From: Tabrizicola soli
Lineage (GTDB): Bacteria > Pseudomonadota > Alphaproteobacteria > Rhodobacterales > Rhodobacteraceae
Assembly (NCBI RefSeq): GCF_015999335.1
Contig: NZ_JAEACP010000001.1
Location: 310,001 to 374,000 of the forward strand
Length of the DNA stretch: 64,000 nt
Direction of reading: 5' to 3'
Shown here: one piece after another, positions 1 through 64,000 of the stretch
Position numbering within the stretch: position 1 is the stretch's first letter
How the letters are laid out: every line of letters starts with the position of its first letter
Notes under the pieces: model-generated
Databases searched by the model: none
Told to the model about the DNA's origin: nothing
What the model saw: the letters and a program-made list of their open reading frames with translations, nothing else
Position numbers and translations under genes: made by a program

Positions 1-734
1 CACCGTGATCAAGGGCCAGGCCAGCCCGAGACTCCTGGACAGCTACAGCGTGGAACGCGCGCCCGTCGCGCGCCAGATCGTCACCCGCGCCAACCAGTCG
101 ATCACCGAATTCGGCCCGATCTTCGAGGCGCTCGGCATGGACGGCGGCATCGACCACGAGAAGATCCAGCGCAACATGGCCGCCCGCTGCGACGCAACCC
201 CCGCGGCCGAGGCGCAGCGCGAGGCGCTCCGCAAGGCCTTCGAGTTCAAGAAATACGAATTCGACGCACGGGGTCGAGATGAACCAGCGTTACGCCTCCG
301 GCGCGATCCTGACCGACGGCCAGACCCCGCCCGCGCCAAACGCCGACATGCAGCTTTACTACCAGCCCACCACCTTCCCCGGCGCGCGCCTGCCGCATGT
401 CTGGCTCTACGACCGGCAGGGCGGGAAACACTCCAGCCTCGACCTCACCGGCAAGGGCCGCTTCACCCTGCTGACCGGGATCGGCGGCGAGGGCTGGATC
501 GCGGCCGCCGAACAGGTCGCGGCCGAACTCGGCCTGCCGATCCATTGCGTCAAGATCGGCCCGCGCTGCGCCTATGAGGACCACATGGGCGACTGGGCCC
601 GCGCGCGTGAGGTGACCGACGCCGGCTGCGTCCTCGTCCGCCCCGACCACCACGTCGCCTGGCGCAGCCCCACCGCCAGCACCGACCCACGGGCCGAACT
701 GACCCGCGCCCTGCGCGCCGTCCTCGGCCGCTGA
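1..734 (+). pseudogene. FAD-dependent aromatic hydroxylase (TfdB/phenol hydroxylase-like), 3' part, frameshifted
   Basis: The gene enters from the left edge in frame 2 and reads LLDSYSVERAPVA, then a helix ending KKYEFDA. This is the late FAD-domain region of 2,4-dichlorophenol 6-monooxygenase/TfdB-type flavoprotein hydroxylases. At about 268-270 the frame is lost. Homology resumes in frame 3 from GVEMNQRY (270 onward) through a thioredoxin-like C-terminal domain ending at 734. The join looks like a 2-base loss (or 1-base gain) at GCA-C-GGG. Such enzymes hydroxylate phenolic rings with NAD(P)H and O2. As written, the gene cannot give a full protein, so it is either a real pseudogene or carries a sequencing error. 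The active-site N-terminal half lies outside the window. The family call is fairly sure; the substrate is unknown. Confidence 0.75.
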
Positions 735-742
735 CCTCCCGG

Positions 743-766
743 CCCGCGCGCACCTCTCCGCGCGGG
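743..766. terminator. Hairpin after the hydroxylase remnant
   Basis: CCCGCGCG (743-750) and CGCGCGGG (759-766) form a perfect 8-bp stem with an 8-nt loop, starting 9 bp after the hydroxylase stop. There is no T-run after it, so termination is inferred from position. Confidence 0.45.
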
Positions 767-819
767 TCCTCCCGAAGCCCCCTTCATACTGGCCGAATAT
801 CCCGCCGGAGGCCGCCCGA

Positions 820-848
820 GGGCTTTTGCGTCCTTCACGCAAAAACCC
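820..848. terminator. Second hairpin, possible terminator or mRNA end
   Basis: GGGCTTTTGCGT (820-831) pairs with ACGCAAAAACCC (837-848) with one C-A mismatch and a 5-nt loop. It lies in the 297-bp gap between the hydroxylase remnant and pstS. The rest of that gap holds no convincing ORF. Whether it acts as a terminator or is a dispersed element cannot be told from this copy alone. Confidence 0.4.
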
Positions 849-927
849 GAGACAAAAGGAACGCGGAACGCGCTCATCTTGACAGACGTCCCGCACCCGC
901 GCGCCGCGAGGCCCGGAATTCCTCTCC

Positions 928-967
928 CTGTCACACAGCTTTTACATTCCCGATAAACAAGCGTCAC
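928..967 (+). promoter_or_regulatory. Tandem Pho box (PhoB binding) upstream of pstS
   Basis: PhoB boxes are 7-bp direct repeats related to CTGTCAT with an 11-bp period. Here CTGTCAC (928), CTTTTAC (939), a weak CCGATAA (950) and GCGTCAC (961) follow that exact 11-bp phase. This suggests two adjacent boxes about 65-100 bp before the pstS ATG. The stronger one is 928-945. Induction under phosphate starvation by PhoB is an inference from this match and from the gene downstream. Confidence 0.65.
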
Positions 968-1031
968 AACCGACGACTAGAGCCGGACGCACGCTGCCAC
1001 ATTCGGCCGCACGTCAAGCAGGAGTGACCCA

Positions 1032-2087
1032 ATGACCCCCGTCCACCTGACCGTCTCGGTCCTGGCCTTCGCCGCCGCCTCGGCGCTGCCCGCCATGGCC
1101 CGCGACCAGATCCAGATCACCGGCTCGTCCACCGTGCTGCCCTATGCCACCATCGTCGCCGAGGCCTTCGGCGAGAATTTCGACTTCCCCAGCCCGGTCG
1201 TGGAAGGTGGCGGTTCGGGTGCGGGCCGCAAGAAGCTCTGCGAAGGCGTCGGCGAGACCACCGTAGACATCGCCAACTCCTCCAGCCGCATCTCGCAGTC
1301 GGACATCGACCTCTGCGCCAAGAACGGCGTGGCCGAGGTGATGGAAGTCCGTTTCGGCTATGACGGCATCGTCTTCGCCTCGGACGTGAACGGCGCCGAT
1401 TTCGCGCTGACCCCGGCCGATGTCTACAACGCGCTGGCCGCCAGGGTCGCCAAGGACGGCGCGCTGGCCGACAACGCCACCGCCCAATGGGTCGACGTGA
1501 ACGCCGGACTGCCCGCCCAGGCCATCCTCGCCTACATCCCCGGCACCAAGCACGGCACCCGCGAAGTCTTCGACGTCAAGGTGCTCGAGGCGGGCTGCAA
1601 GGACAGCGGCGCCTATGACCTGTTCCTCGCCGCTGCCGAAGGCGCGGACGACAAGGAAAAGGACGGCAACGCCAAGAAGGCCTGCATCGAGCTGCGCAAG
1701 GACGGCAAGTCGGTCGACATCGACGGCGACTACACCGAGACCCTGGCCCGCCTCGACGCCGACAAGAACGCGGTCGGCATCTTCGGGCTGTCCTTCTACC
1801 AGAACAACACCGACAAGCTTAAGGTCGCCACCATGTCGGGCGTCGTCCCCTCCGTGGAGAGCATCGCCTCGGGCGACTATCCGGTGTCGCGCCCGCTCTA
1901 CTTCTACGTCAAGAAGGCGCATATCGGCGTGATCCCCGGCCTGAAGGAATATATCGAGTTCTTCGTCTCCGACGACATGGCCGGCCCCGAGGGCCCGCTG
2001 GCGGAATACGGCCTCGTCTCCGACCCCGAGCTTGCCGCGACCCAGGCGGCCGTTGCCGCCGAGACCCCGATGGGGCCGCTGGAATAA
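1032..2087 (+). CDS. pstS: Phosphate ABC transporter substrate-binding protein PstS
   Basis: This is the periplasmic phosphate-binding protein that feeds the PstCAB importer. The 351-aa product has a Sec signal peptide (hydrophobic residues about 5-20, probable cut after AMA). It then shows the phosphate-loop motif ITGSSTVLPY and the glycine-rich GGGSGAGRKKLCEG typical of PstS. The C-terminal part carries the SRPLYFYVKKAH region seen in alphaproteobacterial PstS. The ATG at 1032 has a good AGGAG ribosome site at about 1020-1024. It is first in a pstS-pstC-pstA cluster behind a Pho box, so phosphate-starvation control is expected. Length and motifs are normal for the family. Confidence 0.95.
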   Translation: MTPVHLTVSVLAFAAASALPAMARDQIQITGSSTVLPYATIVAEAFGENFDFPSPVVEGGGSGAGRKKLCEGVGETTVDIANSSSRISQSDIDLCAKNGVAEVMEVRFGYDGIVFASDVNGADFALTPADVYNALAARVAKDGALADNATAQWVDVNAGLPAQAILAYIPGTKHGTREVFDVKVLEAGCKDSGAYDLFLAAAEGADDKEKDGNAKKACIELRKDGKSVDIDGDYTETLARLDADKNAVGIFGLSFYQNNTDKLKVATMSGVVPSVESIASGDYPVSRPLYFYVKKAHIGVIPGLKEYIEFFVSDDMAGPEGPLAEYGLVSDPELAATQAAVAAETPMGPLE

Positions 2088-2145
2088 GCCGACACCGGGC
2101 GGGGCCTTCCGGCCCCGCCTTTCCCTTCCCGACCGGAACCCCCCG

Positions 2146-3600
2146 ATGTCCGTCCCGATGACCCTCGCCGCCGTCCTGGTCCTGGCCCTCGCCGGTTTCC
2201 TTCTGGCCCGGCACAGGGCGCTGGCCACCGCCGGCGGCAACCCCCGGCTCCTCCATTCGCTTCCGGCCTATTACGGCTGGTTCGGCGCGATCCGGGTCCT
2301 CGTCCCCGGTCTCGTCACGCTCTCGCTCTGGCTGGTACTCCAGCCCCTGGTGATCGAAAGCCGCATCGCCGCAACCCTCCCGCCGGCCCTGAGCGCCGAT
2401 CCCGCCGTACGGGAACTCGCCCTCACCGACATCCGCCGCCTGGCCGAGGGCCTGGATATCGCCGTCGCCGCCGGCGCGCTGACCCCTGGCGCCGCCGCCG
2501 CCCTTTCCCCGCCCGAGGCCCGCGCCAGCCTCGCCGCCATCGGCGTCGCGCTCGGCTCGGACGTGACGCCCGAGGTCCTGGCCGCGGCCCAGGACTACCG
2601 CACCGCCGCCGCCCGGGGCGCGATGCTGCGCACCGCCCTCACCCTTGCCGCCGCCCTCGCCGGCCTCCTCTCCGCCTTCCGCCGCAGCCACAAGGACTTC
2701 CGCGCCCGCAACAGCGTCGAGCGTGTGGTCCTTTGGCTGCTGATCGCCGCCTCCTCCATCGCGGTCCTGACCACCGTGGGCATCGTCTGGTCCATGGTCT
2801 CCGAGACCTTCGACTTCTTCGCGAAATACCCCGCCAAGGACTTCTTCTTCAGCCTCACCTGGTCGCCGAACTTCCGCGGCGGCTCGGATCTCGGGATCGT
2901 CCCGCTGATCTGGGGCACGCTCTACATCACCCTGATCGCGATGCTGGTCGCCGTCCCGATCGGCCTTTTCGCCGCGATCTTCCTGGCCGAATATGCCACG
3001 CGCCGCACCCGCGCCTGGGTCAAGCCGCTGATCGAGATCATCGCCGGCATCCCCACCGTCGTCTTCGGCATCTTCGCCCTGATCACCGTCGGCCCCGCCT
3101 TGCGCGACTGGTTCGCCCAGCCGCTCGGCCTCGGCAATTCCGGTTCCTCGGTCATGACCGCCGGCATCGTCATCGGCATCCTGAACATCCCCTTCATCTC
3201 CTCGCTGTCCGACGACATCATCAACGCCGTGCCGCAATCCCTGCGCGACGGCAGCCTCGGCCTCGGCGCGACCCGGTCCGAGACGGTGAAACAGGTCATC
3301 CTTCCCGCCGCCCTCCCCGGCATCGTCGGCGCCGTCCTCATGGCCACCTCCCGCGCCATCGGCGAGACGATGATCGTCGTCATGGGCGCCGGCGCCGCCG
3401 CCAAGCTCTCGCTCAATCCGTTCGAGGCGATGACCACGATGACGGTCAAGATCGTCGGCCAGCTGACCGGCGACACCGATTTCGCCTCGCCCGAGACCCT
3501 GGTCGCCTTCGCCCTCGGCATGACGCTCTTCGTCATCACCCTCGGCCTCAATATCTTCGCCCTCTGGATCGTCCGCAAATACCGCGAGCAGTACGAATGA
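2146..3600 (+). CDS. pstC: Phosphate ABC transporter permease PstC
   Basis: This is an inner-membrane permease subunit of the high-affinity phosphate importer, paired with PstA. The 484-aa protein is longer than the enteric form. It has an extra N-terminal region of about 200 residues with membrane segments near 5-25 and 45-65 and a soluble part, as is common in alphaproteobacterial PstC. The core permease domain follows with several transmembrane helices. The cytoplasmic coupling loop (SLGLGATRSETVKQVILPAA) is the ATPase-contact EAA-like motif. The chosen ATG at 2146 follows pstS by 58 bp and opens on a hydrophobic helix; the frame is open further upstream but that part overlaps pstS. Its stop overlaps the pstA start by ATGA. 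Confidence 0.93.
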   Translation: MSVPMTLAAVLVLALAGFLLARHRALATAGGNPRLLHSLPAYYGWFGAIRVLVPGLVTLSLWLVLQPLVIESRIAATLPPALSADPAVRELALTDIRRLAEGLDIAVAAGALTPGAAAALSPPEARASLAAIGVALGSDVTPEVLAAAQDYRTAAARGAMLRTALTLAAALAGLLSAFRRSHKDFRARNSVERVVLWLLIAASSIAVLTTVGIVWSMVSETFDFFAKYPAKDFFFSLTWSPNFRGGSDLGIVPLIWGTLYITLIAMLVAVPIGLFAAIFLAEYATRRTRAWVKPLIEIIAGIPTVVFGIFALITVGPALRDWFAQPLGLGNSGSSVMTAGIVIGILNIPFISSLSDDIINAVPQSLRDGSLGLGATRSETVKQVILPAALPGIVGAVLMATSRAIGETMIVVMGAGAAAKLSLNPFEAMTTMTVKIVGQLTGDTDFASPETLVAFALGMTLFVITLGLNIFALWIVRKYREQYE

Positions 3601-4940
3601 CCGACCTTTCCGTCTCCCTGCCGCAGGCAAGGCCCTCGCTTCTCGCCCCCTCCGCGCGGATGCGCCGCCGCAACGCGGCCGAGCGGCGCTTCCGCCTCTA
3701 CGGCCTGGCCGCGATTGCCGTCTCGCTGGCGATCCTCGCGATCATGTTGGCCACCATCCTGCGCGACGGGGTCTCCTCCTTCACCCAGGCCCGGCTTTCC
3801 TTCCCGGTCACCCTCCCGGCCGAGGTTCTCGACCCCAAGGGCAACCGCGACCCGGCCGAGATGGGCAAGGTCACCACCATCGGCTATGGCAAGGTCCTCA
3901 CCGCCGCCTTCCTGGCCGAGCTCGAGCGTCGCGGCATCGCCGAAGACGGGGTCGGCGCCAAGAAGGTCGCCGAACTGATCTCGAAGGACGCCCCCGGCAC
4001 GCTCCGCGCCCGCGTCCTTGCCGACCCCGCGCTGATCGGCGGCACCATCGACGCCAGCGTCTTCGCCTCGGGCCGGATCGACGGCTACCTCAAGGGCCGC
4101 GTCACGCTGGAAAGCGCCGAACGCGACAGCAACATCAGCCCCGGGCAGCTCCGCCTCGCGCAGAAACTGGTCGAGGCGGGGATGCTGACCTCCGGTTTCA
4201 ACTGGTCCTTCCTGACCAACCCCGACGCCTCCGACCAGCGCCCCGAGGCCGCGGGCCTCGGCGTCGCGATCCTCGGCTCGCTCTACATGATGGTCCTCGT
4301 GCTGATCATGTGCGTGCCGGTCGGCATCGCGGCCAGCATCTATCTTGAGGAATTTGCCCCGAAGAACCGCTGGACCGACGCGATCGAGGTCAACATCTCC
4401 AACCTCGCCGCCGTCCCCTCCATCGTCTACGGCATCCTCGGCCTGGCGATCTTCATCAACTTCGCCGGCCTGCCGCAGTCCTCCTCGCTCGTCGGCGCGC
4501 TGGTCCTGTCGCTGATGACCCTGCCCACCATCATCATCGCCACCCGCGCGGCCATCCGCGCCGTGCCGCCCTCGATCCGCGACGCGGCCCTGGGCGTCGG
4601 CGCCTCGAAGATGCAGACCGTGTTCCACCACGTCCTGCCGCTGGCCATGCCCGGCATCCTGACCGGCACGATCCTCGGCCTTGCCAGCGCCCTGGGGGAA
4701 ACCGCGCCGCTTCTCCTGATCGGCATGGTCGCCTTTGTCGACAACTATCCCGCCGCCCCGCCCGAAGGGATCCTCGACCCCGCCACCGCGCTGCCGGTGC
4801 AAGTCTACAGCTGGGCCAGCCGCTCGGACCCGGCCTTCATCGAGCGTTCGAACGGCGCGATCATCGTCCTCCTCGTCTTCCTCGTGGCGATGAACGTGGC
4901 CGCGATCCTGTTGCGCCGCCGCTTCGAGCGGCGCTGGTAA
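3597..4940 (+). CDS. pstA: Phosphate ABC transporter permease PstA
   Basis: This is the second permease subunit of the phosphate importer. The 447-aa protein is longer than enteric PstA because of an N-terminal domain of about 200 residues (DUF3333-like by memory) with one early membrane helix. The permease core follows from about residue 220. The coupling loop reads DAALGVGASKMQTVFHHVLP, the usual EAA-type ATPase contact. It starts in ATGA overlap with pstC, implying translational coupling. The usual next genes, pstB, phoU and phoB, are not found downstream. The ATPase partner must lie elsewhere on the genome. Confidence 0.92.
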   Translation: MTDLSVSLPQARPSLLAPSARMRRRNAAERRFRLYGLAAIAVSLAILAIMLATILRDGVSSFTQARLSFPVTLPAEVLDPKGNRDPAEMGKVTTIGYGKVLTAAFLAELERRGIAEDGVGAKKVAELISKDAPGTLRARVLADPALIGGTIDASVFASGRIDGYLKGRVTLESAERDSNISPGQLRLAQKLVEAGMLTSGFNWSFLTNPDASDQRPEAAGLGVAILGSLYMMVLVLIMCVPVGIAASIYLEEFAPKNRWTDAIEVNISNLAAVPSIVYGILGLAIFINFAGLPQSSSLVGALVLSLMTLPTIIIATRAAIRAVPPSIRDAALGVGASKMQTVFHHVLPLAMPGILTGTILGLASALGETAPLLLIGMVAFVDNYPAAPPEGILDPATALPVQVYSWASRSDPAFIERSNGAIIVLLVFLVAMNVAAILLRRRFERRW

Positions 4941-4949
4941 GGGGACCCG

Positions 4950-5017
4950 GCCCGGAAAGGCCAAAATCGCCGCGCTTCGCGTCGCTACCGATCTTTCGCC
5001 CTCCGGCCATTTCGGGC
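4950..5017. repeat. Imperfect inverted repeat after pstA
   Basis: GCCCGGAAAGGCC (4950-4962) is nearly complementary to GGCCATTTCGGGC (5005-5017), enclosing a loop of about 42 nt that itself contains GCGCTTCGCG. It occupies most of the 108-bp pstA-Rid gap. It may terminate the pst transcript or be a copy of a dispersed element; neither can be decided here. Confidence 0.35.
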
Positions 5018-5048
5018 AGGGTTGCCGGATCAGTGACAAGAGGCCCCG

Positions 5049-5471
5049 ATGACGCATTTCCGGCACCGCAAGTTCAACACGCGCGACACCTACCCCGAGC
5101 AGAAGCTCGACAACGACCTCGCGCAGGCCGTGGTCGCCCGCGGCCGCACCGTCTTTCTGCGCGGCCAGTGCCCGCAGGACCTGGACACCGCGCAGGACAT
5201 CGGCAGCCACGACCCGGTCGAGCAGACCCACAAGGTTATGCAGAACATCCGGCAATTGCTGGAAGAAGTCGGCGGCAAGATGGAGCACCTGTGCAAGATC
5301 GTCGTCTACCTGACCGACGTCCGCCACCGCGAGGCCGTCTACCGGACCATGGGCGAATACATCAAGGGCGTGCATCCGGTCTCGACCGGAGTGGTGGTCA
5401 GCGCCCTTGCCCGCCCCTCCTGGCTGGTCGAGATCGACGGCACCGCGGTGATCCCGGACGACGAAGCATGA
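5049..5471 (+). CDS. Rid-family (YjgF/YER057c/UK114) protein, non-RidA subgroup
   Basis: The 140-aa protein has the chorismate-mutase-like Rid fold signature: FLRGQCPQD, a central helix (KVMQNIRQLLEEVG), then KIVVYLTDVRHR and the C-terminal VEIDGTAVIP strand. RidA enzymes hydrolyse reactive enamine/imine intermediates using an Arg just after a conserved Pro (Arg105 in E. coli RidA). Here that segment is HPVSTGVVVSALARP, so the Arg is replaced and true RidA deaminase activity is doubtful. The stop overlaps the next gene by ATGA. Rid and DUF1028 proteins are often neighbours, so the pair probably acts together in an unknown amide/enamine reaction. Confidence 0.85.
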   Translation: MTHFRHRKFNTRDTYPEQKLDNDLAQAVVARGRTVFLRGQCPQDLDTAQDIGSHDPVEQTHKVMQNIRQLLEEVGGKMEHLCKIVVYLTDVRHREAVYRTMGEYIKGVHPVSTGVVVSALARPSWLVEIDGTAVIPDDEA

Positions 5472-6139
5472 CCTTCTCGCTCGTCGCCCGCTGCGCCCGG
5501 ACCGGGCAGTTCGGCATGGCGATCTCCTCCTCCTCGCCCGCCGTCGCCGCGCGCTGCGTGCATCTGCGCCCCGGCGTCGGCGCGGTGGCCAGCCAGAACA
5601 TCACCGACCCTGCCCTCGGGCCGCTGATTCTCGACCGGCTGGAATCCGGCCTCTCCGCCACCCAGGCGCTGGCCTCGGTGCGCGAGCGGCGGGCGCATAT
5701 CGACTATCGCCAGCTTCTCGTCGTGGATGCGCGGGGCGAGACCGCCGTGCATTCCGGCCGTCAGGTCCTCGGCCTCTGGGGCGAGGCTCAGGGCAAGTAC
5801 TGCGCCGCCGGAGGCAATCTTCTGGCCGACGCGGGGATTCCCGCCCTGATGGTCGCCGCCTTCGAGGCCGCCTCCGGCGACCTGGCCGAGCGGCTGATGC
5901 AGGCGCTCGAGGCCGGGCTTGCCGCCGGGGGCGAGGCCGGGCCGGTCCATTCCGCCGGCCTGCGTGTCGTCGACCGCCTCTCCTGGCCGATCGTGGACCT
6001 GCGCATCGACTGGGCCGAGGATCCGATCGGGATGCTCCGCGCCGCCTGGGACGTCTACGCCCCGCAGATCGCCGCCTATGTCCAGCGCGCCGAGGACCCG
6101 ACCCGCGCCCCCTCCTACGGGGTGCCGGGCGATGAATGA
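5468..6139 (+). CDS. DUF1028 family putative Ntn-hydrolase
   Basis: The 223-aa protein begins MTFSLVARCARTGQFGMAISSSSPAVAARC and contains GVGAVASQNITDPALGPLILD and CAAGGNLLADAGI. These are hallmarks of the DUF1028 family, which has the Ntn-hydrolase fold of self-processing amidases. The substrate is not known. The start (5468) overlaps the Rid-protein stop by ATGA, so the two are probably translated together. Length is normal for a stand-alone DUF1028 protein. Confidence 0.85.
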   Translation: MTFSLVARCARTGQFGMAISSSSPAVAARCVHLRPGVGAVASQNITDPALGPLILDRLESGLSATQALASVRERRAHIDYRQLLVVDARGETAVHSGRQVLGLWGEAQGKYCAAGGNLLADAGIPALMVAAFEAASGDLAERLMQALEAGLAAGGEAGPVHSAGLRVVDRLSWPIVDLRIDWAEDPIGMLRAAWDVYAPQIAAYVQRAEDPTRAPSYGVPGDE

Positions 6140-6250
6140 CGGGCCGGGAGTGATGAACGATCCGTTAAGGCCCGCAGGCAAGCCGTTGATTTCAAAAGCA
6201 GGGAAACATGGGCCACGCGTGGCCAGCACCCTTCTCCAGGACTTCCATCC

Positions 6251-7465
6251 ATGACCCAGACCCTCCACACCCTCGTCATCGGCGGCGGCCAGGCCGGCAT
6301 CGCCACCTCGACGCACCTGCAGAAGCAGGGCGTCCCCCACCTCCTCCTGGAACGCGCCCGCCTCGCCGAACGCTGGCGGAGCGAACGGTGGGACAGCCTC
6401 GTCGCCAACGGCCCCGCCTGGCACGACCGCTTCCCCGACGCCGAATTCCGGGACACGGCCCCCGACGCCTTCGCACCGAAAGAAAGCGTCGCCAGCTATT
6501 TCCAGACCTTCGCCGAGAGCCGCGACCTGCCGGTCCGCACCGGGGTGGAGGTCACCGGGCTGACCCGCGAGGGCGACCTGTTCCTTGCACAGACCTCGGA
6601 CGGCCCGGTCGCGGCCCGCAACGTCGTCGTCGCGACCGGCCCATTCCAGAAGCCGGTGATCCCCACCACGATCTCCGACCCCGGCATCACCCAGCTCCAT
6701 TCGAACGCCTACCGCAACCCCGCCCAGCTGCCCGAGGGCGCGATCCTCGTGGTCGGCGCCGGCTCCTCGGGCGCGCAGATCGCCGAGGAACTGGTCCGCG
6801 CCGGCCGCCGGGTCTACCTCTCGATCGGCCCCCACGACCGCCCGCCCCGCCGCTACCGGGGCCATGATTTCGTCTGGTGGCTGGGCAAGCTGGGCAAGTG
6901 GGACATGAAGACCCCCACCCCCGGCACCGAGCACGTCACCATCGCCGTCAGCGGCGCCTATGGCGGCCATACGATGGACTTCCGCCGCCTCGCGAGCCTG
7001 GGCGTCACCCTTCTGGGCCGGGCCGGTGAGTACCGCGACGGCGCGCTCCACTTCGCCCCGGACCTGGCCGCCAACATCGCGGCGGGGGACCGCAACTACC
7101 TCTCGGTCCTGGACGAGGCCGATGCCTTTGCCACCGCGCAGGGCCTGGACCTGCCGCCGGACCCCGGCGCGCGCGACCTCCTGCCCCTACCGCCTGAGGT
7201 CGCGGACCCGATCCTGACCCTCGACCTGCGCGCGGCGGGGATCAGCACGGTGATCTGGGCCACCGGCTTCAAGCTGGACTTCGACTGGATCGACCTGGAC
7301 ATCTTCCGCCCCGACGGCCGCCCCCGCCATGTCGAGGGAGTGGTCGAGGAGGTGCCGGGCCTCTACTTCGTCGGCCTGCCCTGGCTGTCGTGCCGGGGCT
7401 CCTCGTTCATCTGGGGCGCCTGGCGCGACGCCGAGCGGCTGGCCGCCCACATCGCCCGACGCTGA
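6251..7465 (+). CDS. Flavin-containing monooxygenase-like NAD(P)/FAD oxidoreductase (CzcO type)
   Basis: The 404-aa protein has an N-terminal FAD-binding Rossmann motif VIGGGQAGIATS (residues about 9-20). It also has the FMO-like segment ITQLHSNAYRNP, a second dinucleotide motif VVGAGSSGAQIAEEL (about 167-181) for NAD(P)H, and the late VIWATGFKLDFDW motif. The C-terminal GLYFVGLPWLS is typical of YUCCA/CzcO-like monooxygenases. It probably hydroxylates a small N- or S-containing compound or ketone; the substrate cannot be read. It stands alone, convergent with the aminotransferase gene. Confidence 0.85.
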   Translation: MTQTLHTLVIGGGQAGIATSTHLQKQGVPHLLLERARLAERWRSERWDSLVANGPAWHDRFPDAEFRDTAPDAFAPKESVASYFQTFAESRDLPVRTGVEVTGLTREGDLFLAQTSDGPVAARNVVVATGPFQKPVIPTTISDPGITQLHSNAYRNPAQLPEGAILVVGAGSSGAQIAEELVRAGRRVYLSIGPHDRPPRRYRGHDFVWWLGKLGKWDMKTPTPGTEHVTIAVSGAYGGHTMDFRRLASLGVTLLGRAGEYRDGALHFAPDLAANIAAGDRNYLSVLDEADAFATAQGLDLPPDPGARDLLPLPPEVADPILTLDLRAAGISTVIWATGFKLDFDWIDLDIFRPDGRPRHVEGVVEEVPGLYFVGLPWLSCRGSSFIWGAWRDAERLAAHIARR

Positions 7466-7474
7466 AAGGCGGCG

Positions 7475-7511
7475 GCGGGCGAGCTCAGGTTGTCTCTGAA
7501 GGCTCGCCCGC
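7475..7511. terminator. Bidirectional terminator between monooxygenase and aminotransferase
   Basis: GCGGGCGAGC (7475-7484) and GCTCGCCCGC (7502-7511) form a perfect 10-bp stem, with TCAG/CTGA able to pair inside the loop. It sits in the 59-bp gap between two convergent genes, so it can serve both. Confidence 0.7.
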
Positions 7512-7524
7512 AGCTACCTGTTTC

Positions 7525-8727
7525 TCAAGCGTTCCGGGCGATCACGCCAGCCGCCGCCGCCAGAGCCCCCACGCCATGGGGGATGTCCAGCGCGACCAGC
7601 CCCGCCTCCATCACCGCCAGCGCGCCCAGCGTCATATGGGCGTTGACATGGCCCATATGTCCGACCCGCAGGAAGCCGTGATAGGCCGGCTCGGTCGAGG
7701 CGGCCATACCGAGGCCGATGCCAAGCGTCACGCCCGCCCTGGTCTCGCACCATTCCCGCAGCCGCGTGGCATGGGGCGCGCCGAAGCGGGCGGCGGTGAC
7801 CGACCAGCCGCGATGGACGGGGTCGGCCACGTTCAACCCGATCTGCGGATTGCCCGCGCCCCAGGCGTCGAAGGCGGCCCAGACGGTGCGGGCCAGCGTG
7901 TGGTGGCGATGCCAGACCTGCGGCATCCCCTCCTCGCGCAGCATGTCCAGCGCCTCGCGCAGGCCGTAAAGGTGGTTCGTGGGCGCCGTGCCGTCCCAGT
8001 GCTGCCAGAAATCCTCGGGCTGGGCGCGGGGCCCCCAGGCCCAATAGGGCGTGGCAAGGTCGGAATGGCCGCAGCGCAGGCGGGCGGTCTCCGAGAACCA
8101 GACGAAGGCCAGGCCGGGCGGCGTCATCAGGCCCTTCTGGCAGGCCGCGACCATCACGTCGACGCCCCAGTCGTCCATCCGGAACTCGTCGCAGCCGAGG
8201 CTCGCGATACAGTCCACCGCCAGCAGCGCGGGGTGCCCGGCCGCATCCATCGCCGCCCGCAGCGCCGGAATGTCGGTCTTGATCGAGCTTGCGGTATCGA
8301 CATGGGTGGTCAGGACCGCCTTGATCCGATGGCCCGCATCGTCCCGCAACGCCGCCTCGACCCGGTCGAAATCGACGGGGGAGGACCTGCCGAAATCCAG
8401 CACCTCGACCTCGATACCCATGGCGCGTGCGCTTTCGGCCCAGCTCAGCCCGAACCGGCCCGTGGCCAGAACCAGCGCCTTTTCGCCCCGGCTGAACAGG
8501 TTGGCATTGGCCGCCTCCCAGCCGCCATGGCCGTTGCCGATGTACATCGCCACATGCCCCGTGGTCCCCGCCACCATGCGCAGGTCGGGCCAGAGGCTTG
8601 CGACCATCTCGATCAGCGGACCCTCGTAGATGTTGGGCGAGCCGCGGTGCATGGCGCGGAGCACCCGGTCAGGGATCACCGAGGGGCCGGGGATGGCCAG
8701 ATAGGGGCGGCCGCTGGCAAGGCTCAT
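7525..8727 (-). CDS. Class V PLP-dependent aminotransferase (serine/alanine-glyoxylate type)
   Basis: The 400-aa protein has the fold-type I class V pattern: IPGPSVIPDRVLRAM at the start, GTTGHVAMYIGNGHGGWEA, THVDTASS, the PLP aspartate in LLAVDCIASLG, and the Schiff-base lysine in CQKGLMTPPGLAF. This matches serine-glyoxylate, alanine-glyoxylate and ureidoglycine-glyoxylate aminotransferases; the exact amino donor cannot be told. The ATG at 8727 is preferred over an upstream in-frame ATG because GGAGAG lies about 7 bases before it and the protein then starts like its family. Confidence 0.85.
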   Translation of the reverse strand: MSLASGRPYLAIPGPSVIPDRVLRAMHRGSPNIYEGPLIEMVASLWPDLRMVAGTTGHVAMYIGNGHGGWEAANANLFSRGEKALVLATGRFGLSWAESARAMGIEVEVLDFGRSSPVDFDRVEAALRDDAGHRIKAVLTTHVDTASSIKTDIPALRAAMDAAGHPALLAVDCIASLGCDEFRMDDWGVDVMVAACQKGLMTPPGLAFVWFSETARLRCGHSDLATPYWAWGPRAQPEDFWQHWDGTAPTNHLYGLREALDMLREEGMPQVWHRHHTLARTVWAAFDAWGAGNPQIGLNVADPVHRGWSVTAARFGAPHATRLREWCETRAGVTLGIGLGMAASTEPAYHGFLRVGHMGHVNAHMTLGALAVMEAGLVALDIPHGVGALAAAAGVIARNA

Positions 8728-8852
8728 GCATCTCTCCATTGCTGTCGGACAATGGCTAGGCCGGGCCGTGCCATGCGTCAATCCGGCGCGGCTTGAGACG
8801 CCCGGCCTTTCCCGGTAAACCCCGGAAGGTCCGACCGAAAGGCCCCCAGCCC

Positions 8853-10604
8853 TTGCAGCCCACCCGCGCCTATCCGTCCCGCCAGCTTTTCACCCGGTTC
8901 TGGCGCGCCTATCTGCGGCCGCATCTTGGGCTGATGGCCCTGGCCTTCCTGATGATGGTGCTGGAAGGCTCGACGCTGGGTCTCCTCAGCTACATGATCG
9001 AGCCGCTGTTCGACCGCGTCTTCGCCCCCGGCGGCGCGGGGGCGCTGATCTGGGTGGGCGGGGGCATCCTGGCGCTGTTCCTGGCACGGGCGGTGACCTC
9101 GATCCTGGGGCGCTGGCTTCTGGCCAAGGTCAACCAGTCCAGCGCCGGGGCGATGCAGGGGGATCTCCTGGGCCACCTCCTGACGCTGGATTCGCGCTTC
9201 TTCCAGGAAAACTCTCCCGGCCAGCTGATCGAGCGGGTGCAAGGCGACACGCTGGCCGTGCAGGGCGCGGCGACGATGGTGATCGGCGGGATCGGGCGGG
9301 ACGTGGTCTCGCTGGTTGGGCTGTTCGCGGTCACCCTGATGATCGACCCGGTCTGGACCCTGGCGGCGCTGGTCGGGGCCCCGCTTCTCCTCTTGCCGGC
9401 GCTGGTGCTGCGCCGCTACCTGCGCCGCAAGGCGATGCACACGAGGCAACAGGCGGGCCTGCGCGCCACCCGGCTGGACGAGATCTTCCACGGCATCCAG
9501 GCGGTCAAGCTGAACCGGATGGAGGGCTACCAGACCGCCCGCTTCCGGCGCATCGTCGACACGATCGTCCGGGCCGAGGTCAAGACGGTGGTCGGACGTT
9601 CGGCCATGCCCGCCCTGGTGGATGTGATCACCGGGCTTGGCTTCTTTGCCGTCCTGATGCTGGGCGGCAGCGAGGTGGCGGCGGGCGAGCGCACCACGGG
9701 CGAGTTCATGTCCTTCTTCACCGCCATGGCGCTGACCTTCCAGCCGATCCGTCGCCTTGGCGATCTGGCGGGCCAGTGGCAGGTGGCCGAGGCGAGCCTT
9801 GAGCGGGTCTACACGCTGTTCGACACCCGGCCCTCGGGCAGCCGCCCGGCGCTCAGCCGCGCCCGCCCCGCGCCCGGCGCACCGGAGATCCGGTTCGAGG
9901 GCGTCTCCTTCACCTATCCCGACCGGCCGGTGCTGGAGAATCTGAGCTTCACCGCCGAGGCCGGCAAGGTCACCGCGCTGGTCGGCGCCTCGGGCGCGGG
10001 GAAATCCACCGTGTTCCAGCTGATCGCCGCACTGGCCGAGCCGCAGGCGGGCCGCATCCTGATCGGCGGCGTGGATGTGCAGGAGATGAGCCTGGCCGAC
10101 CAGCGGGCGCTGCTGGCCTCGGTCACGCAGGATTCGGCGCTGTTCGACGAGACGCTGCGCGAAAACCTGCTTCTGGGCCGGGCGGACGTGGACGAGGCCC
10201 GGCTGACGGCCGCCCTCGCCGATGCCGAGGTCGCGGGCTTCACCGACAGCCTGCCGCTGGGGCTGGAGACCCCGGCGGGTCCGCGCGGCTCGGCCCTGTC
10301 GGGGGGGCAGCGGCAGCGGATCGCGATCGCGCGGGCGCTATTGGCCGATGCGCCGGTGCTGCTGCTGGACGAGGCGACCTCAGCTCTGGACACGCGGACC
10401 GAGGCCGCCGTCTCGGCCGCGCTGGCCCGGGCGCAGGCGGGGCGGACGACGCTGGTGATCGCGCACCGGCTTTCGACGGTGAAGGGGGCGGACCGGATCC
10501 TGGTGCTGGACCATGGCCGCCTGATCGAGGAAGGCACCCATGACAGCCTGATGGCGCGGGGCGGGGCCTATGCGCAGCTGCAGCAGGCGCAGTTGCGCGA
10601 CTGA
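8853..10604 (+). CDS. MsbA-like ABC exporter (fused permease-ATPase)
   Basis: This is a type IV half-transporter with one membrane domain and one ATPase domain. Six transmembrane helices span about the first 320 residues. The nucleotide-binding domain follows, with Walker A GASGAGKS, signature LSGGQRQR, Walker B VLLLDEATSALD and H-loop IAHRLSTV. The family flips lipids such as lipid A or exports drugs; MsbA-like lipid export is the nearest match but unproven. Two TTG starts are possible, 8793 and 8853. The second gives 583 aa, the usual MsbA size, with a GAAAGG ribosome site about 10 bases upstream. It starts divergently from the aminotransferase and runs towards ygfZ. Confidence 0.9.
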   Translation: MQPTRAYPSRQLFTRFWRAYLRPHLGLMALAFLMMVLEGSTLGLLSYMIEPLFDRVFAPGGAGALIWVGGGILALFLARAVTSILGRWLLAKVNQSSAGAMQGDLLGHLLTLDSRFFQENSPGQLIERVQGDTLAVQGAATMVIGGIGRDVVSLVGLFAVTLMIDPVWTLAALVGAPLLLLPALVLRRYLRRKAMHTRQQAGLRATRLDEIFHGIQAVKLNRMEGYQTARFRRIVDTIVRAEVKTVVGRSAMPALVDVITGLGFFAVLMLGGSEVAAGERTTGEFMSFFTAMALTFQPIRRLGDLAGQWQVAEASLERVYTLFDTRPSGSRPALSRARPAPGAPEIRFEGVSFTYPDRPVLENLSFTAEAGKVTALVGASGAGKSTVFQLIAALAEPQAGRILIGGVDVQEMSLADQRALLASVTQDSALFDETLRENLLLGRADVDEARLTAALADAEVAGFTDSLPLGLETPAGPRGSALSGGQRQRIAIARALLADAPVLLLDEATSALDTRTEAAVSAALARAQAGRTTLVIAHRLSTVKGADRILVLDHGRLIEEGTHDSLMARGGAYAQLQQAQLRD

Positions 10605-10631
10605 CCCTTTCCCCTTCCCGCGCCTCTGCCT

Positions 10632-11417
10632 ATGTTTGACGGCATGATGGACCCGACCCTGGGCGAGGCCGCCCCGAACCGCACCGTGATCGCCCTGACC
10701 GGCAAGGACGCCCTGCGTTTCCTGCAGGGGCTGGTGTCGAACGACGTCCGCCCGCTGGAGCATGGCCCGGGCCTGGTCTGGGCGGCGCTCCTGACGCCGC
10801 AGGGCAAGTATCTGGCGGATTTCTTCATTGCCCGCGATGCCGAGGGGCAGCTTCTGCTGGACATCGCGACGCCGCTGGCCGCCGACACGCTGCGGCGGCT
10901 GGCGATGTACCGGCTGCGGGCGGATGTGCAGTTGCAGCCGACAGAGTTGCAGGTCCTGCGCGGGCTGGGCGATGCCCCGGAGGGCGCCCTGCCCGACCCG
11001 CGCCACCCCGCGCTTGGCTGGCGCGGGTTCAGCACCCTGCCGGGCCAGCCGCCGCGGATCGACTGGGACGCGATCCGGGTCGCGCATCTGATCCCCGAAA
11101 GCGGCATCGAACTGGTCCCCGACGACAGCTATATCCTGGAGCACGGGTTCGAGCGGCTGCATGGGGTGGACTTTCGCAAGGGCTGCTACGTCGGCCAGGA
11201 GGTCACTGCGCGGATGAAGCACAAGACCGAGTTGCGCAAGGGCCTCGTCCGGGTCGAGGTCGAGGGCTCGGCCCCGGTCGGCAGCGAGATCCTCGCCGAC
11301 GGCAAGCCTGCCGGGGTGCTTTACACCCAGGCGGGCGGCCAGGGGATCGCCTATCTGCGCCACGACCGGGCCGGGGGCACATTGACCGCCGCAGCCGCGC
11401 GGCTGCGGCTGGCATGA
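10632..11417 (+). CDS. ygfZ: Folate-binding Fe-S maintenance protein YgfZ (GcvT-like)
   Basis: The 261-aa protein is a GcvT-related, tetrahydrofolate-binding protein. It carries the diagnostic motif KGCYVGQEVTARMKHK (about residues 183-198), whose Cys is needed for function in E. coli YgfZ. N-terminal LTGKDALRFLQGLVSNDV also fits. YgfZ supports repair or assembly of certain Fe-S enzymes, which suits an organism with a SUF system further along this window. It follows the ABC exporter by 27 bp on the same strand. Confidence 0.9.
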   Translation: MFDGMMDPTLGEAAPNRTVIALTGKDALRFLQGLVSNDVRPLEHGPGLVWAALLTPQGKYLADFFIARDAEGQLLLDIATPLAADTLRRLAMYRLRADVQLQPTELQVLRGLGDAPEGALPDPRHPALGWRGFSTLPGQPPRIDWDAIRVAHLIPESGIELVPDDSYILEHGFERLHGVDFRKGCYVGQEVTARMKHKTELRKGLVRVEVEGSAPVGSEILADGKPAGVLYTQAGGQGIAYLRHDRAGGTLTAAAARLRLA

Positions 11418-11648
11418 GCCGGCTGCAAAGATCCTTGACGAAATCCTAACGCAAAGGTTGAAATCGGCGGACGGGCCCCTAAATCTCGTGATGGTCTGCC
11501 GGGGCCAACGACTAGATGCTGAGGGCGCAAATTCAGCCATGCACCAGGCGCATGGCAGTCATTCCAAACCGGAAGCCCCCGAATCGCATACAAATCGTTA
11601 CAACCCCTCGGACGCGAGGAATTACAAGAGCAATAAAAAGGAAAGCCG

Positions 11649-11975
11649 ATGCTCGACACCATCGACAGCACCGCCTTCAACTTCGAGCAGGGCCAGCGTG
11701 CGCGCAAGCTGTTCGCGGCCGTCGTGCTTGCCGCCTTGGACGATGCCATTGCCGACGACAAGAAGTATGGCAACGGTCCCGACCAGATCGCCCGCTGGGC
11801 CCGTTCGCGCGACGGGCGCGAAGTCCTGTCCTGCGCCGGGATCGACCCGAACGAGCGGGTGGTCAAGGGCCTGATGGAATTCGTGTCGAAGGGCATCCGC
11901 ACCAGCGTCGCGCTCTCGCGCGAGGAATCCGAGCGTCGCCACGCGCTTGAGGCCGAACAGGCCGAAGCCGCCTGA
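11649..11975 (+). CDS. Small conserved alphaproteobacterial protein (possibly DUF6280)
   Basis: The 108-aa acidic/helical protein begins MLDTIDSTAFNFEQGQRARKLFAAVV and has no signal peptide or membrane segment. A strong AAGGAAAG ribosome site lies just before the ATG. The 231-bp leader upstream is more AT-rich than the genes around it and probably holds its promoter. I recall similar short proteins in Rhodobacterales (DUF6280), but that label is from memory. The function is unknown. A terminator hairpin follows directly. Confidence 0.75.
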   Translation: MLDTIDSTAFNFEQGQRARKLFAAVVLAALDDAIADDKKYGNGPDQIARWARSRDGREVLSCAGIDPNERVVKGLMEFVSKGIRTSVALSREESERRHALEAEQAEAA

Positions 11976-12000
11976 TCAGGTCCGGCAAGGACCTAGACGA

Positions 12001-12023
12001 AACGCGCCCCCAGTGGGCGCGTT
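12001..12023. terminator. Terminator between convergent genes
   Basis: AACGCGCCC (12001-12009) and GGGCGCGTT (12015-12023) make a perfect 9-bp stem with a 5-nt loop, followed by GTCATTT. It lies between the end of the 108-aa gene and the end of the convergent acidic-protein gene. Confidence 0.75.
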
Positions 12024-12050
12024 GTCATTTCCGGGGTCGGTTTCCGGGGC

Positions 12051-12674
12051 TCAGTCCAGGGAGCGAGCGGCGAGTGCCCGGTTCACCTCGGCCCGGACCA
12101 GCTTGCGGACGTTGCGGGTGATCCTCTCGCCAAGGCTGCCCTGCAACTCCTGGCGGAGGATCTCGCGGACAAGATCGTGCAGCTCGGCCTCGTCCATCAC
12201 CCGCAGGTTCTCGTCCTCCAGGACGGCGGCGGTCAGGACCTCGGCCACGTCGATCTCATCCTCATTCTCGGCCACAGGTTCGGCCTCGGCAGGAGCAGCG
12301 GCGGAGGGAAAGGCGACCACGGGACCCTCGCCCTGAAGGGCCTCCTCCTCCTCGACCTCGGGCCACATCGGCGCTTCGGCCACCAGTTCGGCCTCTTCCA
12401 CGCCAAGCGCGATCTCGGCCAACGGGGCCTCGGGCGCGGACCAGATCGGCTCTTCCCAATCGGCATCGACCAGAACGGCTTCCTCCGGCGCCAGGTCGCT
12501 GCCGGTCAGGATCAGCGGCGCGACGGGCGCGGCCTCGGGGACCACGCGCAGCGAGGGAGTCAGGAGGAGCTTTTCCCCCGGTTCGGGGTCATGGGGGCAT
12601 CGGTCGGCAGAGACCAGCCTGCGCACAGAGGACACCAGATCCTCGACCCCGTTCGATGTCAGCGATCCCGGCAT
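12051..12674 (-). CDS. Acidic protein with PopZ-like architecture
   Basis: The 207-aa product has three parts. The N-terminal helix GVEDLVSSVRRLVSAD (about residues 8-23) resembles the EEILASIRRIISEDD helix of PopZ/DUF2497. A long, acidic, Ala/Pro/Glu-rich and probably disordered linker runs to about residue 155. The helical C-terminus (ELHDLVREILRQEL, then RITRNVRKLVRAEVNRAL) resembles the PopZ oligomerisation helices. PopZ makes polar condensates and anchors chromosome ends in alphaproteobacteria. The match is of architecture and short motifs only. The ATG at 12674 is chosen for its GGAAGG ribosome site; a TTG 18 bases upstream is possible. It lies just before tolC in the genome, on the same strand. 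Confidence 0.6.
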   Translation of the reverse strand: MPGSLTSNGVEDLVSSVRRLVSADRCPHDPEPGEKLLLTPSLRVVPEAAPVAPLILTGSDLAPEEAVLVDADWEEPIWSAPEAPLAEIALGVEEAELVAEAPMWPEVEEEEALQGEGPVVAFPSAAAPAEAEPVAENEDEIDVAEVLTAAVLEDENLRVMDEAELHDLVREILRQELQGSLGERITRNVRKLVRAEVNRALAARSLD

Positions 12675-12769
12675 ATCCGGCCTTCCGTCCAAGCCACGCG
12701 AACCCGCCGGATGAGCCTACTCTGGCAAGCCCATGTCCGGCAACAGTTTTCGCGCCGGACGGCCCCTGC

Positions 12770-14140
12770 TCAATTGCCGATCTTTTCCAGAATCCGGTCC
12801 AGAGCCTTGCCCTGCGCGCTGTGCGCGGGCGCACGCTCGACCGATTTGTAATAGGCTTCGGGATCGTAGGTCGGGATGCCGAGCTGCAGATGCTCGACGG
12901 TCAGCAGGCCCATGGTCGAGAGCACGCGGTAGACGCTGACGTAACGCTGCGCCTCGGCCTGGAGGCGGGCGTTGCGGGCATCCAGAAGCTCCTGCTCGGC
13001 GTCCAGCACGTCCAGCGTGGTCCGCGCGCCCAGTTGCGCCTCTTCGCGCACGCCGTCGAAGGCGGTTTGCGCGGCGCGGATCTGGCGGTCGGAAGCCTCG
13101 ATCGAGGCGTTGGAGACCAGAAGCCCGGCCCAGGCGACGCCGACCGATTGCAGCACGTTCACCGTGGTCTGCTGCAGGCCCGCCCGCGCCCGGTCATTGC
13201 CCGCGATCGCCTGGCGCAGCAGCGCCGCCAGCTTGCCGCCGGCATAGAGCGTCTGGTTCCACACCAGCCCGACCGAGGCGCTGTCCAGCCCGTCGTTGTC
13301 GGTCTCGAGGCTGGCCTGGGCGCCCAGCGTCGGCTTCATCCCGGCGCGGGCCAGATCGACCTGCAACCCGCCGATGGTCACGAGATGCTGCGCCTGGCGG
13401 ATCAGCGGATGGGACTTGCGCGCGACCGACTGCGCCTCCTCCAGCGACTTCGGCAGGGCCGGAGCCCTGGGCGGGGCCGCAAGGTTGCCGGGATAGGCGC
13501 CGGTCGCGGCCTTGTAGGATTCGCGCGCGACCATCAGGTCGCCCTCGGCCGCCGAAAGCGCCGAGCGCGAGGCCGCCAGCCGCGCCTCGGCGATGGCTAC
13601 GTCGGTGCGGGTGATCTCGCCCACGTCGAAACGGTCCTGGGCGGCGCGAAGCTCCTGGGTGATGAGCCGCAGGTTGCTTTGCCGCAGCGCCACGACATCC
13701 AGCGCCAGCCGCACATCGACATAGGCCTGGACGGCGGCAAGCAGCACCTCCTGCTCGACCTGGACCAGCGCCTGACGGGTGGCCAGCACGCTTTCGCGCG
13801 CGAGCTCGATCCCGAAATGGCGGCGGCCGAAATCCAGAAGCAGCAGGTCGGCCGACAGCGACAGCGAGGCCGAGGTGCCCTCGACCGTGGCCGGGACCGG
13901 CGAAGAGACATCTGCCCGCCGCCAGCCGGCGGTCGCGGTATAGGCGATCACCGGCCGCAACGACGAGACGGCGACCGCCACATCCTCATCCGCGGCGCGC
14001 AGCACCGCGCGGTTCTGGTCCAGGAGATTCGAGTTGCGATAGGCCGCGATCAGCGCATCCGTCAGCGTCTCGGCCCCTGCCCCGGCCGCCGACCCAAGCG
14101 CCGCCGCCGCCACCACCACCGCTCGAAGCCAGGACCGCAT
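12770..14140 (-). CDS. tolC: TolC-family outer membrane efflux protein
   Basis: This is the outer-membrane exit duct for tripartite efflux pumps and type I secretion. The 456-aa protein has a signal peptide (MRSWLRAVVVAAAALGSAAG, cut near AGA-ET). It shows the internal duplication of two long helical repeats typical of TolC, with ETLTDALIAAYRNSNLL at the mature start and LVWNQTLYAGG in the second half. The ATG at 14140 is chosen because it begins directly on the signal peptide with a purine-rich GGAAAGG site upstream. Pcm lies 83 bp upstream in the same direction. The RND and MacAB pumps in this window could use this duct. Confidence 0.9.
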   Translation of the reverse strand: MRSWLRAVVVAAAALGSAAGAGAETLTDALIAAYRNSNLLDQNRAVLRAADEDVAVAVSSLRPVIAYTATAGWRRADVSSPVPATVEGTSASLSLSADLLLLDFGRRHFGIELARESVLATRQALVQVEQEVLLAAVQAYVDVRLALDVVALRQSNLRLITQELRAAQDRFDVGEITRTDVAIAEARLAASRSALSAAEGDLMVARESYKAATGAYPGNLAAPPRAPALPKSLEEAQSVARKSHPLIRQAQHLVTIGGLQVDLARAGMKPTLGAQASLETDNDGLDSASVGLVWNQTLYAGGKLAALLRQAIAGNDRARAGLQQTTVNVLQSVGVAWAGLLVSNASIEASDRQIRAAQTAFDGVREEAQLGARTTLDVLDAEQELLDARNARLQAEAQRYVSVYRVLSTMGLLTVEHLQLGIPTYDPEAYYKSVERAPAHSAQGKALDRILEKIGN

Positions 14141-14223
14141 CCGTTCCGCCTTTCCCACGCGCGGCCATGGCCGCCCGCCTTGTTGCACCTTCGCCGGAAG
14201 CCCCGGCATGGCCCCGAGGGCCG

Positions 14224-14877
14224 CTACAGGACGAACCCGCGCGCGCGGGCGAAACCGTCCAGCACCGGGGCGGCCGCGTTGAACACCGGGCGCCAGCTGA
14301 CGCGGCCCTCGCTCTTGACCCCGATCCGCGCGGTGCCGATCGCCCCGTCCATGAAGATCGCACCGATCCGGCCGCCGTCCTTGAGCTGCGCCAGCAGCGT
14401 CGCGGGCAGTTCCTCGACGCCGCCCTCGACGGTGATCACGTCATAGGGCGCATGGCGGGCCGCGCCGTCCTGCAGCGGGCCGGCGACGACGATGGCATTG
14501 TCCACGCCCTCCTCCGACAGAAGCCGCCCGGCCTCGGCGGCCAGGGTGGCATCCGCCTCGACCGCGACCACCGTTTCGGCCAGCCGGGCCAGGACCGCGG
14601 CCGAATAACCAAGCCCGCAGCCCAGATCCAGCACCATCTCGCCGGGCTGCACGTCCAGCACATCCAGAAGCTTGGCCAGCGTCCGCGGCTCCAGCAGGAC
14701 ACGGCCGGGGGCCAGGGGCAGGTTCTCGCCGATATAGGCCGTCTCGCGCCGGTCCTCGGGCACATAGACCTCACGCGGGACGGCAAGCATGGCGTCGATG
14801 ATCGGGAATTTGGTCACATCCGAGGGGCGGACCTGCGTATCCACCATCATCTCGCGGCGGGTGGCGAATTCGCTCAT
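14224..14877 (-). CDS. pcm: Protein-L-isoaspartate O-methyltransferase
   Basis: The 217-aa SAM-dependent enzyme methylates isoaspartyl residues in damaged proteins as the first step of repair. It shows the Pcm pattern [20 protein letters not shown], then [21 protein letters not shown], the SAM motif [19 protein letters not shown], and [10 protein letters not shown]. Neighbouring tolC in the same direction is a frequent Rhodobacterales arrangement. The rather divergent active region means activity on other substrates is possible. Confidence 0.88.
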
Positions 14878-15021
14878 TCTGAACTCATCGGTTTGCTTGC
14901 GTCACCCGGCAGTCTTGCCACAGAACCCCATGGCCCGCAACGGCCTTCGCCGCGATTTCGCCGGCGTGACGGCGCGGCCACGGACCGCTCTGCCCCATCC
15001 GGTAAAATTCGACTAAAATTG

Positions 15022-15056
15022 CGCTTCCTCTTGGCAAAAATACTCAAATCCGGAGG
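15022..15056 (+). repeat. Dispersed intergenic motif, copy 1
   Basis: The 24-nt stretch 15022-15045 (starts CGCTTCCTCTTGGC, ends AAATACTC) matches 63901-63924 at 22 of 24 positions, and both are followed within 15 bases by GGAGG. This copy lies between pcm and tRNA-Val. Role unknown. Confidence 0.6.
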
Positions 15057-15087
15057 TTGCAGCGGGCGGCAGGCCGAAAGAGGGGAA

Positions 15088-15163
15088 TGGTGGGCGGTGA
15101 GGGATTCGAACCCCCGACATTCTCGGTGTAAGCGAGACGCTCTACCAGCTGAGCTAACCGCCC
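15088..15163 (-). tRNA. tRNA-Val (anticodon TAC)
   Basis: The reverse complement folds as a 76-nt cloverleaf including encoded CCA. Acceptor is GGGCGGT/ACCGCCC, D-arm GCTC/GAGC, anticodon stem TCTCG/CGAGA with loop CTTACAC (anticodon TAC, reads GTA), T-arm with TTCGAAT. Confidence 0.97.
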
Positions 15164-15214
15164 CTGCCCCGGTCCCTACCCCGCCGGCTTTGCGCTGGCA
15201 AGGCGTCGCAATGA

Positions 15215-15243
15215 CGAAAGCGCGCCGATGGGGCGCGCTTTCG
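15215..15243 (-). terminator. Terminator between the two tRNA-Val genes
   Basis: CGAAAGCGCGCC (15215-15226) and GGCGCGCTTTCG (15232-15243) form a perfect 12-bp stem with a 5-nt loop. It lies just after the 3' end of tRNA-Val(CAC) in its direction of transcription, so that tRNA can end here. Confidence 0.7.
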
Positions 15244-15250
15244 GGAATGA

Positions 15251-15325
15251 TGGTGGGCGATAACGGATTTGAACCGCTGACATCTTCGATGTGAACGAAG
15301 CGCTCTACCGCTGAGCTAATCGCCC
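15251..15325 (-). tRNA. tRNA-Val (anticodon CAC)
   Basis: The reverse complement folds as a 75-nt cloverleaf with encoded CCA. Acceptor is GGGCGAT/ATCGCCC, anticodon stem CTTCG/CGAAG with loop TTCACAT (anticodon CAC, reads GTG), T-arm with TTCAAAT. It lies 87 bp from tRNA-Val(TAC) on the same strand, and 13 bp after the HU-like stop. Confidence 0.97.
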
Positions 15326-15338
15326 GGTGAGGGGGCTT

Positions 15339-15761
15339 TTAGTCGTCCTCTCCGTCCTCCGCAAGGGGCTTCGCACCGGCTTTTTCGCTACCCTTTCCGG
15401 CCTCGCCGCGCCGCAGCTTCAGTGTCATGACCGCGCCCGCCGTCCGCGCGACGCGCAGCTTGCCCAAGGGCGGCAGCGCCAGCGTGGCGCCCGCCTGCAG
15501 CGCGGCGGAGATTGCGACCAGGGTAGCCTCGACCGACTTCTTCGCCTCGGGCTTCCTCGCCCCGGTGGCGCCGGCGACGCGATCGACGAGATCCCGCAGC
15601 CGGAGCACGGCCGCCTTTCCCTCGGCCGCCAAGGGCGCCGGCGGTTCGACCACCTTCAGCGTTGGCTTGAGGTTGACGGCCTTCGGCCCGGGTTTGGCTG
15701 CCCTGGTCCTTGCGGGCTTAACCGGGGAGGTGTCGCCGGGCGATTTCGGGGTCGTGGCCAT
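15339..15761 (-). CDS. HU-like DNA-binding protein with basic N-terminal tail
   Basis: The 140-aa protein has a basic, Pro/Lys-rich tail of about 50 residues (PARTRAAKPGPKAV). An HU/IHF-like core follows: LRDLVDRVAGATGARKPEAK, VEATLVAISAALQAGATLAL, PPLGKLRVART. The DNA-wrapping beta-arm seems much shortened, because only about 25 residues follow PPLGKLRV. The ATG at 15761 is chosen by the start of the tail and an AAGGG site; the frame is open further upstream without support. It lies between lon and tRNA-Val on the same strand. It is probably a nucleoid protein; the exact role is unknown. Confidence 0.75.
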   Translation of the reverse strand: MATTPKSPGDTSPVKPARTRAAKPGPKAVNLKPTLKVVEPPAPLAAEGKAAVLRLRDLVDRVAGATGARKPEAKKSVEATLVAISAALQAGATLALPPLGKLRVARTAGAVMTLKLRRGEAGKGSEKAGAKPLAEDGEDD

Positions 15762-15899
15762 GGTTACCCTTTGGAAATTGTCACGCATCGCCGCAACCAT
15801 AATGCTGCGACCCAAGGCCCACCAGCGGTTTCCACTTTTCCTCGCCGGTTCCCGAAAGCCTGCCCGGCTGGGCAAATCAATGGTTTCGCCCGAATGAGG

Positions 15900-15925
15900 A
15901 AGGCGCGCCCCGAGGGGCGCGCCTT
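15900..15925 (-). terminator. Terminator after lon
   Basis: AAGGCGCGCCC (15900-15910) and GGGCGCGCCTT (15915-15925) form a perfect 11-bp stem with loop CGAG, 17 bp beyond the lon stop in its direction. Confidence 0.75.
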
Positions 15926-15942
15926 CGTGCTTGTGCTGCAGC

Positions 15943-18339
<2,397 letters not shown>

Positions 18340-18696
18340 ATGTCTACCTTCGTTCGCGGCCGCGTCGCGGGGTCCCGACCATCGGCAACCCTGCCCGCTC
18401 CGCCTTCAGTCCGTAATCTGTGGTCCCGGGTGAAGGGATTCAAGTTACAGGTTGGTTCGCCAGAATGAACCTCTGCGTGAAGCGGTGCAAGATGCGAAAC
18501 GACGGCGGCGGACCCGGTGGGCGAGATCGGCGCGAGACAGAGACTCTGCCATCGGGGCCGGATCCTGCGGCACCGGCTTCGGCAGGCGACAGGACACCGG
18601 GAGAGCCGGGGGATCCCGGGCGGCGCGGGTTGCCGGGAGGGGACGGGCCTCGCCATGCCCGCCGAGATCAAGGCCCGACAGGCTGCGCAATCGCGG
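18340..18696. other. 357-bp intergenic region between lon and the Hint gene
   Basis: This is the leader of lon and the 3' side of the Hint-domain gene. No ORF here has coding character; the reading frames through it are short and low-complexity. On the lon strand CTTGAA (plus-strand TTCAAG at 18439-18444) could be the -35 of a sigma-32-type promoter, about 95 bp before the lon start. The matching -10 is weak (CACAGAT after 18 bases). Nothing else clear is seen. Confidence 0.35.
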
Positions 18697-19800
18697 CTAT
18701 TCCGTGCTGCGGACAGCAGTCGACGGACGCGTATTGTTCCTGCCGGGCCCGGTCAGGCCGTAATCGCTTGCGCTGGCCGGGCAATGCGGCGCCTCGCGTG
18801 ACAGCTGGCGCATGAGGACCGCCGCTTCGGAGGATTTCAGCGTGGGCAGCGCGTCGGGGCGCGCCAGGATCGCCTCGGCCCCCAGCGCCTCCAGCGTCTG
18901 CAGCAGCGAATTCCGCACCGGCCCGGCCATCAGCCCGACCATCCGCCGCGCGGGCTGGAAGCTCTCCGCAGGCAGGCCCTCGGCCAGAAGGATCTCGTGC
19001 CGCTCGAGCAGGAGATGGACATAGCACACGCCCTCGCCTTCCTGCGGGACATGGGCGAGCGTGCCGAGAAGATGCCGGGCGGTCACGAACACGCGCGGTG
19101 CGCCGAAGAATAGGTCGCAGGCCGGATCCTCCAGCACGACGCGGTGCTGCGGCGAGAGGTCGAGGTCGCGTTCCGGCAGGCCGGGCGCGAAAGCATGGGC
19201 CGGGATGCGGACCGGGCGCAGCGCGGGATCGGCGGCAAGTGCGGCGGCGCTGTAGCTGGAGAAGCCGATCCAGGCGAGGGGCACGGCACGGCCGTCCTCG
19301 GTCAGGACCGTCTCGCCGGGACGCAGGGTCTCGACCGCGCGGCGGCCCGATGGGGTGTCGATCAGGGTGCCCGCGCAGAAGCAGATCGGCGGCGGATCCA
19401 GGTTCACGCCGCTCAGCGGGATCGCGCCGTTGCCGAACGCGTTCATCTCCGCCTGGGTCGCGGGCGGTTCGCCCAGAACGTAGAAATATTCGTGCGCCTT
19501 GCCGTTGATCACGACCTCGAGCAGCACCACACTGCGCCCGACCAGACCGCCGGGAACCTGCGAGTTCCCCGCCGGCAACGTGCCGGTCAGCCTGACCGTG
19601 AAATTGTAGGCCACATTGTTGATGATGACCTGGGTATCCGGGTCCGGCAGGCCGTTGCTGGCATCGAGAGAGAGATCGCCGGTGCCATTGTCGGTAAAGG
19701 TCAGCAGCGTGGCCGGTGCGTGGTTGGTGCCGATCGGGTTCAGCGACTGGTTGCCGGCAGTCGTCGAATCTTCCCGCGCCCAGACCGAAAACGTCGCCAT
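18697..19800 (-). CDS. Hint-domain (hedgehog/intein-like) protein
   Basis: The 367-aa protein has a C-terminal Hint domain beginning CFCAGTLIDTPSGRRAVETL (about residue 140), then LRPGETVLTEDG and LDLSPQHRVVL, the conserved His region. Hint domains do autoproteolysis in inteins and hedgehog. In Rhodobacterales, stand-alone Hint proteins are common and of unknown role, often linked to secreted RTX-type proteins. The N-terminal half (AREDSTTAGN, FTDNGTGDLSLD) is beta-rich and secreted-looking but lacks a Sec signal. The ATG at 19800 opens the conserved start; a GTG 12 bases upstream is possible. Confidence 0.8.
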   Translation of the reverse strand: MATFSVWAREDSTTAGNQSLNPIGTNHAPATLLTFTDNGTGDLSLDASNGLPDPDTQVIINNVAYNFTVRLTGTLPAGNSQVPGGLVGRSVVLLEVVINGKAHEYFYVLGEPPATQAEMNAFGNGAIPLSGVNLDPPPICFCAGTLIDTPSGRRAVETLRPGETVLTEDGRAVPLAWIGFSSYSAAALAADPALRPVRIPAHAFAPGLPERDLDLSPQHRVVLEDPACDLFFGAPRVFVTARHLLGTLAHVPQEGEGVCYVHLLLERHEILLAEGLPAESFQPARRMVGLMAGPVRNSLLQTLEALGAEAILARPDALPTLKSSEAAVLMRQLSREAPHCPASASDYGLTGPGRNNTRPSTAVRSTE

Positions 19801-19935
19801 ACCCGCACTCACATCTTTAATAATTTGTTAAGGAATTCGACGTATCGGCGGATCTGTCAAGGCTAACCCGCGCCCTGCCCCCGATGGCGGAAGCGGGTGG
19901 CCTCCTTGTCACGGTCGCGACGGCAGGGGCCGCCC

Positions 19936-21066
19936 TCACACGGGGGGAATGTCGCCTTCCGCCCGCTTCGCATGGAACCCGGCCACGAACCCCGCCAGCC
20001 GCCCCGCTGCGATCGCCTCTCGCAGCCCCTGCATCAGCACCTGGTAGTAATGCAGGTTGTGCCAGGTCAGCAGCATCGAGCCGATGATCTCGTCCGCCTT
20101 CACCACATGATGCAGGTAGGCGCGGCTGTAGCCCCGGCAGGCCGGGCAGGCGCAGCCCTCCTCCAGCGGCCGGGGGTCGTCCTTGTGCCGCGCATTGCGC
20201 AGGTTGACCTGTCCCCGCGCCGTCCAGGCCTGCCCCGTCCGGCCCGAGCGCGAGGGCAGCACGCAATCCATCATGTCCACGCCCCGCTCCACCGCCCCCA
20301 CGATGTCGTCGGGCTTGCCCACCCCCATCAGGTAGCGCGGCTTGTCCTGCGGCAGGAATCCCGGCGCATAGTCGAGGACGGAGAACATCGCCTCCTGCCC
20401 CTCGCCCACCGCTAGGCCGCCGATGGCATAGCCGTCGAAGCCGATGCCCTTCAGCGCCTCGGCGCTTTCCTGTCGCAACTCCCGCGTGACGCCGCCCTGC
20501 ATGATGCCGAACAGCGCATGTCCCGGCCGGTCGCCGAAGGCATCGCGGCTGCGCTGCGCCCACCGCATCGACAGGCGCATGGATTTCGCCACCACCGCCT
20601 CGTCCGCCGGCAGCGCCGGACATTCGTCGAAGCACATCACGATGTCCGACCCCAAGAGGCGCTGGATCTCCATGCTGCGTTCCGGCGTCAGCATGTGGCG
20701 CGAACCGTCGAGATGCGAGGCGAAGCGCACCCCCTCCTCGGTCAGCTTGCGCAGGGGGCCAAGGCTCATCACCTGGAAACCGCCGGAATCGGTCAGGATC
20801 GGGCGCGGCCAGTTCATGAACCTGTGCAGCCCGCCAAGCGCCGCGATCCGCTCGGCCGTGGGGCGCAGCATCAGATGATAGGTGTTGCCCAGCAGGATGT
20901 CGGCCCCGGTCGCGCGCACGCTGTCGGGCAGCATCGCCTTGACCGTGGCTGCAGTGCCGACCGGCATGAAGGCAGGGGTGCGGATCTCGCCCCGTGGCGT
21001 CTGGATCACCCCGGTCCGCGCCGCCCCGTCCCTTGCCGATATCGTGAAGCCGAAGCCCGTCGCCAT
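19936..21066 (-). CDS. tgt: Queuine tRNA-ribosyltransferase (tRNA-guanine transglycosylase)
   Basis: Tgt swaps guanine-34 of GUN-anticodon tRNAs for preQ1 in queuosine synthesis. The 376-aa TIM-barrel protein has the base-exchange motif [11 protein letters not shown], the active aspartate region [26 protein letters not shown], and the zinc site [16 protein letters not shown]. The ATG at 21066 gives the normal family start ([14 protein letters not shown]). It is divergent from the tetR gene with 146 bp between them. Length is standard. Confidence 0.96.
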
Positions 21067-21151
21067 GGCGCATCCATCCCCTTGCCTGCCGCGTCTTTGG
21101 GCCAAATCGACGAAAAAGCCAAGCACCCGGCCTGCCCCGCCATCATTCTGC

Positions 21152-21200
21152 TTGACCTTTGCCGCGACCTCTCTATTTGCGCGAATGAACGTTCATTCGC
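21152..21200 (+). promoter_or_regulatory. Promoter and perfect 20-bp TetR operator
   Basis: TTGACC (21152-21157), 16 bases, then TATTTG (21174-21179) form a sigma-70-like promoter reading towards tetR. Directly after it 21181-21200 is a perfect palindrome with half-site GCGAATGAAC, overlapping the expected start of transcription. Such a site fits autorepression by the TetR protein encoded 13 bp downstream, and co-control of the RND genes behind it. Confidence 0.75.
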
Positions 21201-21212
21201 ATCCGGTATCCC

Positions 21213-21824
21213 ATGCCCGCCATCCCCGCCCCCGCAGTCCCCGACCGCAGCCACGAGATCCTGGCCTCGATCCGGCAGTCCTTTGCCGAAAAGGGCTTCG
21301 ACGGGGCCTCGATGCAGGACCTGGCCCGCGCGGCGGGGATGAGCGTGGGGAACTTCTACCGCTATTTCCCCTCGAAGATGGCGATCGTGCAGGCGATGTG
21401 CGGCTATGACCTGGCCGAGATCCAGGGCGAGTTCGCCGAGATCCAGAAGTCCGACACGCCCATGGCCTGCCTGCGCGCCCGTATCCTTGCGCATTTCGAC
21501 GAAGAGCAGATGAAGGACGGCCAGCTCTGGGCCGAGATCACCGCCGCCGCGATCCGCAAGCCCGAGATCGGCGAGGCCGCCCGCGAGATGGAGGAGACCA
21601 TCGTCCGGCTGCTGGCCACGATCTTCGCCCGCGTCACCGGCCGCGACCCCGAGGCGGCGCGCCAGCGCTATGAGGGCCAGGCGCAGATGCTGGTGATGCT
21701 GGTCAAGGCCATGGCGATGCGCACCGCGCAATTCGGACCGGCCAGCCCGGCGCTCGAACGACAGGTCCATGCGGTGATCGACGGCCTCCTCGCGGACATT
21801 TCCACCGATACGGCAGAAGGCTGA
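21213..21824 (+). CDS. TetR-family repressor of the RND pump
   Basis: The 203-aa protein has an N-terminal TetR helix-turn-helix (SFAEKGFDGASMQDLARAAG, then MSVGNFYRYFPSK). The rest is a helical ligand-binding domain. It is first in a three-gene cluster with RND adaptor and pump genes, 5 bp before the adaptor. The perfect palindrome at 21181-21200 sits in its promoter. It most likely represses its own operon until a pump substrate binds; the ligand is unknown. Confidence 0.88.
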   Translation: MPAIPAPAVPDRSHEILASIRQSFAEKGFDGASMQDLARAAGMSVGNFYRYFPSKMAIVQAMCGYDLAEIQGEFAEIQKSDTPMACLRARILAHFDEEQMKDGQLWAEITAAAIRKPEIGEAAREMEETIVRLLATIFARVTGRDPEAARQRYEGQAQMLVMLVKAMAMRTAQFGPASPALERQVHAVIDGLLADISTDTAEG

Positions 21825-21829
21825 CCCCG

Positions 21830-22999
21830 ATGCGCGCGACCCCGACCCTGATGCTTGCGGCCGCCCTGGCGCTGGGGCCCGCCCTGCCCCTGCCCGCCGA
21901 AGAGACTGCCATTGCCCCAGCGGCCGAGGCGCTGCCCGCGATCACCGTCTCGCAGGTGGTTCCCCTGCCGCTGGCCGAGAGGATCATCGCCTCGGGCCTG
22001 GTCGCGGCGGTCGAGGAGGTGCAGGTCGCCCCCCTGATCGAGGGCCAGCCGCTCGAGGAGCTTCGCGCCGACGTCGGCGACATGGTGGCGGAGGGCCAGG
22101 TGCTTGCCGTCCTGTCGAAATCGACGCTGGAACTGCAGCGGGCCGAAGCCGTCGCCTCGCTGGCGGCGGCGCGGTCCGGCATCGCGCAGGGCGAGGCGCA
22201 ACTGGTCGAGGCCGAGGCGGCGGCGGCCGAGGCGGGGCGGGTGGCGGAGCGGACGCTGAAGCTGCGCGAACAGGGGACGGCGGCGCAGGCCCAGGCTGAT
22301 GCGGCCAGCGCCAATGCGACCTCGGCCACGGCGCGGGTGACGGTGGCGAAGCAGGCGCTGGAGGCGGCGCGTGCCCAACTCGCCCTGGCCGAGGCGCGGC
22401 TGGAGAATGTGGACCTCCAGCTCAGCCGGACCGAGGTGAAGGCCCCGGTCGCCGGCGAGATCGTGGCCCGCAACGCCCGGATCGGCGCGATTGCCACGGC
22501 GGCGGGCCAGCCGATGTTCGTCATCACCCGCGACGCCGCGCTGGAACTGCGCGCCGACGTGGCCGAGGCCGATATCCTGCGCCTTGCCCCCGGCCAGAAG
22601 GCCCGCCTCCGCGTGGTGGGCATGACCGAGCCGCTGGAGGGCGTCGTGCGCCTGGTCGAACCCGTGATCGACGCGGCCACCCGCCTTGGCCGCGCCCGGA
22701 TCTCGGTCGAGGCCGAGGGCCTGCGCCCCGGGATGTTCGTCGAGGCCGAGATCCTGGTCGCCGAGCGCGAGGGGCTGGCGGTCCCGGTCTCGGCGCTCGG
22801 CTCGTCGCCAGAGGGGGCGGTGGTGATGCGCGTCCGGGACGGAGTGGTCGAGCGCGTGGTGGTGACGACCGGGATCCGCGACGGCGGGCTGGTCGAGATC
22901 GCCGAGGGCCTTGCCGCCGGCGACACGGTCGTCACCAAGGCCGGCGCCTTCGTGCGGGCGGGCGACCGGATCAACCCGGTCCCGGCCGTGACCGACTGA
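21830..22999 (+). CDS. RND efflux periplasmic adaptor (membrane fusion protein)
   Basis: The 389-aa protein joins the inner-membrane RND pump to an outer-membrane TolC. It has a signal peptide (LMLAAALALGPALPLPAEE), the lipoyl/barrel-sandwich halves (SGLVAAVEEVQVAPLIEG and VKAPVAGEIVARNARIG), a long alpha-helical hairpin rich in Ala/Glu, and C-terminal beta domains. It starts 5 bp after tetR and ends 13 bp before the pump gene, so the three form one operon. TolC is not in the cluster; the gene at 12770-14140 may supply it. Confidence 0.9.
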   Translation: MRATPTLMLAAALALGPALPLPAEETAIAPAAEALPAITVSQVVPLPLAERIIASGLVAAVEEVQVAPLIEGQPLEELRADVGDMVAEGQVLAVLSKSTLELQRAEAVASLAAARSGIAQGEAQLVEAEAAAAEAGRVAERTLKLREQGTAAQAQADAASANATSATARVTVAKQALEAARAQLALAEARLENVDLQLSRTEVKAPVAGEIVARNARIGAIATAAGQPMFVITRDAALELRADVAEADILRLAPGQKARLRVVGMTEPLEGVVRLVEPVIDAATRLGRARISVEAEGLRPGMFVEAEILVAEREGLAVPVSALGSSPEGAVVMRVRDGVVERVVVTTGIRDGGLVEIAEGLAAGDTVVTKAGAFVRAGDRINPVPAVTD

Positions 23000-23012
23000 G
23001 GGGGGCCGGCGC

Positions 23013-26000
23013 ATGAACTTTTCCGCCTGGTCGATCCGCAACCCGGTCGCGCCGCTGCTGGCCTTCTTCCTGCTGCTCGTTCTGGGCTGGCAAAGCTTCA
23101 ACAGCCTGCCGATCACCCGTTTCCCGAACATCGACGTCCCCCTCGTCGCCGTCGCCGTCGCCCAGTCCGGCGCCGCCCCCGCCGAGATGGAGACCCAGAT
23201 CACCAAGGAGATCGAGGATGCCGTCGCGGGCCTGACCGGGGCCAAGCGCGTGACCTCGAACGTGACCGACGGGCTGTCGACCACGGTGATCGAATTCCGC
23301 ATGGAAGTGCCGACCGACAAGGCGGTGCAGGACGTGAAGGACGCCGTGGACCAGATCCGCGGCGACCTGCCGGGCGGGATCGAGGCCCCCATCGTCTCGC
23401 GCATCGACGTCGAGGGCCAGGCGATCATGACCTTTGCCGTCGCCGCGCCGAACCGCACGATGGAGGAGCTGAGCTGGTTCGTCGACGACACCGTGACCCG
23501 CGCCTTGCAGGGCAAGCCCGGCATCGGCCGCGTCACGCGCGTCGGCGGGGCCGACCGCGAGATCCGTGTCGAACTGGACCCGGTACGGCTGGACAGCCAT
23601 GGAGTCACCGCCCAGGCGGTCAGCGCCCAGATCGCGGCGACGAACACCAACCTCGGCGCAGGCAAGGTCAACCTCGGCGAGGGCGAGCAGGTGATCCGCA
23701 CGCTCGGCGACCAGGGCACGGTCGAAAGCCTTGCCGCGATGACCATCGCCCTGCCCTCGGGCCGCTTCGTCCGGCTTACGGACCTCGGGCAGGTGGTGGA
23801 CAGCTATGAGGAGCTGAAGAGCTTTGCCCGGATCGACGGCGAGACCTCGGTTGCCTTCCTGGTCTTCCGCTCGAAAGGAGCCTCCGAGGTCAGCGTGGCC
23901 GAGACCACGAATGCCGTGGTCGACGCATTGCGGGCCGAGAACCCGGACGTCGCCATCACCATGGTCGACGATTCCGTCTTCTACACCTACGGCAATTACG
24001 AGGCCGCGATTCACACCCTGCTGGAAGGCGCACTGCTGGCCGTGCTGGTGGTGCTGGCCTTCCTGCGCAACTGGCGCGCGACGCTGATCGCGGCGGTCGC
24101 CCTGCCGCTGTCGGCGGTGCCGACCTTCTGGGTGATGCAGCAACTCGGCTTCTCGCTGAACCTGGTCAGCTTCCTGGCCCTGACGCTGGCCACCGGGATC
24201 CTGGTCGACGACGCCATCGTCGAGATCGAGAACATCGCCCGCCATATCCGCATGGGCAAGACCCCCTTCCGCGCGGCGATCGAGGCGGCGGACGAGATCG
24301 GCCTGGCGGTCATCGCCACCACCTTCACCATCGTCGCGGTCTTCGTCCCCGTCTCGTTCATGCCGGGCATCCCGGGCCAGTATTTCCGCCAGTTCGGCCT
24401 TACCGTGGCGATTGCCGTCCTCTTCTCGCTGCTGGTCGCCCGCCTGATCACCCCGATGATGGCGGCCTATTTCATGCGCGCCAAGGATGCCGTCGGCCAT
24501 GACGAGGGCCACGGCGACGGCCTGATCATGCGGGGCTATCTGCGGGTGGTCCGCGCCACGACCAAGGTCCGCCGCTCGGCAAGACGGCGCTGGCTGGCGC
24601 TGCCGACCTATTACCTCACCCTCGTCGTCGCCATCGGCGTCGTGATCCTGTCGGTCCTCGCCATGCTGCAGGTGCCGGGCAGCCTGTTCCCGCCCGAGGA
24701 TGAAAGCCGGATCGTGGTCTCGGTCGAACTGCCGCCGGGCGCGACGCTGGAGGACACCGTCGCCACCACCGACCGGATGCGCGAGGCGGTGCGCGGAATC
24801 AAAGGCGTGCAATCGGTGCTGGTGATCGGCGGCTCGACCCCGCTGGGCGACCGCGACATCCGGCGCGCGACGTTCACCATCATCCTCGACCGGCTGGACA
24901 ATGGCCTGGCGCGCAAGCTTTCGGACCTGGGCCAGAACCTGCCGCTGGTCGGCCACCTCCTGCCCGAAGCCCCGGTCCAGGGCCGCATCCGCCCGCAGTC
25001 CGAGATCGAGACCGAGGTCTTCGCCGCCCTGCGCAAGGTTCCCGACCTGCGCGCCTACAAGGCGGCGGCGATGGGCGGCGGTGCGCGGCCCTTCAGCTAT
25101 GACATCCTCTCGGCCGACGAGGGCGACCTTGACGCGGCGATCCGCAAGATCGACGCTGCGCTGCGCGACGAGCCGATGTTCCTGAACGCCTCGACAGAGG
25201 CCGCCCTGCCCCGGCCGGAAATCCAGATCACCCCCCGACCGGAAGAGGCCGCCCGGCTGGGCGTGACCGTCAGCCAGATCGCCACCCTGGTCCGCGTGGC
25301 GACCATCGGCGATGTCTCGGCGGCGCTGGGGAAGCTTTCGATCGACAACCGCCAGGTGCCGATCCGGGTGCAGCTGGACGCGGTCTCGCGCGATGACCTT
25401 GCCCGGATCGCAGCGCTGAAGGTGACGACCGCCGCCGGTCCGGTGCCCCTGTCCTCGGTGGCGCGGATCGAGGTGGCCGAGGGGCCGTCGGTCGTCAAGC
25501 GGCTGAACCGGCTGCGGGTGGCAACCCTGGGGGCCGACATCGCGCCGGGCTTCGTGCTGGACCAGGCGACCGCCCGCTTCCAGGAGATCCTGCCGGGACT
25601 GGATCTGCCGCCTTCGGTCCAGGTCACCCCCTCGGGCGACGCCGAGGTCCAGGCCGAGCTGCTGGGCAGTTTCCAGAATGCGATGATCCTGGGCGTGCTG
25701 CTGATGATGTTCGTCCTGATCCTGCTGTTCCATTCGGTCCTGCAGCCGGTGACGATCATCTTCTCGCTCCTGCTGTCGGTGGGCGGCGTCGCGGCGGCGC
25801 TGATCATCACGCAGAATCCGCTGTCGATGCCGGTGCTGATCGGCATCCTGATGCTGATGGGGATCGTGGCCAAGAACGCGATCCTGCTGATCGACTTCGC
25901 GATCGAGATGCGCACGCGCGGCTTCACGCGAATCGAGGCGGTGATCGAGGCCGGCCACAAGCGCGCCCGCCCGATCGTGATGACCTCGATCGCCATGTCG

Positions 26001-26336
26001 GCCGGCATGCTGCCCTCGGCGCTTGGCGTGGGCGAAGGCGGAGCGTTCCGCGCGCCGATGGCGACGGCGGTGATCGGCGGGATCATCGTCTCGACCGTGC
26101 TCAGCCTCGTGGTCGTGCCGTCGATGTATCTGGTGATGGACGACCTGTCGCGCGCGCTCTCCTGGGTGCTGCGCCGCTTCATCGGCCGCAAGGAAGCCGA
26201 GCCCGAAAGCCCCGAGGCCCATGTCCTGGCCGAACGGATCGAGGCGGGCCGCGCGGAGATCGCGCGGATGGAGAAGCGGCTGGCGGGGCTGGAGGCCGGT
26301 CTCGCCCTGCGCGCCGGGTCCCACGCGGCGGAATAG
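23013..26336 (+). CDS. RND efflux permease (AcrB/HAE-1 like)
   Basis: This is a proton-driven inner-membrane pump of 1107 aa. It has the RND repeat structure: one N-terminal helix (FSAWSIRNPVAPLLAFFLLL), a large periplasmic loop, a helix bundle with TGILVDDAIVEIENI carrying the proton-relay aspartates, then the same pattern again with GIVAKNAILLIDFAIEM. A cytoplasmic tail of about 60 mostly helical residues follows. It resembles the heavier HAE-1 members. Substrate cannot be told. It ends in a convergent position with livF, with paired hairpins between them. Confidence 0.93.
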   Translation: MNFSAWSIRNPVAPLLAFFLLLVLGWQSFNSLPITRFPNIDVPLVAVAVAQSGAAPAEMETQITKEIEDAVAGLTGAKRVTSNVTDGLSTTVIEFRMEVPTDKAVQDVKDAVDQIRGDLPGGIEAPIVSRIDVEGQAIMTFAVAAPNRTMEELSWFVDDTVTRALQGKPGIGRVTRVGGADREIRVELDPVRLDSHGVTAQAVSAQIAATNTNLGAGKVNLGEGEQVIRTLGDQGTVESLAAMTIALPSGRFVRLTDLGQVVDSYEELKSFARIDGETSVAFLVFRSKGASEVSVAETTNAVVDALRAENPDVAITMVDDSVFYTYGNYEAAIHTLLEGALLAVLVVLAFLRNWRATLIAAVALPLSAVPTFWVMQQLGFSLNLVSFLALTLATGILVDDAIVEIENIARHIRMGKTPFRAAIEAADEIGLAVIATTFTIVAVFVPVSFMPGIPGQYFRQFGLTVAIAVLFSLLVARLITPMMAAYFMRAKDAVGHDEGHGDGLIMRGYLRVVRATTKVRRSARRRWLALPTYYLTLVVAIGVVILSVLAMLQVPGSLFPPEDESRIVVSVELPPGATLEDTVATTDRMREAVRGIKGVQSVLVIGGSTPLGDRDIRRATFTIILDRLDNGLARKLSDLGQNLPLVGHLLPEAPVQGRIRPQSEIETEVFAALRKVPDLRAYKAAAMGGGARPFSYDILSADEGDLDAAIRKIDAALRDEPMFLNASTEAALPRPEIQITPRPEEAARLGVTVSQIATLVRVATIGDVSAALGKLSIDNRQVPIRVQLDAVSRDDLARIAALKVTTAAGPVPLSSVARIEVAEGPSVVKRLNRLRVATLGADIAPGFVLDQATARFQEILPGLDLPPSVQVTPSGDAEVQAELLGSFQNAMILGVLLMMFVLILLFHSVLQPVTIIFSLLLSVGGVAAALIITQNPLSMPVLIGILMLMGIVAKNAILLIDFAIEMRTRGFTRIEAVIEAGHKRARPIVMTSIAMSAGMLPSALGVGEGGAFRAPMATAVIGGIIVSTVLSLVVVPSMYLVMDDLSRALSWVLRRFIGRKEAEPESPEAHVLAERIEAGRAEIARMEKRLAGLEAGLALRAGSHAAE

Positions 26337-26350
26337 GCGCGACCTTGGGG

Positions 26351-26409
26351 CCGGGGCCAATTTTCTTGGAAGAAAATTGCAAAATTCTTCGAAGAATTTT
26401 GGCCCCCGG
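26351..26409. repeat. Double AT-rich palindrome with GC outer stem
   Basis: Two hairpins sit side by side: 26358-26379 (arms CAATTTTCTT, centre GG) and 26380-26401, a perfect 22-bp palindrome with half-site CAAAATTCTTC. Outer CCGGGGCC (26351) and GGCCCCCGG (to 26409) can pair around both. This lies between convergent RND and liv genes and could end both transcripts. A related pair occurs at 32504-32546, so it is a dispersed element. Confidence 0.8.
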
Positions 26410-26487
26410 TTCAACAACCGCAGCGCAAACCTGCAGAATGAACCCCCTCGGGGCGCCCAGCCAAGGTGGACCCTTTCGAAACCTCCG

Positions 26488-26503
26488 GCCGCCGGGTGGC
26501 GGC
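26488..26503 (-). terminator. Hairpin just after livF
   Basis: GCCGCC (26488-26493), loop GGGT, GGCGGC (26498-26503). It lies 8 bp past the livF stop in its direction and may end the liv transcript together with the palindromes beyond it. Confidence 0.4.
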
Positions 26504-26510
26504 GTTCGGT

Positions 26511-27198
<688 letters not shown>

Positions 27199-27209
<11 letters not shown>

Positions 27210-27903
27210 GATAGGCCTCCTGCACGGCCGGGTTGGCGCGGATCGCAGCGGGCGTCCCGCTGGCCAGCACCCGGCCGAAGGTGAGGACCGTGATCCGGCT
27301 GGCAAGGTCCATCACCACCTCCATGTTGTGCTCGATCAAGAGGACCGTGGTCTCCGGCACCAGGCTGCGGACCAGCGCCTTGAAGCCCTCGATCTCGCTG
27401 GCGGCGAGGCCCTGCGTCGGCTCGTCCAGGATCAGGAGACGCGGCTTCAGCGCCAGGCCCATGGCCAGTTCCAGTAGCCGCTGATGTCCGTAGGACAGCG
27501 TTCCGGCCTCCTGCTCCTCCAGCCCGTCCAGCCCGACGCGGGCCAGTGCCGCGCGGGTCCTGTTCTCCAGGTCGCGGGTGCCTTGCGCCTGCACGGCAAG
27601 GGCCACGTTGTCAAAGACGCTGAGGCGGGGGAATATGCTGGTGATCTGGAAGGTATAGGCGATGCCCTTCCTGACCCGCAGTTGGGCGGGCAGCCGGGTG
27701 ATGTCCTCGCCCGCCAGCAGGATCCGGCCCGACTGCGGCAGGCGGCGGCCGGAAAGAAGGCTCACGAAGCTGGTCTTGCCCGCACCGTTCGGGCCGATAA
27801 GCGCATGGATCTCGCCCGCCTCCAGGGTGAAATCGACGCCATCCACCGCCTTCAGCCCGCCGTAATGCAGGGTCAGCCCCCGCGTCTCGATCAGGGGAGC
27901 CAT
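27199..27903 (-). CDS. livG: Branched-chain amino acid-type ABC transporter ATPase LivG
   Basis: This is the first ATPase of the importer. The 234-aa protein has Walker A GPNGAGKTS, the LivG-type insert with YTFQITSIFPRLSVFDNVAL, signature LSYGHQRL (variant of LSGGQ), and Walker B LLILDEPTQGLA. The variant LSYGHQR signature is usual in LivG. The ATG at 27903 overlaps the livM stop by one base (TGATG). Confidence 0.92.
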
Positions 27904-28850
27904 CACGGCAGCCATTTGGCCCACCTTTCCCGGACCGTGCCCAGGATGCCCTTCGGCGCGAACAGGACCAGCGCCACCAGCGCCGCGCCGATGATGAACT
28001 GGTGCGCGGTGGTCAGGCCGGTCGCGGCCTCGACCAGCGCGAACATCAGAAGGGCGCCAAGGAAGGGGCCCAGCGTGGTCCCCGCGCCGCCCATCAGGAC
28101 ATAGAGCATCGGCAGGATCGAATACTGGATCGTGGCGAAACTGGCCCCGACATAGCCGAAAAGGAGCGCATAGGCCGCCCCGGCCGCGCCCGCGTAAAGG
28201 CCGGAGAGGGTCAGAGCCGCCAGTTTCACCGTGAAGGGATTGTAGCCGAGCATGCGGCTGCGCTCCTCGTTCTCGCGCATGGCGATCATGGTGCGGCCGA
28301 AGGGCGAGCGCATCAGGGCCAGGCTGACCAGAAGGCCCGTGGCGAAGATCGCGAAGGCGGCAAGAAAGCGCGGCGTGTCGGTCGAGAGGTCGAAGCCGAG
28401 AAAGCTCCGGCTGGCGGCGGCAACGGCAAATCCGTCGTTGCCGCGGGTGACCGGGGCGAAATAGAGCAGCGTCAGGAAACCGGCCTGGGCGAACATCAGC
28501 GTCACGATCATGAAGCTGACCCCGGCCGTGCGCAGCGCCAGAAGGCCAAGCACGGCGGCGACCAGACCGCCCCCGGCAAGCCCCGCGATGAAGGCGGGCC
28601 CCGCACTCCAGCCCCAGAGCAGCGCGGGCAGGCCCGCGGCATACATCCCCGCGGCGAGAAGGAGGGCGTGCCCGAGGCTCAGGAGCCCGGTATAGCCGAA
28701 GGCCAGGTTGTAGCCCATGGCGAAGACCGCCAGCACCATGATCCGGGCCAGATTGGTGGCCAGATAGGGCGAGAGCCAGAACTGCGCCGAGGCCAGCACC
28801 GCCAAAAGCGCCAGGTGCAGCGCCCAGACGCGCAGGCCGTTCCGCCTCAT
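27903..28850 (-). CDS. livM: Branched-chain amino acid-type ABC transporter permease LivM
   Basis: The 315-aa polytopic inner-membrane permease has about nine helices and the LivM motifs GYNLAFGYTGLLSLGHALLLA and, in the coupling region, MIAMRENEERSRMLGYNPF. It pairs with LivH. The start overlaps the livH stop by ATGA. Downstream of it are both ATPases. Confidence 0.93.
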   Translation of the reverse strand: MRRNGLRVWALHLALLAVLASAQFWLSPYLATNLARIMVLAVFAMGYNLAFGYTGLLSLGHALLLAAGMYAAGLPALLWGWSAGPAFIAGLAGGGLVAAVLGLLALRTAGVSFMIVTLMFAQAGFLTLLYFAPVTRGNDGFAVAAASRSFLGFDLSTDTPRFLAAFAIFATGLLVSLALMRSPFGRTMIAMRENEERSRMLGYNPFTVKLAALTLSGLYAGAAGAAYALLFGYVGASFATIQYSILPMLYVLMGGAGTTLGPFLGALLMFALVEAATGLTTAHQFIIGAALVALVLFAPKGILGTVRERWAKWLP

Positions 28851-29725
28851 GCCCTGGCTCCGAACAGGCCCTGCGGGCGCAGGACCAGCACCATGGCGAC
28901 CAGGAGCGTCGCCAGGATCTTTGCCAGCGTGGGCGAAAAGAACATCGAGATCACCCCGTCCGAAAGCCCGATCACCACCGCCGCAACCAGCGTGCCGCGC
29001 AAGGACCCGAGCCCGCCGATGATCACCACGATGAAGGACAGGAGCAGCGGGTCATGCCCCATCAGATATTGCGCCTGCTGGATCGGCACGACCAGGACTC
29101 CGGCCAGCGCGGCGAGGCCCGCGCCAAGCGCGAAGGTGCCCATGTAGACCCGGTCGACATTGATGCCGAAGGCTTGGGCGGTCATCCGGTCCACTTGCGT
29201 CGCGCGCATGATCAGCCCCGCCCTGGTGCGCGACAGGAAGGTCCAGAGCGCCAGAAGCACCGCCAGCGCGGCGAGGACGACGAAGAGCTTGTAGCCGGAA
29301 TAGCCGAACCACGGCAGCTGGATGCGCCATTCGAAAGGAGCGGGCACGGGGTTGGCGTTCGGGCCGTAGAGGGACAGCGCGGCCTGCTGCAGGATGTAGA
29401 GAAGGCCGATGGTGGCGACGATCGTGGCCTCGGGGTCGTAGTTCAGCCGCTTCAGGATCAGCCCGTCGGCCACCGCCGCCAGGGCCGCGACCAGCACCGG
29501 CGCGATGATCAGTGCGGCAAGGAAGGTCAGCGCGGCGGGCCCCGGGATCATGCCGGTCACCGCCCAGGCAAGGACCGCGCCCAGCATGTAGAACTCGCCA
29601 TGCGCGACGTTGACCACGCGCATGACCCCGAAGACGAGCGACAGCCCTGCCGCCGCCAGCGCCAGGACGGCGGCGGTCACGAGGCCCTCCATCAGGGCAA
29701 GAAGCAGGAAGGGTCCGAAAGCCAT
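28847..29725 (-). CDS. livH: Branched-chain amino acid-type ABC transporter permease LivH
   Basis: The 292-aa polytopic permease has the LivH signature GLSLVFGVMRVVNVAHGEFY near the N-terminus and the coupling motif RATQVDRMTAQAFGINVDRV. It is the partner of LivM. It follows the substrate-binding protein gene across a 75-bp gap with several hairpins, then overlaps livM by ATGA. Confidence 0.93.
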   Translation of the reverse strand: MAFGPFLLLALMEGLVTAAVLALAAAGLSLVFGVMRVVNVAHGEFYMLGAVLAWAVTGMIPGPAALTFLAALIIAPVLVAALAAVADGLILKRLNYDPEATIVATIGLLYILQQAALSLYGPNANPVPAPFEWRIQLPWFGYSGYKLFVVLAALAVLLALWTFLSRTRAGLIMRATQVDRMTAQAFGINVDRVYMGTFALGAGLAALAGVLVVPIQQAQYLMGHDPLLLSFIVVIIGGLGSLRGTLVAAVVIGLSDGVISMFFSPTLAKILATLLVAMVLVLRPQGLFGARA

Positions 29726-29751
29726 TGGGTTCCGTGGGTGAAGGAAAAGCT

Positions 29752-29793
29752 GGGTGAATCACCCACCCTACCTGTAGGGTGGGCAATCTGCCC
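29752..29793. repeat. Three overlapping hairpins between the binding-protein gene and livH
   Basis: GGGTG-CACCC (29752-29764), CCCACCCTAC/GTAGGGTGGG (29762-29771 with 29774-29783; 10-bp stem, 2-nt loop), and GGGCA-TGCCC (29781-29793) share bases, so neighbouring hairpins exclude each other. Position suggests a role in the usual excess of binding protein over permease, by mRNA protection or partial termination. Confidence 0.6.
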
Positions 29794-29800
29794 ACGCGGC

Positions 29801-31075
29801 TCAGAAGGACATCGTCGTGTAGTCGACCGCGTCCTCGTAAAGCCCCTCCTCGATCGTCGTGGTGTGCACTTTCACCAGCTTGCCGCCCTGCACCTGGCTG
29901 ATCGACTGCGTGCCGAAGACCTGGTGCGTCTTGCCGTTGAAGCGCTTGGCCCCCTGCGGCCGTTCGATGCCATAGGGCAGGTCCGAGATCGCCTCCATCG
30001 CCTCGACCAGCTTCTGCCGGTCGGCCGGGCCGGCGTAGCCCGAGGCCTCCATCGCCTGCTTGATGAAATAGAGCGTCTCCCAGGTGCTGAACATGTGGCT
30101 GTAGGTCGAGATGTCCTTGGCGTCGCTGACAGATGCGCCGTTGTCGTCCACCCCCACCGCGGCGCGATAGGCGGCCTCATGCTCGCCCGCGTCGGCGGGT
30201 TTCACCCTTGGATGCGCCTCCCAGAAATGGCTGCCTTCCAGGAACTCCAGCCCCGGCGTCGCGGTGTCCACCGCCTCCAGGCTGTCGACGAAGCCGAAGA
30301 GCGCGGGCTTGGCGCCGGTGCCGTAGAACTCGCCCAGTTCCTTGACGAAGGTCAGGACGGCCGGTCCGACCATGACGTGATACAGGACCTCGGTCTCGGC
30401 CGGGATCTGCGGGAAATAGCGGGTGAAGCTGGTTTCCGTCGGGGGCACGGCGATCTGGGCGATGACCTCGCCGCCCTGCTCGGCAACCGCCTTGGTGAAG
30501 AAGTCGCGGTGGTCGTGGCCGAAGGCATAGTCCGGGAAGACCATGGTGACCTTCTTGCCAAGGTTCGCCGCCACCCACGGCGCCATGGTCGAGATCTGCG
30601 CCCGCACATCGGTGATGCCGGGCTGCAGCGTCCAGCGGTTCAGCGCGCCCGAGGCGACGTGATAGCCCTCGGAGCAGACGAGGTAGGGCACCTTCAACTC
30701 GCCCGCCCTTGGCGCGGAGCCCATGACGACATGCGAGAACAGCGTCCCCATCACCAGGTCGCAGCCATCCGCCTGGGTCAGCTTGTCCACCACTTCCGAG
30801 CCGCGCTTGGGGTCGGTCGCGTCATCCTCGAACAGGATCTCGACCGGCCGGCCCGCGATCCCGCCCGCGTCGTTGATCGCCTTCAGCGCGGCCTGGGTGG
30901 TCCGTTCGTACCAGCGTCCGTAGGCGGCGCCGATGCCGGTGCGGTGCAGCTGGAAGCCGATCCTGATCGGGGCGGCCTGCGCGGCGACATGGCCCGGCAG
31001 CGCCGCAGTCAGCAGCCCCGCGCCTCCGGCCAGAAGAAGGCCGCGGCGGGTAGGGTGAAGCAATCCGTTCGACAT
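29801..31075 (-). CDS. HAAT-type ABC transporter substrate-binding protein
   Basis: This is the periplasmic receptor of the liv-like importer. The 424-aa protein begins with an RR-containing signal (PTRRGLLLAGGAGLLTAALPG, cut near VAAQA), which could use Tat or Sec. The type 1 periplasmic-binding fold is clear: IRIGFQLHRTGIGAAYGRW, ALKAINDAGGIAGRPVEILF, ATDPKRGSEVVDKL. The ligand may be an amino acid, amide or small organic acid. The ATG at 31075 has GGAGAGACGGAG just upstream. It is the first gene of the five-gene operon running to livF. Confidence 0.88.
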   Translation of the reverse strand: MSNGLLHPTRRGLLLAGGAGLLTAALPGHVAAQAAPIRIGFQLHRTGIGAAYGRWYERTTQAALKAINDAGGIAGRPVEILFEDDATDPKRGSEVVDKLTQADGCDLVMGTLFSHVVMGSAPRAGELKVPYLVCSEGYHVASGALNRWTLQPGITDVRAQISTMAPWVAANLGKKVTMVFPDYAFGHDHRDFFTKAVAEQGGEVIAQIAVPPTETSFTRYFPQIPAETEVLYHVMVGPAVLTFVKELGEFYGTGAKPALFGFVDSLEAVDTATPGLEFLEGSHFWEAHPRVKPADAGEHEAAYRAAVGVDDNGASVSDAKDISTYSHMFSTWETLYFIKQAMEASGYAGPADRQKLVEAMEAISDLPYGIERPQGAKRFNGKTHQVFGTQSISQVQGGKLVKVHTTTIEEGLYEDAVDYTTMSF

Positions 31076-31158
31076 CTCCGTCTCTCCACTGTTGCGGCCT
31101 CTGGTTCGGGCCATTGCGTTCGATTAAGGGGGCGTAACCCCCGGTTTGTCCAGTCGTT

Positions 31159-32565
31159 TCACCCGGTCCTTGCGGTGGACAGCAGCCACAGCCCCAGCAC
31201 CGTGTACCCCACCATCAAGGCCGTCATCGGCAGATGCGCGATTCCCCGTGCCCCCTGGCCCGCCAGTTTCAACCCCAGAAGCACCGCCAGAAGATGCGCC
31301 GCAAGGATCGCGGCGAACTGTGCGGCATAGATCAGCGGCATCACCCGCGGGTCGGTGAGAAAGCCGAAGGAGACGAAGAAGGGCGGCAGACCCAGCCAGC
31401 TATCGCCCCGCATCAGGGGATCGTTCAGCGCGGCGAGCGTATATTGCCCCGCCGTCAAGAGCATCACCAGGTAATGCGCCGCATGGTATCCCGCCGCGAT
31501 GGCGAGGAACGAGAGCATCACCGGCCCGGTGGCGAAACCGCCGCCGATCCGGCGGCCAAGGGTGATCGCCGTCAGGATCAGGGCCAGCGTCAGCAGCCAG
31601 ACCGCGACCAGACCCGCCGTGTTCTGCACCACCACCGCGCTGCGCCCGGTGGGCTCCAGCGGGTTCTCCCCGATCAGGGCCTGCCACCAGAAGGTCTCGA
31701 CCAGCCCGTCGAAGGTCAGCGCCGCCAGCGAAAGGCTGACGAACACCACGGCCGAGGGTGTCAGCGGCGGCATCGCCAACACCTGCGTGCCGGGCCAGCC
31801 GAGCATCAGCCGGGTCCGGCTTCCTTGCGTCTCGTGCCAGAGCGGCGCGACCTTGGCGATGAGGCCGAAGAGGACGGTCAGGAACTCGCCCCGCTCCAGC
31901 CAGTCCTCGCCGTCCAGCACGGCAAGCAGGAAGATCGCCAGCCAGTAGGCCAGCGCGACCGCGGCCAGGACGGCAGGATCGTCGGGGTAGAGCGAGACCA
32001 TCTGGAACCAGACGAAGCCCGCGTAGCCGGCAACGGCGGGCCAGTGGCCGAGGCGGGCAAGACCGATCCCGCCCTTTCGGCCCAAGAGCGTGCGGGCAAT
32101 GCGGACGGGGCCGGTCCACGGGTTCAGTCCGCGCCAGAGGTTGCCGAAGAGCATCGAGCCAAGGGGCACGACAATCCAGACCCCGGTCCAGAACACCAGC
32201 GTCATCAGGTTGTGCATCGGGTCGCGTGCGCCGAACAAGCCGACGAAGACCAGGGCGAGGAAGGCAAGGAAGGACAGGTAGGAGGTCAGGCCGACCGGCA
32301 AGATGACCCGCCGCGCGCCGAGCAGGCGCGGCTCCATCGCGGGCAGGCGGTGGGCGGCGGCGCCCATCAGCGCGGTCAGGGCCACGGTCAGGGCGGCGGC
32401 GGTGATGTAATGCCCCGTGGGCAGGGTCAGGATGACCGAGGGCGGCAGGGCGCAGGCGAAGGCACGGCCGGGGGTCAGAAGCACGGCCAGCACGGCGAGC
32501 CCCGGAATCTTCGAAAATTCCGGACAAAATTCTTCGAGGAATTTTGGACCCCGCCGCAGCCTCAC
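31159..32565 (-). CDS. Polytopic membrane protein of unknown function
   Basis: The protein of up to 468 aa has about eleven hydrophobic segments spread over its length. Recognisable stretches are GNLWRGLNPWTGPVRI and TFWWQALIGENPLEP in loops; I cannot assign a family with confidence. The start is unsure. A GTG at 32565 has a GAGAGG site, but its first residues (RRGPKFLEEFC) come from the dispersed palindrome at 32504-32546. GTG 32493 would begin on a signal-like helix ending AFACALPP. No operon partner is evident; the TetR gene lies upstream on the same strand, 109 bp away. Confidence 0.7.
   Translation of the reverse strand: MRLRRGPKFLEEFCPEFSKIPGLAVLAVLLTPGRAFACALPPSVILTLPTGHYITAAALTVALTALMGAAAHRLPAMEPRLLGARRVILPVGLTSYLSFLAFLALVFVGLFGARDPMHNLMTLVFWTGVWIVVPLGSMLFGNLWRGLNPWTGPVRIARTLLGRKGGIGLARLGHWPAVAGYAGFVWFQMVSLYPDDPAVLAAVALAYWLAIFLLAVLDGEDWLERGEFLTVLFGLIAKVAPLWHETQGSRTRLMLGWPGTQVLAMPPLTPSAVVFVSLSLAALTFDGLVETFWWQALIGENPLEPTGRSAVVVQNTAGLVAVWLLTLALILTAITLGRRIGGGFATGPVMLSFLAIAAGYHAAHYLVMLLTAGQYTLAALNDPLMRGDSWLGLPPFFVSFGFLTDPRVMPLIYAAQFAAILAAHLLAVLLGLKLAGQGARGIAHLPMTALMVGYTVLGLWLLSTARTG
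32504..32546. repeat. Second copy of the double AT-rich palindrome
   Basis: 32504-32521 (GGAATCTTC then GAAAATTCC) and 32525-32546 (half-site CAAAATTCTTC, one central mismatch) repeat the arrangement at 26358-26401. The second palindrome differs from its counterpart at only one base. Here the element lies within or directly before the start of the membrane-protein gene. Confidence 0.8.
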
Positions 32566-32674
32566 CGCTTGTCGTCCTCTCTTGCATCCCTGTCGGGGGC
32601 GCGCCTTGCGTAACCCTGCCGGAAAAGCGCCGTCCCTGCAATCGATGTGCCCATGGCTGCGGTGCGGCAGCGCG

Positions 32675-33307
32675 TCAGTCGCCGGCCCGGGCCGGGTGCC
32701 GGGCCTCGAAGGCGGCGATCTCGGCGGCGGTGGGGGCGACGCCGGAGAAGGTCAGCACATAGGCCGGGTTGCGCGCCATGCGGATGGCATGGCTTTCATC
32801 GGACCGAAGCGCGATATAGCCGACCTGGGTCAGATAGAGCGTGCGCGCGCGGGTGTCGGCCTCGGCCTCGCCATAGCCGAAGCGGCGGAAAAGCCGGGTG
32901 ATGGCGGCAACCCTCGTGGCGTCGGCCTCGCCCATCGCCGCCGCGACGGCAGGGTCGGTCAGCGACCAGGTCCGCATCGCGAATTCCAGGCGGCTGTCGA
33001 ACAGGTCGTCGTCATACCAGCAGTCGAAGAGGTTCAGCGTCGCCTCGGCGATCGTCGCGGCCGGAGCTTCACAGCGCGCCACCAGATTGCCGGTGTTCTT
33101 GGCCCGCCACCGCTCAACCAGCCCCGCAAGAAGCGCCTCGCGGTCGGGGAAATGCCAGTAGAAGCTGGTGCGCGACAGACCCACCCGCTCGGCCAGGGGC
33201 ATGACCTTCACCGCCTCGACCCCGCCCTCGACCAGAAGGTCGTAGGCCGCATCCAGCCAGAGATCCGGCGTTCCCCGCCATCCGCGCTCGGTCTTTTGCC
33301 TGTTCAT
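32675..33307 (-). CDS. TetR-family regulator, divergent from the flavoenzyme
   Basis: The 210-aa protein has a TetR helix-turn-helix (LLVEGGVEAVKVMPLAERVG, LSRTSFYWHFPDREALL) and a helical effector domain rich in aromatic residues (LFDCWYDDDLFDSRLEFAMRTW). It is divergent from the N-methyl-amine-type flavoenzyme gene. A 28-bp palindrome lies between them across both promoters. It probably represses both genes until an N-methylated substrate or product binds; the ligand is an inference from the neighbour. Confidence 0.87.
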   Translation of the reverse strand: MNRQKTERGWRGTPDLWLDAAYDLLVEGGVEAVKVMPLAERVGLSRTSFYWHFPDREALLAGLVERWRAKNTGNLVARCEAPAATIAEATLNLFDCWYDDDLFDSRLEFAMRTWSLTDPAVAAAMGEADATRVAAITRLFRRFGYGEAEADTRARTLYLTQVGYIALRSDESHAIRMARNPAYVLTFSGVAPTAAEIAAFEARHPARAGD

Positions 33308-33354
33308 GCCGCCGACCTAACCATCCGCGCCGATCCGGCACAAGCAGATCGAAA

Positions 33355-33382
33355 CAAAACTCGACACATGTGTCAAGTTTTG
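33355..33382. promoter_or_regulatory. 28-bp palindromic operator over divergent promoters
   Basis: The 14-base half CAAAACTCGACACA is followed by its complement with a single mismatch. TTGACA on the minus strand followed 17 bases on by TTCGAT, and TCGACA on the plus strand followed 17 bases on by GATACT, are promoter-like pairs sharing this site. The likely ligand is the TetR protein at 32675-33307. Confidence 0.75.
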
Positions 33383-33445
33383 CGATACTGCGTCACAGAA
33401 GCGATTCACCCCAATAGCGATCCACCCCAACCAAGGTCCGGCCCC

Positions 33446-35470
33446 ATGTCGAACGATCCGCTCCTCCAGCCCTACAAGTTGAAACACCTCACCCTCCGCA
33501 ACCGGATCATGACGACCAGCCATGAACCGGCCTATGGCGATGACGGGATGCCCAAGGACCGCTACCGGCTTTACCACCTGGAACGCGCCAAGGCCGGGGT
33601 CGCCATGGTGATGACCGCGGGCTCGGCCAGCACCAGCCGCGACAGCCCGCCGGTCTTCTCGAACCTCCTGGTCTGGAAGGACGAGATCGTGCCGTGGATG
33701 AAGCGGCTGACCGACGACTGCCACGAGGCGGGGGCGGCGGTGATGATCCAGCTTTCGCACCTTGGCCGCCGCACACGCTCGGACAAGGGCGACTGGCTGC
33801 CGGTGGTCTCCTCCTCGGGGATACGCGAACCCGCGCACCGCGCCTTTCCGAAACAGGCCGAGGACTGGGACATCGCCCGCATCATCCGCGACTACGTGGA
33901 CGCGGCCGAGCGGATGCATGCGGCGGGCGTCGACGGGATCGAGTTCCTCTGCCACGGCCACCTGCTTGACCAGTTCATGTCGCCGCTGACCAACACGATG
34001 GATGCCCCCTATGGCGGCAGCCTGGAAAACCGCGCCCGCCTGACGCTGGAGATCGTCGAGGCCGTGCGCAAGCGGATCGGCAACCACATCATCCTGGGCC
34101 TGCGCTACGGCGTGGACGAGATGGAGCCGGGCGGCATCGACATCGAGGAAGGCGTCGCCCTGGGCAAGATGTTCCGCGATTCGGGCATGGTCGACTACCT
34201 GAACATCAACCGCAGCCGGATCCATACCGATCCGGCGATGACCGACATGATCCCGATCCAGGGCATGCGGTCCGCGCCGCACCTGGATTTCGCCGGTCGC
34301 ATCCGGGCCGAGGTCGGGATGCCCACGCTCCATGCCGCCCGCATCGCCGACGTTGCGACCGCGCGGCACGCGGTGGCGACGGGCCAGGTCGACATGGTGG
34401 GGATGACCCGCGCCCACATGGCCGACCCGCATATCGTCCGCAAGATCGTCGAGGGCCGCGAGGACGACATCCGTCCCTGCGTCGGCGCGACCTATTGCCT
34501 GGACCGGATCTACCAGGGCGGCATGGCGCTTTGCATCCACAACCCCTCCACGGGCCGCGAGCAGACGATGCCGCATGACATCGCCCCGGCCGGGGTGAAG
34601 AAGAAGGTCGTCGTGGTCGGCGCCGGCCCGGCCGGCCTGGAAGCCGCCCGCGTCGCGGCCGAGCGGGGGCATTCGGTCGTCGTGTTCGAGGTCGCCGACC
34701 AGCCCGGCGGCCAGGTCCGCCTGACCGCGCAGACCAAGCGCCGGGCCGAGATGATCGGCATCGTCGACTGGCGCATGGCGCAATGCACCGCGAAAGGGGT
34801 GGAATTCCGCTTCAACACCTGGGCGGAAGCCTCTGACGTCCTTGCAGAAAACCCAGATGTGGTGGTGATCGCGACGGGTGGCCTGCCCAACACGGAAGTG
34901 CTGGCCAAGGGCAACGACCTGGTGATCTCGACCTGGGACATCCTCTCGGGCGACGTGAAGCCGGGCGCCAACGTCCTTCTCTACGACGACGCGGGCGACC
35001 ATGCCGCGCTGCAGGCCGCGCAGTTGATCGCCGAGGCGGGCTCGAAGGTCGAGGTGATGACCCCCGACCGCACCTTCGCGCCCGAAGTCATGGCGATGAA
35101 CCTGGTGCCCTACATGCGGGCGATGCAGGACAAGGACGTGACCTTCACCGTGACCTACCGCCTCCTGGAGGTCGAGAAGGCCGGCAACCAGCTGAAGGCG
35201 ACGATCGGCTCGGACTACATGAAACTCGACAAGACGGCGGTCTACGACCAGGTTGTGGTGAACCACGGCACCAAGCCGCTGGCCGAGATCTATTTCGAGC
35301 TGAAGCCGCTTTCCGCCAACAAGGGCGCGGTGGACTATGGGGCGATGATCGACGGCCGGCCCCAGCCCGCGGCCGAGGGCTTCCAGCTCTACCGCATCGG
35401 CGACGCGGTGGAGGCGCGGAACACCCATTCCGCGATCTATGACGCGCTGCGGCTGGTGCGGACGGTCTGA
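33446..35470 (+). CDS. FMN/FAD/Fe-S oxidoreductase, trimethylamine dehydrogenase/2,4-dienoyl-CoA reductase family (N-methylproline demethylase-like)
   Basis: The 674-aa protein has an old-yellow-enzyme TIM barrel (residues 1-340, LKHLTLRNRIMTTSHEP, HGHLLDQFMSPLTN, YGGSLENRARL). An Fe-S linker follows, then an FAD/NAD-type domain from about 388 (VVVVGAGPAGLEAARVAAER). Family members demethylate methylamines or reduce dienoyl-CoA. The Fe-S cysteines normally run C-x2-C-x2-C-x11/12-C. Here Cys345, Cys351 and Cys363 are present but position 348 is Ala. The covalent-FMN Cys of trimethylamine dehydrogenase is absent. From memory, the closest relatives are annotated N-methylproline demethylases. The ATG at 33446 gives the family start. 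Confidence 0.85.
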   Translation: MSNDPLLQPYKLKHLTLRNRIMTTSHEPAYGDDGMPKDRYRLYHLERAKAGVAMVMTAGSASTSRDSPPVFSNLLVWKDEIVPWMKRLTDDCHEAGAAVMIQLSHLGRRTRSDKGDWLPVVSSSGIREPAHRAFPKQAEDWDIARIIRDYVDAAERMHAAGVDGIEFLCHGHLLDQFMSPLTNTMDAPYGGSLENRARLTLEIVEAVRKRIGNHIILGLRYGVDEMEPGGIDIEEGVALGKMFRDSGMVDYLNINRSRIHTDPAMTDMIPIQGMRSAPHLDFAGRIRAEVGMPTLHAARIADVATARHAVATGQVDMVGMTRAHMADPHIVRKIVEGREDDIRPCVGATYCLDRIYQGGMALCIHNPSTGREQTMPHDIAPAGVKKKVVVVGAGPAGLEAARVAAERGHSVVVFEVADQPGGQVRLTAQTKRRAEMIGIVDWRMAQCTAKGVEFRFNTWAEASDVLAENPDVVVIATGGLPNTEVLAKGNDLVISTWDILSGDVKPGANVLLYDDAGDHAALQAAQLIAEAGSKVEVMTPDRTFAPEVMAMNLVPYMRAMQDKDVTFTVTYRLLEVEKAGNQLKATIGSDYMKLDKTAVYDQVVVNHGTKPLAEIYFELKPLSANKGAVDYGAMIDGRPQPAAEGFQLYRIGDAVEARNTHSAIYDALRLVRTV

Positions 35471-35522
35471 GGGGCAAGTTTGCGGTTGATTGTCATGGGC
35501 CTTGCCATATCTGGTGGGGCCC

Positions 35523-36044
35523 ATGACATTGCCCGCCATGCCCGACGGAACCAGCGTGACCGAAACGACTTTTCTCCCCGCCGACCCGCGCGCCCTGCGC
35601 GATGCCTTCGGCCGCTTCGCGACCGGGGTGACGCTTGTCACCACCCTGGGGCCCGAGGGGCCGGTGGGTTTTGTGGCCAACAGCTTCGCCTCGGTCTCGC
35701 TCGACCCGCCGCTGGTGCTGTGGTCGCCCGCCCGCGCCTCGCGCCGGTTCGGGATCTTCGCGGAGGCGGCGCATTTCGCGATCCATGTGCTTGAGGCGGG
35801 TCAGCGCGAGTGGCTGGCCCGGTTCACGCGTGGTGGGGCGGGCTTCGACGGGCTGGACCATTCCGTCACCACCGAGGGCCTGCCCGCGCTGAGCGGAGCG
35901 CTGGCCCGTTTCGACTGCGCGTCCCACGCGGTGCATGACGGGGGCGACCATGCGATCGTGGTGGGCCGCGTCCTGCGGGTGACGGTGCGGGCGGGCGAGC
36001 CGCTGCTCTTCAGCCAGGGGCGCTATGGCCGCTTCGAGGGCTAG
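35523..36044 (+). CDS. Flavin reductase family protein
   Basis: The 173-aa FMN-binding split-barrel protein shows [38 protein letters not shown] and a late [12 protein letters not shown], the flavin-reductase-domain pattern of NAD(P)H:FMN reductases that serve two-component monooxygenases. No oxygenase partner is adjacent; the flavoenzyme 52 bp upstream may be functionally linked. The ATG at 35523 has GGTGGGG upstream; ATG 35538 is possible. Its TAG overlaps the convergent fur stop (CTAG). Confidence 0.87.
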
Positions 36045-36460
36045 GTCTTCTTCCGGCAGTACAGTTCCATCCGGTGATGGACGATCTCGAAGCCCAGCTC
36101 GGCCGCAATCTCGCGTTGCAGCTGCTCGATCTTCTCGGATCGGAATTCGGTGATCTGGCCGCTGTCGAGGTCGACGATGTGGTCGTGGTGCGGGGCGTCC
36201 GCGACCTCGTAGCGGGCACCGCCGTTTTCCAGCGGCAGCCGCAGGACCACTCCTTCCCGCTCCAGCACCGAGAGGGTGCGATAGACGGTGGCCAGCGACA
36301 GGCTGTCGTCCAGGGCACGGGCGCGGCGGTGGAGTTCGGCGGCGTCGGGGTGATCGGCGGCCTCGGTCAGGACCTTCAAGAGCGCCTCGCGCTGGCGGGT
36401 CACGCGGACACCGCCGTCACGGAGGGCCTGGGTCATGCGGCGGGCGGGGTCGGAGGTCAT
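36041..36460 (-). CDS. Fur-family metal regulator (Fur/Mur type)
   Basis: The 139-aa winged-helix repressor has the DNA-recognition region [19 protein letters not shown] and the metal-site segment [19 protein letters not shown], followed by [19 protein letters not shown]. The CxxC structural zinc motif of many Fur proteins is replaced (LDSG), and it lacks the HHH haem motif of Irr, as is usual in alphaproteobacterial Fur/Mur. It probably senses Mn2+ or Fe2+. A matching box lies at 45284-45304 before the metal ABC operon. The ATG at 36460 lacks a clear ribosome site, but it opens the conserved domain; ATG 36436 is an alternative. Confidence 0.88.
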
Positions 36461-36641
36461 GCGGCCATGGTAGACCAGGGCGGGCGGCGGGGTCAAATGC
36501 GGGCTGCTCGCGCGCGGGCAGAATGAGGGCTGCTGGAAATTCAAAGGCTTGGCCGTGGACGTTTACCAACAGGTAATCATGCTTGGCTGCAACGCGGAGG
36601 AAGCGGATTCCAGGCCGGAAGACCGAGCGGATCGGGCGCGG

Positions 36642-37277
36642 CTACCTTTCGGTCGCGCCCTTTCCGGCAAGGATCTTCGCGCGGCCTTTTTCGATCCGGG
36701 ACAGCCGCGTCGCCGAGGTCTTGGCATCTCCAAGGAACAGCGCCCAGCTTTTCCGGCGCCCCGGCGTGAGCGCCTGGAAGGCCTCGGCCAGTTCGGGATC
36801 GGCATCCAGCGCCTCGACCAGTTCCTCGGTCAGGTCGGGCTGGCTGCTGTCCTTCGGCGGCAGGAGTCCTGCTTCGGCATAGCCCATCGCCTCGGCCAGA
36901 TAGGCCTTGATCAGCGGGGCCATCTTGTCGGGCGCGGCATTGTCCGTGAAGCGCAGGCAGTCCGGGTGCCGGGTGTTGGGACCCTGGCGTTCCAGCACCC
37001 CTTCCGGGTCGTGCATCAGGGCGGCGTTGAAGAAGGTCAGACGGAAATCGCCCCGGAAAGCCCCCATGATCGCGATGTTGCGACCGGCGTGCATGTAGCA
37101 AGGATGGCCCCATTTCGCCACCTCCTCCAGCCCCACCTCGCGGCAGAGGCGGCGCAGCGTCATGAGGCCCTGAAGCCAGAGCCGTGTGGAGCAGTCGGGG
37201 GTCGCGAAGCGTTCGCACCGGCCGCAACCGAGGGAGAAGAAGTCCTCGACATCGGTGATCATGGCGGGGCCGGGCAT
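36642..37277 (-). CDS. YdeI/DUF1801-like protein
   Basis: The 211-aa protein has a DUF1801-type N-terminal half (GLMTLRRLCREVGLEEVAKWG, then HPCYMHAGRNIAIMGAFRGD, LTFFNAALMHDP). The C-terminal helical part matches the YdeI tail (AEAFQALTPGRRKSWALFLG, ATRLSRIEKGRAKILAGKG). YdeI-type proteins have been linked to antimicrobial-peptide resistance, but the mechanism is unknown. The ATG at 37277 is chosen over one 15 bases upstream because AAAGGA lies at ribosome-site distance. A short GC hairpin spans the stop codon. Confidence 0.82.
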   Translation of the reverse strand: MPGPAMITDVEDFFSLGCGRCERFATPDCSTRLWLQGLMTLRRLCREVGLEEVAKWGHPCYMHAGRNIAIMGAFRGDFRLTFFNAALMHDPEGVLERQGPNTRHPDCLRFTDNAAPDKMAPLIKAYLAEAMGYAEAGLLPPKDSSQPDLTEELVEALDADPELAEAFQALTPGRRKSWALFLGDAKTSATRLSRIEKGRAKILAGKGATER

Positions 37278-37288
37278 GTCGGTTCCTT

Positions 37289-38239
37289 TCACAAGACCCT
37301 GGGGTTCTTCCCGCCCTCGCGCCAGATCGGGTTCGACCAGGCGCGTTTGCCGGCGGCGTCGATCGCCGCAACCCGGATCCAGGGCGAATTGTTCAACCGC
37401 TGCAGCGGGACGGCGGCGCGGGTCATCGAATGGCCGTGCACCGCCTTGGCCCCGGTGCCATGCCCCATCGCCACCACCGAGACCACGGCGGAGCTTTCGA
37501 CGACGACATGGTCGCCCTCCAGCCGGACGTCGCGCAATTCGGGCCCCTGGCTGGAGTAGAAGGCCCCCGCCTTCAGGGCGGCAAGCAGCGCCCCGGGCGT
37601 GTTCTCGGGGGCCTTCACCATGACCCAGCCGCCGAAATGGTCGGGTTCAGAGAAATGCGCGTCGTCGGTGGCGATCAGCGAGAGCTTGCGGCCTTCGGTC
37701 AGGAGGAGATCGGCGATGGCCGCGCCGTCGGGCCGGTCGCAGCCGGCAGCGCAGCCGTGGTTGTAGATCTCGACCGCATGGGCGGCGGTGATGGCGCGGG
37801 CGTCGGCCAAAGTCAGGCCGGACCATTGCGGATGGGCGATGGCGACGAAGGCTCCGGCCGCGACCGCGCGGGCCGCGATCTGGGCGCCGGTCTCCTGCTC
37901 CGCCACGGGAACGAAGGTCGGCGCATTCGGGGGCGGGAAATCCGGCGGCAGGCCCACGGCGAGGATATGCCAGAGCTCGCCATTGGCCATGGCGCCGGAA
38001 TGGAGCTCGGCCCCGAGGATGGTGGTGAAGCCCTCGGCGCGGAACGGCGTGGTGTCGACGATCGGATAGCCGTAGCTGCCGATGAAATGGTCGGTCAGCG
38101 CCAGGAAATCATAGCCTTCGGCCCGATAGCGGCGGCAGACCTCTTCGGGGGGCAGGACCCCATCGGAGCGGGTGGAATGCGTATGCAGATTGCCGCGCCA
38201 GAAGCGGCCAGGGGCGGTGAAGGCAAGCGGGCGGGTCAT
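37289..38239 (-). CDS. PHP-domain phosphoesterase
   Basis: The 316-aa protein has the polymerase-and-histidinol-phosphatase metal motifs: GNLHTHSTRSDG (motif 1), LALTDHF (2), GAELHSG (3), IAHPQW, and late ATDDAHF. These bind up to three metal ions for phosphoester hydrolysis. The C-terminal part is beta-rich (AVHGHSMTRAAVPLQRL). The substrate is unknown. It lies 11 bp before the YdeI-like gene on the same strand. The frame extends far upstream but no coding character is seen beyond the ATG at 38239, which has AAAGGA upstream. Confidence 0.85.
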   Translation of the reverse strand: MTRPLAFTAPGRFWRGNLHTHSTRSDGVLPPEEVCRRYRAEGYDFLALTDHFIGSYGYPIVDTTPFRAEGFTTILGAELHSGAMANGELWHILAVGLPPDFPPPNAPTFVPVAEQETGAQIAARAVAAGAFVAIAHPQWSGLTLADARAITAAHAVEIYNHGCAAGCDRPDGAAIADLLLTEGRKLSLIATDDAHFSEPDHFGGWVMVKAPENTPGALLAALKAGAFYSSQGPELRDVRLEGDHVVVESSAVVSVVAMGHGTGAKAVHGHSMTRAAVPLQRLNNSPWIRVAAIDAAGKRAWSNPIWREGGKNPRVL

Positions 38240-38443
38240 CTGGACAGGATCCTTTCGGGCGGTTCCCGGGGCAGCACGCGGTTTCCCGGCGGATCGGCAG
38301 GGTTGCGCCGAGGCGAAGGGACGAAGTGACACCGCTTCCGCCGATCCTTGCCCGGAGTCCGGGCCGGAGCAAGAGGGGCCTCGCCGACTTGCGCAAGTGC
38401 TGATATGTTGAATCAATCTAGCGTTGTATGGAGTGCCCCAGTG

Positions 38444-38764
38444 ATGTCGCTCGACCGTTCCCCTACCGAGACCCCGTCCATTGCCGTCTGCGCCCCCGAG
38501 GCGGCGGCCTTCCTGAAGGCGCTTAGTCACGAAGGCCGTCTGACGATCCTGTGCCGCCTCGCCGAGGGCGAGCGGTCGGTGACCGAGCTGGAACGGCTGC
38601 TCGGCTCGCGGCAGGCGGCGGTAAGCCAGCAGCTCGCGCGGCTGCGGCTGGAGGGGATGGTCACCACCCGGCGCGAGGGCAAGGCGATCATCTACGCGAT
38701 CCAGGACCCGAAGGTGCTGGAGACGATCCGCCTGCTGCAGGGGCTTTATCCCGACGCCGCCTGA
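38444..38764 (+). CDS. ArsR-family transcriptional regulator
   Basis: The 106-aa winged-helix protein shows AAAFLKALSHEGRLTILCRL, then the recognition helix RQAAVSQQLARLRLEGMVTT. It resembles the SqrR/BigR branch that senses sulfide through two cysteines. The first Cys is present (TILC), but the C-terminal partner position reads LYPDAA without Cys. Another Cys lies near the N-terminus (AVCAPE). The ATG at 38444 has GGAG 10 bases upstream; ATG 38405 is in frame but without a site. The upstream AT-rich segment (about 38398-38430) may hold promoter and operator. The target is unknown. Confidence 0.85.
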   Translation: MSLDRSPTETPSIAVCAPEAAAFLKALSHEGRLTILCRLAEGERSVTELERLLGSRQAAVSQQLARLRLEGMVTTRREGKAIIYAIQDPKVLETIRLLQGLYPDAA

Positions 38765-38766
38765 GG

Positions 38767-39486
38767 TCAGCCGCGCCCGATGAAGGGCATGTCGCGCGCC
38801 ATGATGGTGACGAAGGGGGTGTTCACCTCCAGGGGCAGGCTGGCCATGTGCAGCACCATGCGCGCGACGTGATCCACGTCCATCACCGGCTCGGCCCTTG
38901 TGCTGCCGTCGGCTTGGGGCACGCCTTTCGTGAAGCGGGCGGCCATGCCGGTCAGCGCGTTGCCGATGTCGACTTGCGCGCAGGCGATGTCGAAGGCGCG
39001 GCCGTCGAGGCCGAGGGTGCGGGTCAGGCCGGTCACGGCATGTTTCGACATGGTGTAGGGGGTCGAGCCGGGGCGCGGGACATGGGCCGAGATCGAGCCG
39101 TTGTTGATGATCCGGCCGCCGCGGGGCGACTGGCGGCGCATCAGGCCGAAGGCCGCGCGGGCGCAGAGGAACATGCCGGTGATGTTGGTGCGGCTGACCT
39201 CGAGCCATTGGTCGACCGGAATCTCGTCGATGGGCGCGGCGGGGGCCGAGATTCCGGCATTGTTGAACAGGACGTCGAGGCGGGTCAGTTGGGCGAAGGC
39301 GGCATCGACCCCGGCCGGATCGCCCACGTCGCAGGGGATGATCCGGGCGGCCTGCCCGGCGGCGGTCTCCTCCAGCGTCTCGCGGCGGCGGCCGAGGAGC
39401 GTGACCTCCCAGCCTTCGGAGAGAAACAGGCGCGCGGTGGCGCGGCCGATTCCGGCGCCGGCGCCAGTGATGAGGATGGATCTCAT
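38767..39486 (-). CDS. Short-chain dehydrogenase/reductase
   Basis: The 239-aa Rossmann enzyme has the cofactor motif ITGAGAGIGRATA, NNAG, the catalytic Ser in NNGSISA, and YTMSK (Tyr/Lys). The RRR after the second strand (LLGRRRE) suggests NADP(H) preference. The C-terminus (TIMARDMPFIGRG) fits classical SDRs. The substrate is unknown. Its start overlaps the stop of the glycosyltransferase gene by ATGA, so both are co-translated. It is convergent with arsR, 2 bp apart. Confidence 0.9.
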   Translation of the reverse strand: MRSILITGAGAGIGRATARLFLSEGWEVTLLGRRRETLEETAAGQAARIIPCDVGDPAGVDAAFAQLTRLDVLFNNAGISAPAAPIDEIPVDQWLEVSRTNITGMFLCARAAFGLMRRQSPRGGRIINNGSISAHVPRPGSTPYTMSKHAVTGLTRTLGLDGRAFDIACAQVDIGNALTGMAARFTKGVPQADGSTRAEPVMDVDHVARMVLHMASLPLEVNTPFVTIMARDMPFIGRG

Positions 39487-41153
39487 GGGGCTTCCTCCAG
39501 GAAGTGATATTTGAGCAGCCAGGCGGTGGCGCGGGCGATGCTGGCGGGGGCAAGGCCGGTGGCGGCGGCGACGGCCTCGGCTGTGGCCTCGGGCGCATAG
39601 GCGGCGAGGATCGCCCGCAGGCGGGCCGGGTCTTCAACGAAGCGGCGGGCGAAGCGGTAGTCGCGCAGCGCGAAGGTTCGGGGCAGGTCGGGACGGGTGC
39701 CGAGGGGCACGGGGCGCAGGCGGCGCGTGCCGGGCTGGAAGGCCGTCGGGTAGGCGGCGAACATCAGGTCCGGCGCGGGGCCGGTGGGGATCAGCGCGGC
39801 GTCGAGGGGCGCGTGGCGGGGATCGGGGCGGCGACGGGCATGGGCCAGCATCGCCACCTGCTCGGCCCAGAGCGCCTGGATCTGCGGGATCACCACACGC
39901 CAGTCGTAAAGCGCCCGCGCCCGCGCGCGGCCTGCCGCCCCCATCCGGGCGCGGAGATCGGGATCGGTGGCGAGGGCCGTCAGCGCCCCGGCCAGCGCGC
40001 CCACGTCCAGCCGGGTCAGCGCGGCCAGTTGCCCGACATATTGCACATAGTCGTCCGTCCCGCCGAGGTGCCGCTGGCTGAGATGGGTCAAGGCCCCCTG
40101 CCCCGGCAGCTCGGTCGGGATGCGGAAGCCGGTCTCGGGCGTCACCGTGTCCTTCAACCCGTCCCAGTCCGAGACCACCACCGGCAGGCCCGCCGCCATC
40201 GCCTCGACCGGGGCAAGGCCGAAGGTCTCCTGAACGTTGTCGATCGGGAAGACGAAGATGTCGGCGGCGGAAAGCGTGGCCCTGCGCTCGGCCGCGTTGC
40301 CGCCGTCAAGGAGGTGGTAGCCGCAGGAGGGCATCAGCTGCGCGGCGCCGTTCCGGAACACCTCGTTCCAGTGGCTGACGCGGAACTGGCCGCAGAGGAT
40401 CAGGTGCATGCGGCCGCCCCCGGCTGCGCTCAGCCGGGATTGGGCTTCCTGCATGGCGAGGAACAGGGGGAAAGGGTCGAACTTCTCGTCCGGGGTCAGG
40501 CGGGCGATGGTCGCTGCGACCACATCCTCCGGCGCGATGCCGAGGCGGGCGCGCAGCCCGGTGCCTGCAGCGGGATCGGGGGCGAATTCGTCGCAATGGA
40601 CGCCCAGCGGGATCACCGGCAAGAGCGGACGCGCGGGCAGGACCGCGCCGGGGAAGCGGCGGGCAAGCTGGTCCTCGCCCAGCTCCATCAGGCGGCGGAC
40701 GGCGGCTTGCACGGCATGGGAGGTGCAGATCAGCGCGTCCCAGGGCATCTGCGGCGCGGAGCGCAGCTCGAAGAGGCATCGCATCACGGCGTTGGTCGAG
40801 ATCGTGTGGGTGATCCCGGTCAGCGCCCAGGCCGCCCCGCCATGCGGCGCGCGACGCCAGCATTCCACCGGATCGAGCGGCGCGGGGTAGCTCACCACTT
40901 CGACCGGGCGCATCGCGGCGGGGGCGTCCAGCCGCACGGCGCGCAGGGGCCGCGTCACCCCGGCGGCGCGGGCCATGGCGGCAAAGGCGGCGTGATCGGC
41001 GCTGGCATGGGCGAGGCTGACAAACTCCTCGACCGCGCCATGGGCGAAGAAGCCCCGCAGGAAGCTCTCCCCCGCGACACGGCGGCCGTTGATCCCCCTG
41101 GCGGCGGGGTCGTAGCCATCGGCGGCGAACCAGATCGCGGCATTGGCAGGCAT
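39483..41153 (-). CDS. Glycosyltransferase family 4-like protein
   Basis: The 556-aa protein has a GT-B fold: N-terminal half with NGRRVAGESFLRGFF, then VIPLGVHCDEFAP, and the GT4 nucleotide-sugar site ETFGLAPVEAMAAGLPVVVSD (E-x7-E). A C-terminal extension of about 110 residues ends in a helical region (YAPEATAEAVAAATGLAP) not part of the normal fold. It transfers a sugar to an unknown acceptor, perhaps envelope glycan. It overlaps the SDR gene by ATGA. No signal peptide, so cytoplasmic. Confidence 0.85.
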   Translation of the reverse strand: MPANAAIWFAADGYDPAARGINGRRVAGESFLRGFFAHGAVEEFVSLAHASADHAAFAAMARAAGVTRPLRAVRLDAPAAMRPVEVVSYPAPLDPVECWRRAPHGGAAWALTGITHTISTNAVMRCLFELRSAPQMPWDALICTSHAVQAAVRRLMELGEDQLARRFPGAVLPARPLLPVIPLGVHCDEFAPDPAAGTGLRARLGIAPEDVVAATIARLTPDEKFDPFPLFLAMQEAQSRLSAAGGGRMHLILCGQFRVSHWNEVFRNGAAQLMPSCGYHLLDGGNAAERRATLSAADIFVFPIDNVQETFGLAPVEAMAAGLPVVVSDWDGLKDTVTPETGFRIPTELPGQGALTHLSQRHLGGTDDYVQYVGQLAALTRLDVGALAGALTALATDPDLRARMGAAGRARARALYDWRVVIPQIQALWAEQVAMLAHARRRPDPRHAPLDAALIPTGPAPDLMFAAYPTAFQPGTRRLRPVPLGTRPDLPRTFALRDYRFARRFVEDPARLRAILAAYAPEATAEAVAAATGLAPASIARATAWLLKYHFLEEAP

Positions 41154-41219
41154 TCGGTGAGGGCTCCCAGGGCGCTGATGGCCTCATGGGTAGAGACTGG
41201 CCCGAGGTTCGGCAAGGGA

Positions 41220-42041
41220 TCAGCGGGCGCGGCTCAGGGCGAGGCGGCGCAGGAAGGCAAGGAGGAAAAGCCCGGTCAGGATCAGGATGATCGTCGGCGC
41301 GGGGGCGCTGTCGAGATGGAAGCTGGTCCAGATCCCGGCAAGCATCGCGCCCGTGCAGATCAGCGTGGCGATGATCAGCATCGCGCCGAAGCTGCGGGTG
41401 AGAAGGAAGGCGATCGCCCCCGGCGCGATGAGAAGACCGATGGCGAGGATCAGGCCGACCGAGGAGAGCGTGGCGACGATGGTCAGCGCGAGGATAGTGA
41501 GGAGGCCGTAGTGCAGAAGCAACACCCGCAGGCCCGAGACCTGGGCCTGGGCCGGGTCGAAGGCATGGAGCATCAGGTCGCGCCATTTCAGCGCGAGGAC
41601 AAGGGTCACGGGGATCGCGATAAGCGCGGCGGTGGTGAGGTCGCCCTGCCCCACCCCCAGCATGTTGCCGAAGAGGATATGGTCGAGGTGGACATCGGTC
41701 GGGAAGGCGGTGATCAGCACGACTCCGCTGGCGAACATCGCGGAAAAGACCACGCCCATCACCGTGTCGCGCTTGATGCGGCTGTTGTCGGCAAGCCAGC
41801 CGGTCAGGAGCGCCGAGCCGAGGCCCGCGACGAAGGCGCCGATCAGGAGCGGCAGGCCGGCCATATAGGCCAGCACGATGCCGGGCAGGACGGCATGGCT
41901 GACCGCGTCGCCCATCAGCGCCCAGCCCTTCAGCACCAGGAAGCAGGAGAGAAGCGCGCAAGGCGGAGCCACGATCAGCGCGATCAGGAAGGCGTTCTGC
42001 ATGAAGGGGAACTGGAAGGGTTGCAGCAGGACCTCGGTCAT
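41220..42041 (-). CDS. Metal ABC transporter permease (ZnuB/SitD/MntB family), second
   Basis: The 273-aa permease has about eight helices and the ABC-3 family motifs FLVLKGWALMGDAVSHAVLPG, GLILAIGLLIAPGAIAFLL. It is the last gene of the operon. The ATG at 42041 overlaps the previous permease stop by ATGA. With the neighbouring permease it forms the heterodimeric membrane channel for Mn2+, Fe2+ or Zn2+. Confidence 0.9.
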   Translation of the reverse strand: MTEVLLQPFQFPFMQNAFLIALIVAPPCALLSCFLVLKGWALMGDAVSHAVLPGIVLAYMAGLPLLIGAFVAGLGSALLTGWLADNSRIKRDTVMGVVFSAMFASGVVLITAFPTDVHLDHILFGNMLGVGQGDLTTAALIAIPVTLVLALKWRDLMLHAFDPAQAQVSGLRVLLLHYGLLTILALTIVATLSSVGLILAIGLLIAPGAIAFLLTRSFGAMLIIATLICTGAMLAGIWTSFHLDSAPAPTIILILTGLFLLAFLRRLALSRAR

Positions 42042-42868
42042 GCGCTTGCCCTCCGCTTCGCTGCGAGGAGGCCGTGTTTCGGGGCGAAGACGAAGGCCAG
42101 AGCGAAAAGGGCAGTCTGGAGGAGGACGATGATGCCGCCGGTGGCGCCATCGAGAAAGTAGGAGAGATAGGCTCCGCTGAAGCCGGTGACGGCCCCTATG
42201 GTGGCGGCAAGCGTCAGGAGCCGGGGAAAGCGGTCGGTCAGAAGATAGGCGGTCGCGCCGGGGGTGACGACCATCGCGACGACGAGGAAGGCCCCCACGG
42301 TCTGCATGGCGGCCACGGTAGAGGCGGAGAGGAGGGTGAAGAAGACCACCTTCAGCAAGTCGGGGCGCAGGCCGATGGTGCGGGCATGGGCCTCGTCGAA
42401 GAAGGTGACCATCAGATCCTTCCAGAGAAGCAGCAGGACGGCGGCCGAGACCCCGCCGATGATCACCAGTTGAGCCGTGTCGCCGGGCGAGATGGCGAGG
42501 ATATTGCCCATGGTGATGGTCTGGATCGAGACCGAGGTCGGGTAGATCGAGATCAGGAACAGGCCGAGGCCGAAGAAAGAGGTGAAGATCAGGCCGATCA
42601 CCGTGTCGGTCTTGAGCCCGGTGCGGTTCGACAGGAACAGCATGGCGGCGGCGGCGAGGCCGCCCGACAGGAAGGCGCCAAGGGCGAAGGGCAAGCCGAG
42701 GATATAGGCGCCCGCCACGCCGGGGACGACGGAGTGCGAGAGCGCGTCGCCGATGAGGGACCAGCCTTTCAGCATCAGATAGGCCGAGAGAAAGCCGCAG
42801 ACGCCACCGACCAGGGCCGAGACCCACATGGCGTTGGTCATGTAGCCGTAGGCGAAGGGCTCAAGCAT
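42038..42868 (-). CDS. Metal ABC transporter permease (ZnuB/SitC family), first
   Basis: The 276-aa permease has the ABC-3 motif YLMLKGWSLIGDALSHSVVPG, GAFLVVAMVVTPGATAYLL and about eight helices. Having two different permeases side by side is typical of SitABCD/TroABCD-type Mn/Fe systems rather than ZnuABC. The frame is open upstream into the repeat array, but the ATG at 42868 gives the normal start. A 633-bp repeat-filled gap separates it from its ATPase gene. Confidence 0.9.
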   Translation of the reverse strand: MLEPFAYGYMTNAMWVSALVGGVCGFLSAYLMLKGWSLIGDALSHSVVPGVAGAYILGLPFALGAFLSGGLAAAAMLFLSNRTGLKTDTVIGLIFTSFFGLGLFLISIYPTSVSIQTITMGNILAISPGDTAQLVIIGGVSAAVLLLLWKDLMVTFFDEAHARTIGLRPDLLKVVFFTLLSASTVAAMQTVGAFLVVAMVVTPGATAYLLTDRFPRLLTLAATIGAVTGFSGAYLSYFLDGATGGIIVLLQTALFALAFVFAPKHGLLAAKRRASA

Positions 42869-42894
42869 GGGGGCGTACTCCCGGGCCGGCGCCC

Positions 42895-43328
42895 CCCCAC
42901 CCCATCCCTCCCCCACGGCGGGGGGAGGGAGGCGCGGAACGGGATGCGTTGGCGCGCAACCGTGGGGCGGGTCGGTTTCCCTTCTGCGGCGTCGGGAGCG
43001 GGTGGACGGTGCAGGCGGTGATGGTGAGCGTGAATCTCCGGTGTCCGGTCGCCCCACCCCGGTCCTCTCCCACAGAGGGGGGAAGGAGGTGCTGAATGGT
43101 CCGCGTTGGCGCAGAACGGCGGGCCGGGACTATTTCCCTTCCGCAGCGCCGGGAGCGGGGGGAAGGTGCAGGCGGTGATGGTGGACGCGACTCTCCGGCG
43201 TCCGGCCCCCCCACCCCGGCCCTCCCCCACGGAGGGGGGAGGGAGGTGCCGGATGGCAGCCGGTGGCGCAACGGCATGGGTGGAGCGGCCCCCCTCCCCC
43301 GCGTGGGGAGGGGATGGGGGTGGGGGGC
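42895..43328. repeat. 157-bp tandem repeat array with inverted ends
   Basis: CCCCACCCC recurs at 42895, 43052 and 43209, an exact 157-bp period. Units 1 and 2 are full and similar throughout (shared GCGTTGGCGC, TTTCCCTTC, GTGCAGGCGGTGATGGTG), unit 3 is cut off near 43290. Each starts with a hairpin CCTCCCCCAC/GGGGGGAGG. The array ends at 43305-43328 with a GGGGAGGGGATGGGGGTGGG segment that is the inverted form of its beginning, giving MITE-like ends. The frame shifts by one each unit, so it is not coding. The remaining gap 43329-43501 shows two short GC hairpins (43387-43399, 43419-43437). Confidence 0.8.
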
Positions 43329-43501
43329 GGCGGGAAGGCTGAGAACCCGGGCGGCGCTGCGGGGGTCGGGGCGGTTTTCAGATTGAGCGGCTGCGCCGCA
43401 AGCCTTTTGTCTCGCCTCTGCGCGCGAAGGGCGCGCAACCGGCTCGGACGAAGGGCTCGCCGCGCGGTGGATATCTTGGCAGATGTGACTGGCGGGACGG
43501 G

Positions 43502-44353
43502 TCATCTGTCGCCCTTCCGGCCGTATTGCACGAAAGGGCGTTCGTCGTCGGTCAGGATGCTGATCTCGCGGGTATCGTCGTCCTCGTGCAGGTCGGGGCC
43601 GCCGAGGGTGAAGTGGCGCAAGACGCCGCCGAAGGCGCGTTCCAGGTTCTCGCGGGTGAAGGTGGTCTCGGTCGGGCCATAGGCGAGGACGGTGCCCTTC
43701 ACCAGCACGGCGCGGTCGCAGAAATCGGGGACCGAGCCGAGGTTGTGGGTCGAGACCAGCATGACATGGCCCTCGTCGCGGAGCGTACGGAGAAGGGCGA
43801 TGATCTGCTCCTCGGTCTTGACGTCGACGCCGGTGAAAGGCTCGTCGAGGAGGATGATCCGCCCCTCCTGCGCCAGCGCGCGGGCGAGGAAGACGCGCTT
43901 CTTCTGGCCGCCCGAAAGCTCGCCGATCTGGCGGTGGCGCAGGTCGGTCAGGCCCACCCGCCCCAGCGCCTCATCTACCTTGGCGCGGTCGGTGGCGGAG
44001 GGGCGGCGGAGCATCCCCATATGGCCGTAGCGGCCCATCATCACCACGTCCTCGACCAGGACGGGGAAGGACCAGTCCACCTCCTCGGCCTGGGGGACGT
44101 AAGCCACGAGATTCCGGCGCAGCGCCTCGCGCACCGGCAGGCCGAGCAGGCGGATCGTACCGCGGGCGACGGGGACGAAACCCATGATCGCCTTGAAGAG
44201 AGTGGACTTGCCCGCGCCGTTCACGCCGACAAGGGCGGTGATCGTGCCTTTCGGGATGGCGAAGCTGGCGTCGGTCAGCGCGGTCAGCCCGTTGCGGTAG
44301 GTGACGGTGACGCCTTCGGCGAAGATGCCTTCGGTTGCAGGGGCGTCGCGCAT
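43502..44353 (-). CDS. Metal ABC transporter ATPase (SitB/MntA type)
   Basis: The 283-aa ATPase has Walker [11 protein letters not shown]-loop [20 protein letters not shown] (typical of Mn/Zn importers), signature LSGGQKKR, Walker [13 protein letters not shown] and H-loop VSTHNL. A C-terminal extension of about 35 acidic residues ([10 protein letters not shown]) follows. It lies 7 bp after the binding protein gene and before the repeat array, so the operon order is binding protein, ATPase, array, two permeases. Confidence 0.92.
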
Positions 44354-44360
44354 CGGGGCC

Positions 44361-45251
44361 TCACTTGGCCGGGGTCAGGCCCCGGGCGATGGTTTCGGTG
44401 GTGACCTTCAGAAGGTCGAGATAGGTGGGCACCGGGCCGTCCTCGGCCGAAAGGCTGTCGACGTAGAGGATTCCGCCGAAGGCCGCGCCGGTCTCGCGGG
44501 CGACCTGTTCGGCGGGGTCGGCGGATACGGTGCTTTCGCAGAAGACCGCGGGGATCTGATGCTCGCGCACCCCGTCGATCACGGCGCGGACCTGGCGGGG
44601 GCTGCCCTGCTGGTCGGCGTTGATCGGCCAGAGATACAGTTCCTGCAGCCCGAGGTCGCGGGCGAGGTAGGAGAAGGCGCCCTCGCAGGTGGCGAGCCAG
44701 CGGTTGCCTTCGGGCAGTGCCGCGATCTCGGCTTGCAGCGGGTCGAGGGCGGCGGCGAGCCGGGCCTTGTAGGCCTCGGCATTGGCGGCATAGGTCGCGG
44801 CATTGGCGGGATCGGCCTTCGCCAGCGCCGCCGCGATATTGTCGACATAGGTGAGCGCGTTGGAGATGCTCATCCAGGCGTGGGGGTTGGGCTTGCCGTC
44901 GTAATCGCCGCCGGTGATCGAGATCGGCTGGATCCCGTCGGTCAGCGTGGCCGAGGGCACCTCGCCCAGGTTGGCCAGGAACTGCTCGAACCAGCGTTCG
45001 AGGCCAAGGCCGTTGCGCAGGATCAGGTCGGCATCCGCGGCGGCGACGATGTCCTTGGGCGTGGGTTCGTAGCCATGGATCTCGGCGCCGGGCTTGGTGA
45101 CCGAGACGACCTCCACCCCCTCTCCGGCCACATTGCGGGCCATGTCGGCGATCACGGTAAAGGTGGTGACGACCTTGAGCCGGTCCTGCGCCTGCGCCGG
45201 AAGCGCGGCCAGAAGGGGGACTAGCAGAAGGAGACGGCGGGTCAGATTCAT
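44361..45251 (-). CDS. Metal ABC transporter substrate-binding protein (cluster A-I, Mn/Fe/Zn)
   Basis: The 296-aa protein has a signal peptide ([20 protein letters not shown]) and the cluster A-I pattern [31 protein letters not shown] (first His ligand), [15 protein letters not shown] (second His), then late CESTVS with Glu, and [14 protein letters not shown] with Asp. These four ligands and the lack of a His-rich loop suggest Mn2+ or Fe2+ rather than Zn2+. The ATG at 45251 has GAGG upstream and the operon is preceded by a Fur/Mur box. Confidence 0.92.
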
Positions 45252-45283
45252 GGGGACCTCGAAAGGCTTCGGATGCAGTAGAG

Positions 45284-45304
45284 TGTAAATGAGAAGCATT
45301 TGCA
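45284..45304 (-). promoter_or_regulatory. Fur/Mur-type operator before the metal ABC operon
   Basis: On the minus strand the 21-bp site is TGCAAATG, 5 bases, CATTTACA: an 8-5-8 inverted repeat with one mismatch. It fits the AT-rich TGCAAATnnnnnCATTTGCA-like boxes of alphaproteobacterial Fur/Mur. It lies 33 bp before the start codon of the binding-protein gene. Confidence 0.75.
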
Positions 45305-45363
45305 AGAAGGCAAGAGCCAAGGGCGCGATCCCGGCCGAAACCGCCCTGCCCCGCGCCTGCCGT

Positions 45364-46416
45364 TCAGTCCTGCGGCGGCAGGACCCGAGCCAGAATGGGC
45401 GCCAGGACGATGACGACCAGGATCCGCGCCACATGATGCAGCGCGACGAAGGCCACATCGGCATGGATCGCCAGCGCGATCAGCCCCATCTCGGTCAGCC
45501 CGCCCGGTGCCAGCGCCAGCAGGGCCTGGTCGAGCCCCACTCCCGCCCAGGCACGCATCGCCAGCCCCGCGACCAGCGCGAGCGCGAGCGTCAGGAGCGT
45601 GGAGCCGAGGCTGAGGAGCCCGGCCTTCCACAGCATCACCGGCCGGATCCCGAGGAAGCGGCAACCGAGGATCGTGCCAAGCGCGACCTGGGCCGCGATG
45701 ATCAGGACCGTCGGCGGCGCCCCGGCGGTAAGGCCGGTCATATGCGCCAGGGCCGACAGGAGGAGCGGGCCAAGGAAACTGGGCGCGGGGAAGCGCGCCC
45801 AGGTGCCGAGGGCCGCCCCCAGCACCGCCGAGGCCATCAGGATCGCCGCGTCGATGATCCCGAGCGGCGGGCCGGAGGCGGAACTGGCCGCGGCCCCGAC
45901 GTCGTGGCCCAGGACCACGCGAAAGAGGAAGGCCATCAGCGCGATGGTGACGACGATGCGCAGCGAATGGGCCAGCACGATCGCCGCGACATTGGCGCCG
46001 CGCGCCTCGCCGAACTCGATCATCTCGGACAGGCCGCCGGGCATCCCGGCGAAATAGGCGGTGGTCCAGTCCTGCCGTCCGGCGAAGCGGTAGAAGGGCA
46101 CGACAACCGCGCCCACGGCCAGGAGATAGGCCAGCAGGATCGCCAGCGTCACCGCCGCCTCACCCGCCTGCCCCAGCACCTCGGGCGAGAAACGCGAGCC
46201 GAGCAGGACGCCGATCACCGCCACGATGGCGGGGCGCATCCGCGCCGGACCCGCAACCGGGAAACCGGCGACCGCGGCCACCATGGTCAGGAACAGGGGA
46301 CCCAGCATCCAGGGCAGCGGCAGCGAGAGCGCGTGGAAGGCGACGCCTCCCAGCGTACCGAGCGTAAGGCCGGCCGCCAGTCGGGCCAGGGGCGGAAGGG
46401 ATCGGTCCTGCATCAT
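45364..46416 (-). CDS. AbrB/AmoA-like (PF05145-type) membrane protein
   Basis: The 350-aa polytopic protein has about ten helices in two similar halves, each with a MPGGLSEM-type motif (YFAGMPGGLSEMIEFGEA and LALAPGGLTEMGLIALAI). This duplication marks the family historically named AbrB or ammonia-monooxygenase regulator; its transport or regulatory role is unproven. It is divergent from macA. Confidence 0.87.
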   Translation of the reverse strand: MMQDRSLPPLARLAAGLTLGTLGGVAFHALSLPLPWMLGPLFLTMVAAVAGFPVAGPARMRPAIVAVIGVLLGSRFSPEVLGQAGEAAVTLAILLAYLLAVGAVVVPFYRFAGRQDWTTAYFAGMPGGLSEMIEFGEARGANVAAIVLAHSLRIVVTIALMAFLFRVVLGHDVGAAASSASGPPLGIIDAAILMASAVLGAALGTWARFPAPSFLGPLLLSALAHMTGLTAGAPPTVLIIAAQVALGTILGCRFLGIRPVMLWKAGLLSLGSTLLTLALALVAGLAMRAWAGVGLDQALLALAPGGLTEMGLIALAIHADVAFVALHHVARILVVIVLAPILARVLPPQD

Positions 46417-46585
46417 GCTTGCCCGAGGTATGGCGCGGGCTCCGGGGCAATGTCCAGAGGCACCGGCGCGCGGCAGGATGCCGTCTTGAGCCGGGCCGCG
46501 CCGCTGCTATCTTCTGCCGTGGGTGATACCTGCCGACTGGCGGCGGGCTGGCCATGGCCCGGGCGGCAATCGGGAAGGTCTGCGG

Positions 46586-47824
46586 ATGAGCGAGCGGCAG
46601 CGGGAGATCGAGGCGGTGCTGGGCCTGGGGCGACCGCAGAGAGGCCGGATATGGTGGGCGCTGGCGGCGGTTCTGGCCCTGGGCGGGCTTGGCGCCTGGT
46701 ATCTGGCGCAGAGGAGCGCGGGCGTGGGCATCGCCTATGCCACGCAGGCCGTCGTCCGCGGCGATCTGGTGGTCACGGTCACCGCCACGGGGTCGGTCGA
46801 GCCGACGAACATGGTCGATATCTCGAGCGAGCTGTCGGGGACGCTGAAAGAGGTTCTGGTGGATTTCAACGACCGGGTCGAGACCGGGCAGGTCCTGGCG
46901 CGGCTGGACACGGCGAATCTCGAGGCGAAGGTGGCGGTGCAGCGCGCCAACCTGCGCGCGGCCGATGCGCGTGTCGCAAGGGCACAGGCGACGCTGAACG
47001 AGGTCGAGACGAATTTCGACACCTCGCGCCAGCTGGACGAACGCGGTGTCACCAGCCGGCAAAGCCTGGACACCGCCCGCGCGGCGCTGGACCGGGCGCG
47101 GGCCGATCTGGAGATCGCCGAGGCGGATGTGGCGCTGTCCAGCGCCAACCTGCGGCTGGCCGAGACCGAACTGGCCAAGGCCTGCATCTGCTCGCCCATC
47201 ACCGGCGTCGTGCTGGACCGGCAGGCGGATACGGGCCAGATTGTCGCGGCCTCGCTGTCGGCGCCGGTCCTGTTCACCGTGGCCGAGGATCTGACGCGGA
47301 TGGAACTGCAGGTCGCGGTGGACGAGGCCGATATCGGCAGGCTGGAGATCGGCGATGCGGCGACCTTCACGGTCGATGCCTATGACACCCGCACCTTCCC
47401 CGCCGAGATCGCCCGGATCCGCTATGCGCCGCAGACGGCCGAGGGCGTAGTGACCTATCTCGCCACGCTGGACGTGGACAATTCGCATCTCGCGCTGCGG
47501 CCCGGCATGACCGCAACCGCCGAAATCGTGGTGAGCAAGGTGGGCGATGCGCTGCTGGTGCCCAATGCGGCGCTGCGGTTCCGTCCGGCGGTGACGGCGG
47601 CCGAGGAGGAGGAGGGCGGCGGCAGCGGGCTTCTCGGGCTGATCATGCCGCGCCGCCCCAGCCTTCCCGATGCGCCGCGTGCGGCGGATGCGGTCTGGGT
47701 CCTGCGCGCGGGCCAGCCGGTCGAGGTGGCGATCGAGCCCGGCGACAGCGACGGCCAGCTGACCGAGATCCGCAGCGGCGGGCTAACCGAGGGCGATCTG
47801 GTGATCATCGGGCAGGACGGCTGA
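46586..47824 (+). CDS. macA: MacA-like periplasmic adaptor
   Basis: The 412-aa membrane fusion protein is anchored by one N-terminal helix (IWWALAAVLALGGLGAWYLA, residues about 20-40). It has lipoyl halves (TGSVEPTNMVDISSELSG, ICSPITGVVLDRQADTG), an alpha-hairpin, and a barrel domain with TYLATLDVDNSHLALRPGM. It links the MacB pump to TolC. The ATG at 46586 has GGAAGG upstream. The stop overlaps the ATPase gene by TGATG. Confidence 0.9.
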   Translation: MSERQREIEAVLGLGRPQRGRIWWALAAVLALGGLGAWYLAQRSAGVGIAYATQAVVRGDLVVTVTATGSVEPTNMVDISSELSGTLKEVLVDFNDRVETGQVLARLDTANLEAKVAVQRANLRAADARVARAQATLNEVETNFDTSRQLDERGVTSRQSLDTARAALDRARADLEIAEADVALSSANLRLAETELAKACICSPITGVVLDRQADTGQIVAASLSAPVLFTVAEDLTRMELQVAVDEADIGRLEIGDAATFTVDAYDTRTFPAEIARIRYAPQTAEGVVTYLATLDVDNSHLALRPGMTATAEIVVSKVGDALLVPNAALRFRPAVTAAEEEEGGGSGLLGLIMPRRPSLPDAPRAADAVWVLRAGQPVEVAIEPGDSDGQLTEIRSGGLTEGDLVIIGQDG

Positions 47825-48531
47825 TGGCCGGGGATCCGCCGCTGATCCGGCTGCGCGGCGTCACCCGCCTCTATGGTCAGGGCGCCGCCGAGGTGCGGGC
47901 GCTGGACGGGGTCGATCTGGACATCGCGCGGGGCGAGTTCGTCGCGATCATGGGGCCCAGCGGCTCGGGCAAGTCGACGGCGATGAACGTGATCGGCTGC
48001 CTGGACCGGCCGACCTCGGGGCAATACCTGTTCGAGGGGGTCGAGATCGCGGGGCTGGACCGCGACCAGCGCGCGCTTCTGCGGCGCAACTACCTGGGTT
48101 TCATCTTCCAGGGCTACAATCTGCTGCCGCGGACATCGGCCCTGGACAATGTGGAATTGCCATTGATCTACAAGGGGATGCCCCGCGCCGAACGGATCGC
48201 GCGGGCCCTGGAGGCGCTGGAGATGGTCGGGCTGAAGGGGCGCGAGCATCACGACCCCTCGCAGCTGTCCGGCGGGCAGCAGCAACGGGTGGCGATCGCA
48301 CGCGCGCTGGCGGGCGACCCGCGGGTGCTTCTGGCCGACGAGCCCACCGGGAACCTCGATACCCGCCGCTCGGTCGAGATCATGGACCTACTGGTCAGCC
48401 TGCGCCGCCAGCGCGAGTTGACCATCGTCATGGTCACGCATGAGGATGACATGGCCGCCTATGCCGACCGCATCATCTGGATGGTCGACGGCCGCATCGA
48501 CAGCGAGCGCCGCAACGGGAAGGTGGCCTGA
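47824..48531 (+). CDS. MacB-type ABC exporter ATPase
   Basis: The 235-aa ATPase of the MacB/LolD group has Walker [11 protein letters not shown]-loop [18 protein letters not shown], signature LSGGQQQR, Walker [13 protein letters not shown]. In MacB proper the ATPase and permease are fused; here they are separate genes 1 bp apart, as in many Gram-negative and Gram-positive relatives. It is coupled to macA by TGATG. Confidence 0.92.
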
Positions 48532-48532
48532 G

Positions 48533-49750
48533 ATGCTGTGGGAAACGGCCCGGCTGGCGCTCAGGGCGATCCTGCGCAATGCGCTTCGGTCCTTCCTGAC
48601 GGTGCTGGGCATCGTGATCGGCGTGGCCTCGGTGATCGCGATGGTCACCGTGGGCCAGGGCTCGCAGGCGCAGGTGACGGCCGATGTCGCAAAGCTCGGG
48701 ACGAACATCCTGATGCTGCGGCCGGGCGGGCGCGGGATGGCTCCCGGCCCCGGTGGCGGGGCCAGCGTGGCGCGGCCCTTCGACCTGCGCATGGTCGCGC
48801 GGCTGGAGCACGGGCTGGACGAGATCGAGACCGCCGCCCCCGTCTCGAACGGCACGGCGACGGTGGTGGCGGGGGGCGAGAACTACCGCACCCAGATCAC
48901 CGCGACCGATGCGCGCTATCTGGAGGCGGCGAACTGGCCGCTGGTGGCGGGCCGCAACTTCACCGAGGCCGAGGCACGCTCGGGCGCGGCAGCCTGCATC
49001 CTGGGCGAGACGGTGCGGCGCGAGATCTTCGGCGGCCTGGATCCGATCGGCCAGTCGCTGCGGCTGGAGGCGATGAGTTGCAAGGTGATCGGCCTGCTTG
49101 CCGCCAAGGGCGCCTCGTCCTTCGGCAGCGACCAGGACGACGTGGTGCTGATGCCGATCCGCACCTTCCAGCGCCGTATCGCGGGCAATGACGATGTGGG
49201 AACGGTCTATATCCGTGTCGCAGACGGGGTGGCGACCGAGGATGCGGCGGTGGCGATCACCTACCTCATGCGCGAGATCCGCCGCATCGGCCCCGAGGAA
49301 GAGGACGATTTCGACGTCATCGACATGAAGCAGCTGGCCTCGATGCTGACGCAGATCACCGGGGTGCTGAGCGGGCTTCTGGCGGCGGTGGCGGCGGTCA
49401 GCCTGCTGGTGGGCGGCATCGGCATCATGAACATCATGCTGGTCAGCGTCACCGAGCGCACCCGCGAGATCGGCATCCGCCTGGCGGTGGGGGCGCAGGC
49501 GCGGCAGGTGCTGATGCAGTTCCTGGTCGAGGCGATCGTGCTGTCGCTGATGGGCGGGGTCCTCGGGATCGTGCTGGGCCTCGGCCTTGCCGCCGTCGCG
49601 GCGCGGTTCATGGCGATCCCCTTCACGCCCGATCCGGCCGTGGTCCTGCTGGCCTTCGCCTTCTCGGCGCTGGTCGGCGTCATCTTCGGCTTCTTCCCCG
49701 CCCGCGCCGCCGCAAGGCTGGACCCGATCGAGGCGCTGCGCCACGAATGA
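48533..49750 (+). CDS. MacB-type ABC exporter permease
   Basis: The 405-aa permease has the MacB topology: helix 1 ([20 protein letters not shown]), a periplasmic MacB core domain (about 50-270), then three helices with [20 protein letters not shown] and the end [19 protein letters not shown], all hallmark motifs. It works as a mechanotransmission pump that pushes substrates from the periplasm through TolC. Substrate (macrolide, lipopeptide or toxin) is unknown. It follows the ATPase gene by one base. Confidence 0.93.
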
Positions 49751-49816
49751 CGGCGTTCCGAAAGTGACAGGCTGCCCTTCATCCGCTAGCCTTCCCGATA
49801 CCCGGGGAGGGGACGC

Positions 49817-50917
49817 ATGGCGACCGGATTCGTCTTTCACGAACTTTACCTTTGGCACGACACGCAGAACTGGGCGCTGATCTTCCCGCCGGGACTGACG
49901 ATCCAGCCCGGCGAACATGCCGAAAACCCCGAGACCAAGCGTCGTCTGAAGAACCTGATCGAGGTCTCGGGCCTGATCGACCACCTGACGCCGATCAGGC
50001 CGCGTCCGGCGACCGAGACCGAGATCCTGCGCTTTCACACCGCCACGCATCTGGAGAAGATCCGCAGCATGAGTGCCTCGGGCGGCGGCGATGCCAGCGA
50101 GCTGACCCCCTTCGGCACCGGCAGCTACGAGATCGCGCTGCTGGCGGCGGGCGGCACGATCGAGGCGATGGATGCGGTCCTGGCCGGCCGGGTGCATAAT
50201 GCCTATGCGCTGGTGCGCCCGCCGGGACATCATGCGACGCAGGACGTCGGGATGGGCTTTTGCCTTTTCGGCAACGTGGCCATCGCGATCATGCATGCCC
50301 GGTCGCAGCGTGGGCTGGGGCGCGTCGCCACGGTGGACTGGGACGTGCATCACGGCAACGGCACGCAGGCGGCCTTCTATGACACGCCCGAGGTGCTGAC
50401 GATCTCGCTGCACCAGGACAGCCTGTTCCCCGTCGGCTCGGGCCGCCTGGCCGAGCGCGGTGCGGGCCGGGGCGAGGGCTACAACCTGAACATCCCCCTG
50501 CCCCCGGGCTGCGGCGATGGCGCCTATCTCGAGGCGATGCGGCGTGTCGTCATCCCGGCGCTGGACCGCTACCGGCCCGAGGTGATCGTCGTTCCCTCGG
50601 GGTTCGATGCCTCGGGCGTCGATCCCCTGGGGCGGATGATGGTCTCGGCCGAGGGCTACCGCCAGATGACCCGGCTGCTGATGGAGGCAGCCGACCGGCT
50701 CTGCGGCGGGCGGCTGATGATGTCGCACGAGGGCGGCTATTCGGCGATGTATGCGCCCTACTGCGGGCTGGCGGTGCTGGAGGAGATGTCGGGCCACCGC
50801 ACGGGGGTGGAAGATCCCTGGGGGCCGCATATCGCGCATTGGGGCCAGCAGGACCTGCAACCGCACCAGAGCGCGGCAATCGACGCCGCCGCGGCGCTGC
50901 TGGAAGCCATCCGCTAG
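49817..50917 (+). CDS. Histone deacetylase/acetylpolyamine amidohydrolase superfamily protein (class II-like)
   Basis: The 366-aa zinc hydrolase has RPPGHHA (active-site His pair), VATVDWDVHHGNGTQ (Zn Asp and His), SLHQDSLFP, and VVPSGFDASGVDPLGRM (second Zn Asp). The late HEGGYSAMY is close to the class II pattern. Bacterial members deacetylate polyamines, amides or acetoin-related targets; the substrate is unknown. The left boundary of the tRNA-Arg island lies 33 bp after its stop. Confidence 0.9.
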   Translation: MATGFVFHELYLWHDTQNWALIFPPGLTIQPGEHAENPETKRRLKNLIEVSGLIDHLTPIRPRPATETEILRFHTATHLEKIRSMSASGGGDASELTPFGTGSYEIALLAAGGTIEAMDAVLAGRVHNAYALVRPPGHHATQDVGMGFCLFGNVAIAIMHARSQRGLGRVATVDWDVHHGNGTQAAFYDTPEVLTISLHQDSLFPVGSGRLAERGAGRGEGYNLNIPLPPGCGDGAYLEAMRRVVIPALDRYRPEVIVVPSGFDASGVDPLGRMMVSAEGYRQMTRLLMEAADRLCGGRLMMSHEGGYSAMYAPYCGLAVLEEMSGHRTGVEDPWGPHIAHWGQQDLQPHQSAAIDAAAALLEAIR

Positions 50918-50949
50918 GCACCGCCGCGCTGGTATCTTCAAGGGCTCGC

Positions 50950-50967
50950 TGGCGCACCAGAGAGGAT
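50950..50967 (+). repeat. Putative island attachment site, distal copy
   Basis: The 18 bases starting TGGCGCACC and ending AGGAT match the tRNA-Arg(CCG) 3' end at 52864-52881 in 16 of 18 positions and the same orientation. It marks the point where GC-rich chromosome changes to AT-richer DNA. It is the expected duplicate of an integrase core site. Confidence 0.65.
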
Positions 50968-51181
50968 GAAACTTGGCACCTCTATGTCATTGTAGATGCT
51001 TTATAATTTTGGTGGATACAGCCTCCTCCAAAGAGGAAAGGCGATCGGAGGTTGGGTCGATTTTCCAGAAGGGCTGTCTCGCCTAATCCACGAGCATTGT
51101 TCTCGTGCGCAAGGGCCCGGCGAACCGAACGCCGTCGAAGAATCCTGTTTACTGGATGAAAAAATCCAATATACTGGAGTG

Positions 51182-51766
51182 ATGGATTTAGATGCTCTCA
51201 TCGCAATGCGGGTGCGCGAACTACGAAAGGCTCGCGGTCATTCACTCGATACTCTAGCCGATCTAAGCGGGGTCAGCCGTTCGATGATCTCTCTCATCGA
51301 GCGCGGAGAGACGAGTCCGACCGCCGCTGTATTGAATAGGCTAGCGAACGCGCTTGGCGTGACTTTGGCCTCGCTCTTTGCCGAAGAAGCTGGAACCGCT
51401 CCGGTGCCGCTTTCACGTCTCGCGGATCAACAAGTGTGGAAAGACCCTGCTACCGGCTACGAGCGCCGACACGTTTCGCCGAGCGGCTACGCAACGCCCA
51501 TCGAGCTTGTCGAGGTCGCCTTTCCGGCTGGCGAGACCGTCACTTTCGAGACCATCATCCGCAACGTAGTGACTCATCAACAGGTGTGGGTACTCGAAGG
51601 CGAAATGATCGTGACCGTGGATGGTGACGCATCCCACCTGCGGGTCGGCGATTGTCTCGCCATGGTGCTCGGGCAGCGGATCACCTTCCACAACCCGACG
51701 AAAAAGTTAGCGCGCTATGCGGTCGTGCTGACCACAACCTCCAACACTTCAAGGAAACAAGGATGA
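51182..51766 (+). CDS. XRE-family regulator with C-terminal cupin domain
   Basis: The 194-aa protein has an HTH of the SinR/XRE type (VRELRKARGHSLDTLADLSG, VSRSMISLIERGETSPT). A small-molecule-binding cupin barrel follows (FETIIRNVVTHQQVWVLEGE, DGDASHLRVGDCLAM). This class usually controls a neighbouring amino-acid or amine metabolism or export gene. The ATG at 51182 has GGAG upstream; the frame is open to 50996 but that region has no domain. The stop overlaps the acetyltransferase start (ATGA). Lower GC and AT-ending codons mark it as acquired. Confidence 0.9.
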   Translation: MDLDALIAMRVRELRKARGHSLDTLADLSGVSRSMISLIERGETSPTAAVLNRLANALGVTLASLFAEEAGTAPVPLSRLADQQVWKDPATGYERRHVSPSGYATPIELVEVAFPAGETVTFETIIRNVVTHQQVWVLEGEMIVTVDGDASHLRVGDCLAMVLGQRITFHNPTKKLARYAVVLTTTSNTSRKQG

Positions 51767-52293
51767 GTGAGCCGATTATCGTTCAGTGCTCGTACGAGCG
51801 CCATGCCGCCGCGATCTTGGAAATCTTTAATGAGGCGATACAAACATCGACGGCGCTTTTCGATTACAGGCCCCGCGCTCCGGGGAGCATGGTCGGATGG
51901 TTTGACGCCAAGCGCGCAGGAAACTTCCCTGTCGTCGGCGTCGAAGATGCGCAAGGAACACTGCTCGCCTTCGGCAGCTATGGCACGTTCCGCGCGTGGC
52001 CGGCCTACAAGTATTCAGTCGAGCACTCCGTCTACGTCCACAAGGATCATCGTGGCAAAGGTCTCGGCAACGTCGTCATGCGCGAGATGATCGGCGCCGC
52101 TCGGGAGAACGACAAGCATGTGATGATCGGCGGCATCGAGGCGACAAATACCGGCAGCATCGTATTGCACGAGCGGCTTGGCTTTAAGCACACCGGCACG
52201 CTGCCGCAGGTTGGTTTCAAGTTCGGCCGTTGGCTTGATCTCGCTTTCTATCAACTCGTGCTGCAAACCCCTGCGCAGCCTGTAGACGGCTAA
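51763..52293 (+). CDS. GNAT N-acetyltransferase (phosphinothricin/MnaT-like)
   Basis: The 176-aa enzyme shows the PAT-type pattern AAILEIFNEAIQTSTALFDY, YKYSVEHSVYVHKDHRGKGL (acetyl-CoA P-loop R-G-K-G), IGGIEATNTGSIVLHERLGF and GFKFGRWLDLAFYQLVL. Relatives acetylate phosphinothricin, methionine sulfoximine or L-amino acids. It is translationally coupled to the regulator and 1 bp before the transporter, suggesting one detoxification unit. The substrate is not provable here. Confidence 0.9.
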   Translation: MSEPIIVQCSYERHAAAILEIFNEAIQTSTALFDYRPRAPGSMVGWFDAKRAGNFPVVGVEDAQGTLLAFGSYGTFRAWPAYKYSVEHSVYVHKDHRGKGLGNVVMREMIGAARENDKHVMIGGIEATNTGSIVLHERLGFKHTGTLPQVGFKFGRWLDLAFYQLVLQTPAQPVDG

Positions 52294-52294
52294 G

Positions 52295-52744
52295 ATGAGC
52301 GCGCCCCTAACCCTAGCCCTACTAACAGCGGCCGGTGCTGCACTCGTGATTCAAAATCTGCTGATGGTGCGGATAACGGAAGCTGCATCGACCGTTCTCA
52401 TTGCCCTCGTGCTGAATTCAAGTGTGGGATTGCTTTTGCTCGGAGGAACGCTGTTCGCGCGCCATGGCGTGGCCGGAATTGCAGAGATGATCGGGACGTT
52501 GCGGCCGTGGGCGATCTTGCCCGGGTTGCTCGGCTCGTTCTTCGTCTTTGCCGGCATCTTGGGCTATCAGCGGGTCGGCGCGGCTACAACGATCGCGGTT
52601 CTCGTCGCGAGCCAGCTTGTCGCGGGCATCGCGGCCGACGCCTTGAAATCCGATGCGGTTCAAACACGCCCCAGCCTTTTGACACTCGCAGGGGCAGTGC
52701 TGTTGATCCTGGGCGCTGTCATGGTGGCGCGAGAGCGCGCCTAA
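52295..52744 (+). CDS. DUF606/YdcZ-type small transporter
   Basis: The 149-aa protein has about five hydrophobic helices: ALLTAAGAALVIQNLLMVR, LIALVLNSSVGLLLLGG, AILPGLLGSFFVFAGILG, TTIAVLVASQLVAGIAADA, and LLTLAGAVLLILGAVMVA. This is the DMT-related DUF606 pattern of YdcZ-like proteins, which work as small dimeric exporters. It follows the GNAT gene by 1 bp, so it may export or exchange the substrate or product of that enzyme. Confidence 0.85.
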   Translation: MSAPLTLALLTAAGAALVIQNLLMVRITEAASTVLIALVLNSSVGLLLLGGTLFARHGVAGIAEMIGTLRPWAILPGLLGSFFVFAGILGYQRVGAATTIAVLVASQLVAGIAADALKSDAVQTRPSLLTLAGAVLLILGAVMVARERA

Positions 52745-52863
52745 CACGCGCGCTCGCGATGAGAGCGAACGCCAGCAGTTCAGACCACTCTCGAAGGCTC
52801 GGAGTCCGCGCAATTCGGAAATCGCCCCCTAGTGCCCGCCTTTGTTCTAGAATGGTAGAAATT

Positions 52864-52940
52864 TGGCGCACCCGACAGGATTCGAACCTGTGACCTCTGC
52901 CTTCGGAGGGCAGCACTCTATCCAGCTGAGCTACGGGTGC
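52864..52940 (-). tRNA. tRNA-Arg (anticodon CCG)
   Basis: The reverse complement folds as a 77-nt cloverleaf with encoded CCA: acceptor GCACCCG/CGGGTGC, anticodon stem CTGCC/GGCAG with loop CTCCGAA (anticodon CCG, reads CGG), T-arm ACAGG/CCTGT with TTCGAAT. Its 3' end is the integration site of the neighbouring island and remains intact. Confidence 0.97.
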
Positions 52941-53116
52941 CTGGACCTGTCCTTAGCCGAAGCCCGCGGGGGTTTCAACGCCAAAGGAAAGAACTTCCGC
53001 CCCGCAACCCGCGAAAATGCGGGGCTCTGCCCGGCCCTCGTGGCGCTGCCGACGCTTGACCAAATCCCCGGCGCGGGATGGACTGGGCGCATGTCCGCTT
53101 CCGCCAGGTTCCTGCC

Positions 53117-55288
53117 ATGATTTCTGCCCCCTCCGCCCCGCACACATCCCGTCTTGCGGGCCTCTGGGCCTCGCTCTCCTGCCTGGCTCTGCTGGCGGGC
53201 TGCGGTGGTGGCGAGGGGGAGGACCCGCTGGAGGAGTTCTACACGATCAGCGGCAATCCGGGGGGCTCGGGGATCTTCGGGGCGTATTTCATGCAGTCGA
53301 TCACCCAGGAATGGCGCGATGCGGCGGCGAGCTTCCGCGACAACAACCCGCGCTACAAGGTGCAGGACGGGACCTTCGCCATTGGCGGCAGGACGGTCTT
53401 CGCCAATCCGCTGCACTCCTCGCGGATGGACTATGCCCATGCCCTTGGCCTGACCGGCACGGGTGCGGTGATCGCGGTGGTGGACAATGGTTTCCTCCGC
53501 ACCCACGAGACCTTTGCCGGAAAGACGGTCACCCATACAGGGGATACAGCGGTCGACGACGGTTCGCAGGTGCCTTCCCATGGCACGACGGTCGCCTCGA
53601 TCGCGGCGGGAGAATCTTCGACCATGGTCGGCGTCGCACCGGGGGCGGATCTGGTCTTCAGCTCCTGGGATGTCCTTGATCTGGCCGCCGCCGCCGACGA
53701 GGCCCGCAGGCGGGGGGCGGTGGCGCAGAACAACTCATGGGGATTCGTGGACAGGCCGATCACGCAGGCCAGCCATGAGTCCATCTTCGGCATCCCGGCC
53801 TATGCCGCCTGGCTGGCGGCCCTGAAGCTTTATGCCGCGGACGGGGTCGTGGTCTTCGCGATCTCGAACGAGGAGGACGCCGCGACCGCCGGCCTGATGG
53901 AGGCGCTGCCCCTGCTCGAGCCCGATCTGGAAACGGCCTGGATCGCGGCGGGCAATGCGGTGCCGGTCTTTGACGACGACGGGGTCAGCGCGGTTGCCCT
54001 GCGCCTGTCGGCCGGCTGCCTCGAAGCCGCGCGCTGGTGCCTGATGGCGGATGGCAGCTGGTATGCGGCCATGGCGGGGTCGAACAGCGCCTATGGCTCG
54101 GCCACCGGATCGTCCTTCGCGGCGCCGCAGGTTTCTGGCGCGCTGGCGCTTCTGGCCGAGGCCTTCCCGCACCTTGCCCCGCACCAGTTGCGCGCGCGGC
54201 TGCTGGCGTCGGCGGACAACACGTTCACCGGCTTTACCGCGGCGGGAAGCATCGACCTGCTGGAGGGAGACGAGACCTTCCTGCACGCCTATTCGACCGA
54301 ATTCGGCCATGGGTTCCTGGACATAAGGGCGGCGCTGTTGCCGATCGGGACGCTGACCATGACCATGGCCGACGGCGGTGCGGTCGCGGTGACGGAACTG
54401 GGCTTCGCGACCGGCGGGGCGATGGGCGATGCGGTGGTGCGCGGGCTTGCGGGGGTGGACCTTGCCGCCGAGGACGCGCTGGGGGGCGGGTTCGACGTGG
54501 CGGCGAAGTCCTTTGCCACCGAAGCGGCGGTCGAGCCCCTGGCCGAGACGGTCGCGGCACGTGCGCTTGGCAAGGATTTCGCCCGCGCGCGGACCGCGCC
54601 GATCAGCCCGCTGGCCCGCAGCTTCGAGGCCTTTCCCGGCCGGACGCTGGAGCTGACCGGCCCCGATGGAGGAAGCGCAGTGGCGCTCATGCTGGGCGGG
54701 GGCGAGAGTTACGGCATCGCGCTGTCGCGGCGGGTGGCCGAGGGGACGTTGAACCTGGACCTGGGGCTGAAGCTTTCGCGTGACGATGGCAGTCTGATGG
54801 GTTTTGCCGATGCGACGGGCGGGGGCGCGGCGATGGCTGCGCTGACGGTCAGCCTGTCGCATGACCTTGGTTCCGGCAGCTTCTTCGCGCTGTCGGGCGA
54901 GATGGGCCTGGCCGACCTTACCACGCCGCGGGCGCTGTCCGGCGTCACGACCGCAAGCTTCGACAGCCTGAGCCTGGATGTCGGCACGCGCAATGTCCTG
55001 GCCCGTGGCGACCGGCTGGCGGTCGGCGTCTCGCTGCCCATGGCGGTCACCGCCGGGCAGGCCGAGATGGTGGTGCCGGTCGCACTGGGTCAGGGCCGGT
55101 CCGAGATGCGTAGTCTTGCCTTCGACCTTGCCCCGAGCGAGCGGCAGGTGGACCTCTCCGTCAGCTATCAGGCGTCGATGGGCGAGAACTCGGAGCTGCT
55201 GGTCGAACTGGTCCATGCGCAGAATTACGGCAACCGCGCCGGGATAACGGACAATGCGGCAGTTCTGGGGATGAGGTGGAGTTTCTGA
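53117..55288 (+). CDS. Lipidated S8 (subtilisin-like) serine protease with autotransporter-like barrel
   Basis: The 723-aa protein starts with a lipoprotein signal (LSCLALLAGCGGG; lipobox Cys about residue 34). An S8 protease domain follows with the full triad: Asp123 (VVDNGF), His155 (PSHGTTVAS) and Ser333 (GSSFAAPQ). The last about 250 residues are beta-rich with alternating hydrophobic residues and end in Phe (VLGMRWSF), as in outer-membrane autotransporter barrels. NalP of Neisseria is a known lipidated S8 autotransporter, so a surface protease is likely. The ATG at 53117 begins directly on the signal peptide. It stands alone. Confidence 0.82.
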   Translation: MISAPSAPHTSRLAGLWASLSCLALLAGCGGGEGEDPLEEFYTISGNPGGSGIFGAYFMQSITQEWRDAAASFRDNNPRYKVQDGTFAIGGRTVFANPLHSSRMDYAHALGLTGTGAVIAVVDNGFLRTHETFAGKTVTHTGDTAVDDGSQVPSHGTTVASIAAGESSTMVGVAPGADLVFSSWDVLDLAAAADEARRRGAVAQNNSWGFVDRPITQASHESIFGIPAYAAWLAALKLYAADGVVVFAISNEEDAATAGLMEALPLLEPDLETAWIAAGNAVPVFDDDGVSAVALRLSAGCLEAARWCLMADGSWYAAMAGSNSAYGSATGSSFAAPQVSGALALLAEAFPHLAPHQLRARLLASADNTFTGFTAAGSIDLLEGDETFLHAYSTEFGHGFLDIRAALLPIGTLTMTMADGGAVAVTELGFATGGAMGDAVVRGLAGVDLAAEDALGGGFDVAAKSFATEAAVEPLAETVAARALGKDFARARTAPISPLARSFEAFPGRTLELTGPDGGSAVALMLGGGESYGIALSRRVAEGTLNLDLGLKLSRDDGSLMGFADATGGGAAMAALTVSLSHDLGSGSFFALSGEMGLADLTTPRALSGVTTASFDSLSLDVGTRNVLARGDRLAVGVSLPMAVTAGQAEMVVPVALGQGRSEMRSLAFDLAPSERQVDLSVSYQASMGENSELLVELVHAQNYGNRAGITDNAAVLGMRWSF

Positions 55289-55292
55289 CGCC

Positions 55293-56513
55293 TCAGGCAA
55301 AAAGCTCGTGCGCAAGCTCCAGTGCCGAGACCAGGACGTCGACCTCCTCGACCGTGTTGTAAAGCCCGAAGGAGGCCCGGCACGAGGCGGTGATGCCGAG
55401 ATGCGTCATGAGCGGCATGGCGCAATGGGTGCCGGCGCGGACGGCGATGCCGCGCTTGTCCAGGATGGTGGAGATGTCGTGGGCATGGGCCGCGCCCTGC
55501 ATGGTGAAGGAGAAGATCGCCCCCTTCCCCGCCGAATTCCCCTGCACGTTCAGCCAGTTGAGGCCCTGAAGCCGGTCACGCGCATAGTCGCGAAGGCTGC
55601 GCTCATGCGCGGCGATATTGGCCATGCCGAGGCCCATGAGGTAATCCAGCGCCACGCCAAGGCCGATCTGCTGCACGATGCCGGGGGTCCCGGCCTCGAA
55701 CTTCATCGGCGGGTCGTTCCAGGTGACGGTGTCGCGGGTCACCTCGCGGATCATGTCCCCGCCGCCAAGGAAGGGGCGCATCTCGGCCTGGCGCTCGCGC
55801 GAGATCCAGATCGCACCCGAGCCGGAGGGGCCGTAAAGCTTGTGCCCGGTGATGGCGTAGAAATCGCAGCCGATGGCCTGCACGTCGACCGGCATGTGCA
55901 CCGAGGACTGGCTGCCGTCGACGAGGACGGGCACCCCCTTCTCACGCGCACCCCGGCAGATCGCGGCGACATCGACCACGGTGCCAAGGACGTTCGACAT
56001 CTGGGTCACGGCGACCAGCTTCGTCCGGGGGCCGATGGCGTCGATCACCGCCTGCGGATCGAGGTCGCCATTGCCGTCCACCTCGACCCATTTCAGGACC
56101 ACGCCCTGCCGCTCGCGCAGGAAGTGCCAGGGGACGATGTTGGCGTGATGCTCCATCACCGACAGCACAATCTCGTCACCCGGCTGCAGGCGCGGGGCGG
56201 CCCAGGCGTAGGAGACGAGGTTGATCCCCTCGGTCGTGCCGGTGGTGAAGACGATCTCCTCCTCGGACGCTGCATTCAGGAAGCGGGCGATGGTGCCGCG
56301 GGTGGATTCGTACTTCTCGGTCGCGAGGTTCGACAGGTAGTGCAGGCCGCGATGGACGTTGGCGTATTCCTCGGCATAGCCCCGCGTCACCGCGTCGATC
56401 ACCACTTGCGGCTTCTGCGCGCTGGCGCCGTTGTCCAGATAGACCAGCGGCTTGCCGTTCACCTGGCGCGACAGGATCGGGAAATCGGCGCGGATCTTGG
56501 CGAGATCATACAT
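55293..56513 (-). CDS. sufS: SUF cysteine desulfurase SufS
   Basis: This PLP enzyme removes sulfur from cysteine for Fe-S assembly. The 406-aa protein has YLDNGASAQKP at the start, TTGTTEGIN, the Schiff-base lysine in ITGHKLYGPSG, and the catalytic cysteine in RAGTHCAMP (Cys364). All are SufS features. SufS usually needs a sulfur acceptor (SufE/SufU); none is in this window. It is the last gene of the suf operon here, and its start overlaps the preceding YIP1 gene end by 8 bp. Confidence 0.95.
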   Translation of the reverse strand: MYDLAKIRADFPILSRQVNGKPLVYLDNGASAQKPQVVIDAVTRGYAEEYANVHRGLHYLSNLATEKYESTRGTIARFLNAASEEEIVFTTGTTEGINLVSYAWAAPRLQPGDEIVLSVMEHHANIVPWHFLRERQGVVLKWVEVDGNGDLDPQAVIDAIGPRTKLVAVTQMSNVLGTVVDVAAICRGAREKGVPVLVDGSQSSVHMPVDVQAIGCDFYAITGHKLYGPSGSGAIWISRERQAEMRPFLGGGDMIREVTRDTVTWNDPPMKFEAGTPGIVQQIGLGVALDYLMGLGMANIAAHERSLRDYARDRLQGLNWLNVQGNSAGKGAIFSFTMQGAAHAHDISTILDKRGIAVRAGTHCAMPLMTHLGITASCRASFGLYNTVEEVDVLVSALELAHELFA

Positions 56514-57102
56514 TGGACAGGGCCTCCGGCCCGAGGATGAGGCCCATGAGCAACGCTGCCAGCAGGGCCGCGGCGAAGGCCGTGGCGATCATTCCGGCAA
56601 AGACCGCTCCGAGCGATTTGAAGCCGTGCAGTTCGGCGATGAAATTGACCGAGAGCCAGAGGAAAAGGCCGAAGCCCACAAGGCCGATCAGCCCGGCGAA
56701 GGGCGGGATCAGCACGAAGGCCACCAGTTGCAGGACTTGCACGCCCAGCATCAAGAGTTGCAGCCAGACCACGACCAGCAGCGAATCCGGAAGGCTTCCG
56801 CTGCCGCCGAAGGCGCGGCCGACGCGATAGGTCAGGACGGCGGTCAGGATCAGGATCAGCCATTGCACGACCGCGGTGCGGACCGGGCTGGAGGCAAGGA
56901 AACCCGCCATCGGCTCGTCTCCCGGCGGGGCGAGGGCGAAGCTCGCCTGCAGCATCAGCGTCGAAAGGACCGCCATCAGCAGAAGCCCGGCCGACCGCGC
57001 CGAGAGCGGCACGCCCTCGGCCAGAAGCGCGCGGGTGGCGGCGCGGGGATTGCGCAGGGACAGGCGCGCAAGGTCGCGGATGCGGGCGGGCAATCCGGTC
57101 AT
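56506..57102 (-). CDS. YIP1-family membrane protein (second of pair)
   Basis: The 198-aa protein has five or so helices (LLLMAVLSTLMLQASFAL, VVQWLILILTAVLTYRVG, LQLLMLGVQVLQLVAFVL, LIGLVGFGLFLWLSVNFI, GMIATAFAAALLAALLMG) in the YIP1 pattern. The function in bacteria is unknown. It overlaps both neighbours (ATGA with the first YIP1 gene, 8 bp with sufS), so it is translated with the Fe-S genes. Confidence 0.8.
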   Translation of the reverse strand: MTGLPARIRDLARLSLRNPRAATRALLAEGVPLSARSAGLLLMAVLSTLMLQASFALAPPGDEPMAGFLASSPVRTAVVQWLILILTAVLTYRVGRAFGGSGSLPDSLLVVVWLQLLMLGVQVLQLVAFVLIPPFAGLIGLVGFGLFLWLSVNFIAELHGFKSLGAVFAGMIATAFAAALLAALLMGLILGPEALSNV

Positions 57103-57587
57103 GCCGCACCCCCGACCTCGGCCTCGTGCAGCATGGTGAGCCAGAGCCAGAGGAACCCCAGGCCCACCAGCGCCCGCACTGAGGTGAGAGCGGTACCGGG
57201 GCCGATCATGCCGGCCACCAATCCTTGAAGGAGCATCAGCGGGCTGACGGTCGCCAGCGCCCAGAACAGCGCGATCCGCGCAGCAAACCAGTTGCCCTGC
57301 CCGCCTAGCGCCCGCGCGACCAGATGGCTGAGGGCCGCCAGCCCATACCAGAGCGGGATCGTCGCCAGCACGGCCAGTCCAAAGGCCAGGATGCGGGGGG
57401 CGGCCGAGGGCTCTCCCGCAAGGAAGGCGTCACGCGCGGCGACGGGCCACAGGCCGACGAAGGCCAGGATCAGGAAGACGAGGAGCAGCGTGAAGGCAAA
57501 AGCCTCGGAGCGGCCGCGCGCCAGATGGCGGCGCAGCGCCGCACGCGGCGCGCGCCAGGTCGCGACCAGTTCCGTCGAGACGGTCAT
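57099..57587 (-). CDS. YIP1-family membrane protein (first of pair)
   Basis: The 162-aa protein has about four helices (FAFTLLLVFLILAFVGLW, ILAFGLAVLATIPLWYGL, ARIALFWALATVSPLMLL, VRALVGLGFLWLWLTMLH), with the same layout as the following YIP1 protein. The ATG at 57587 overlaps the sufD stop by ATGA. The frame is open far upstream through sufD but that is a shadow. Confidence 0.78.
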   Translation of the reverse strand: MTVSTELVATWRAPRAALRRHLARGRSEAFAFTLLLVFLILAFVGLWPVAARDAFLAGEPSAAPRILAFGLAVLATIPLWYGLAALSHLVARALGGQGNWFAARIALFWALATVSPLMLLQGLVAGMIGPGTALTSVRALVGLGFLWLWLTMLHEAEVGGAA

Positions 57588-58884
57588 CGCCCCGCCTTCG
57601 CCGCGTGGCGCGCGAGCCATGCCTCCAGCCGGCCGCGGATGTCCTCGGCGATGGTCTCGTCGGCGATCTCCTGGATCGATTCGGCGAGGAAGGCCAGGAC
57701 CAGCAGCGCCTGCGCCACGGTGCGCGGCACGCCCCGCGATTGCAGGTAGAAAAGCGCCGTCTCGTCGATCGCACCCGAGGTCGAGCCATGGCTGCATTTC
57801 ACGTCGTCGGCGTAGATCTCCAGCTCGGGCTTGGCGAGGAACTGGCTGTCCTCGTCCAGAAGCAGGCTCTGGCTGATCTGGTAGCCGTCGGTCTTCTGCG
57901 CGCCGGGCTTCACCAGGATCTTGCCCTGGAAGACGCCCGTCGCGCCGTTCATCAGCACCTTCTTGAACACCTGCCGGCTTTCGCAGGCTTCGGCGGCATG
58001 GGTGACGAAGACGGTGTCGTCGTGGTGGAAATCGCCGTCCCCGACCGCCGCCCCGGCGACATGGGCGCGAGCCTCGTCGCCGGTCAGCTCCAGCACCGCC
58101 TCGTTCCGGGTCATCCGGCCGTTGGCGGTCAGGGTGAAGGAGCGGAATTCGGACCTCGCACCCAGGCGGGCGAAGATGTGGGTGGCGGCGCGGCGCTCGT
58201 GGTCGCGGCCCTGGACGCGGATATGGTGGAACTCGGCCCCGTCGGCAACCTCGACCTCCAGCACCTTGGTCAGGCGCGCAGCCCCCGGACCGCTTTCCAG
58301 AAGCGTCAGCGCGGCCCCGGCCTCGACCTTCACGCAATGATGCAGGATCGCGTCAGAAGTATTTGATTCATGGACATAATGCAGCGCCACAGGGCGCGTG
58401 GCGCGGCCCGTCACCCGGATCAGGACGCCATCGGTCGCCTCGGCCGTGGCAAGCGCCGCCAGCGGGCGCTGCACCGGGGTCTGGCCCCGCGCCTCGAGCA
58501 CGCCATAGACGCCTTGCGCCCAGTGGATGTCCTTGCCTCCGGCCTCGGCCAGCCGCTCGATCTCGACCCCGGCGAGGGCCGGGTCATCGGATTGCGCCGG
58601 GTCGAACAGGCCATCGACGAAGACGAGATTCAGCCGGTCGATCCCGTCGAAGATCGGCGTCTCGTCACCTGCCGCGAAGGGCGCGGCAGCGGAGACTTCG
58701 GGCGAGATCAGGCCCGCCGGATCGGTATAGCGCCAGTATTCGTCGCGCCGCGCGGGCAGGCCCATGGCCGCAAGCCGGGCCAGCGCCTCGGCCCGCGCCC
58801 CGGCCAGCCAGCCCTTGCCCGCATGCTCCGGCATGACCGCCAGCCGCGCCGCGAGCGCGTCTTCCTTGACCTTCGGCAGTGCCA

Positions 58885-58885
<1 letters not shown>
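57584..58885 (-). CDS. sufD: Fe-S cluster assembly protein SufD
   Basis: SufD forms the SufBCD scaffold with SufB and SufC. The 433-aa protein has the beta-helix core, with HYVHESNTSDAILHHCVKV, the segment FHHDDTVFVTHAAEACESRQVF and KCSHGSTSGAIDETALFYLQSRG containing the conserved His. The ATG at 58885 overlaps the sufC stop by one base. Normal length for an alphaproteobacterial SufD. Confidence 0.95.
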
Positions 58886-59640
<755 letters not shown>

Positions 59641-59663
59641 TTTTCTTTTCCTGTATTCCGGCG

Positions 59664-61325
59664 TCAGCGCGGGTCCTGGAACCAGCCGATGACCTGGGTG
59701 AGCATTTCGGGCGGGATCGGTCCCGGCGTGACGGTGAAGCGCGCCATGCGGCCGACCACCTCATCCTTGCGGGCCAGTTTCTCGACCGCGTGATAGTATT
59801 TTCGGTCCACGTAATCGTCAAAAAGCACCGTGGTCGGCCGCCGCGCGCGCAGGCGCACCGCCGCCAGGCAGGCAGCACGGAACCGGCCGTCGATCAGCAC
59901 GAGGTCGGGCTCGCCCAGATCGGGGCGGTCCCAGACCGAAAGCGCGTAGCGCGGAAAGCGGGCGTGCTGCGTGGCGGTGCGGGGATAACCCCACTCCTTG
60001 GTCGGGCCGATGTCGACATGGTGGACGCGGGCCCTGTCCGATATTCCGGCCAGCGCCTCGGCCAGCCTTCCGGCCCAGTCGGGATCGCTTTCCACGCTGA
60101 CGACCTGCGCCCCGCCCCGCGCGGCCAGCATGGTGGACCCGCCGCTGCCATATTCAAGCACGTTGCGCGCCCCGGCATAGGCCTTGGTCACGAAGGCGGC
60201 CTCGAGGTCCGGGAAGGTCAACTCGAACGCAGGCGCAGCCACCTCGGCACTCGCGGGTTCCGCCTGCGCCGGCATTTCGGCGCTCTCCCTCGGCAGCGCC
60301 GCCAGCAGCTTCTGAACCAGGCCGTCCGAGGTCGCCTTCGCCCGGGCCACGGCGGGACGAGCAAGCAGACGCTCGATCTCGAGGGTCACCGCGTCCTGCC
60401 AATACAGGATCGAGCGGTCCTCCTCCTCATTGCGATCATGCTCGCGGAAGAATACGCCATTGTGCCGGTCATTCGCCGGGCCAACCGCGTCAGCCTTGTA
60501 GCCGCGCCCGCGCTGCTTCTTCAGGGCAAAGAACTCGGGGGTGCGCACGACGTAATGGTTGATCTGCGCCAGGGCCCAGCCGGCTTCCCTGGGCGTCACG
60601 GCGTTTGTCCGGCCAAGGGGGGCGCCCCGGCTCCAAAGCAGTTGCCGGCGCCCCGTGCTGCCCGGCTTTCCCGAGCCGGTCAGCACCGCCGCCAGATCCA
60701 GCCCCACCTCGGCGTTGACGAGAGGACGGTGAATTCCAACGCTGGCGAAACCCGCAATCGAGGCTGTCTTCCGAAACAGCGACTTCACCTCGAGATTGCC
60801 TTTGAACGGCAGGCCGGATGCCCGTTCGAAGGCAGGGCTCAGGAACCGACCGGGAAAGGTCGCATGCCCGTTGCTGCCGAAGATGCGCCAGTTGATCAGA
60901 AAGCACTGGGCCGCGCCCATGGCCTCGATCAACGCGTCAAGATTGCGGTCCCCGACGTGGACATTCAGGAATTCGTCCGCATCCAGCCACATGTACCAGT
61001 CACCATCGCGGTATCCGATCTCATGCGTAAAAGCGGCCGATGCGACAGTCTGAGGCGATTGTCCCGCTTCGACGGAAGTCCGCAGATGCCGGATCTCGTC
61101 CGCCTCGGCCAGTGCAGCCAGCAATTCCTCCATACCGTCATTGGACGGATTGGAGCAGATCACGATCTCGTCGAAACCGATGGCCTTGTGATAGGCTACC
61201 CATTCCAGAAGGAACGGCGCCTCGTTCTTCATCGCCGAGAACAGCACCTTCCTTGTCGCGGCAACCGGATGGCCGACGACCTCGGCCAACCCCGCAAGGG
61301 CCGCAGAGTTTGCCGGCGCGTCCAT
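59664..61325 (-). CDS. Glycosyltransferase (GT2-like)/SAM methyltransferase-like fusion inside the suf operon
   Basis: The 553-aa protein has an N-terminal glycosyltransferase domain (about 20-300): KVLFSAMKNEAPFLLEWVAY, HKAIGFDEIVICSNPSNDG and the metal-binding DWYMWLDADEFLNV. A linker rich in Ala/Pro/Glu follows. A C-terminal class I methyltransferase-like domain starts at about 375 (NVLEYGSGGSTMLAA, VVSVESDPDW, DLVLIDGRFRAACLAAV). The N-terminal type resembles DUF4422/GT92-like glycosyltransferases. No role in Fe-S assembly is known. The ATG at 61325 overlaps the sufB stop (TGATG), and sufC follows, so it is co-expressed. Confidence 0.8.
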   Translation of the reverse strand: MDAPANSAALAGLAEVVGHPVAATRKVLFSAMKNEAPFLLEWVAYHKAIGFDEIVICSNPSNDGMEELLAALAEADEIRHLRTSVEAGQSPQTVASAAFTHEIGYRDGDWYMWLDADEFLNVHVGDRNLDALIEAMGAAQCFLINWRIFGSNGHATFPGRFLSPAFERASGLPFKGNLEVKSLFRKTASIAGFASVGIHRPLVNAEVGLDLAAVLTGSGKPGSTGRRQLLWSRGAPLGRTNAVTPREAGWALAQINHYVVRTPEFFALKKQRGRGYKADAVGPANDRHNGVFFREHDRNEEEDRSILYWQDAVTLEIERLLARPAVARAKATSDGLVQKLLAALPRESAEMPAQAEPASAEVAAPAFELTFPDLEAAFVTKAYAGARNVLEYGSGGSTMLAARGGAQVVSVESDPDWAGRLAEALAGISDRARVHHVDIGPTKEWGYPRTATQHARFPRYALSVWDRPDLGEPDLVLIDGRFRAACLAAVRLRARRPTTVLFDDYVDRKYYHAVEKLARKDEVVGRMARFTVTPGPIPPEMLTQVIGWFQDPR

Positions 61326-62842
61326 CACCCGACCGAGCCTTCCAGGCTGATCGCGACCAGGCTTTGCGCTTCCATGGCGAATTCCATCGGCAGGGCCTGC
61401 AGCACCTCCTTGCAGAAGCCATTCACCACCAGAGCGACGGCCTCCTCCTCATCCATGCCACGGCTGCGACAGTAGAAGAGCTGGTCGTCGTCCACCTTGG
61501 AGGTGGTCGCTTCGTGTTCGACCCGTGAGGAATTGTTGCGCACTTCGATATAGGGCACGGTATGCGCCCCGCATTTGTCGCCAATCAGAAGACTGTCGCA
61601 CTGGGTATAGTTGCGGCTGTCCTTGGCTTTCGGATGCATCGACACGAGGCCCCGATAGGTGTTCTGCGCCCGGCCGGCGCTGATCCCCTTCGACACGATC
61701 CGCGATTTCGTCCGCTTGCCGAGGTGGACCATCTTGGTCCCGGTATCGGCCTGCTGGGCGTTGTTGGCGATGGCGATCGAGTAGAACTCGCCCTGCGCGT
61801 CGTCGCCGCGCAGGATGCAGGAAGGATATTTCCAGGTGATCGCCGAGCCCGTTTCGACCTGCGTCCACATCACCTTGGCCCGGTCGCCCCGGCAATCCGC
61901 GCGCTTGGTGACGAAGTTGTAGATCCCGCCGACCCCGTTCTCGTCGCCCGGATACCAGTTCTGCACCGTGGAATATTTCACCTCGGCGTCCTTCAGGATC
62001 ACGATCTCGACCACAGCGGCGTGCAACTGGTGGATGTCGCGCTTGGGCGCGGTGCAGCCTTCCAGGTAGCTGACGTAAGAACCTTCGTCGGCGATGATCA
62101 GCGTACGCTCGAACTGGCCGGTGTTCTCGGCGTTGATGCGGAAATAGGTCGACAACTCCATCGGGCAGCGGGTGCCCTTGGGGATGTAGACGAAGGAGCC
62201 GTCCGAGAACACCGCCGAGTTCAACGTGGCGAAGAAGTTGTCCGACTGCGGGACGACGCTGCCCAGATACTGCTTGACCAGATCGGGATAGTCGCGGATC
62301 GCCTCCGAGATCGGGCAGAAGATCACCCCGGCCTTGGCAAGTTCCGCCTTGAAGGTGGTCCCCACGGAAACCGAATCGAAGACCGCGTCCACCGCCACCT
62401 TGCGCGGCTCCGCCTCACCTTCGACTCCGGCCAGAAGCATCTGTTCCTTCAGCGGAATCCCGAGTTTCGCATAGGTGGCCAGAAGCTTCGGATCGACCTC
62501 GTCCAGGCTCTTCGGCTTCGAGGCCATGCTCTTCGGCTTGGCGTAGTAATACTGGTCCTGATAGTCGATCTCGGGATAGTTCAGCATCGCCCAGCGGGGC
62601 TCTTCCATCTGCACCCAGCGCCGATAGGCGGCGAGACGCCAGTCCAGCATCCATTCCGGCTCGCCGTTCTTCTGGCTGATCAGGCGGACGATGTCCTCGC
62701 TGATGCCTTTCGGCGCATATTCGGTCTCGATCTCGGTTTCCCAGCCGTACTTGTACTTGCCGGCCATCGCCTGCACGGTCTCGATCGTCTCGCGGTCGAC
62801 GCCCTCGCGGATATCCTGGCTCGTCTCGAGAATGGCGGTCAT
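61325..62842 (-). CDS. sufB: Fe-S cluster assembly protein SufB
   Basis: SufB is the main scaffold subunit of SufBCD. The 505-aa protein shows [58 protein letters not shown], and the late [20 protein letters not shown] with the conserved Cys, all SufB features. The ATG at 62842 begins 12 bp after the preceding cysteine desulfurase gene. Length is standard. Confidence 0.97.
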
Positions 62843-62854
62843 CGGCGTTTCCTT

Positions 62855-63898
62855 TCAGACGGCCCGGGTTCGGGCCTTGGCATAGGCGGCGGTCCAGGCT
62901 TTTGCAAACCGCTGCACGTCATCTTTCGTCACCCCGGGCCCGATCGAGACCCGGATCGCCTGCGCGGCAAGGGCCTCGTCGAAGCCCATCGCCGTCAGCA
63001 CGCGGCTGGCCCGCACCTTGCCGCTGGAACAGGCCGAGCCCGCCGAGACGGCGAACCCCGCAAGGTCCATCGCCATGACCTGAGTCTCGCCCTTCCAGCC
63101 GGGAGCGATCAGGCACAGCGTGTTCGGCAGTCTAGGCGAACCATTTCCGACCGAAATAGTCTCTTTTGTCGCAGCAGACAACTCCGATTCTAGAATATTT
63201 CTAATCTGGGCGACGCCCTCCCAGATCCCGGCCGCCAGATCGCGCTGCGCGGCCTCGGCGGCGGCGGCGAAACCGGCGATGCCGATCAGGTTCTCGGTCC
63301 CGGCCCGGCGGCCCATCTCCTGCCCGCCGCCCTTGAGTTGCGCGGGAACCTCGATCCCCTGCCGCACCACCAGCGCGCCGATGCCCTTCGGCCCGCCCAG
63401 CTTGTGCGCCGAGATCAGCCCCATGTCGCAGCCCAGCCAGTTGAAGGCGAAGGGCACCTTGCCGAAGGCCTGCGTCAGGTCGCTGACCGCCAGCCCCTGC
63501 GGCAGGTCCTGCAACACCCCGGTCTCGGAGTTCGCCAGTTGCAGCGCGCTGCGCCCCGGATCGGAGACCGTCACCCCGCCCTGCCCGTCCACCGGCAACC
63601 CGGTCGAACACCAGGCCGCGACCGCATCATGTTCCACGGCCGCACAGGCCAGACCCCGCCCCGCGCAGGCCAGGGCCGCCGCCTCGGTCGCGCCCGAGGT
63701 AAAGACCACATCCGCCCCCTCGGCCCCCAGCGCCGCCTCGATCTTCGCGCGGCTGCGCTCCATCAGCGCCTTCGCCGCCCGCCCCTCGGCATGGACCGAG
63801 GACGGGTTGCCCACCACCTCCATCGCCGCGATCATCGCCGCCCTGGCCTCGGGCCGCAAAGGCGTGGTCGCGTTCCAGTCGAGATAGAGCCGGGTCAT
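62855..63898 (-). CDS. Cysteine desulfurase (IscS/NifS type)
   Basis: The 347-aa PLP enzyme has RLYLDWNATTPLRPEARAAM at the start, TSGATEAAAL, the Schiff-base lysine in ISAHKLGGPKGIGALV, and the catalytic Cys290 in SAGSACSSGKV. It is a second desulfurase besides SufS, first in the visible suf cluster, as in many Rhodobacterales. The ATG at 63898 has AGAGGAA upstream; that segment belongs to a dispersed repeat. A patch at 63131-63210 has 44% GC against a much richer background and encodes a non-conserved surface part. Confidence 0.93.
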   Translation of the reverse strand: MTRLYLDWNATTPLRPEARAAMIAAMEVVGNPSSVHAEGRAAKALMERSRAKIEAALGAEGADVVFTSGATEAAALACAGRGLACAAVEHDAVAAWCSTGLPVDGQGGVTVSDPGRSALQLANSETGVLQDLPQGLAVSDLTQAFGKVPFAFNWLGCDMGLISAHKLGGPKGIGALVVRQGIEVPAQLKGGGQEMGRRAGTENLIGIAGFAAAAEAAQRDLAAGIWEGVAQIRNILESELSAATKETISVGNGSPRLPNTLCLIAPGWKGETQVMAMDLAGFAVSAGSACSSGKVRASRVLTAMGFDEALAAQAIRVSIGPGVTKDDVQRFAKAWTAAYAKARTRAV

Positions 63899-63900
63899 GC

Positions 63901-63957
63901 CGCTTCCTCTTGGCGGAAATACTCCACGGGAGGTCCGGAGGGTGTGAAACCCTCCGG
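63901..63957. repeat. Dispersed motif, copy 2, plus hairpin
   Basis: 63901-63924 matches 15022-15045 in 22 of 24 bases and contains, on the minus strand, the ribosome site of the desulfurase gene. Next to it CCGGAGGGT (63935-63943) and ACCCTCCGG (63949-63957) form a perfect 9-bp stem with a 5-nt loop, possibly a terminator or leader hairpin. Confidence 0.6.
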
Positions 63958-63980
63958 GGCCGGGCCGAGGCACCGTATCG

Positions 63981-64000
63981 TCATTCCTCGTCCACCACGC
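63981..64000 (-). CDS. Possible 3' end of the next upstream gene
   Basis: On the minus strand a frame reads Val-Val-Asp-Glu-Glu-stop with TGA at 63983-63981. It could be the C-terminus of the gene upstream of the cysteine desulfurase. In many relatives that place is taken by an Rrf2/IscR-type regulator, but six codons cannot show identity. Confidence 0.25.

Follow-up and report, generated by a model that had tools for sequence, protein, structure and literature searches.

A foreign 1.9-kb islet at tRNA-Arg(CCG) of Tabrizicola soli, best read as the worn-down remnant of a tRNA-targeted island

In the window, a 64,000-nucleotide stretch of the Tabrizicola soli genome (contig NZ_JAEACP010000001.1, positions 310,001 to 374,000), a 1.9-kb low-GC segment lies between an intact tRNA-Arg(CCG) gene and a displaced, imperfect copy of the 3' end of that gene. 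That the segment is an islet of foreign DNA and the tRNA a genuine landing site is well supported. The segment is best read as what erosion has left of an ordinary tRNA-targeted island, a known kind of structure (genomic islet, decayed island) that requires no new element type. The islet is probably the surviving cargo of an element that entered by tRNA-directed recombination and then eroded. In this history, an element would have integrated at the 3' end of tRNA-Arg(CCG) by means of a tyrosine recombinase, whose substrates would be the tRNA gene and an attP with the tRNA 3' end. After integration, the tRNA would still be whole, and a copy of its 3' end would lie at the opposite end of the insert (50950-50983). 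The integrase would have been lost afterwards, the distal att copy would have degenerated, and the segment would have become fixed.

The intact tRNA-Arg(CCG), the presumed integration target, was located by a tRNA search at 52864-52940 on the minus strand, and a mismatch scan placed an 18-bp att-like copy of its 3' end at 50950-50967, also on the minus strand. The copy is in direct orientation relative to the tRNA 3' end (52864-52881) and identical to it at 16 of 18 positions, with two mismatches. In a gapped alignment, the likeness continues through the T arm to 50983, up to a preceding AGAGGT, and the extended copy (50950-50983, minus strand) corresponds to the last 35 nt of the tRNA, comprising the variable region, T arm, acceptor stem, and CCA. 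The segment therefore has the almost perfect 16–20 bp flanking repeats that mark islets at tRNA 3' ends (16/18 here); the exact att repeats of an intact tRNA-targeted integrative element are absent, in contrast to two islands in other genomes of the genus (G013 and G031). Several sequence types of tRNA-Arg(CCG), with paired changes in the acceptor and T stems, occur in the genus (L064-L093).

The positions and orientation of the tRNA and the copy had been given correctly in the preliminary description, and the repeat is above chance. At up to three mismatches, the window contains three matches to the 18-bp pattern, one of which is the tRNA itself, versus 0.14 expected. The whole genome (4,683,966 bases, 57 contigs) contains 13 such matches, compared with two for the reversed pattern used as a control, and only the tRNA itself and the copy at 50950 remain at up to two mismatches. 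Dinucleotide shuffles of the 6.46-kb region reached the score of the gapped copy in 0/400 and 1/400 cases under two scoring schemes, with top shuffle scores of 29 versus 30 for the copy in one scheme and 18 versus 18 in the other, and none of 300 mononucleotide shuffles yielded a copy with two or fewer mismatches on the copy's strand. The window's runner-up tRNA-end likeness, which is on the opposite strand at about 32 kb, scored 16 versus 18. In the downstream stretches of 29 relatives, the best tRNA-end copy scored 10–15 in 27 and 40 (exact) in two, compared with 18 for the window copy. At Rfam gathering scores, no RNA gene besides the tRNA was found in 46400-53200. The remnant reading is supported by this repeat, which exceeds chance and is unique genome-wide at up to two mismatches, and is weakened by its degeneracy (16/18 and, further on, gapped), whereas the copies in G013 and G031 are exact.

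The composition of the segment agrees with the low GC content reported for it earlier. The GC content of 50968-52863 is 58.0%, versus 68.3% for the whole window, and is below that of every non-overlapping stretch of the same length in the window (minimum 61.0%). With the repeats left out of account, the likeliest two-boundary GC segment within 48–56 kb was 50930-52999, which begins 20 bp from the repeat on the left and ends 59 bp past the tRNA gene on the right. The GC3 values of the three cargo genes are 0.64–0.71, versus 0.84–0.91 for five neighboring genes. On either side of these genes are a 198-bp leader (50984-51181), used in the spacer comparison below, and a 119-bp stretch reaching the tRNA 3' end (52745-52863), both without a recognized gene. 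The left GC boundary, located without the repeats, and the low GC3 of the cargo argue for the remnant reading, whereas the right GC edge, lying past the tRNA, argues against it. A further lower-GC stretch of about 62% was seen at 61001-63000 of the window.

The three cargo genes share one direction (plus strand). The first encodes an XRE-cupin transcription regulator of 194 aa (51182-51766), identified by a profile match; its reading frame is open from 50996, and homologues and a conserved upstream block set the start at 51182. The second, which overlaps the regulator gene by ATGA, encodes a GNAT N-acetyltransferase of the phosphinothricin / methionine sulfoximine acetyltransferase kind (51763-52293), as judged from profile and structure homology, and the third encodes a DMT_YdcZ membrane protein, a putative exporter (52295-52744, profile match). 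The best solved relative of the GNAT protein was 2jlm, a putative phosphinothricin N-acetyltransferase (E 1.7e-66), which we take to be ACIAD1637, followed by 4mbu, 3dr6 (YncA, E 2.3e-41), and 2bl1 (PA4866, E 8.3e-41), and homology to solved members places the protein in this kind. Because its scores are under the NCBIfam equivalog cut-offs for ArsN1 and PPT acetyltransferase (105.6 vs 210, 94.9 vs 170, and 82.5 vs 300), no specific substrate was assigned. The ydcZ-mnaT pair is presumably present in E. coli; no DNA-level match to the segment was found in E. coli, and a Klebsiella record has GNAT and DMT annotations under a single 66% match. ArsN1 acetylates arsinothricin and phosphinothricin according to a passage of PMC6465285, a paper that also cites an article whose title gives methionine sulfoximine as a substrate of PA4866.

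Judging from homology, the cargo function would be of a detoxification type. The XRE-cupin protein would keep the operon repressed at the palindrome TCCANTATANTGGA and release it on sensing a toxic amino-acid analogue; the GNAT protein would acetylate the amino group of the analogue, and the analogue or its acetylated form may leave the cell through the YdcZ protein. Defense was rejected as the cargo function: the 19 PADLOC hits were confined to the regulator, in its N-terminal helix-turn-helix region, and the other two proteins had none.

Aligned upstream regions revealed a conserved promoter/operator-like block at 51153-51178 (plus strand), which ends in the palindrome (51165-51178). A common block lies directly before the start codon in the 12 aligned regions, one from the window and 11 from the 17 loci where the regulator gene is adjacent (six Burkholderia loci, in which the gap is wider, were left out). 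Its majority consensus is TGGAATAAAAATCCANTATANTGGA, and the invariant columns are TCC, TA, T, and GA. The only exact occurrence of the palindrome in this genome is the one at 51165-51178; two further places match it with one mismatch. The DNA likeness to Crenobacter spans 51141 to 52293. Because the upstream block is common to homologous loci, the cargo and its control site seem to have moved jointly, and the regulator may act as a repressor at 51153-51178.

Among 32 genus genomes, the whole 1.9-kb DNA was found only in that of T. soli, where it matches once. The other 31 yielded short matches in five (E 8e-5 to 1e-3) and none in 26, with nine candidates scored per genome and some of the genomes incomplete. 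Within 394 family genomes, T. soli included, four others matched over 100–246 bases (E limit 1e-10, two candidates scored per genome). The closest GNAT proteins among the matches listed were those of Crenobacter oryzisoli (80%), Burkholderia (76%), and Nitrosospira (76%), the named loci being the best 80 of at least 586. In a GNAT tree of 104 rows, the window protein is inside a 31-row group (98/98, with the bootstrap not yet settled), in which 18 of the 30 other rows are named Betaproteobacteria, the class being assigned from names by general knowledge. The group also contains Geobacteraceae, a Desulfovibrio, a Chitinophaga, and unplaced MAG rows; 23 rows of relatives, some on long branches, sit outside it, after six of 29 such rows were dropped (<140 aa).

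Among the best 80 of at least 586 GNAT loci, the regulator is adjacent to the GNAT gene in 17, and all three genes are present in the same order in two, L108 and L119. The regulator, GNAT, and YdcZ identities are 69, 80, and 64%, respectively, for L108 (Crenobacter oryzisoli). Two IMG/VR stretches carry the GNAT gene (65 and 69%, close relatives only). In four of the same best 80 of at least 586 loci (L112, L145, L178, and L184), a GNAT relative is within 300 bp of a tRNA or tmRNA gene; L112 and L145 had no displaced copy above background, and such proximity was rejected as a habit of the GNAT gene. These results give good support to a foreign origin of the segment, a discrete stretch of less than 10 kb not found in relatives. 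The foreign ancestry, as shown by the few same-genus and family DNA matches, the GNAT tree grouping, and the gene order in L108 and L119, is in line with the remnant reading. It also means that the operon crossed proteobacterial classes along with its operator-like block.

The tRNA itself is a real landing site for mobile DNA in the genus. The search for related elements at tRNA-Arg(CCG), suggested in the preliminary description, recovered exact-repeat islands in two genus genomes as well as viral contigs. In G013, a 9.2-kb island with an exact repeat (L208, about 4707-13966) carries TRAP-type transporter genes (DctM, DctP), and its far end encodes a 447-aa protein with Pfam-confirmed phage-integrase and arm-binding domains. 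In G031 (L209-L210), the tRNA and the AbrB-family gene are separated by a 35-kb island that bears an exact copy; one of its ORFs (179 aa) resembled an integrase fragment by eye but has no Pfam match. The repeats of both islands were identical at all 40 of the 40 nt tested. In addition, a single contig of the genome G400 bears the 26-nt tRNA end twice, both times exactly, at a distance of 44.7 kb.

The 26-nt tRNA end is contained in 64 IMG/VR stretches (65 places), where exactness over the 26 nt is the search condition and no evidence in itself. Outward of the 26 nt, the identity reaches at least 43 nt at 24 of the 65 places and 28–33 nt at the other 41. Whole tRNAs are resembled at 21 of the 65 places (at least 69/77), and 13 of the 24 long blocks lie in non-tRNA sequence. 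Ten of the stretches, on nine contigs, encode a relative of the G013 integrase (37–43%) beside the tRNA end (L263, L267, L270, L273, L274, L296, L300, L301, L307, and L309). The distance from the start of the integrase homology to the CCA end is 208–228 nt in these ten stretches and G013 (208 nt in G013), and in the window 232 nt separate the regulator ATG from the CCA end of the copy, a suggestive closeness to the integrase spacing. By eye, several viral spacers showed repeated GGAAGC- or GGTAAAC-like motifs, possible arm sites. These results indicate that tRNA-Arg(CCG) is a landing site of the genus, used by a recognizable integrase lineage common to an island and viral contigs. Its use by exact-repeat islands and by viral contigs with integrases supports the remnant reading, and a whole tRNA adjoining a foreign segment, from which an actual insertion had been argued earlier, is found here at such a site.

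As stated previously, none of the three cargo genes is an integrase (profile searches), and the segment thus lacks the internal integrase of an intact tRNA-targeted integrative element. No integrase remnant was found at the segment ends against 2738 ORFs of islands and viral stretches (best blastx E 0.08 and 0.17), and a hit of the whole segment (E 5.6e-8) is in the regulator gene. The left spacer showed no similarity above 100 shuffles each to the 11 int-att spacers of tRNA-Arg(CCG) elements; it does not resemble an att-int spacer of the G013-integrase type, and the 11 spacers differ widely among themselves. The ends without an integrase remnant and the dissimilar left spacer weaken the remnant reading.

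The locus was compared in 29 of 31 relatives, G005 and G009 being omitted since no whole tRNA was found in them. The relatives are other species, and their stretches are shorter than 6 kb in five and 7 to 36 kb in the others. The AbrB-family gene, at 45364-46416 in the window, starts 58–209 bp from the tRNA in 11 of the 29, is 1.4–1.9 kb off in two (G022 and G024) and 35 kb off in one, and is outside the fetched stretch in 15. None of the MacA, MacB permease, HDAC, regulator, GNAT, and DMT genes was detected in the fetched stretches of the 29 (tblastn, E 1e-8). The 11 relatives without the genes of the entire 46.4–52.9 kb represent a wider empty site, and the window therefore differs by 6.4 kb, not by 1.9 kb alone; the neighboring exporter and HDAC genes are thus accessory too. 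The latter (46523-50917, plus strand) encode an HlyD-type / ABC / MacB-type exporter and a histone-deacetylase-family enzyme and are GC-normal. At other loci, DNA relatives of the exporter genes (68–71%) are present in 10 genus genomes, and those of the HDAC gene in G021 (87%) and G017 (81%); these two were rejected as an empty-site control because the HDAC gene there is away from the tRNA. On the other side of the tRNA, an autotransporter-like subtilase (53078-55288) is variable, and in some relatives an aminotransferase class-V gene (55293-56513 in the window) adjoins the tRNA in its place.

The exact empty site that had been predicted, 50949 joined to 52864, was not found among the 29 relatives of other species; those with a simple locus lack the genes of 46.4–52.9 kb, and the variable zone is wider. 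That the immediate empty site was not seen in relatives weakens the remnant reading. None of the 29 showed what had been named earlier as telling against an insertion, either the same genes at the locus or homologues of normal GC content there.

In a different history, illegitimate or homologous recombination would have brought the operon into an insertion-tolerant region, with the 16/18 repeat being either coincidental or the scar of an older, unrelated integration; this history is unlikely but deserves serious weight. It would account for the degenerate repeat and for the missing integrase remnant and spacer similarity, and small differences without a repeat do occur here, since in G022 and G024 the tRNA and the AbrB-family gene are 1.4–1.9 kb apart and the tRNA-end scores of 11 and 13 are not above background. 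However, the repeat is unique genome-wide at its similarity, is only 20 bp from an independently found GC break, and has a score that the shuffles almost never reach.

A single composite insertion comprising the exporter genes, HDAC, and the operon (46.4–52.9 kb, 6.4 kb), with the 50950 copy as an internal accretion scar, is quite improbable. The AbrB-family gene close to the tRNA in 11 of 29 relatives and the detection of the 6.4-kb genes in none of the 29 are compatible with such an insertion, whereas the exporter and HDAC genes are host-like in GC and GC3 and have same-genus homologues elsewhere. Moreover, a second tRNA-end copy beside the AbrB-family gene, a sign of tandem insertion, was sought and not found (best score 8).

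Present mobility was considered as well. A search of this genome at E 1e-20 recovered nothing related to the G013 integrase. Its integrase-domain loci number 11 (nine over the cut-off); one has a tRNA-Thr, and no tRNA-Arg was found within about 1.5 kb of any of the 11. No short exact-repeat segment was present at the tRNA in the 29 genus relatives, and among 394 family genomes, none of the 83 with an exact tRNA end had a second one nearby. Because the distal copy is degenerate, excision from this site today appears unlikely. There is very little probability that the segment is a minimal, MITE-like tRNA element, a self-regulated detoxification operon without a mobility gene whose ends were once recognized by a phage or island tRNA-Arg(CCG) integrase; if true, bare operons can be moved to tRNA sites. 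Least probable of all is a minimal integrase-less element still moved in trans by such an integrase, as the preliminary description had allowed: the att-like ends, the self-contained regulated cargo, and the related integrases beside the same tRNA end in viral contigs would suit it, but the repeat is degenerate compared with those of G013 and G031, the left spacer is unlike the 11 others, the segment DNA matches once in the genome, and the searches for an integrase and for exact-repeat segments were negative.

Overall, the earlier interpretation is supported for the foreign origin, the tRNA site, and the repeat, and erosion to the cargo is the best-fitting reading; movement in trans is not supported, and the exact empty site was not seen in the 29 relatives. 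We infer arrival by the tRNA-integration route with later loss of the integrase. As the remnant of an ordinary island, the islet is at the small end of the size range for tRNA-associated acquisitions, and searches keyed to integrases would miss such segments.

Small marine elements of the tycheposon type have their own recombinase and replication genes. A profile search found neither kind among the three cargo genes. Tycheposons are named in a passage of PMC11389934. The Crenobacter oryzisoli operon (L108) has the three genes in the same order and the same upstream block, but no tRNA or tmRNA was found in its 12.5-kb locus. The G013 island shares the genus and the tRNA end with the segment, with an integrase start at 208 nt and a regulator start at 232 nt from the CCA, respectively, but has an exact repeat, an integrase, and other cargo (TRAP-type transporter). 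Cis-mobilizable elements (CIMEs) are described in a passage of PMC5704250 as having att-like ends and no integration or transfer genes. The segment, whose three genes are cargo and whose ends are att-like, is CIME-like in plan, but has no trace of a conjugative or mobilizable ancestor, and its distal att copy is degenerate. Genomic islets, as described in PMC2704930, are smaller than 10 kb, with deviant GC, at a tRNA 3' end, and with perfect or almost perfect repeats of 16–20 bp. Although it is just 1.9 kb long and holds one operon, with the mobility gene gone, the segment shares with genomic islets and decayed tRNA-associated islands the size class, the deviant GC, the position at a tRNA 3' end, and the repeats.
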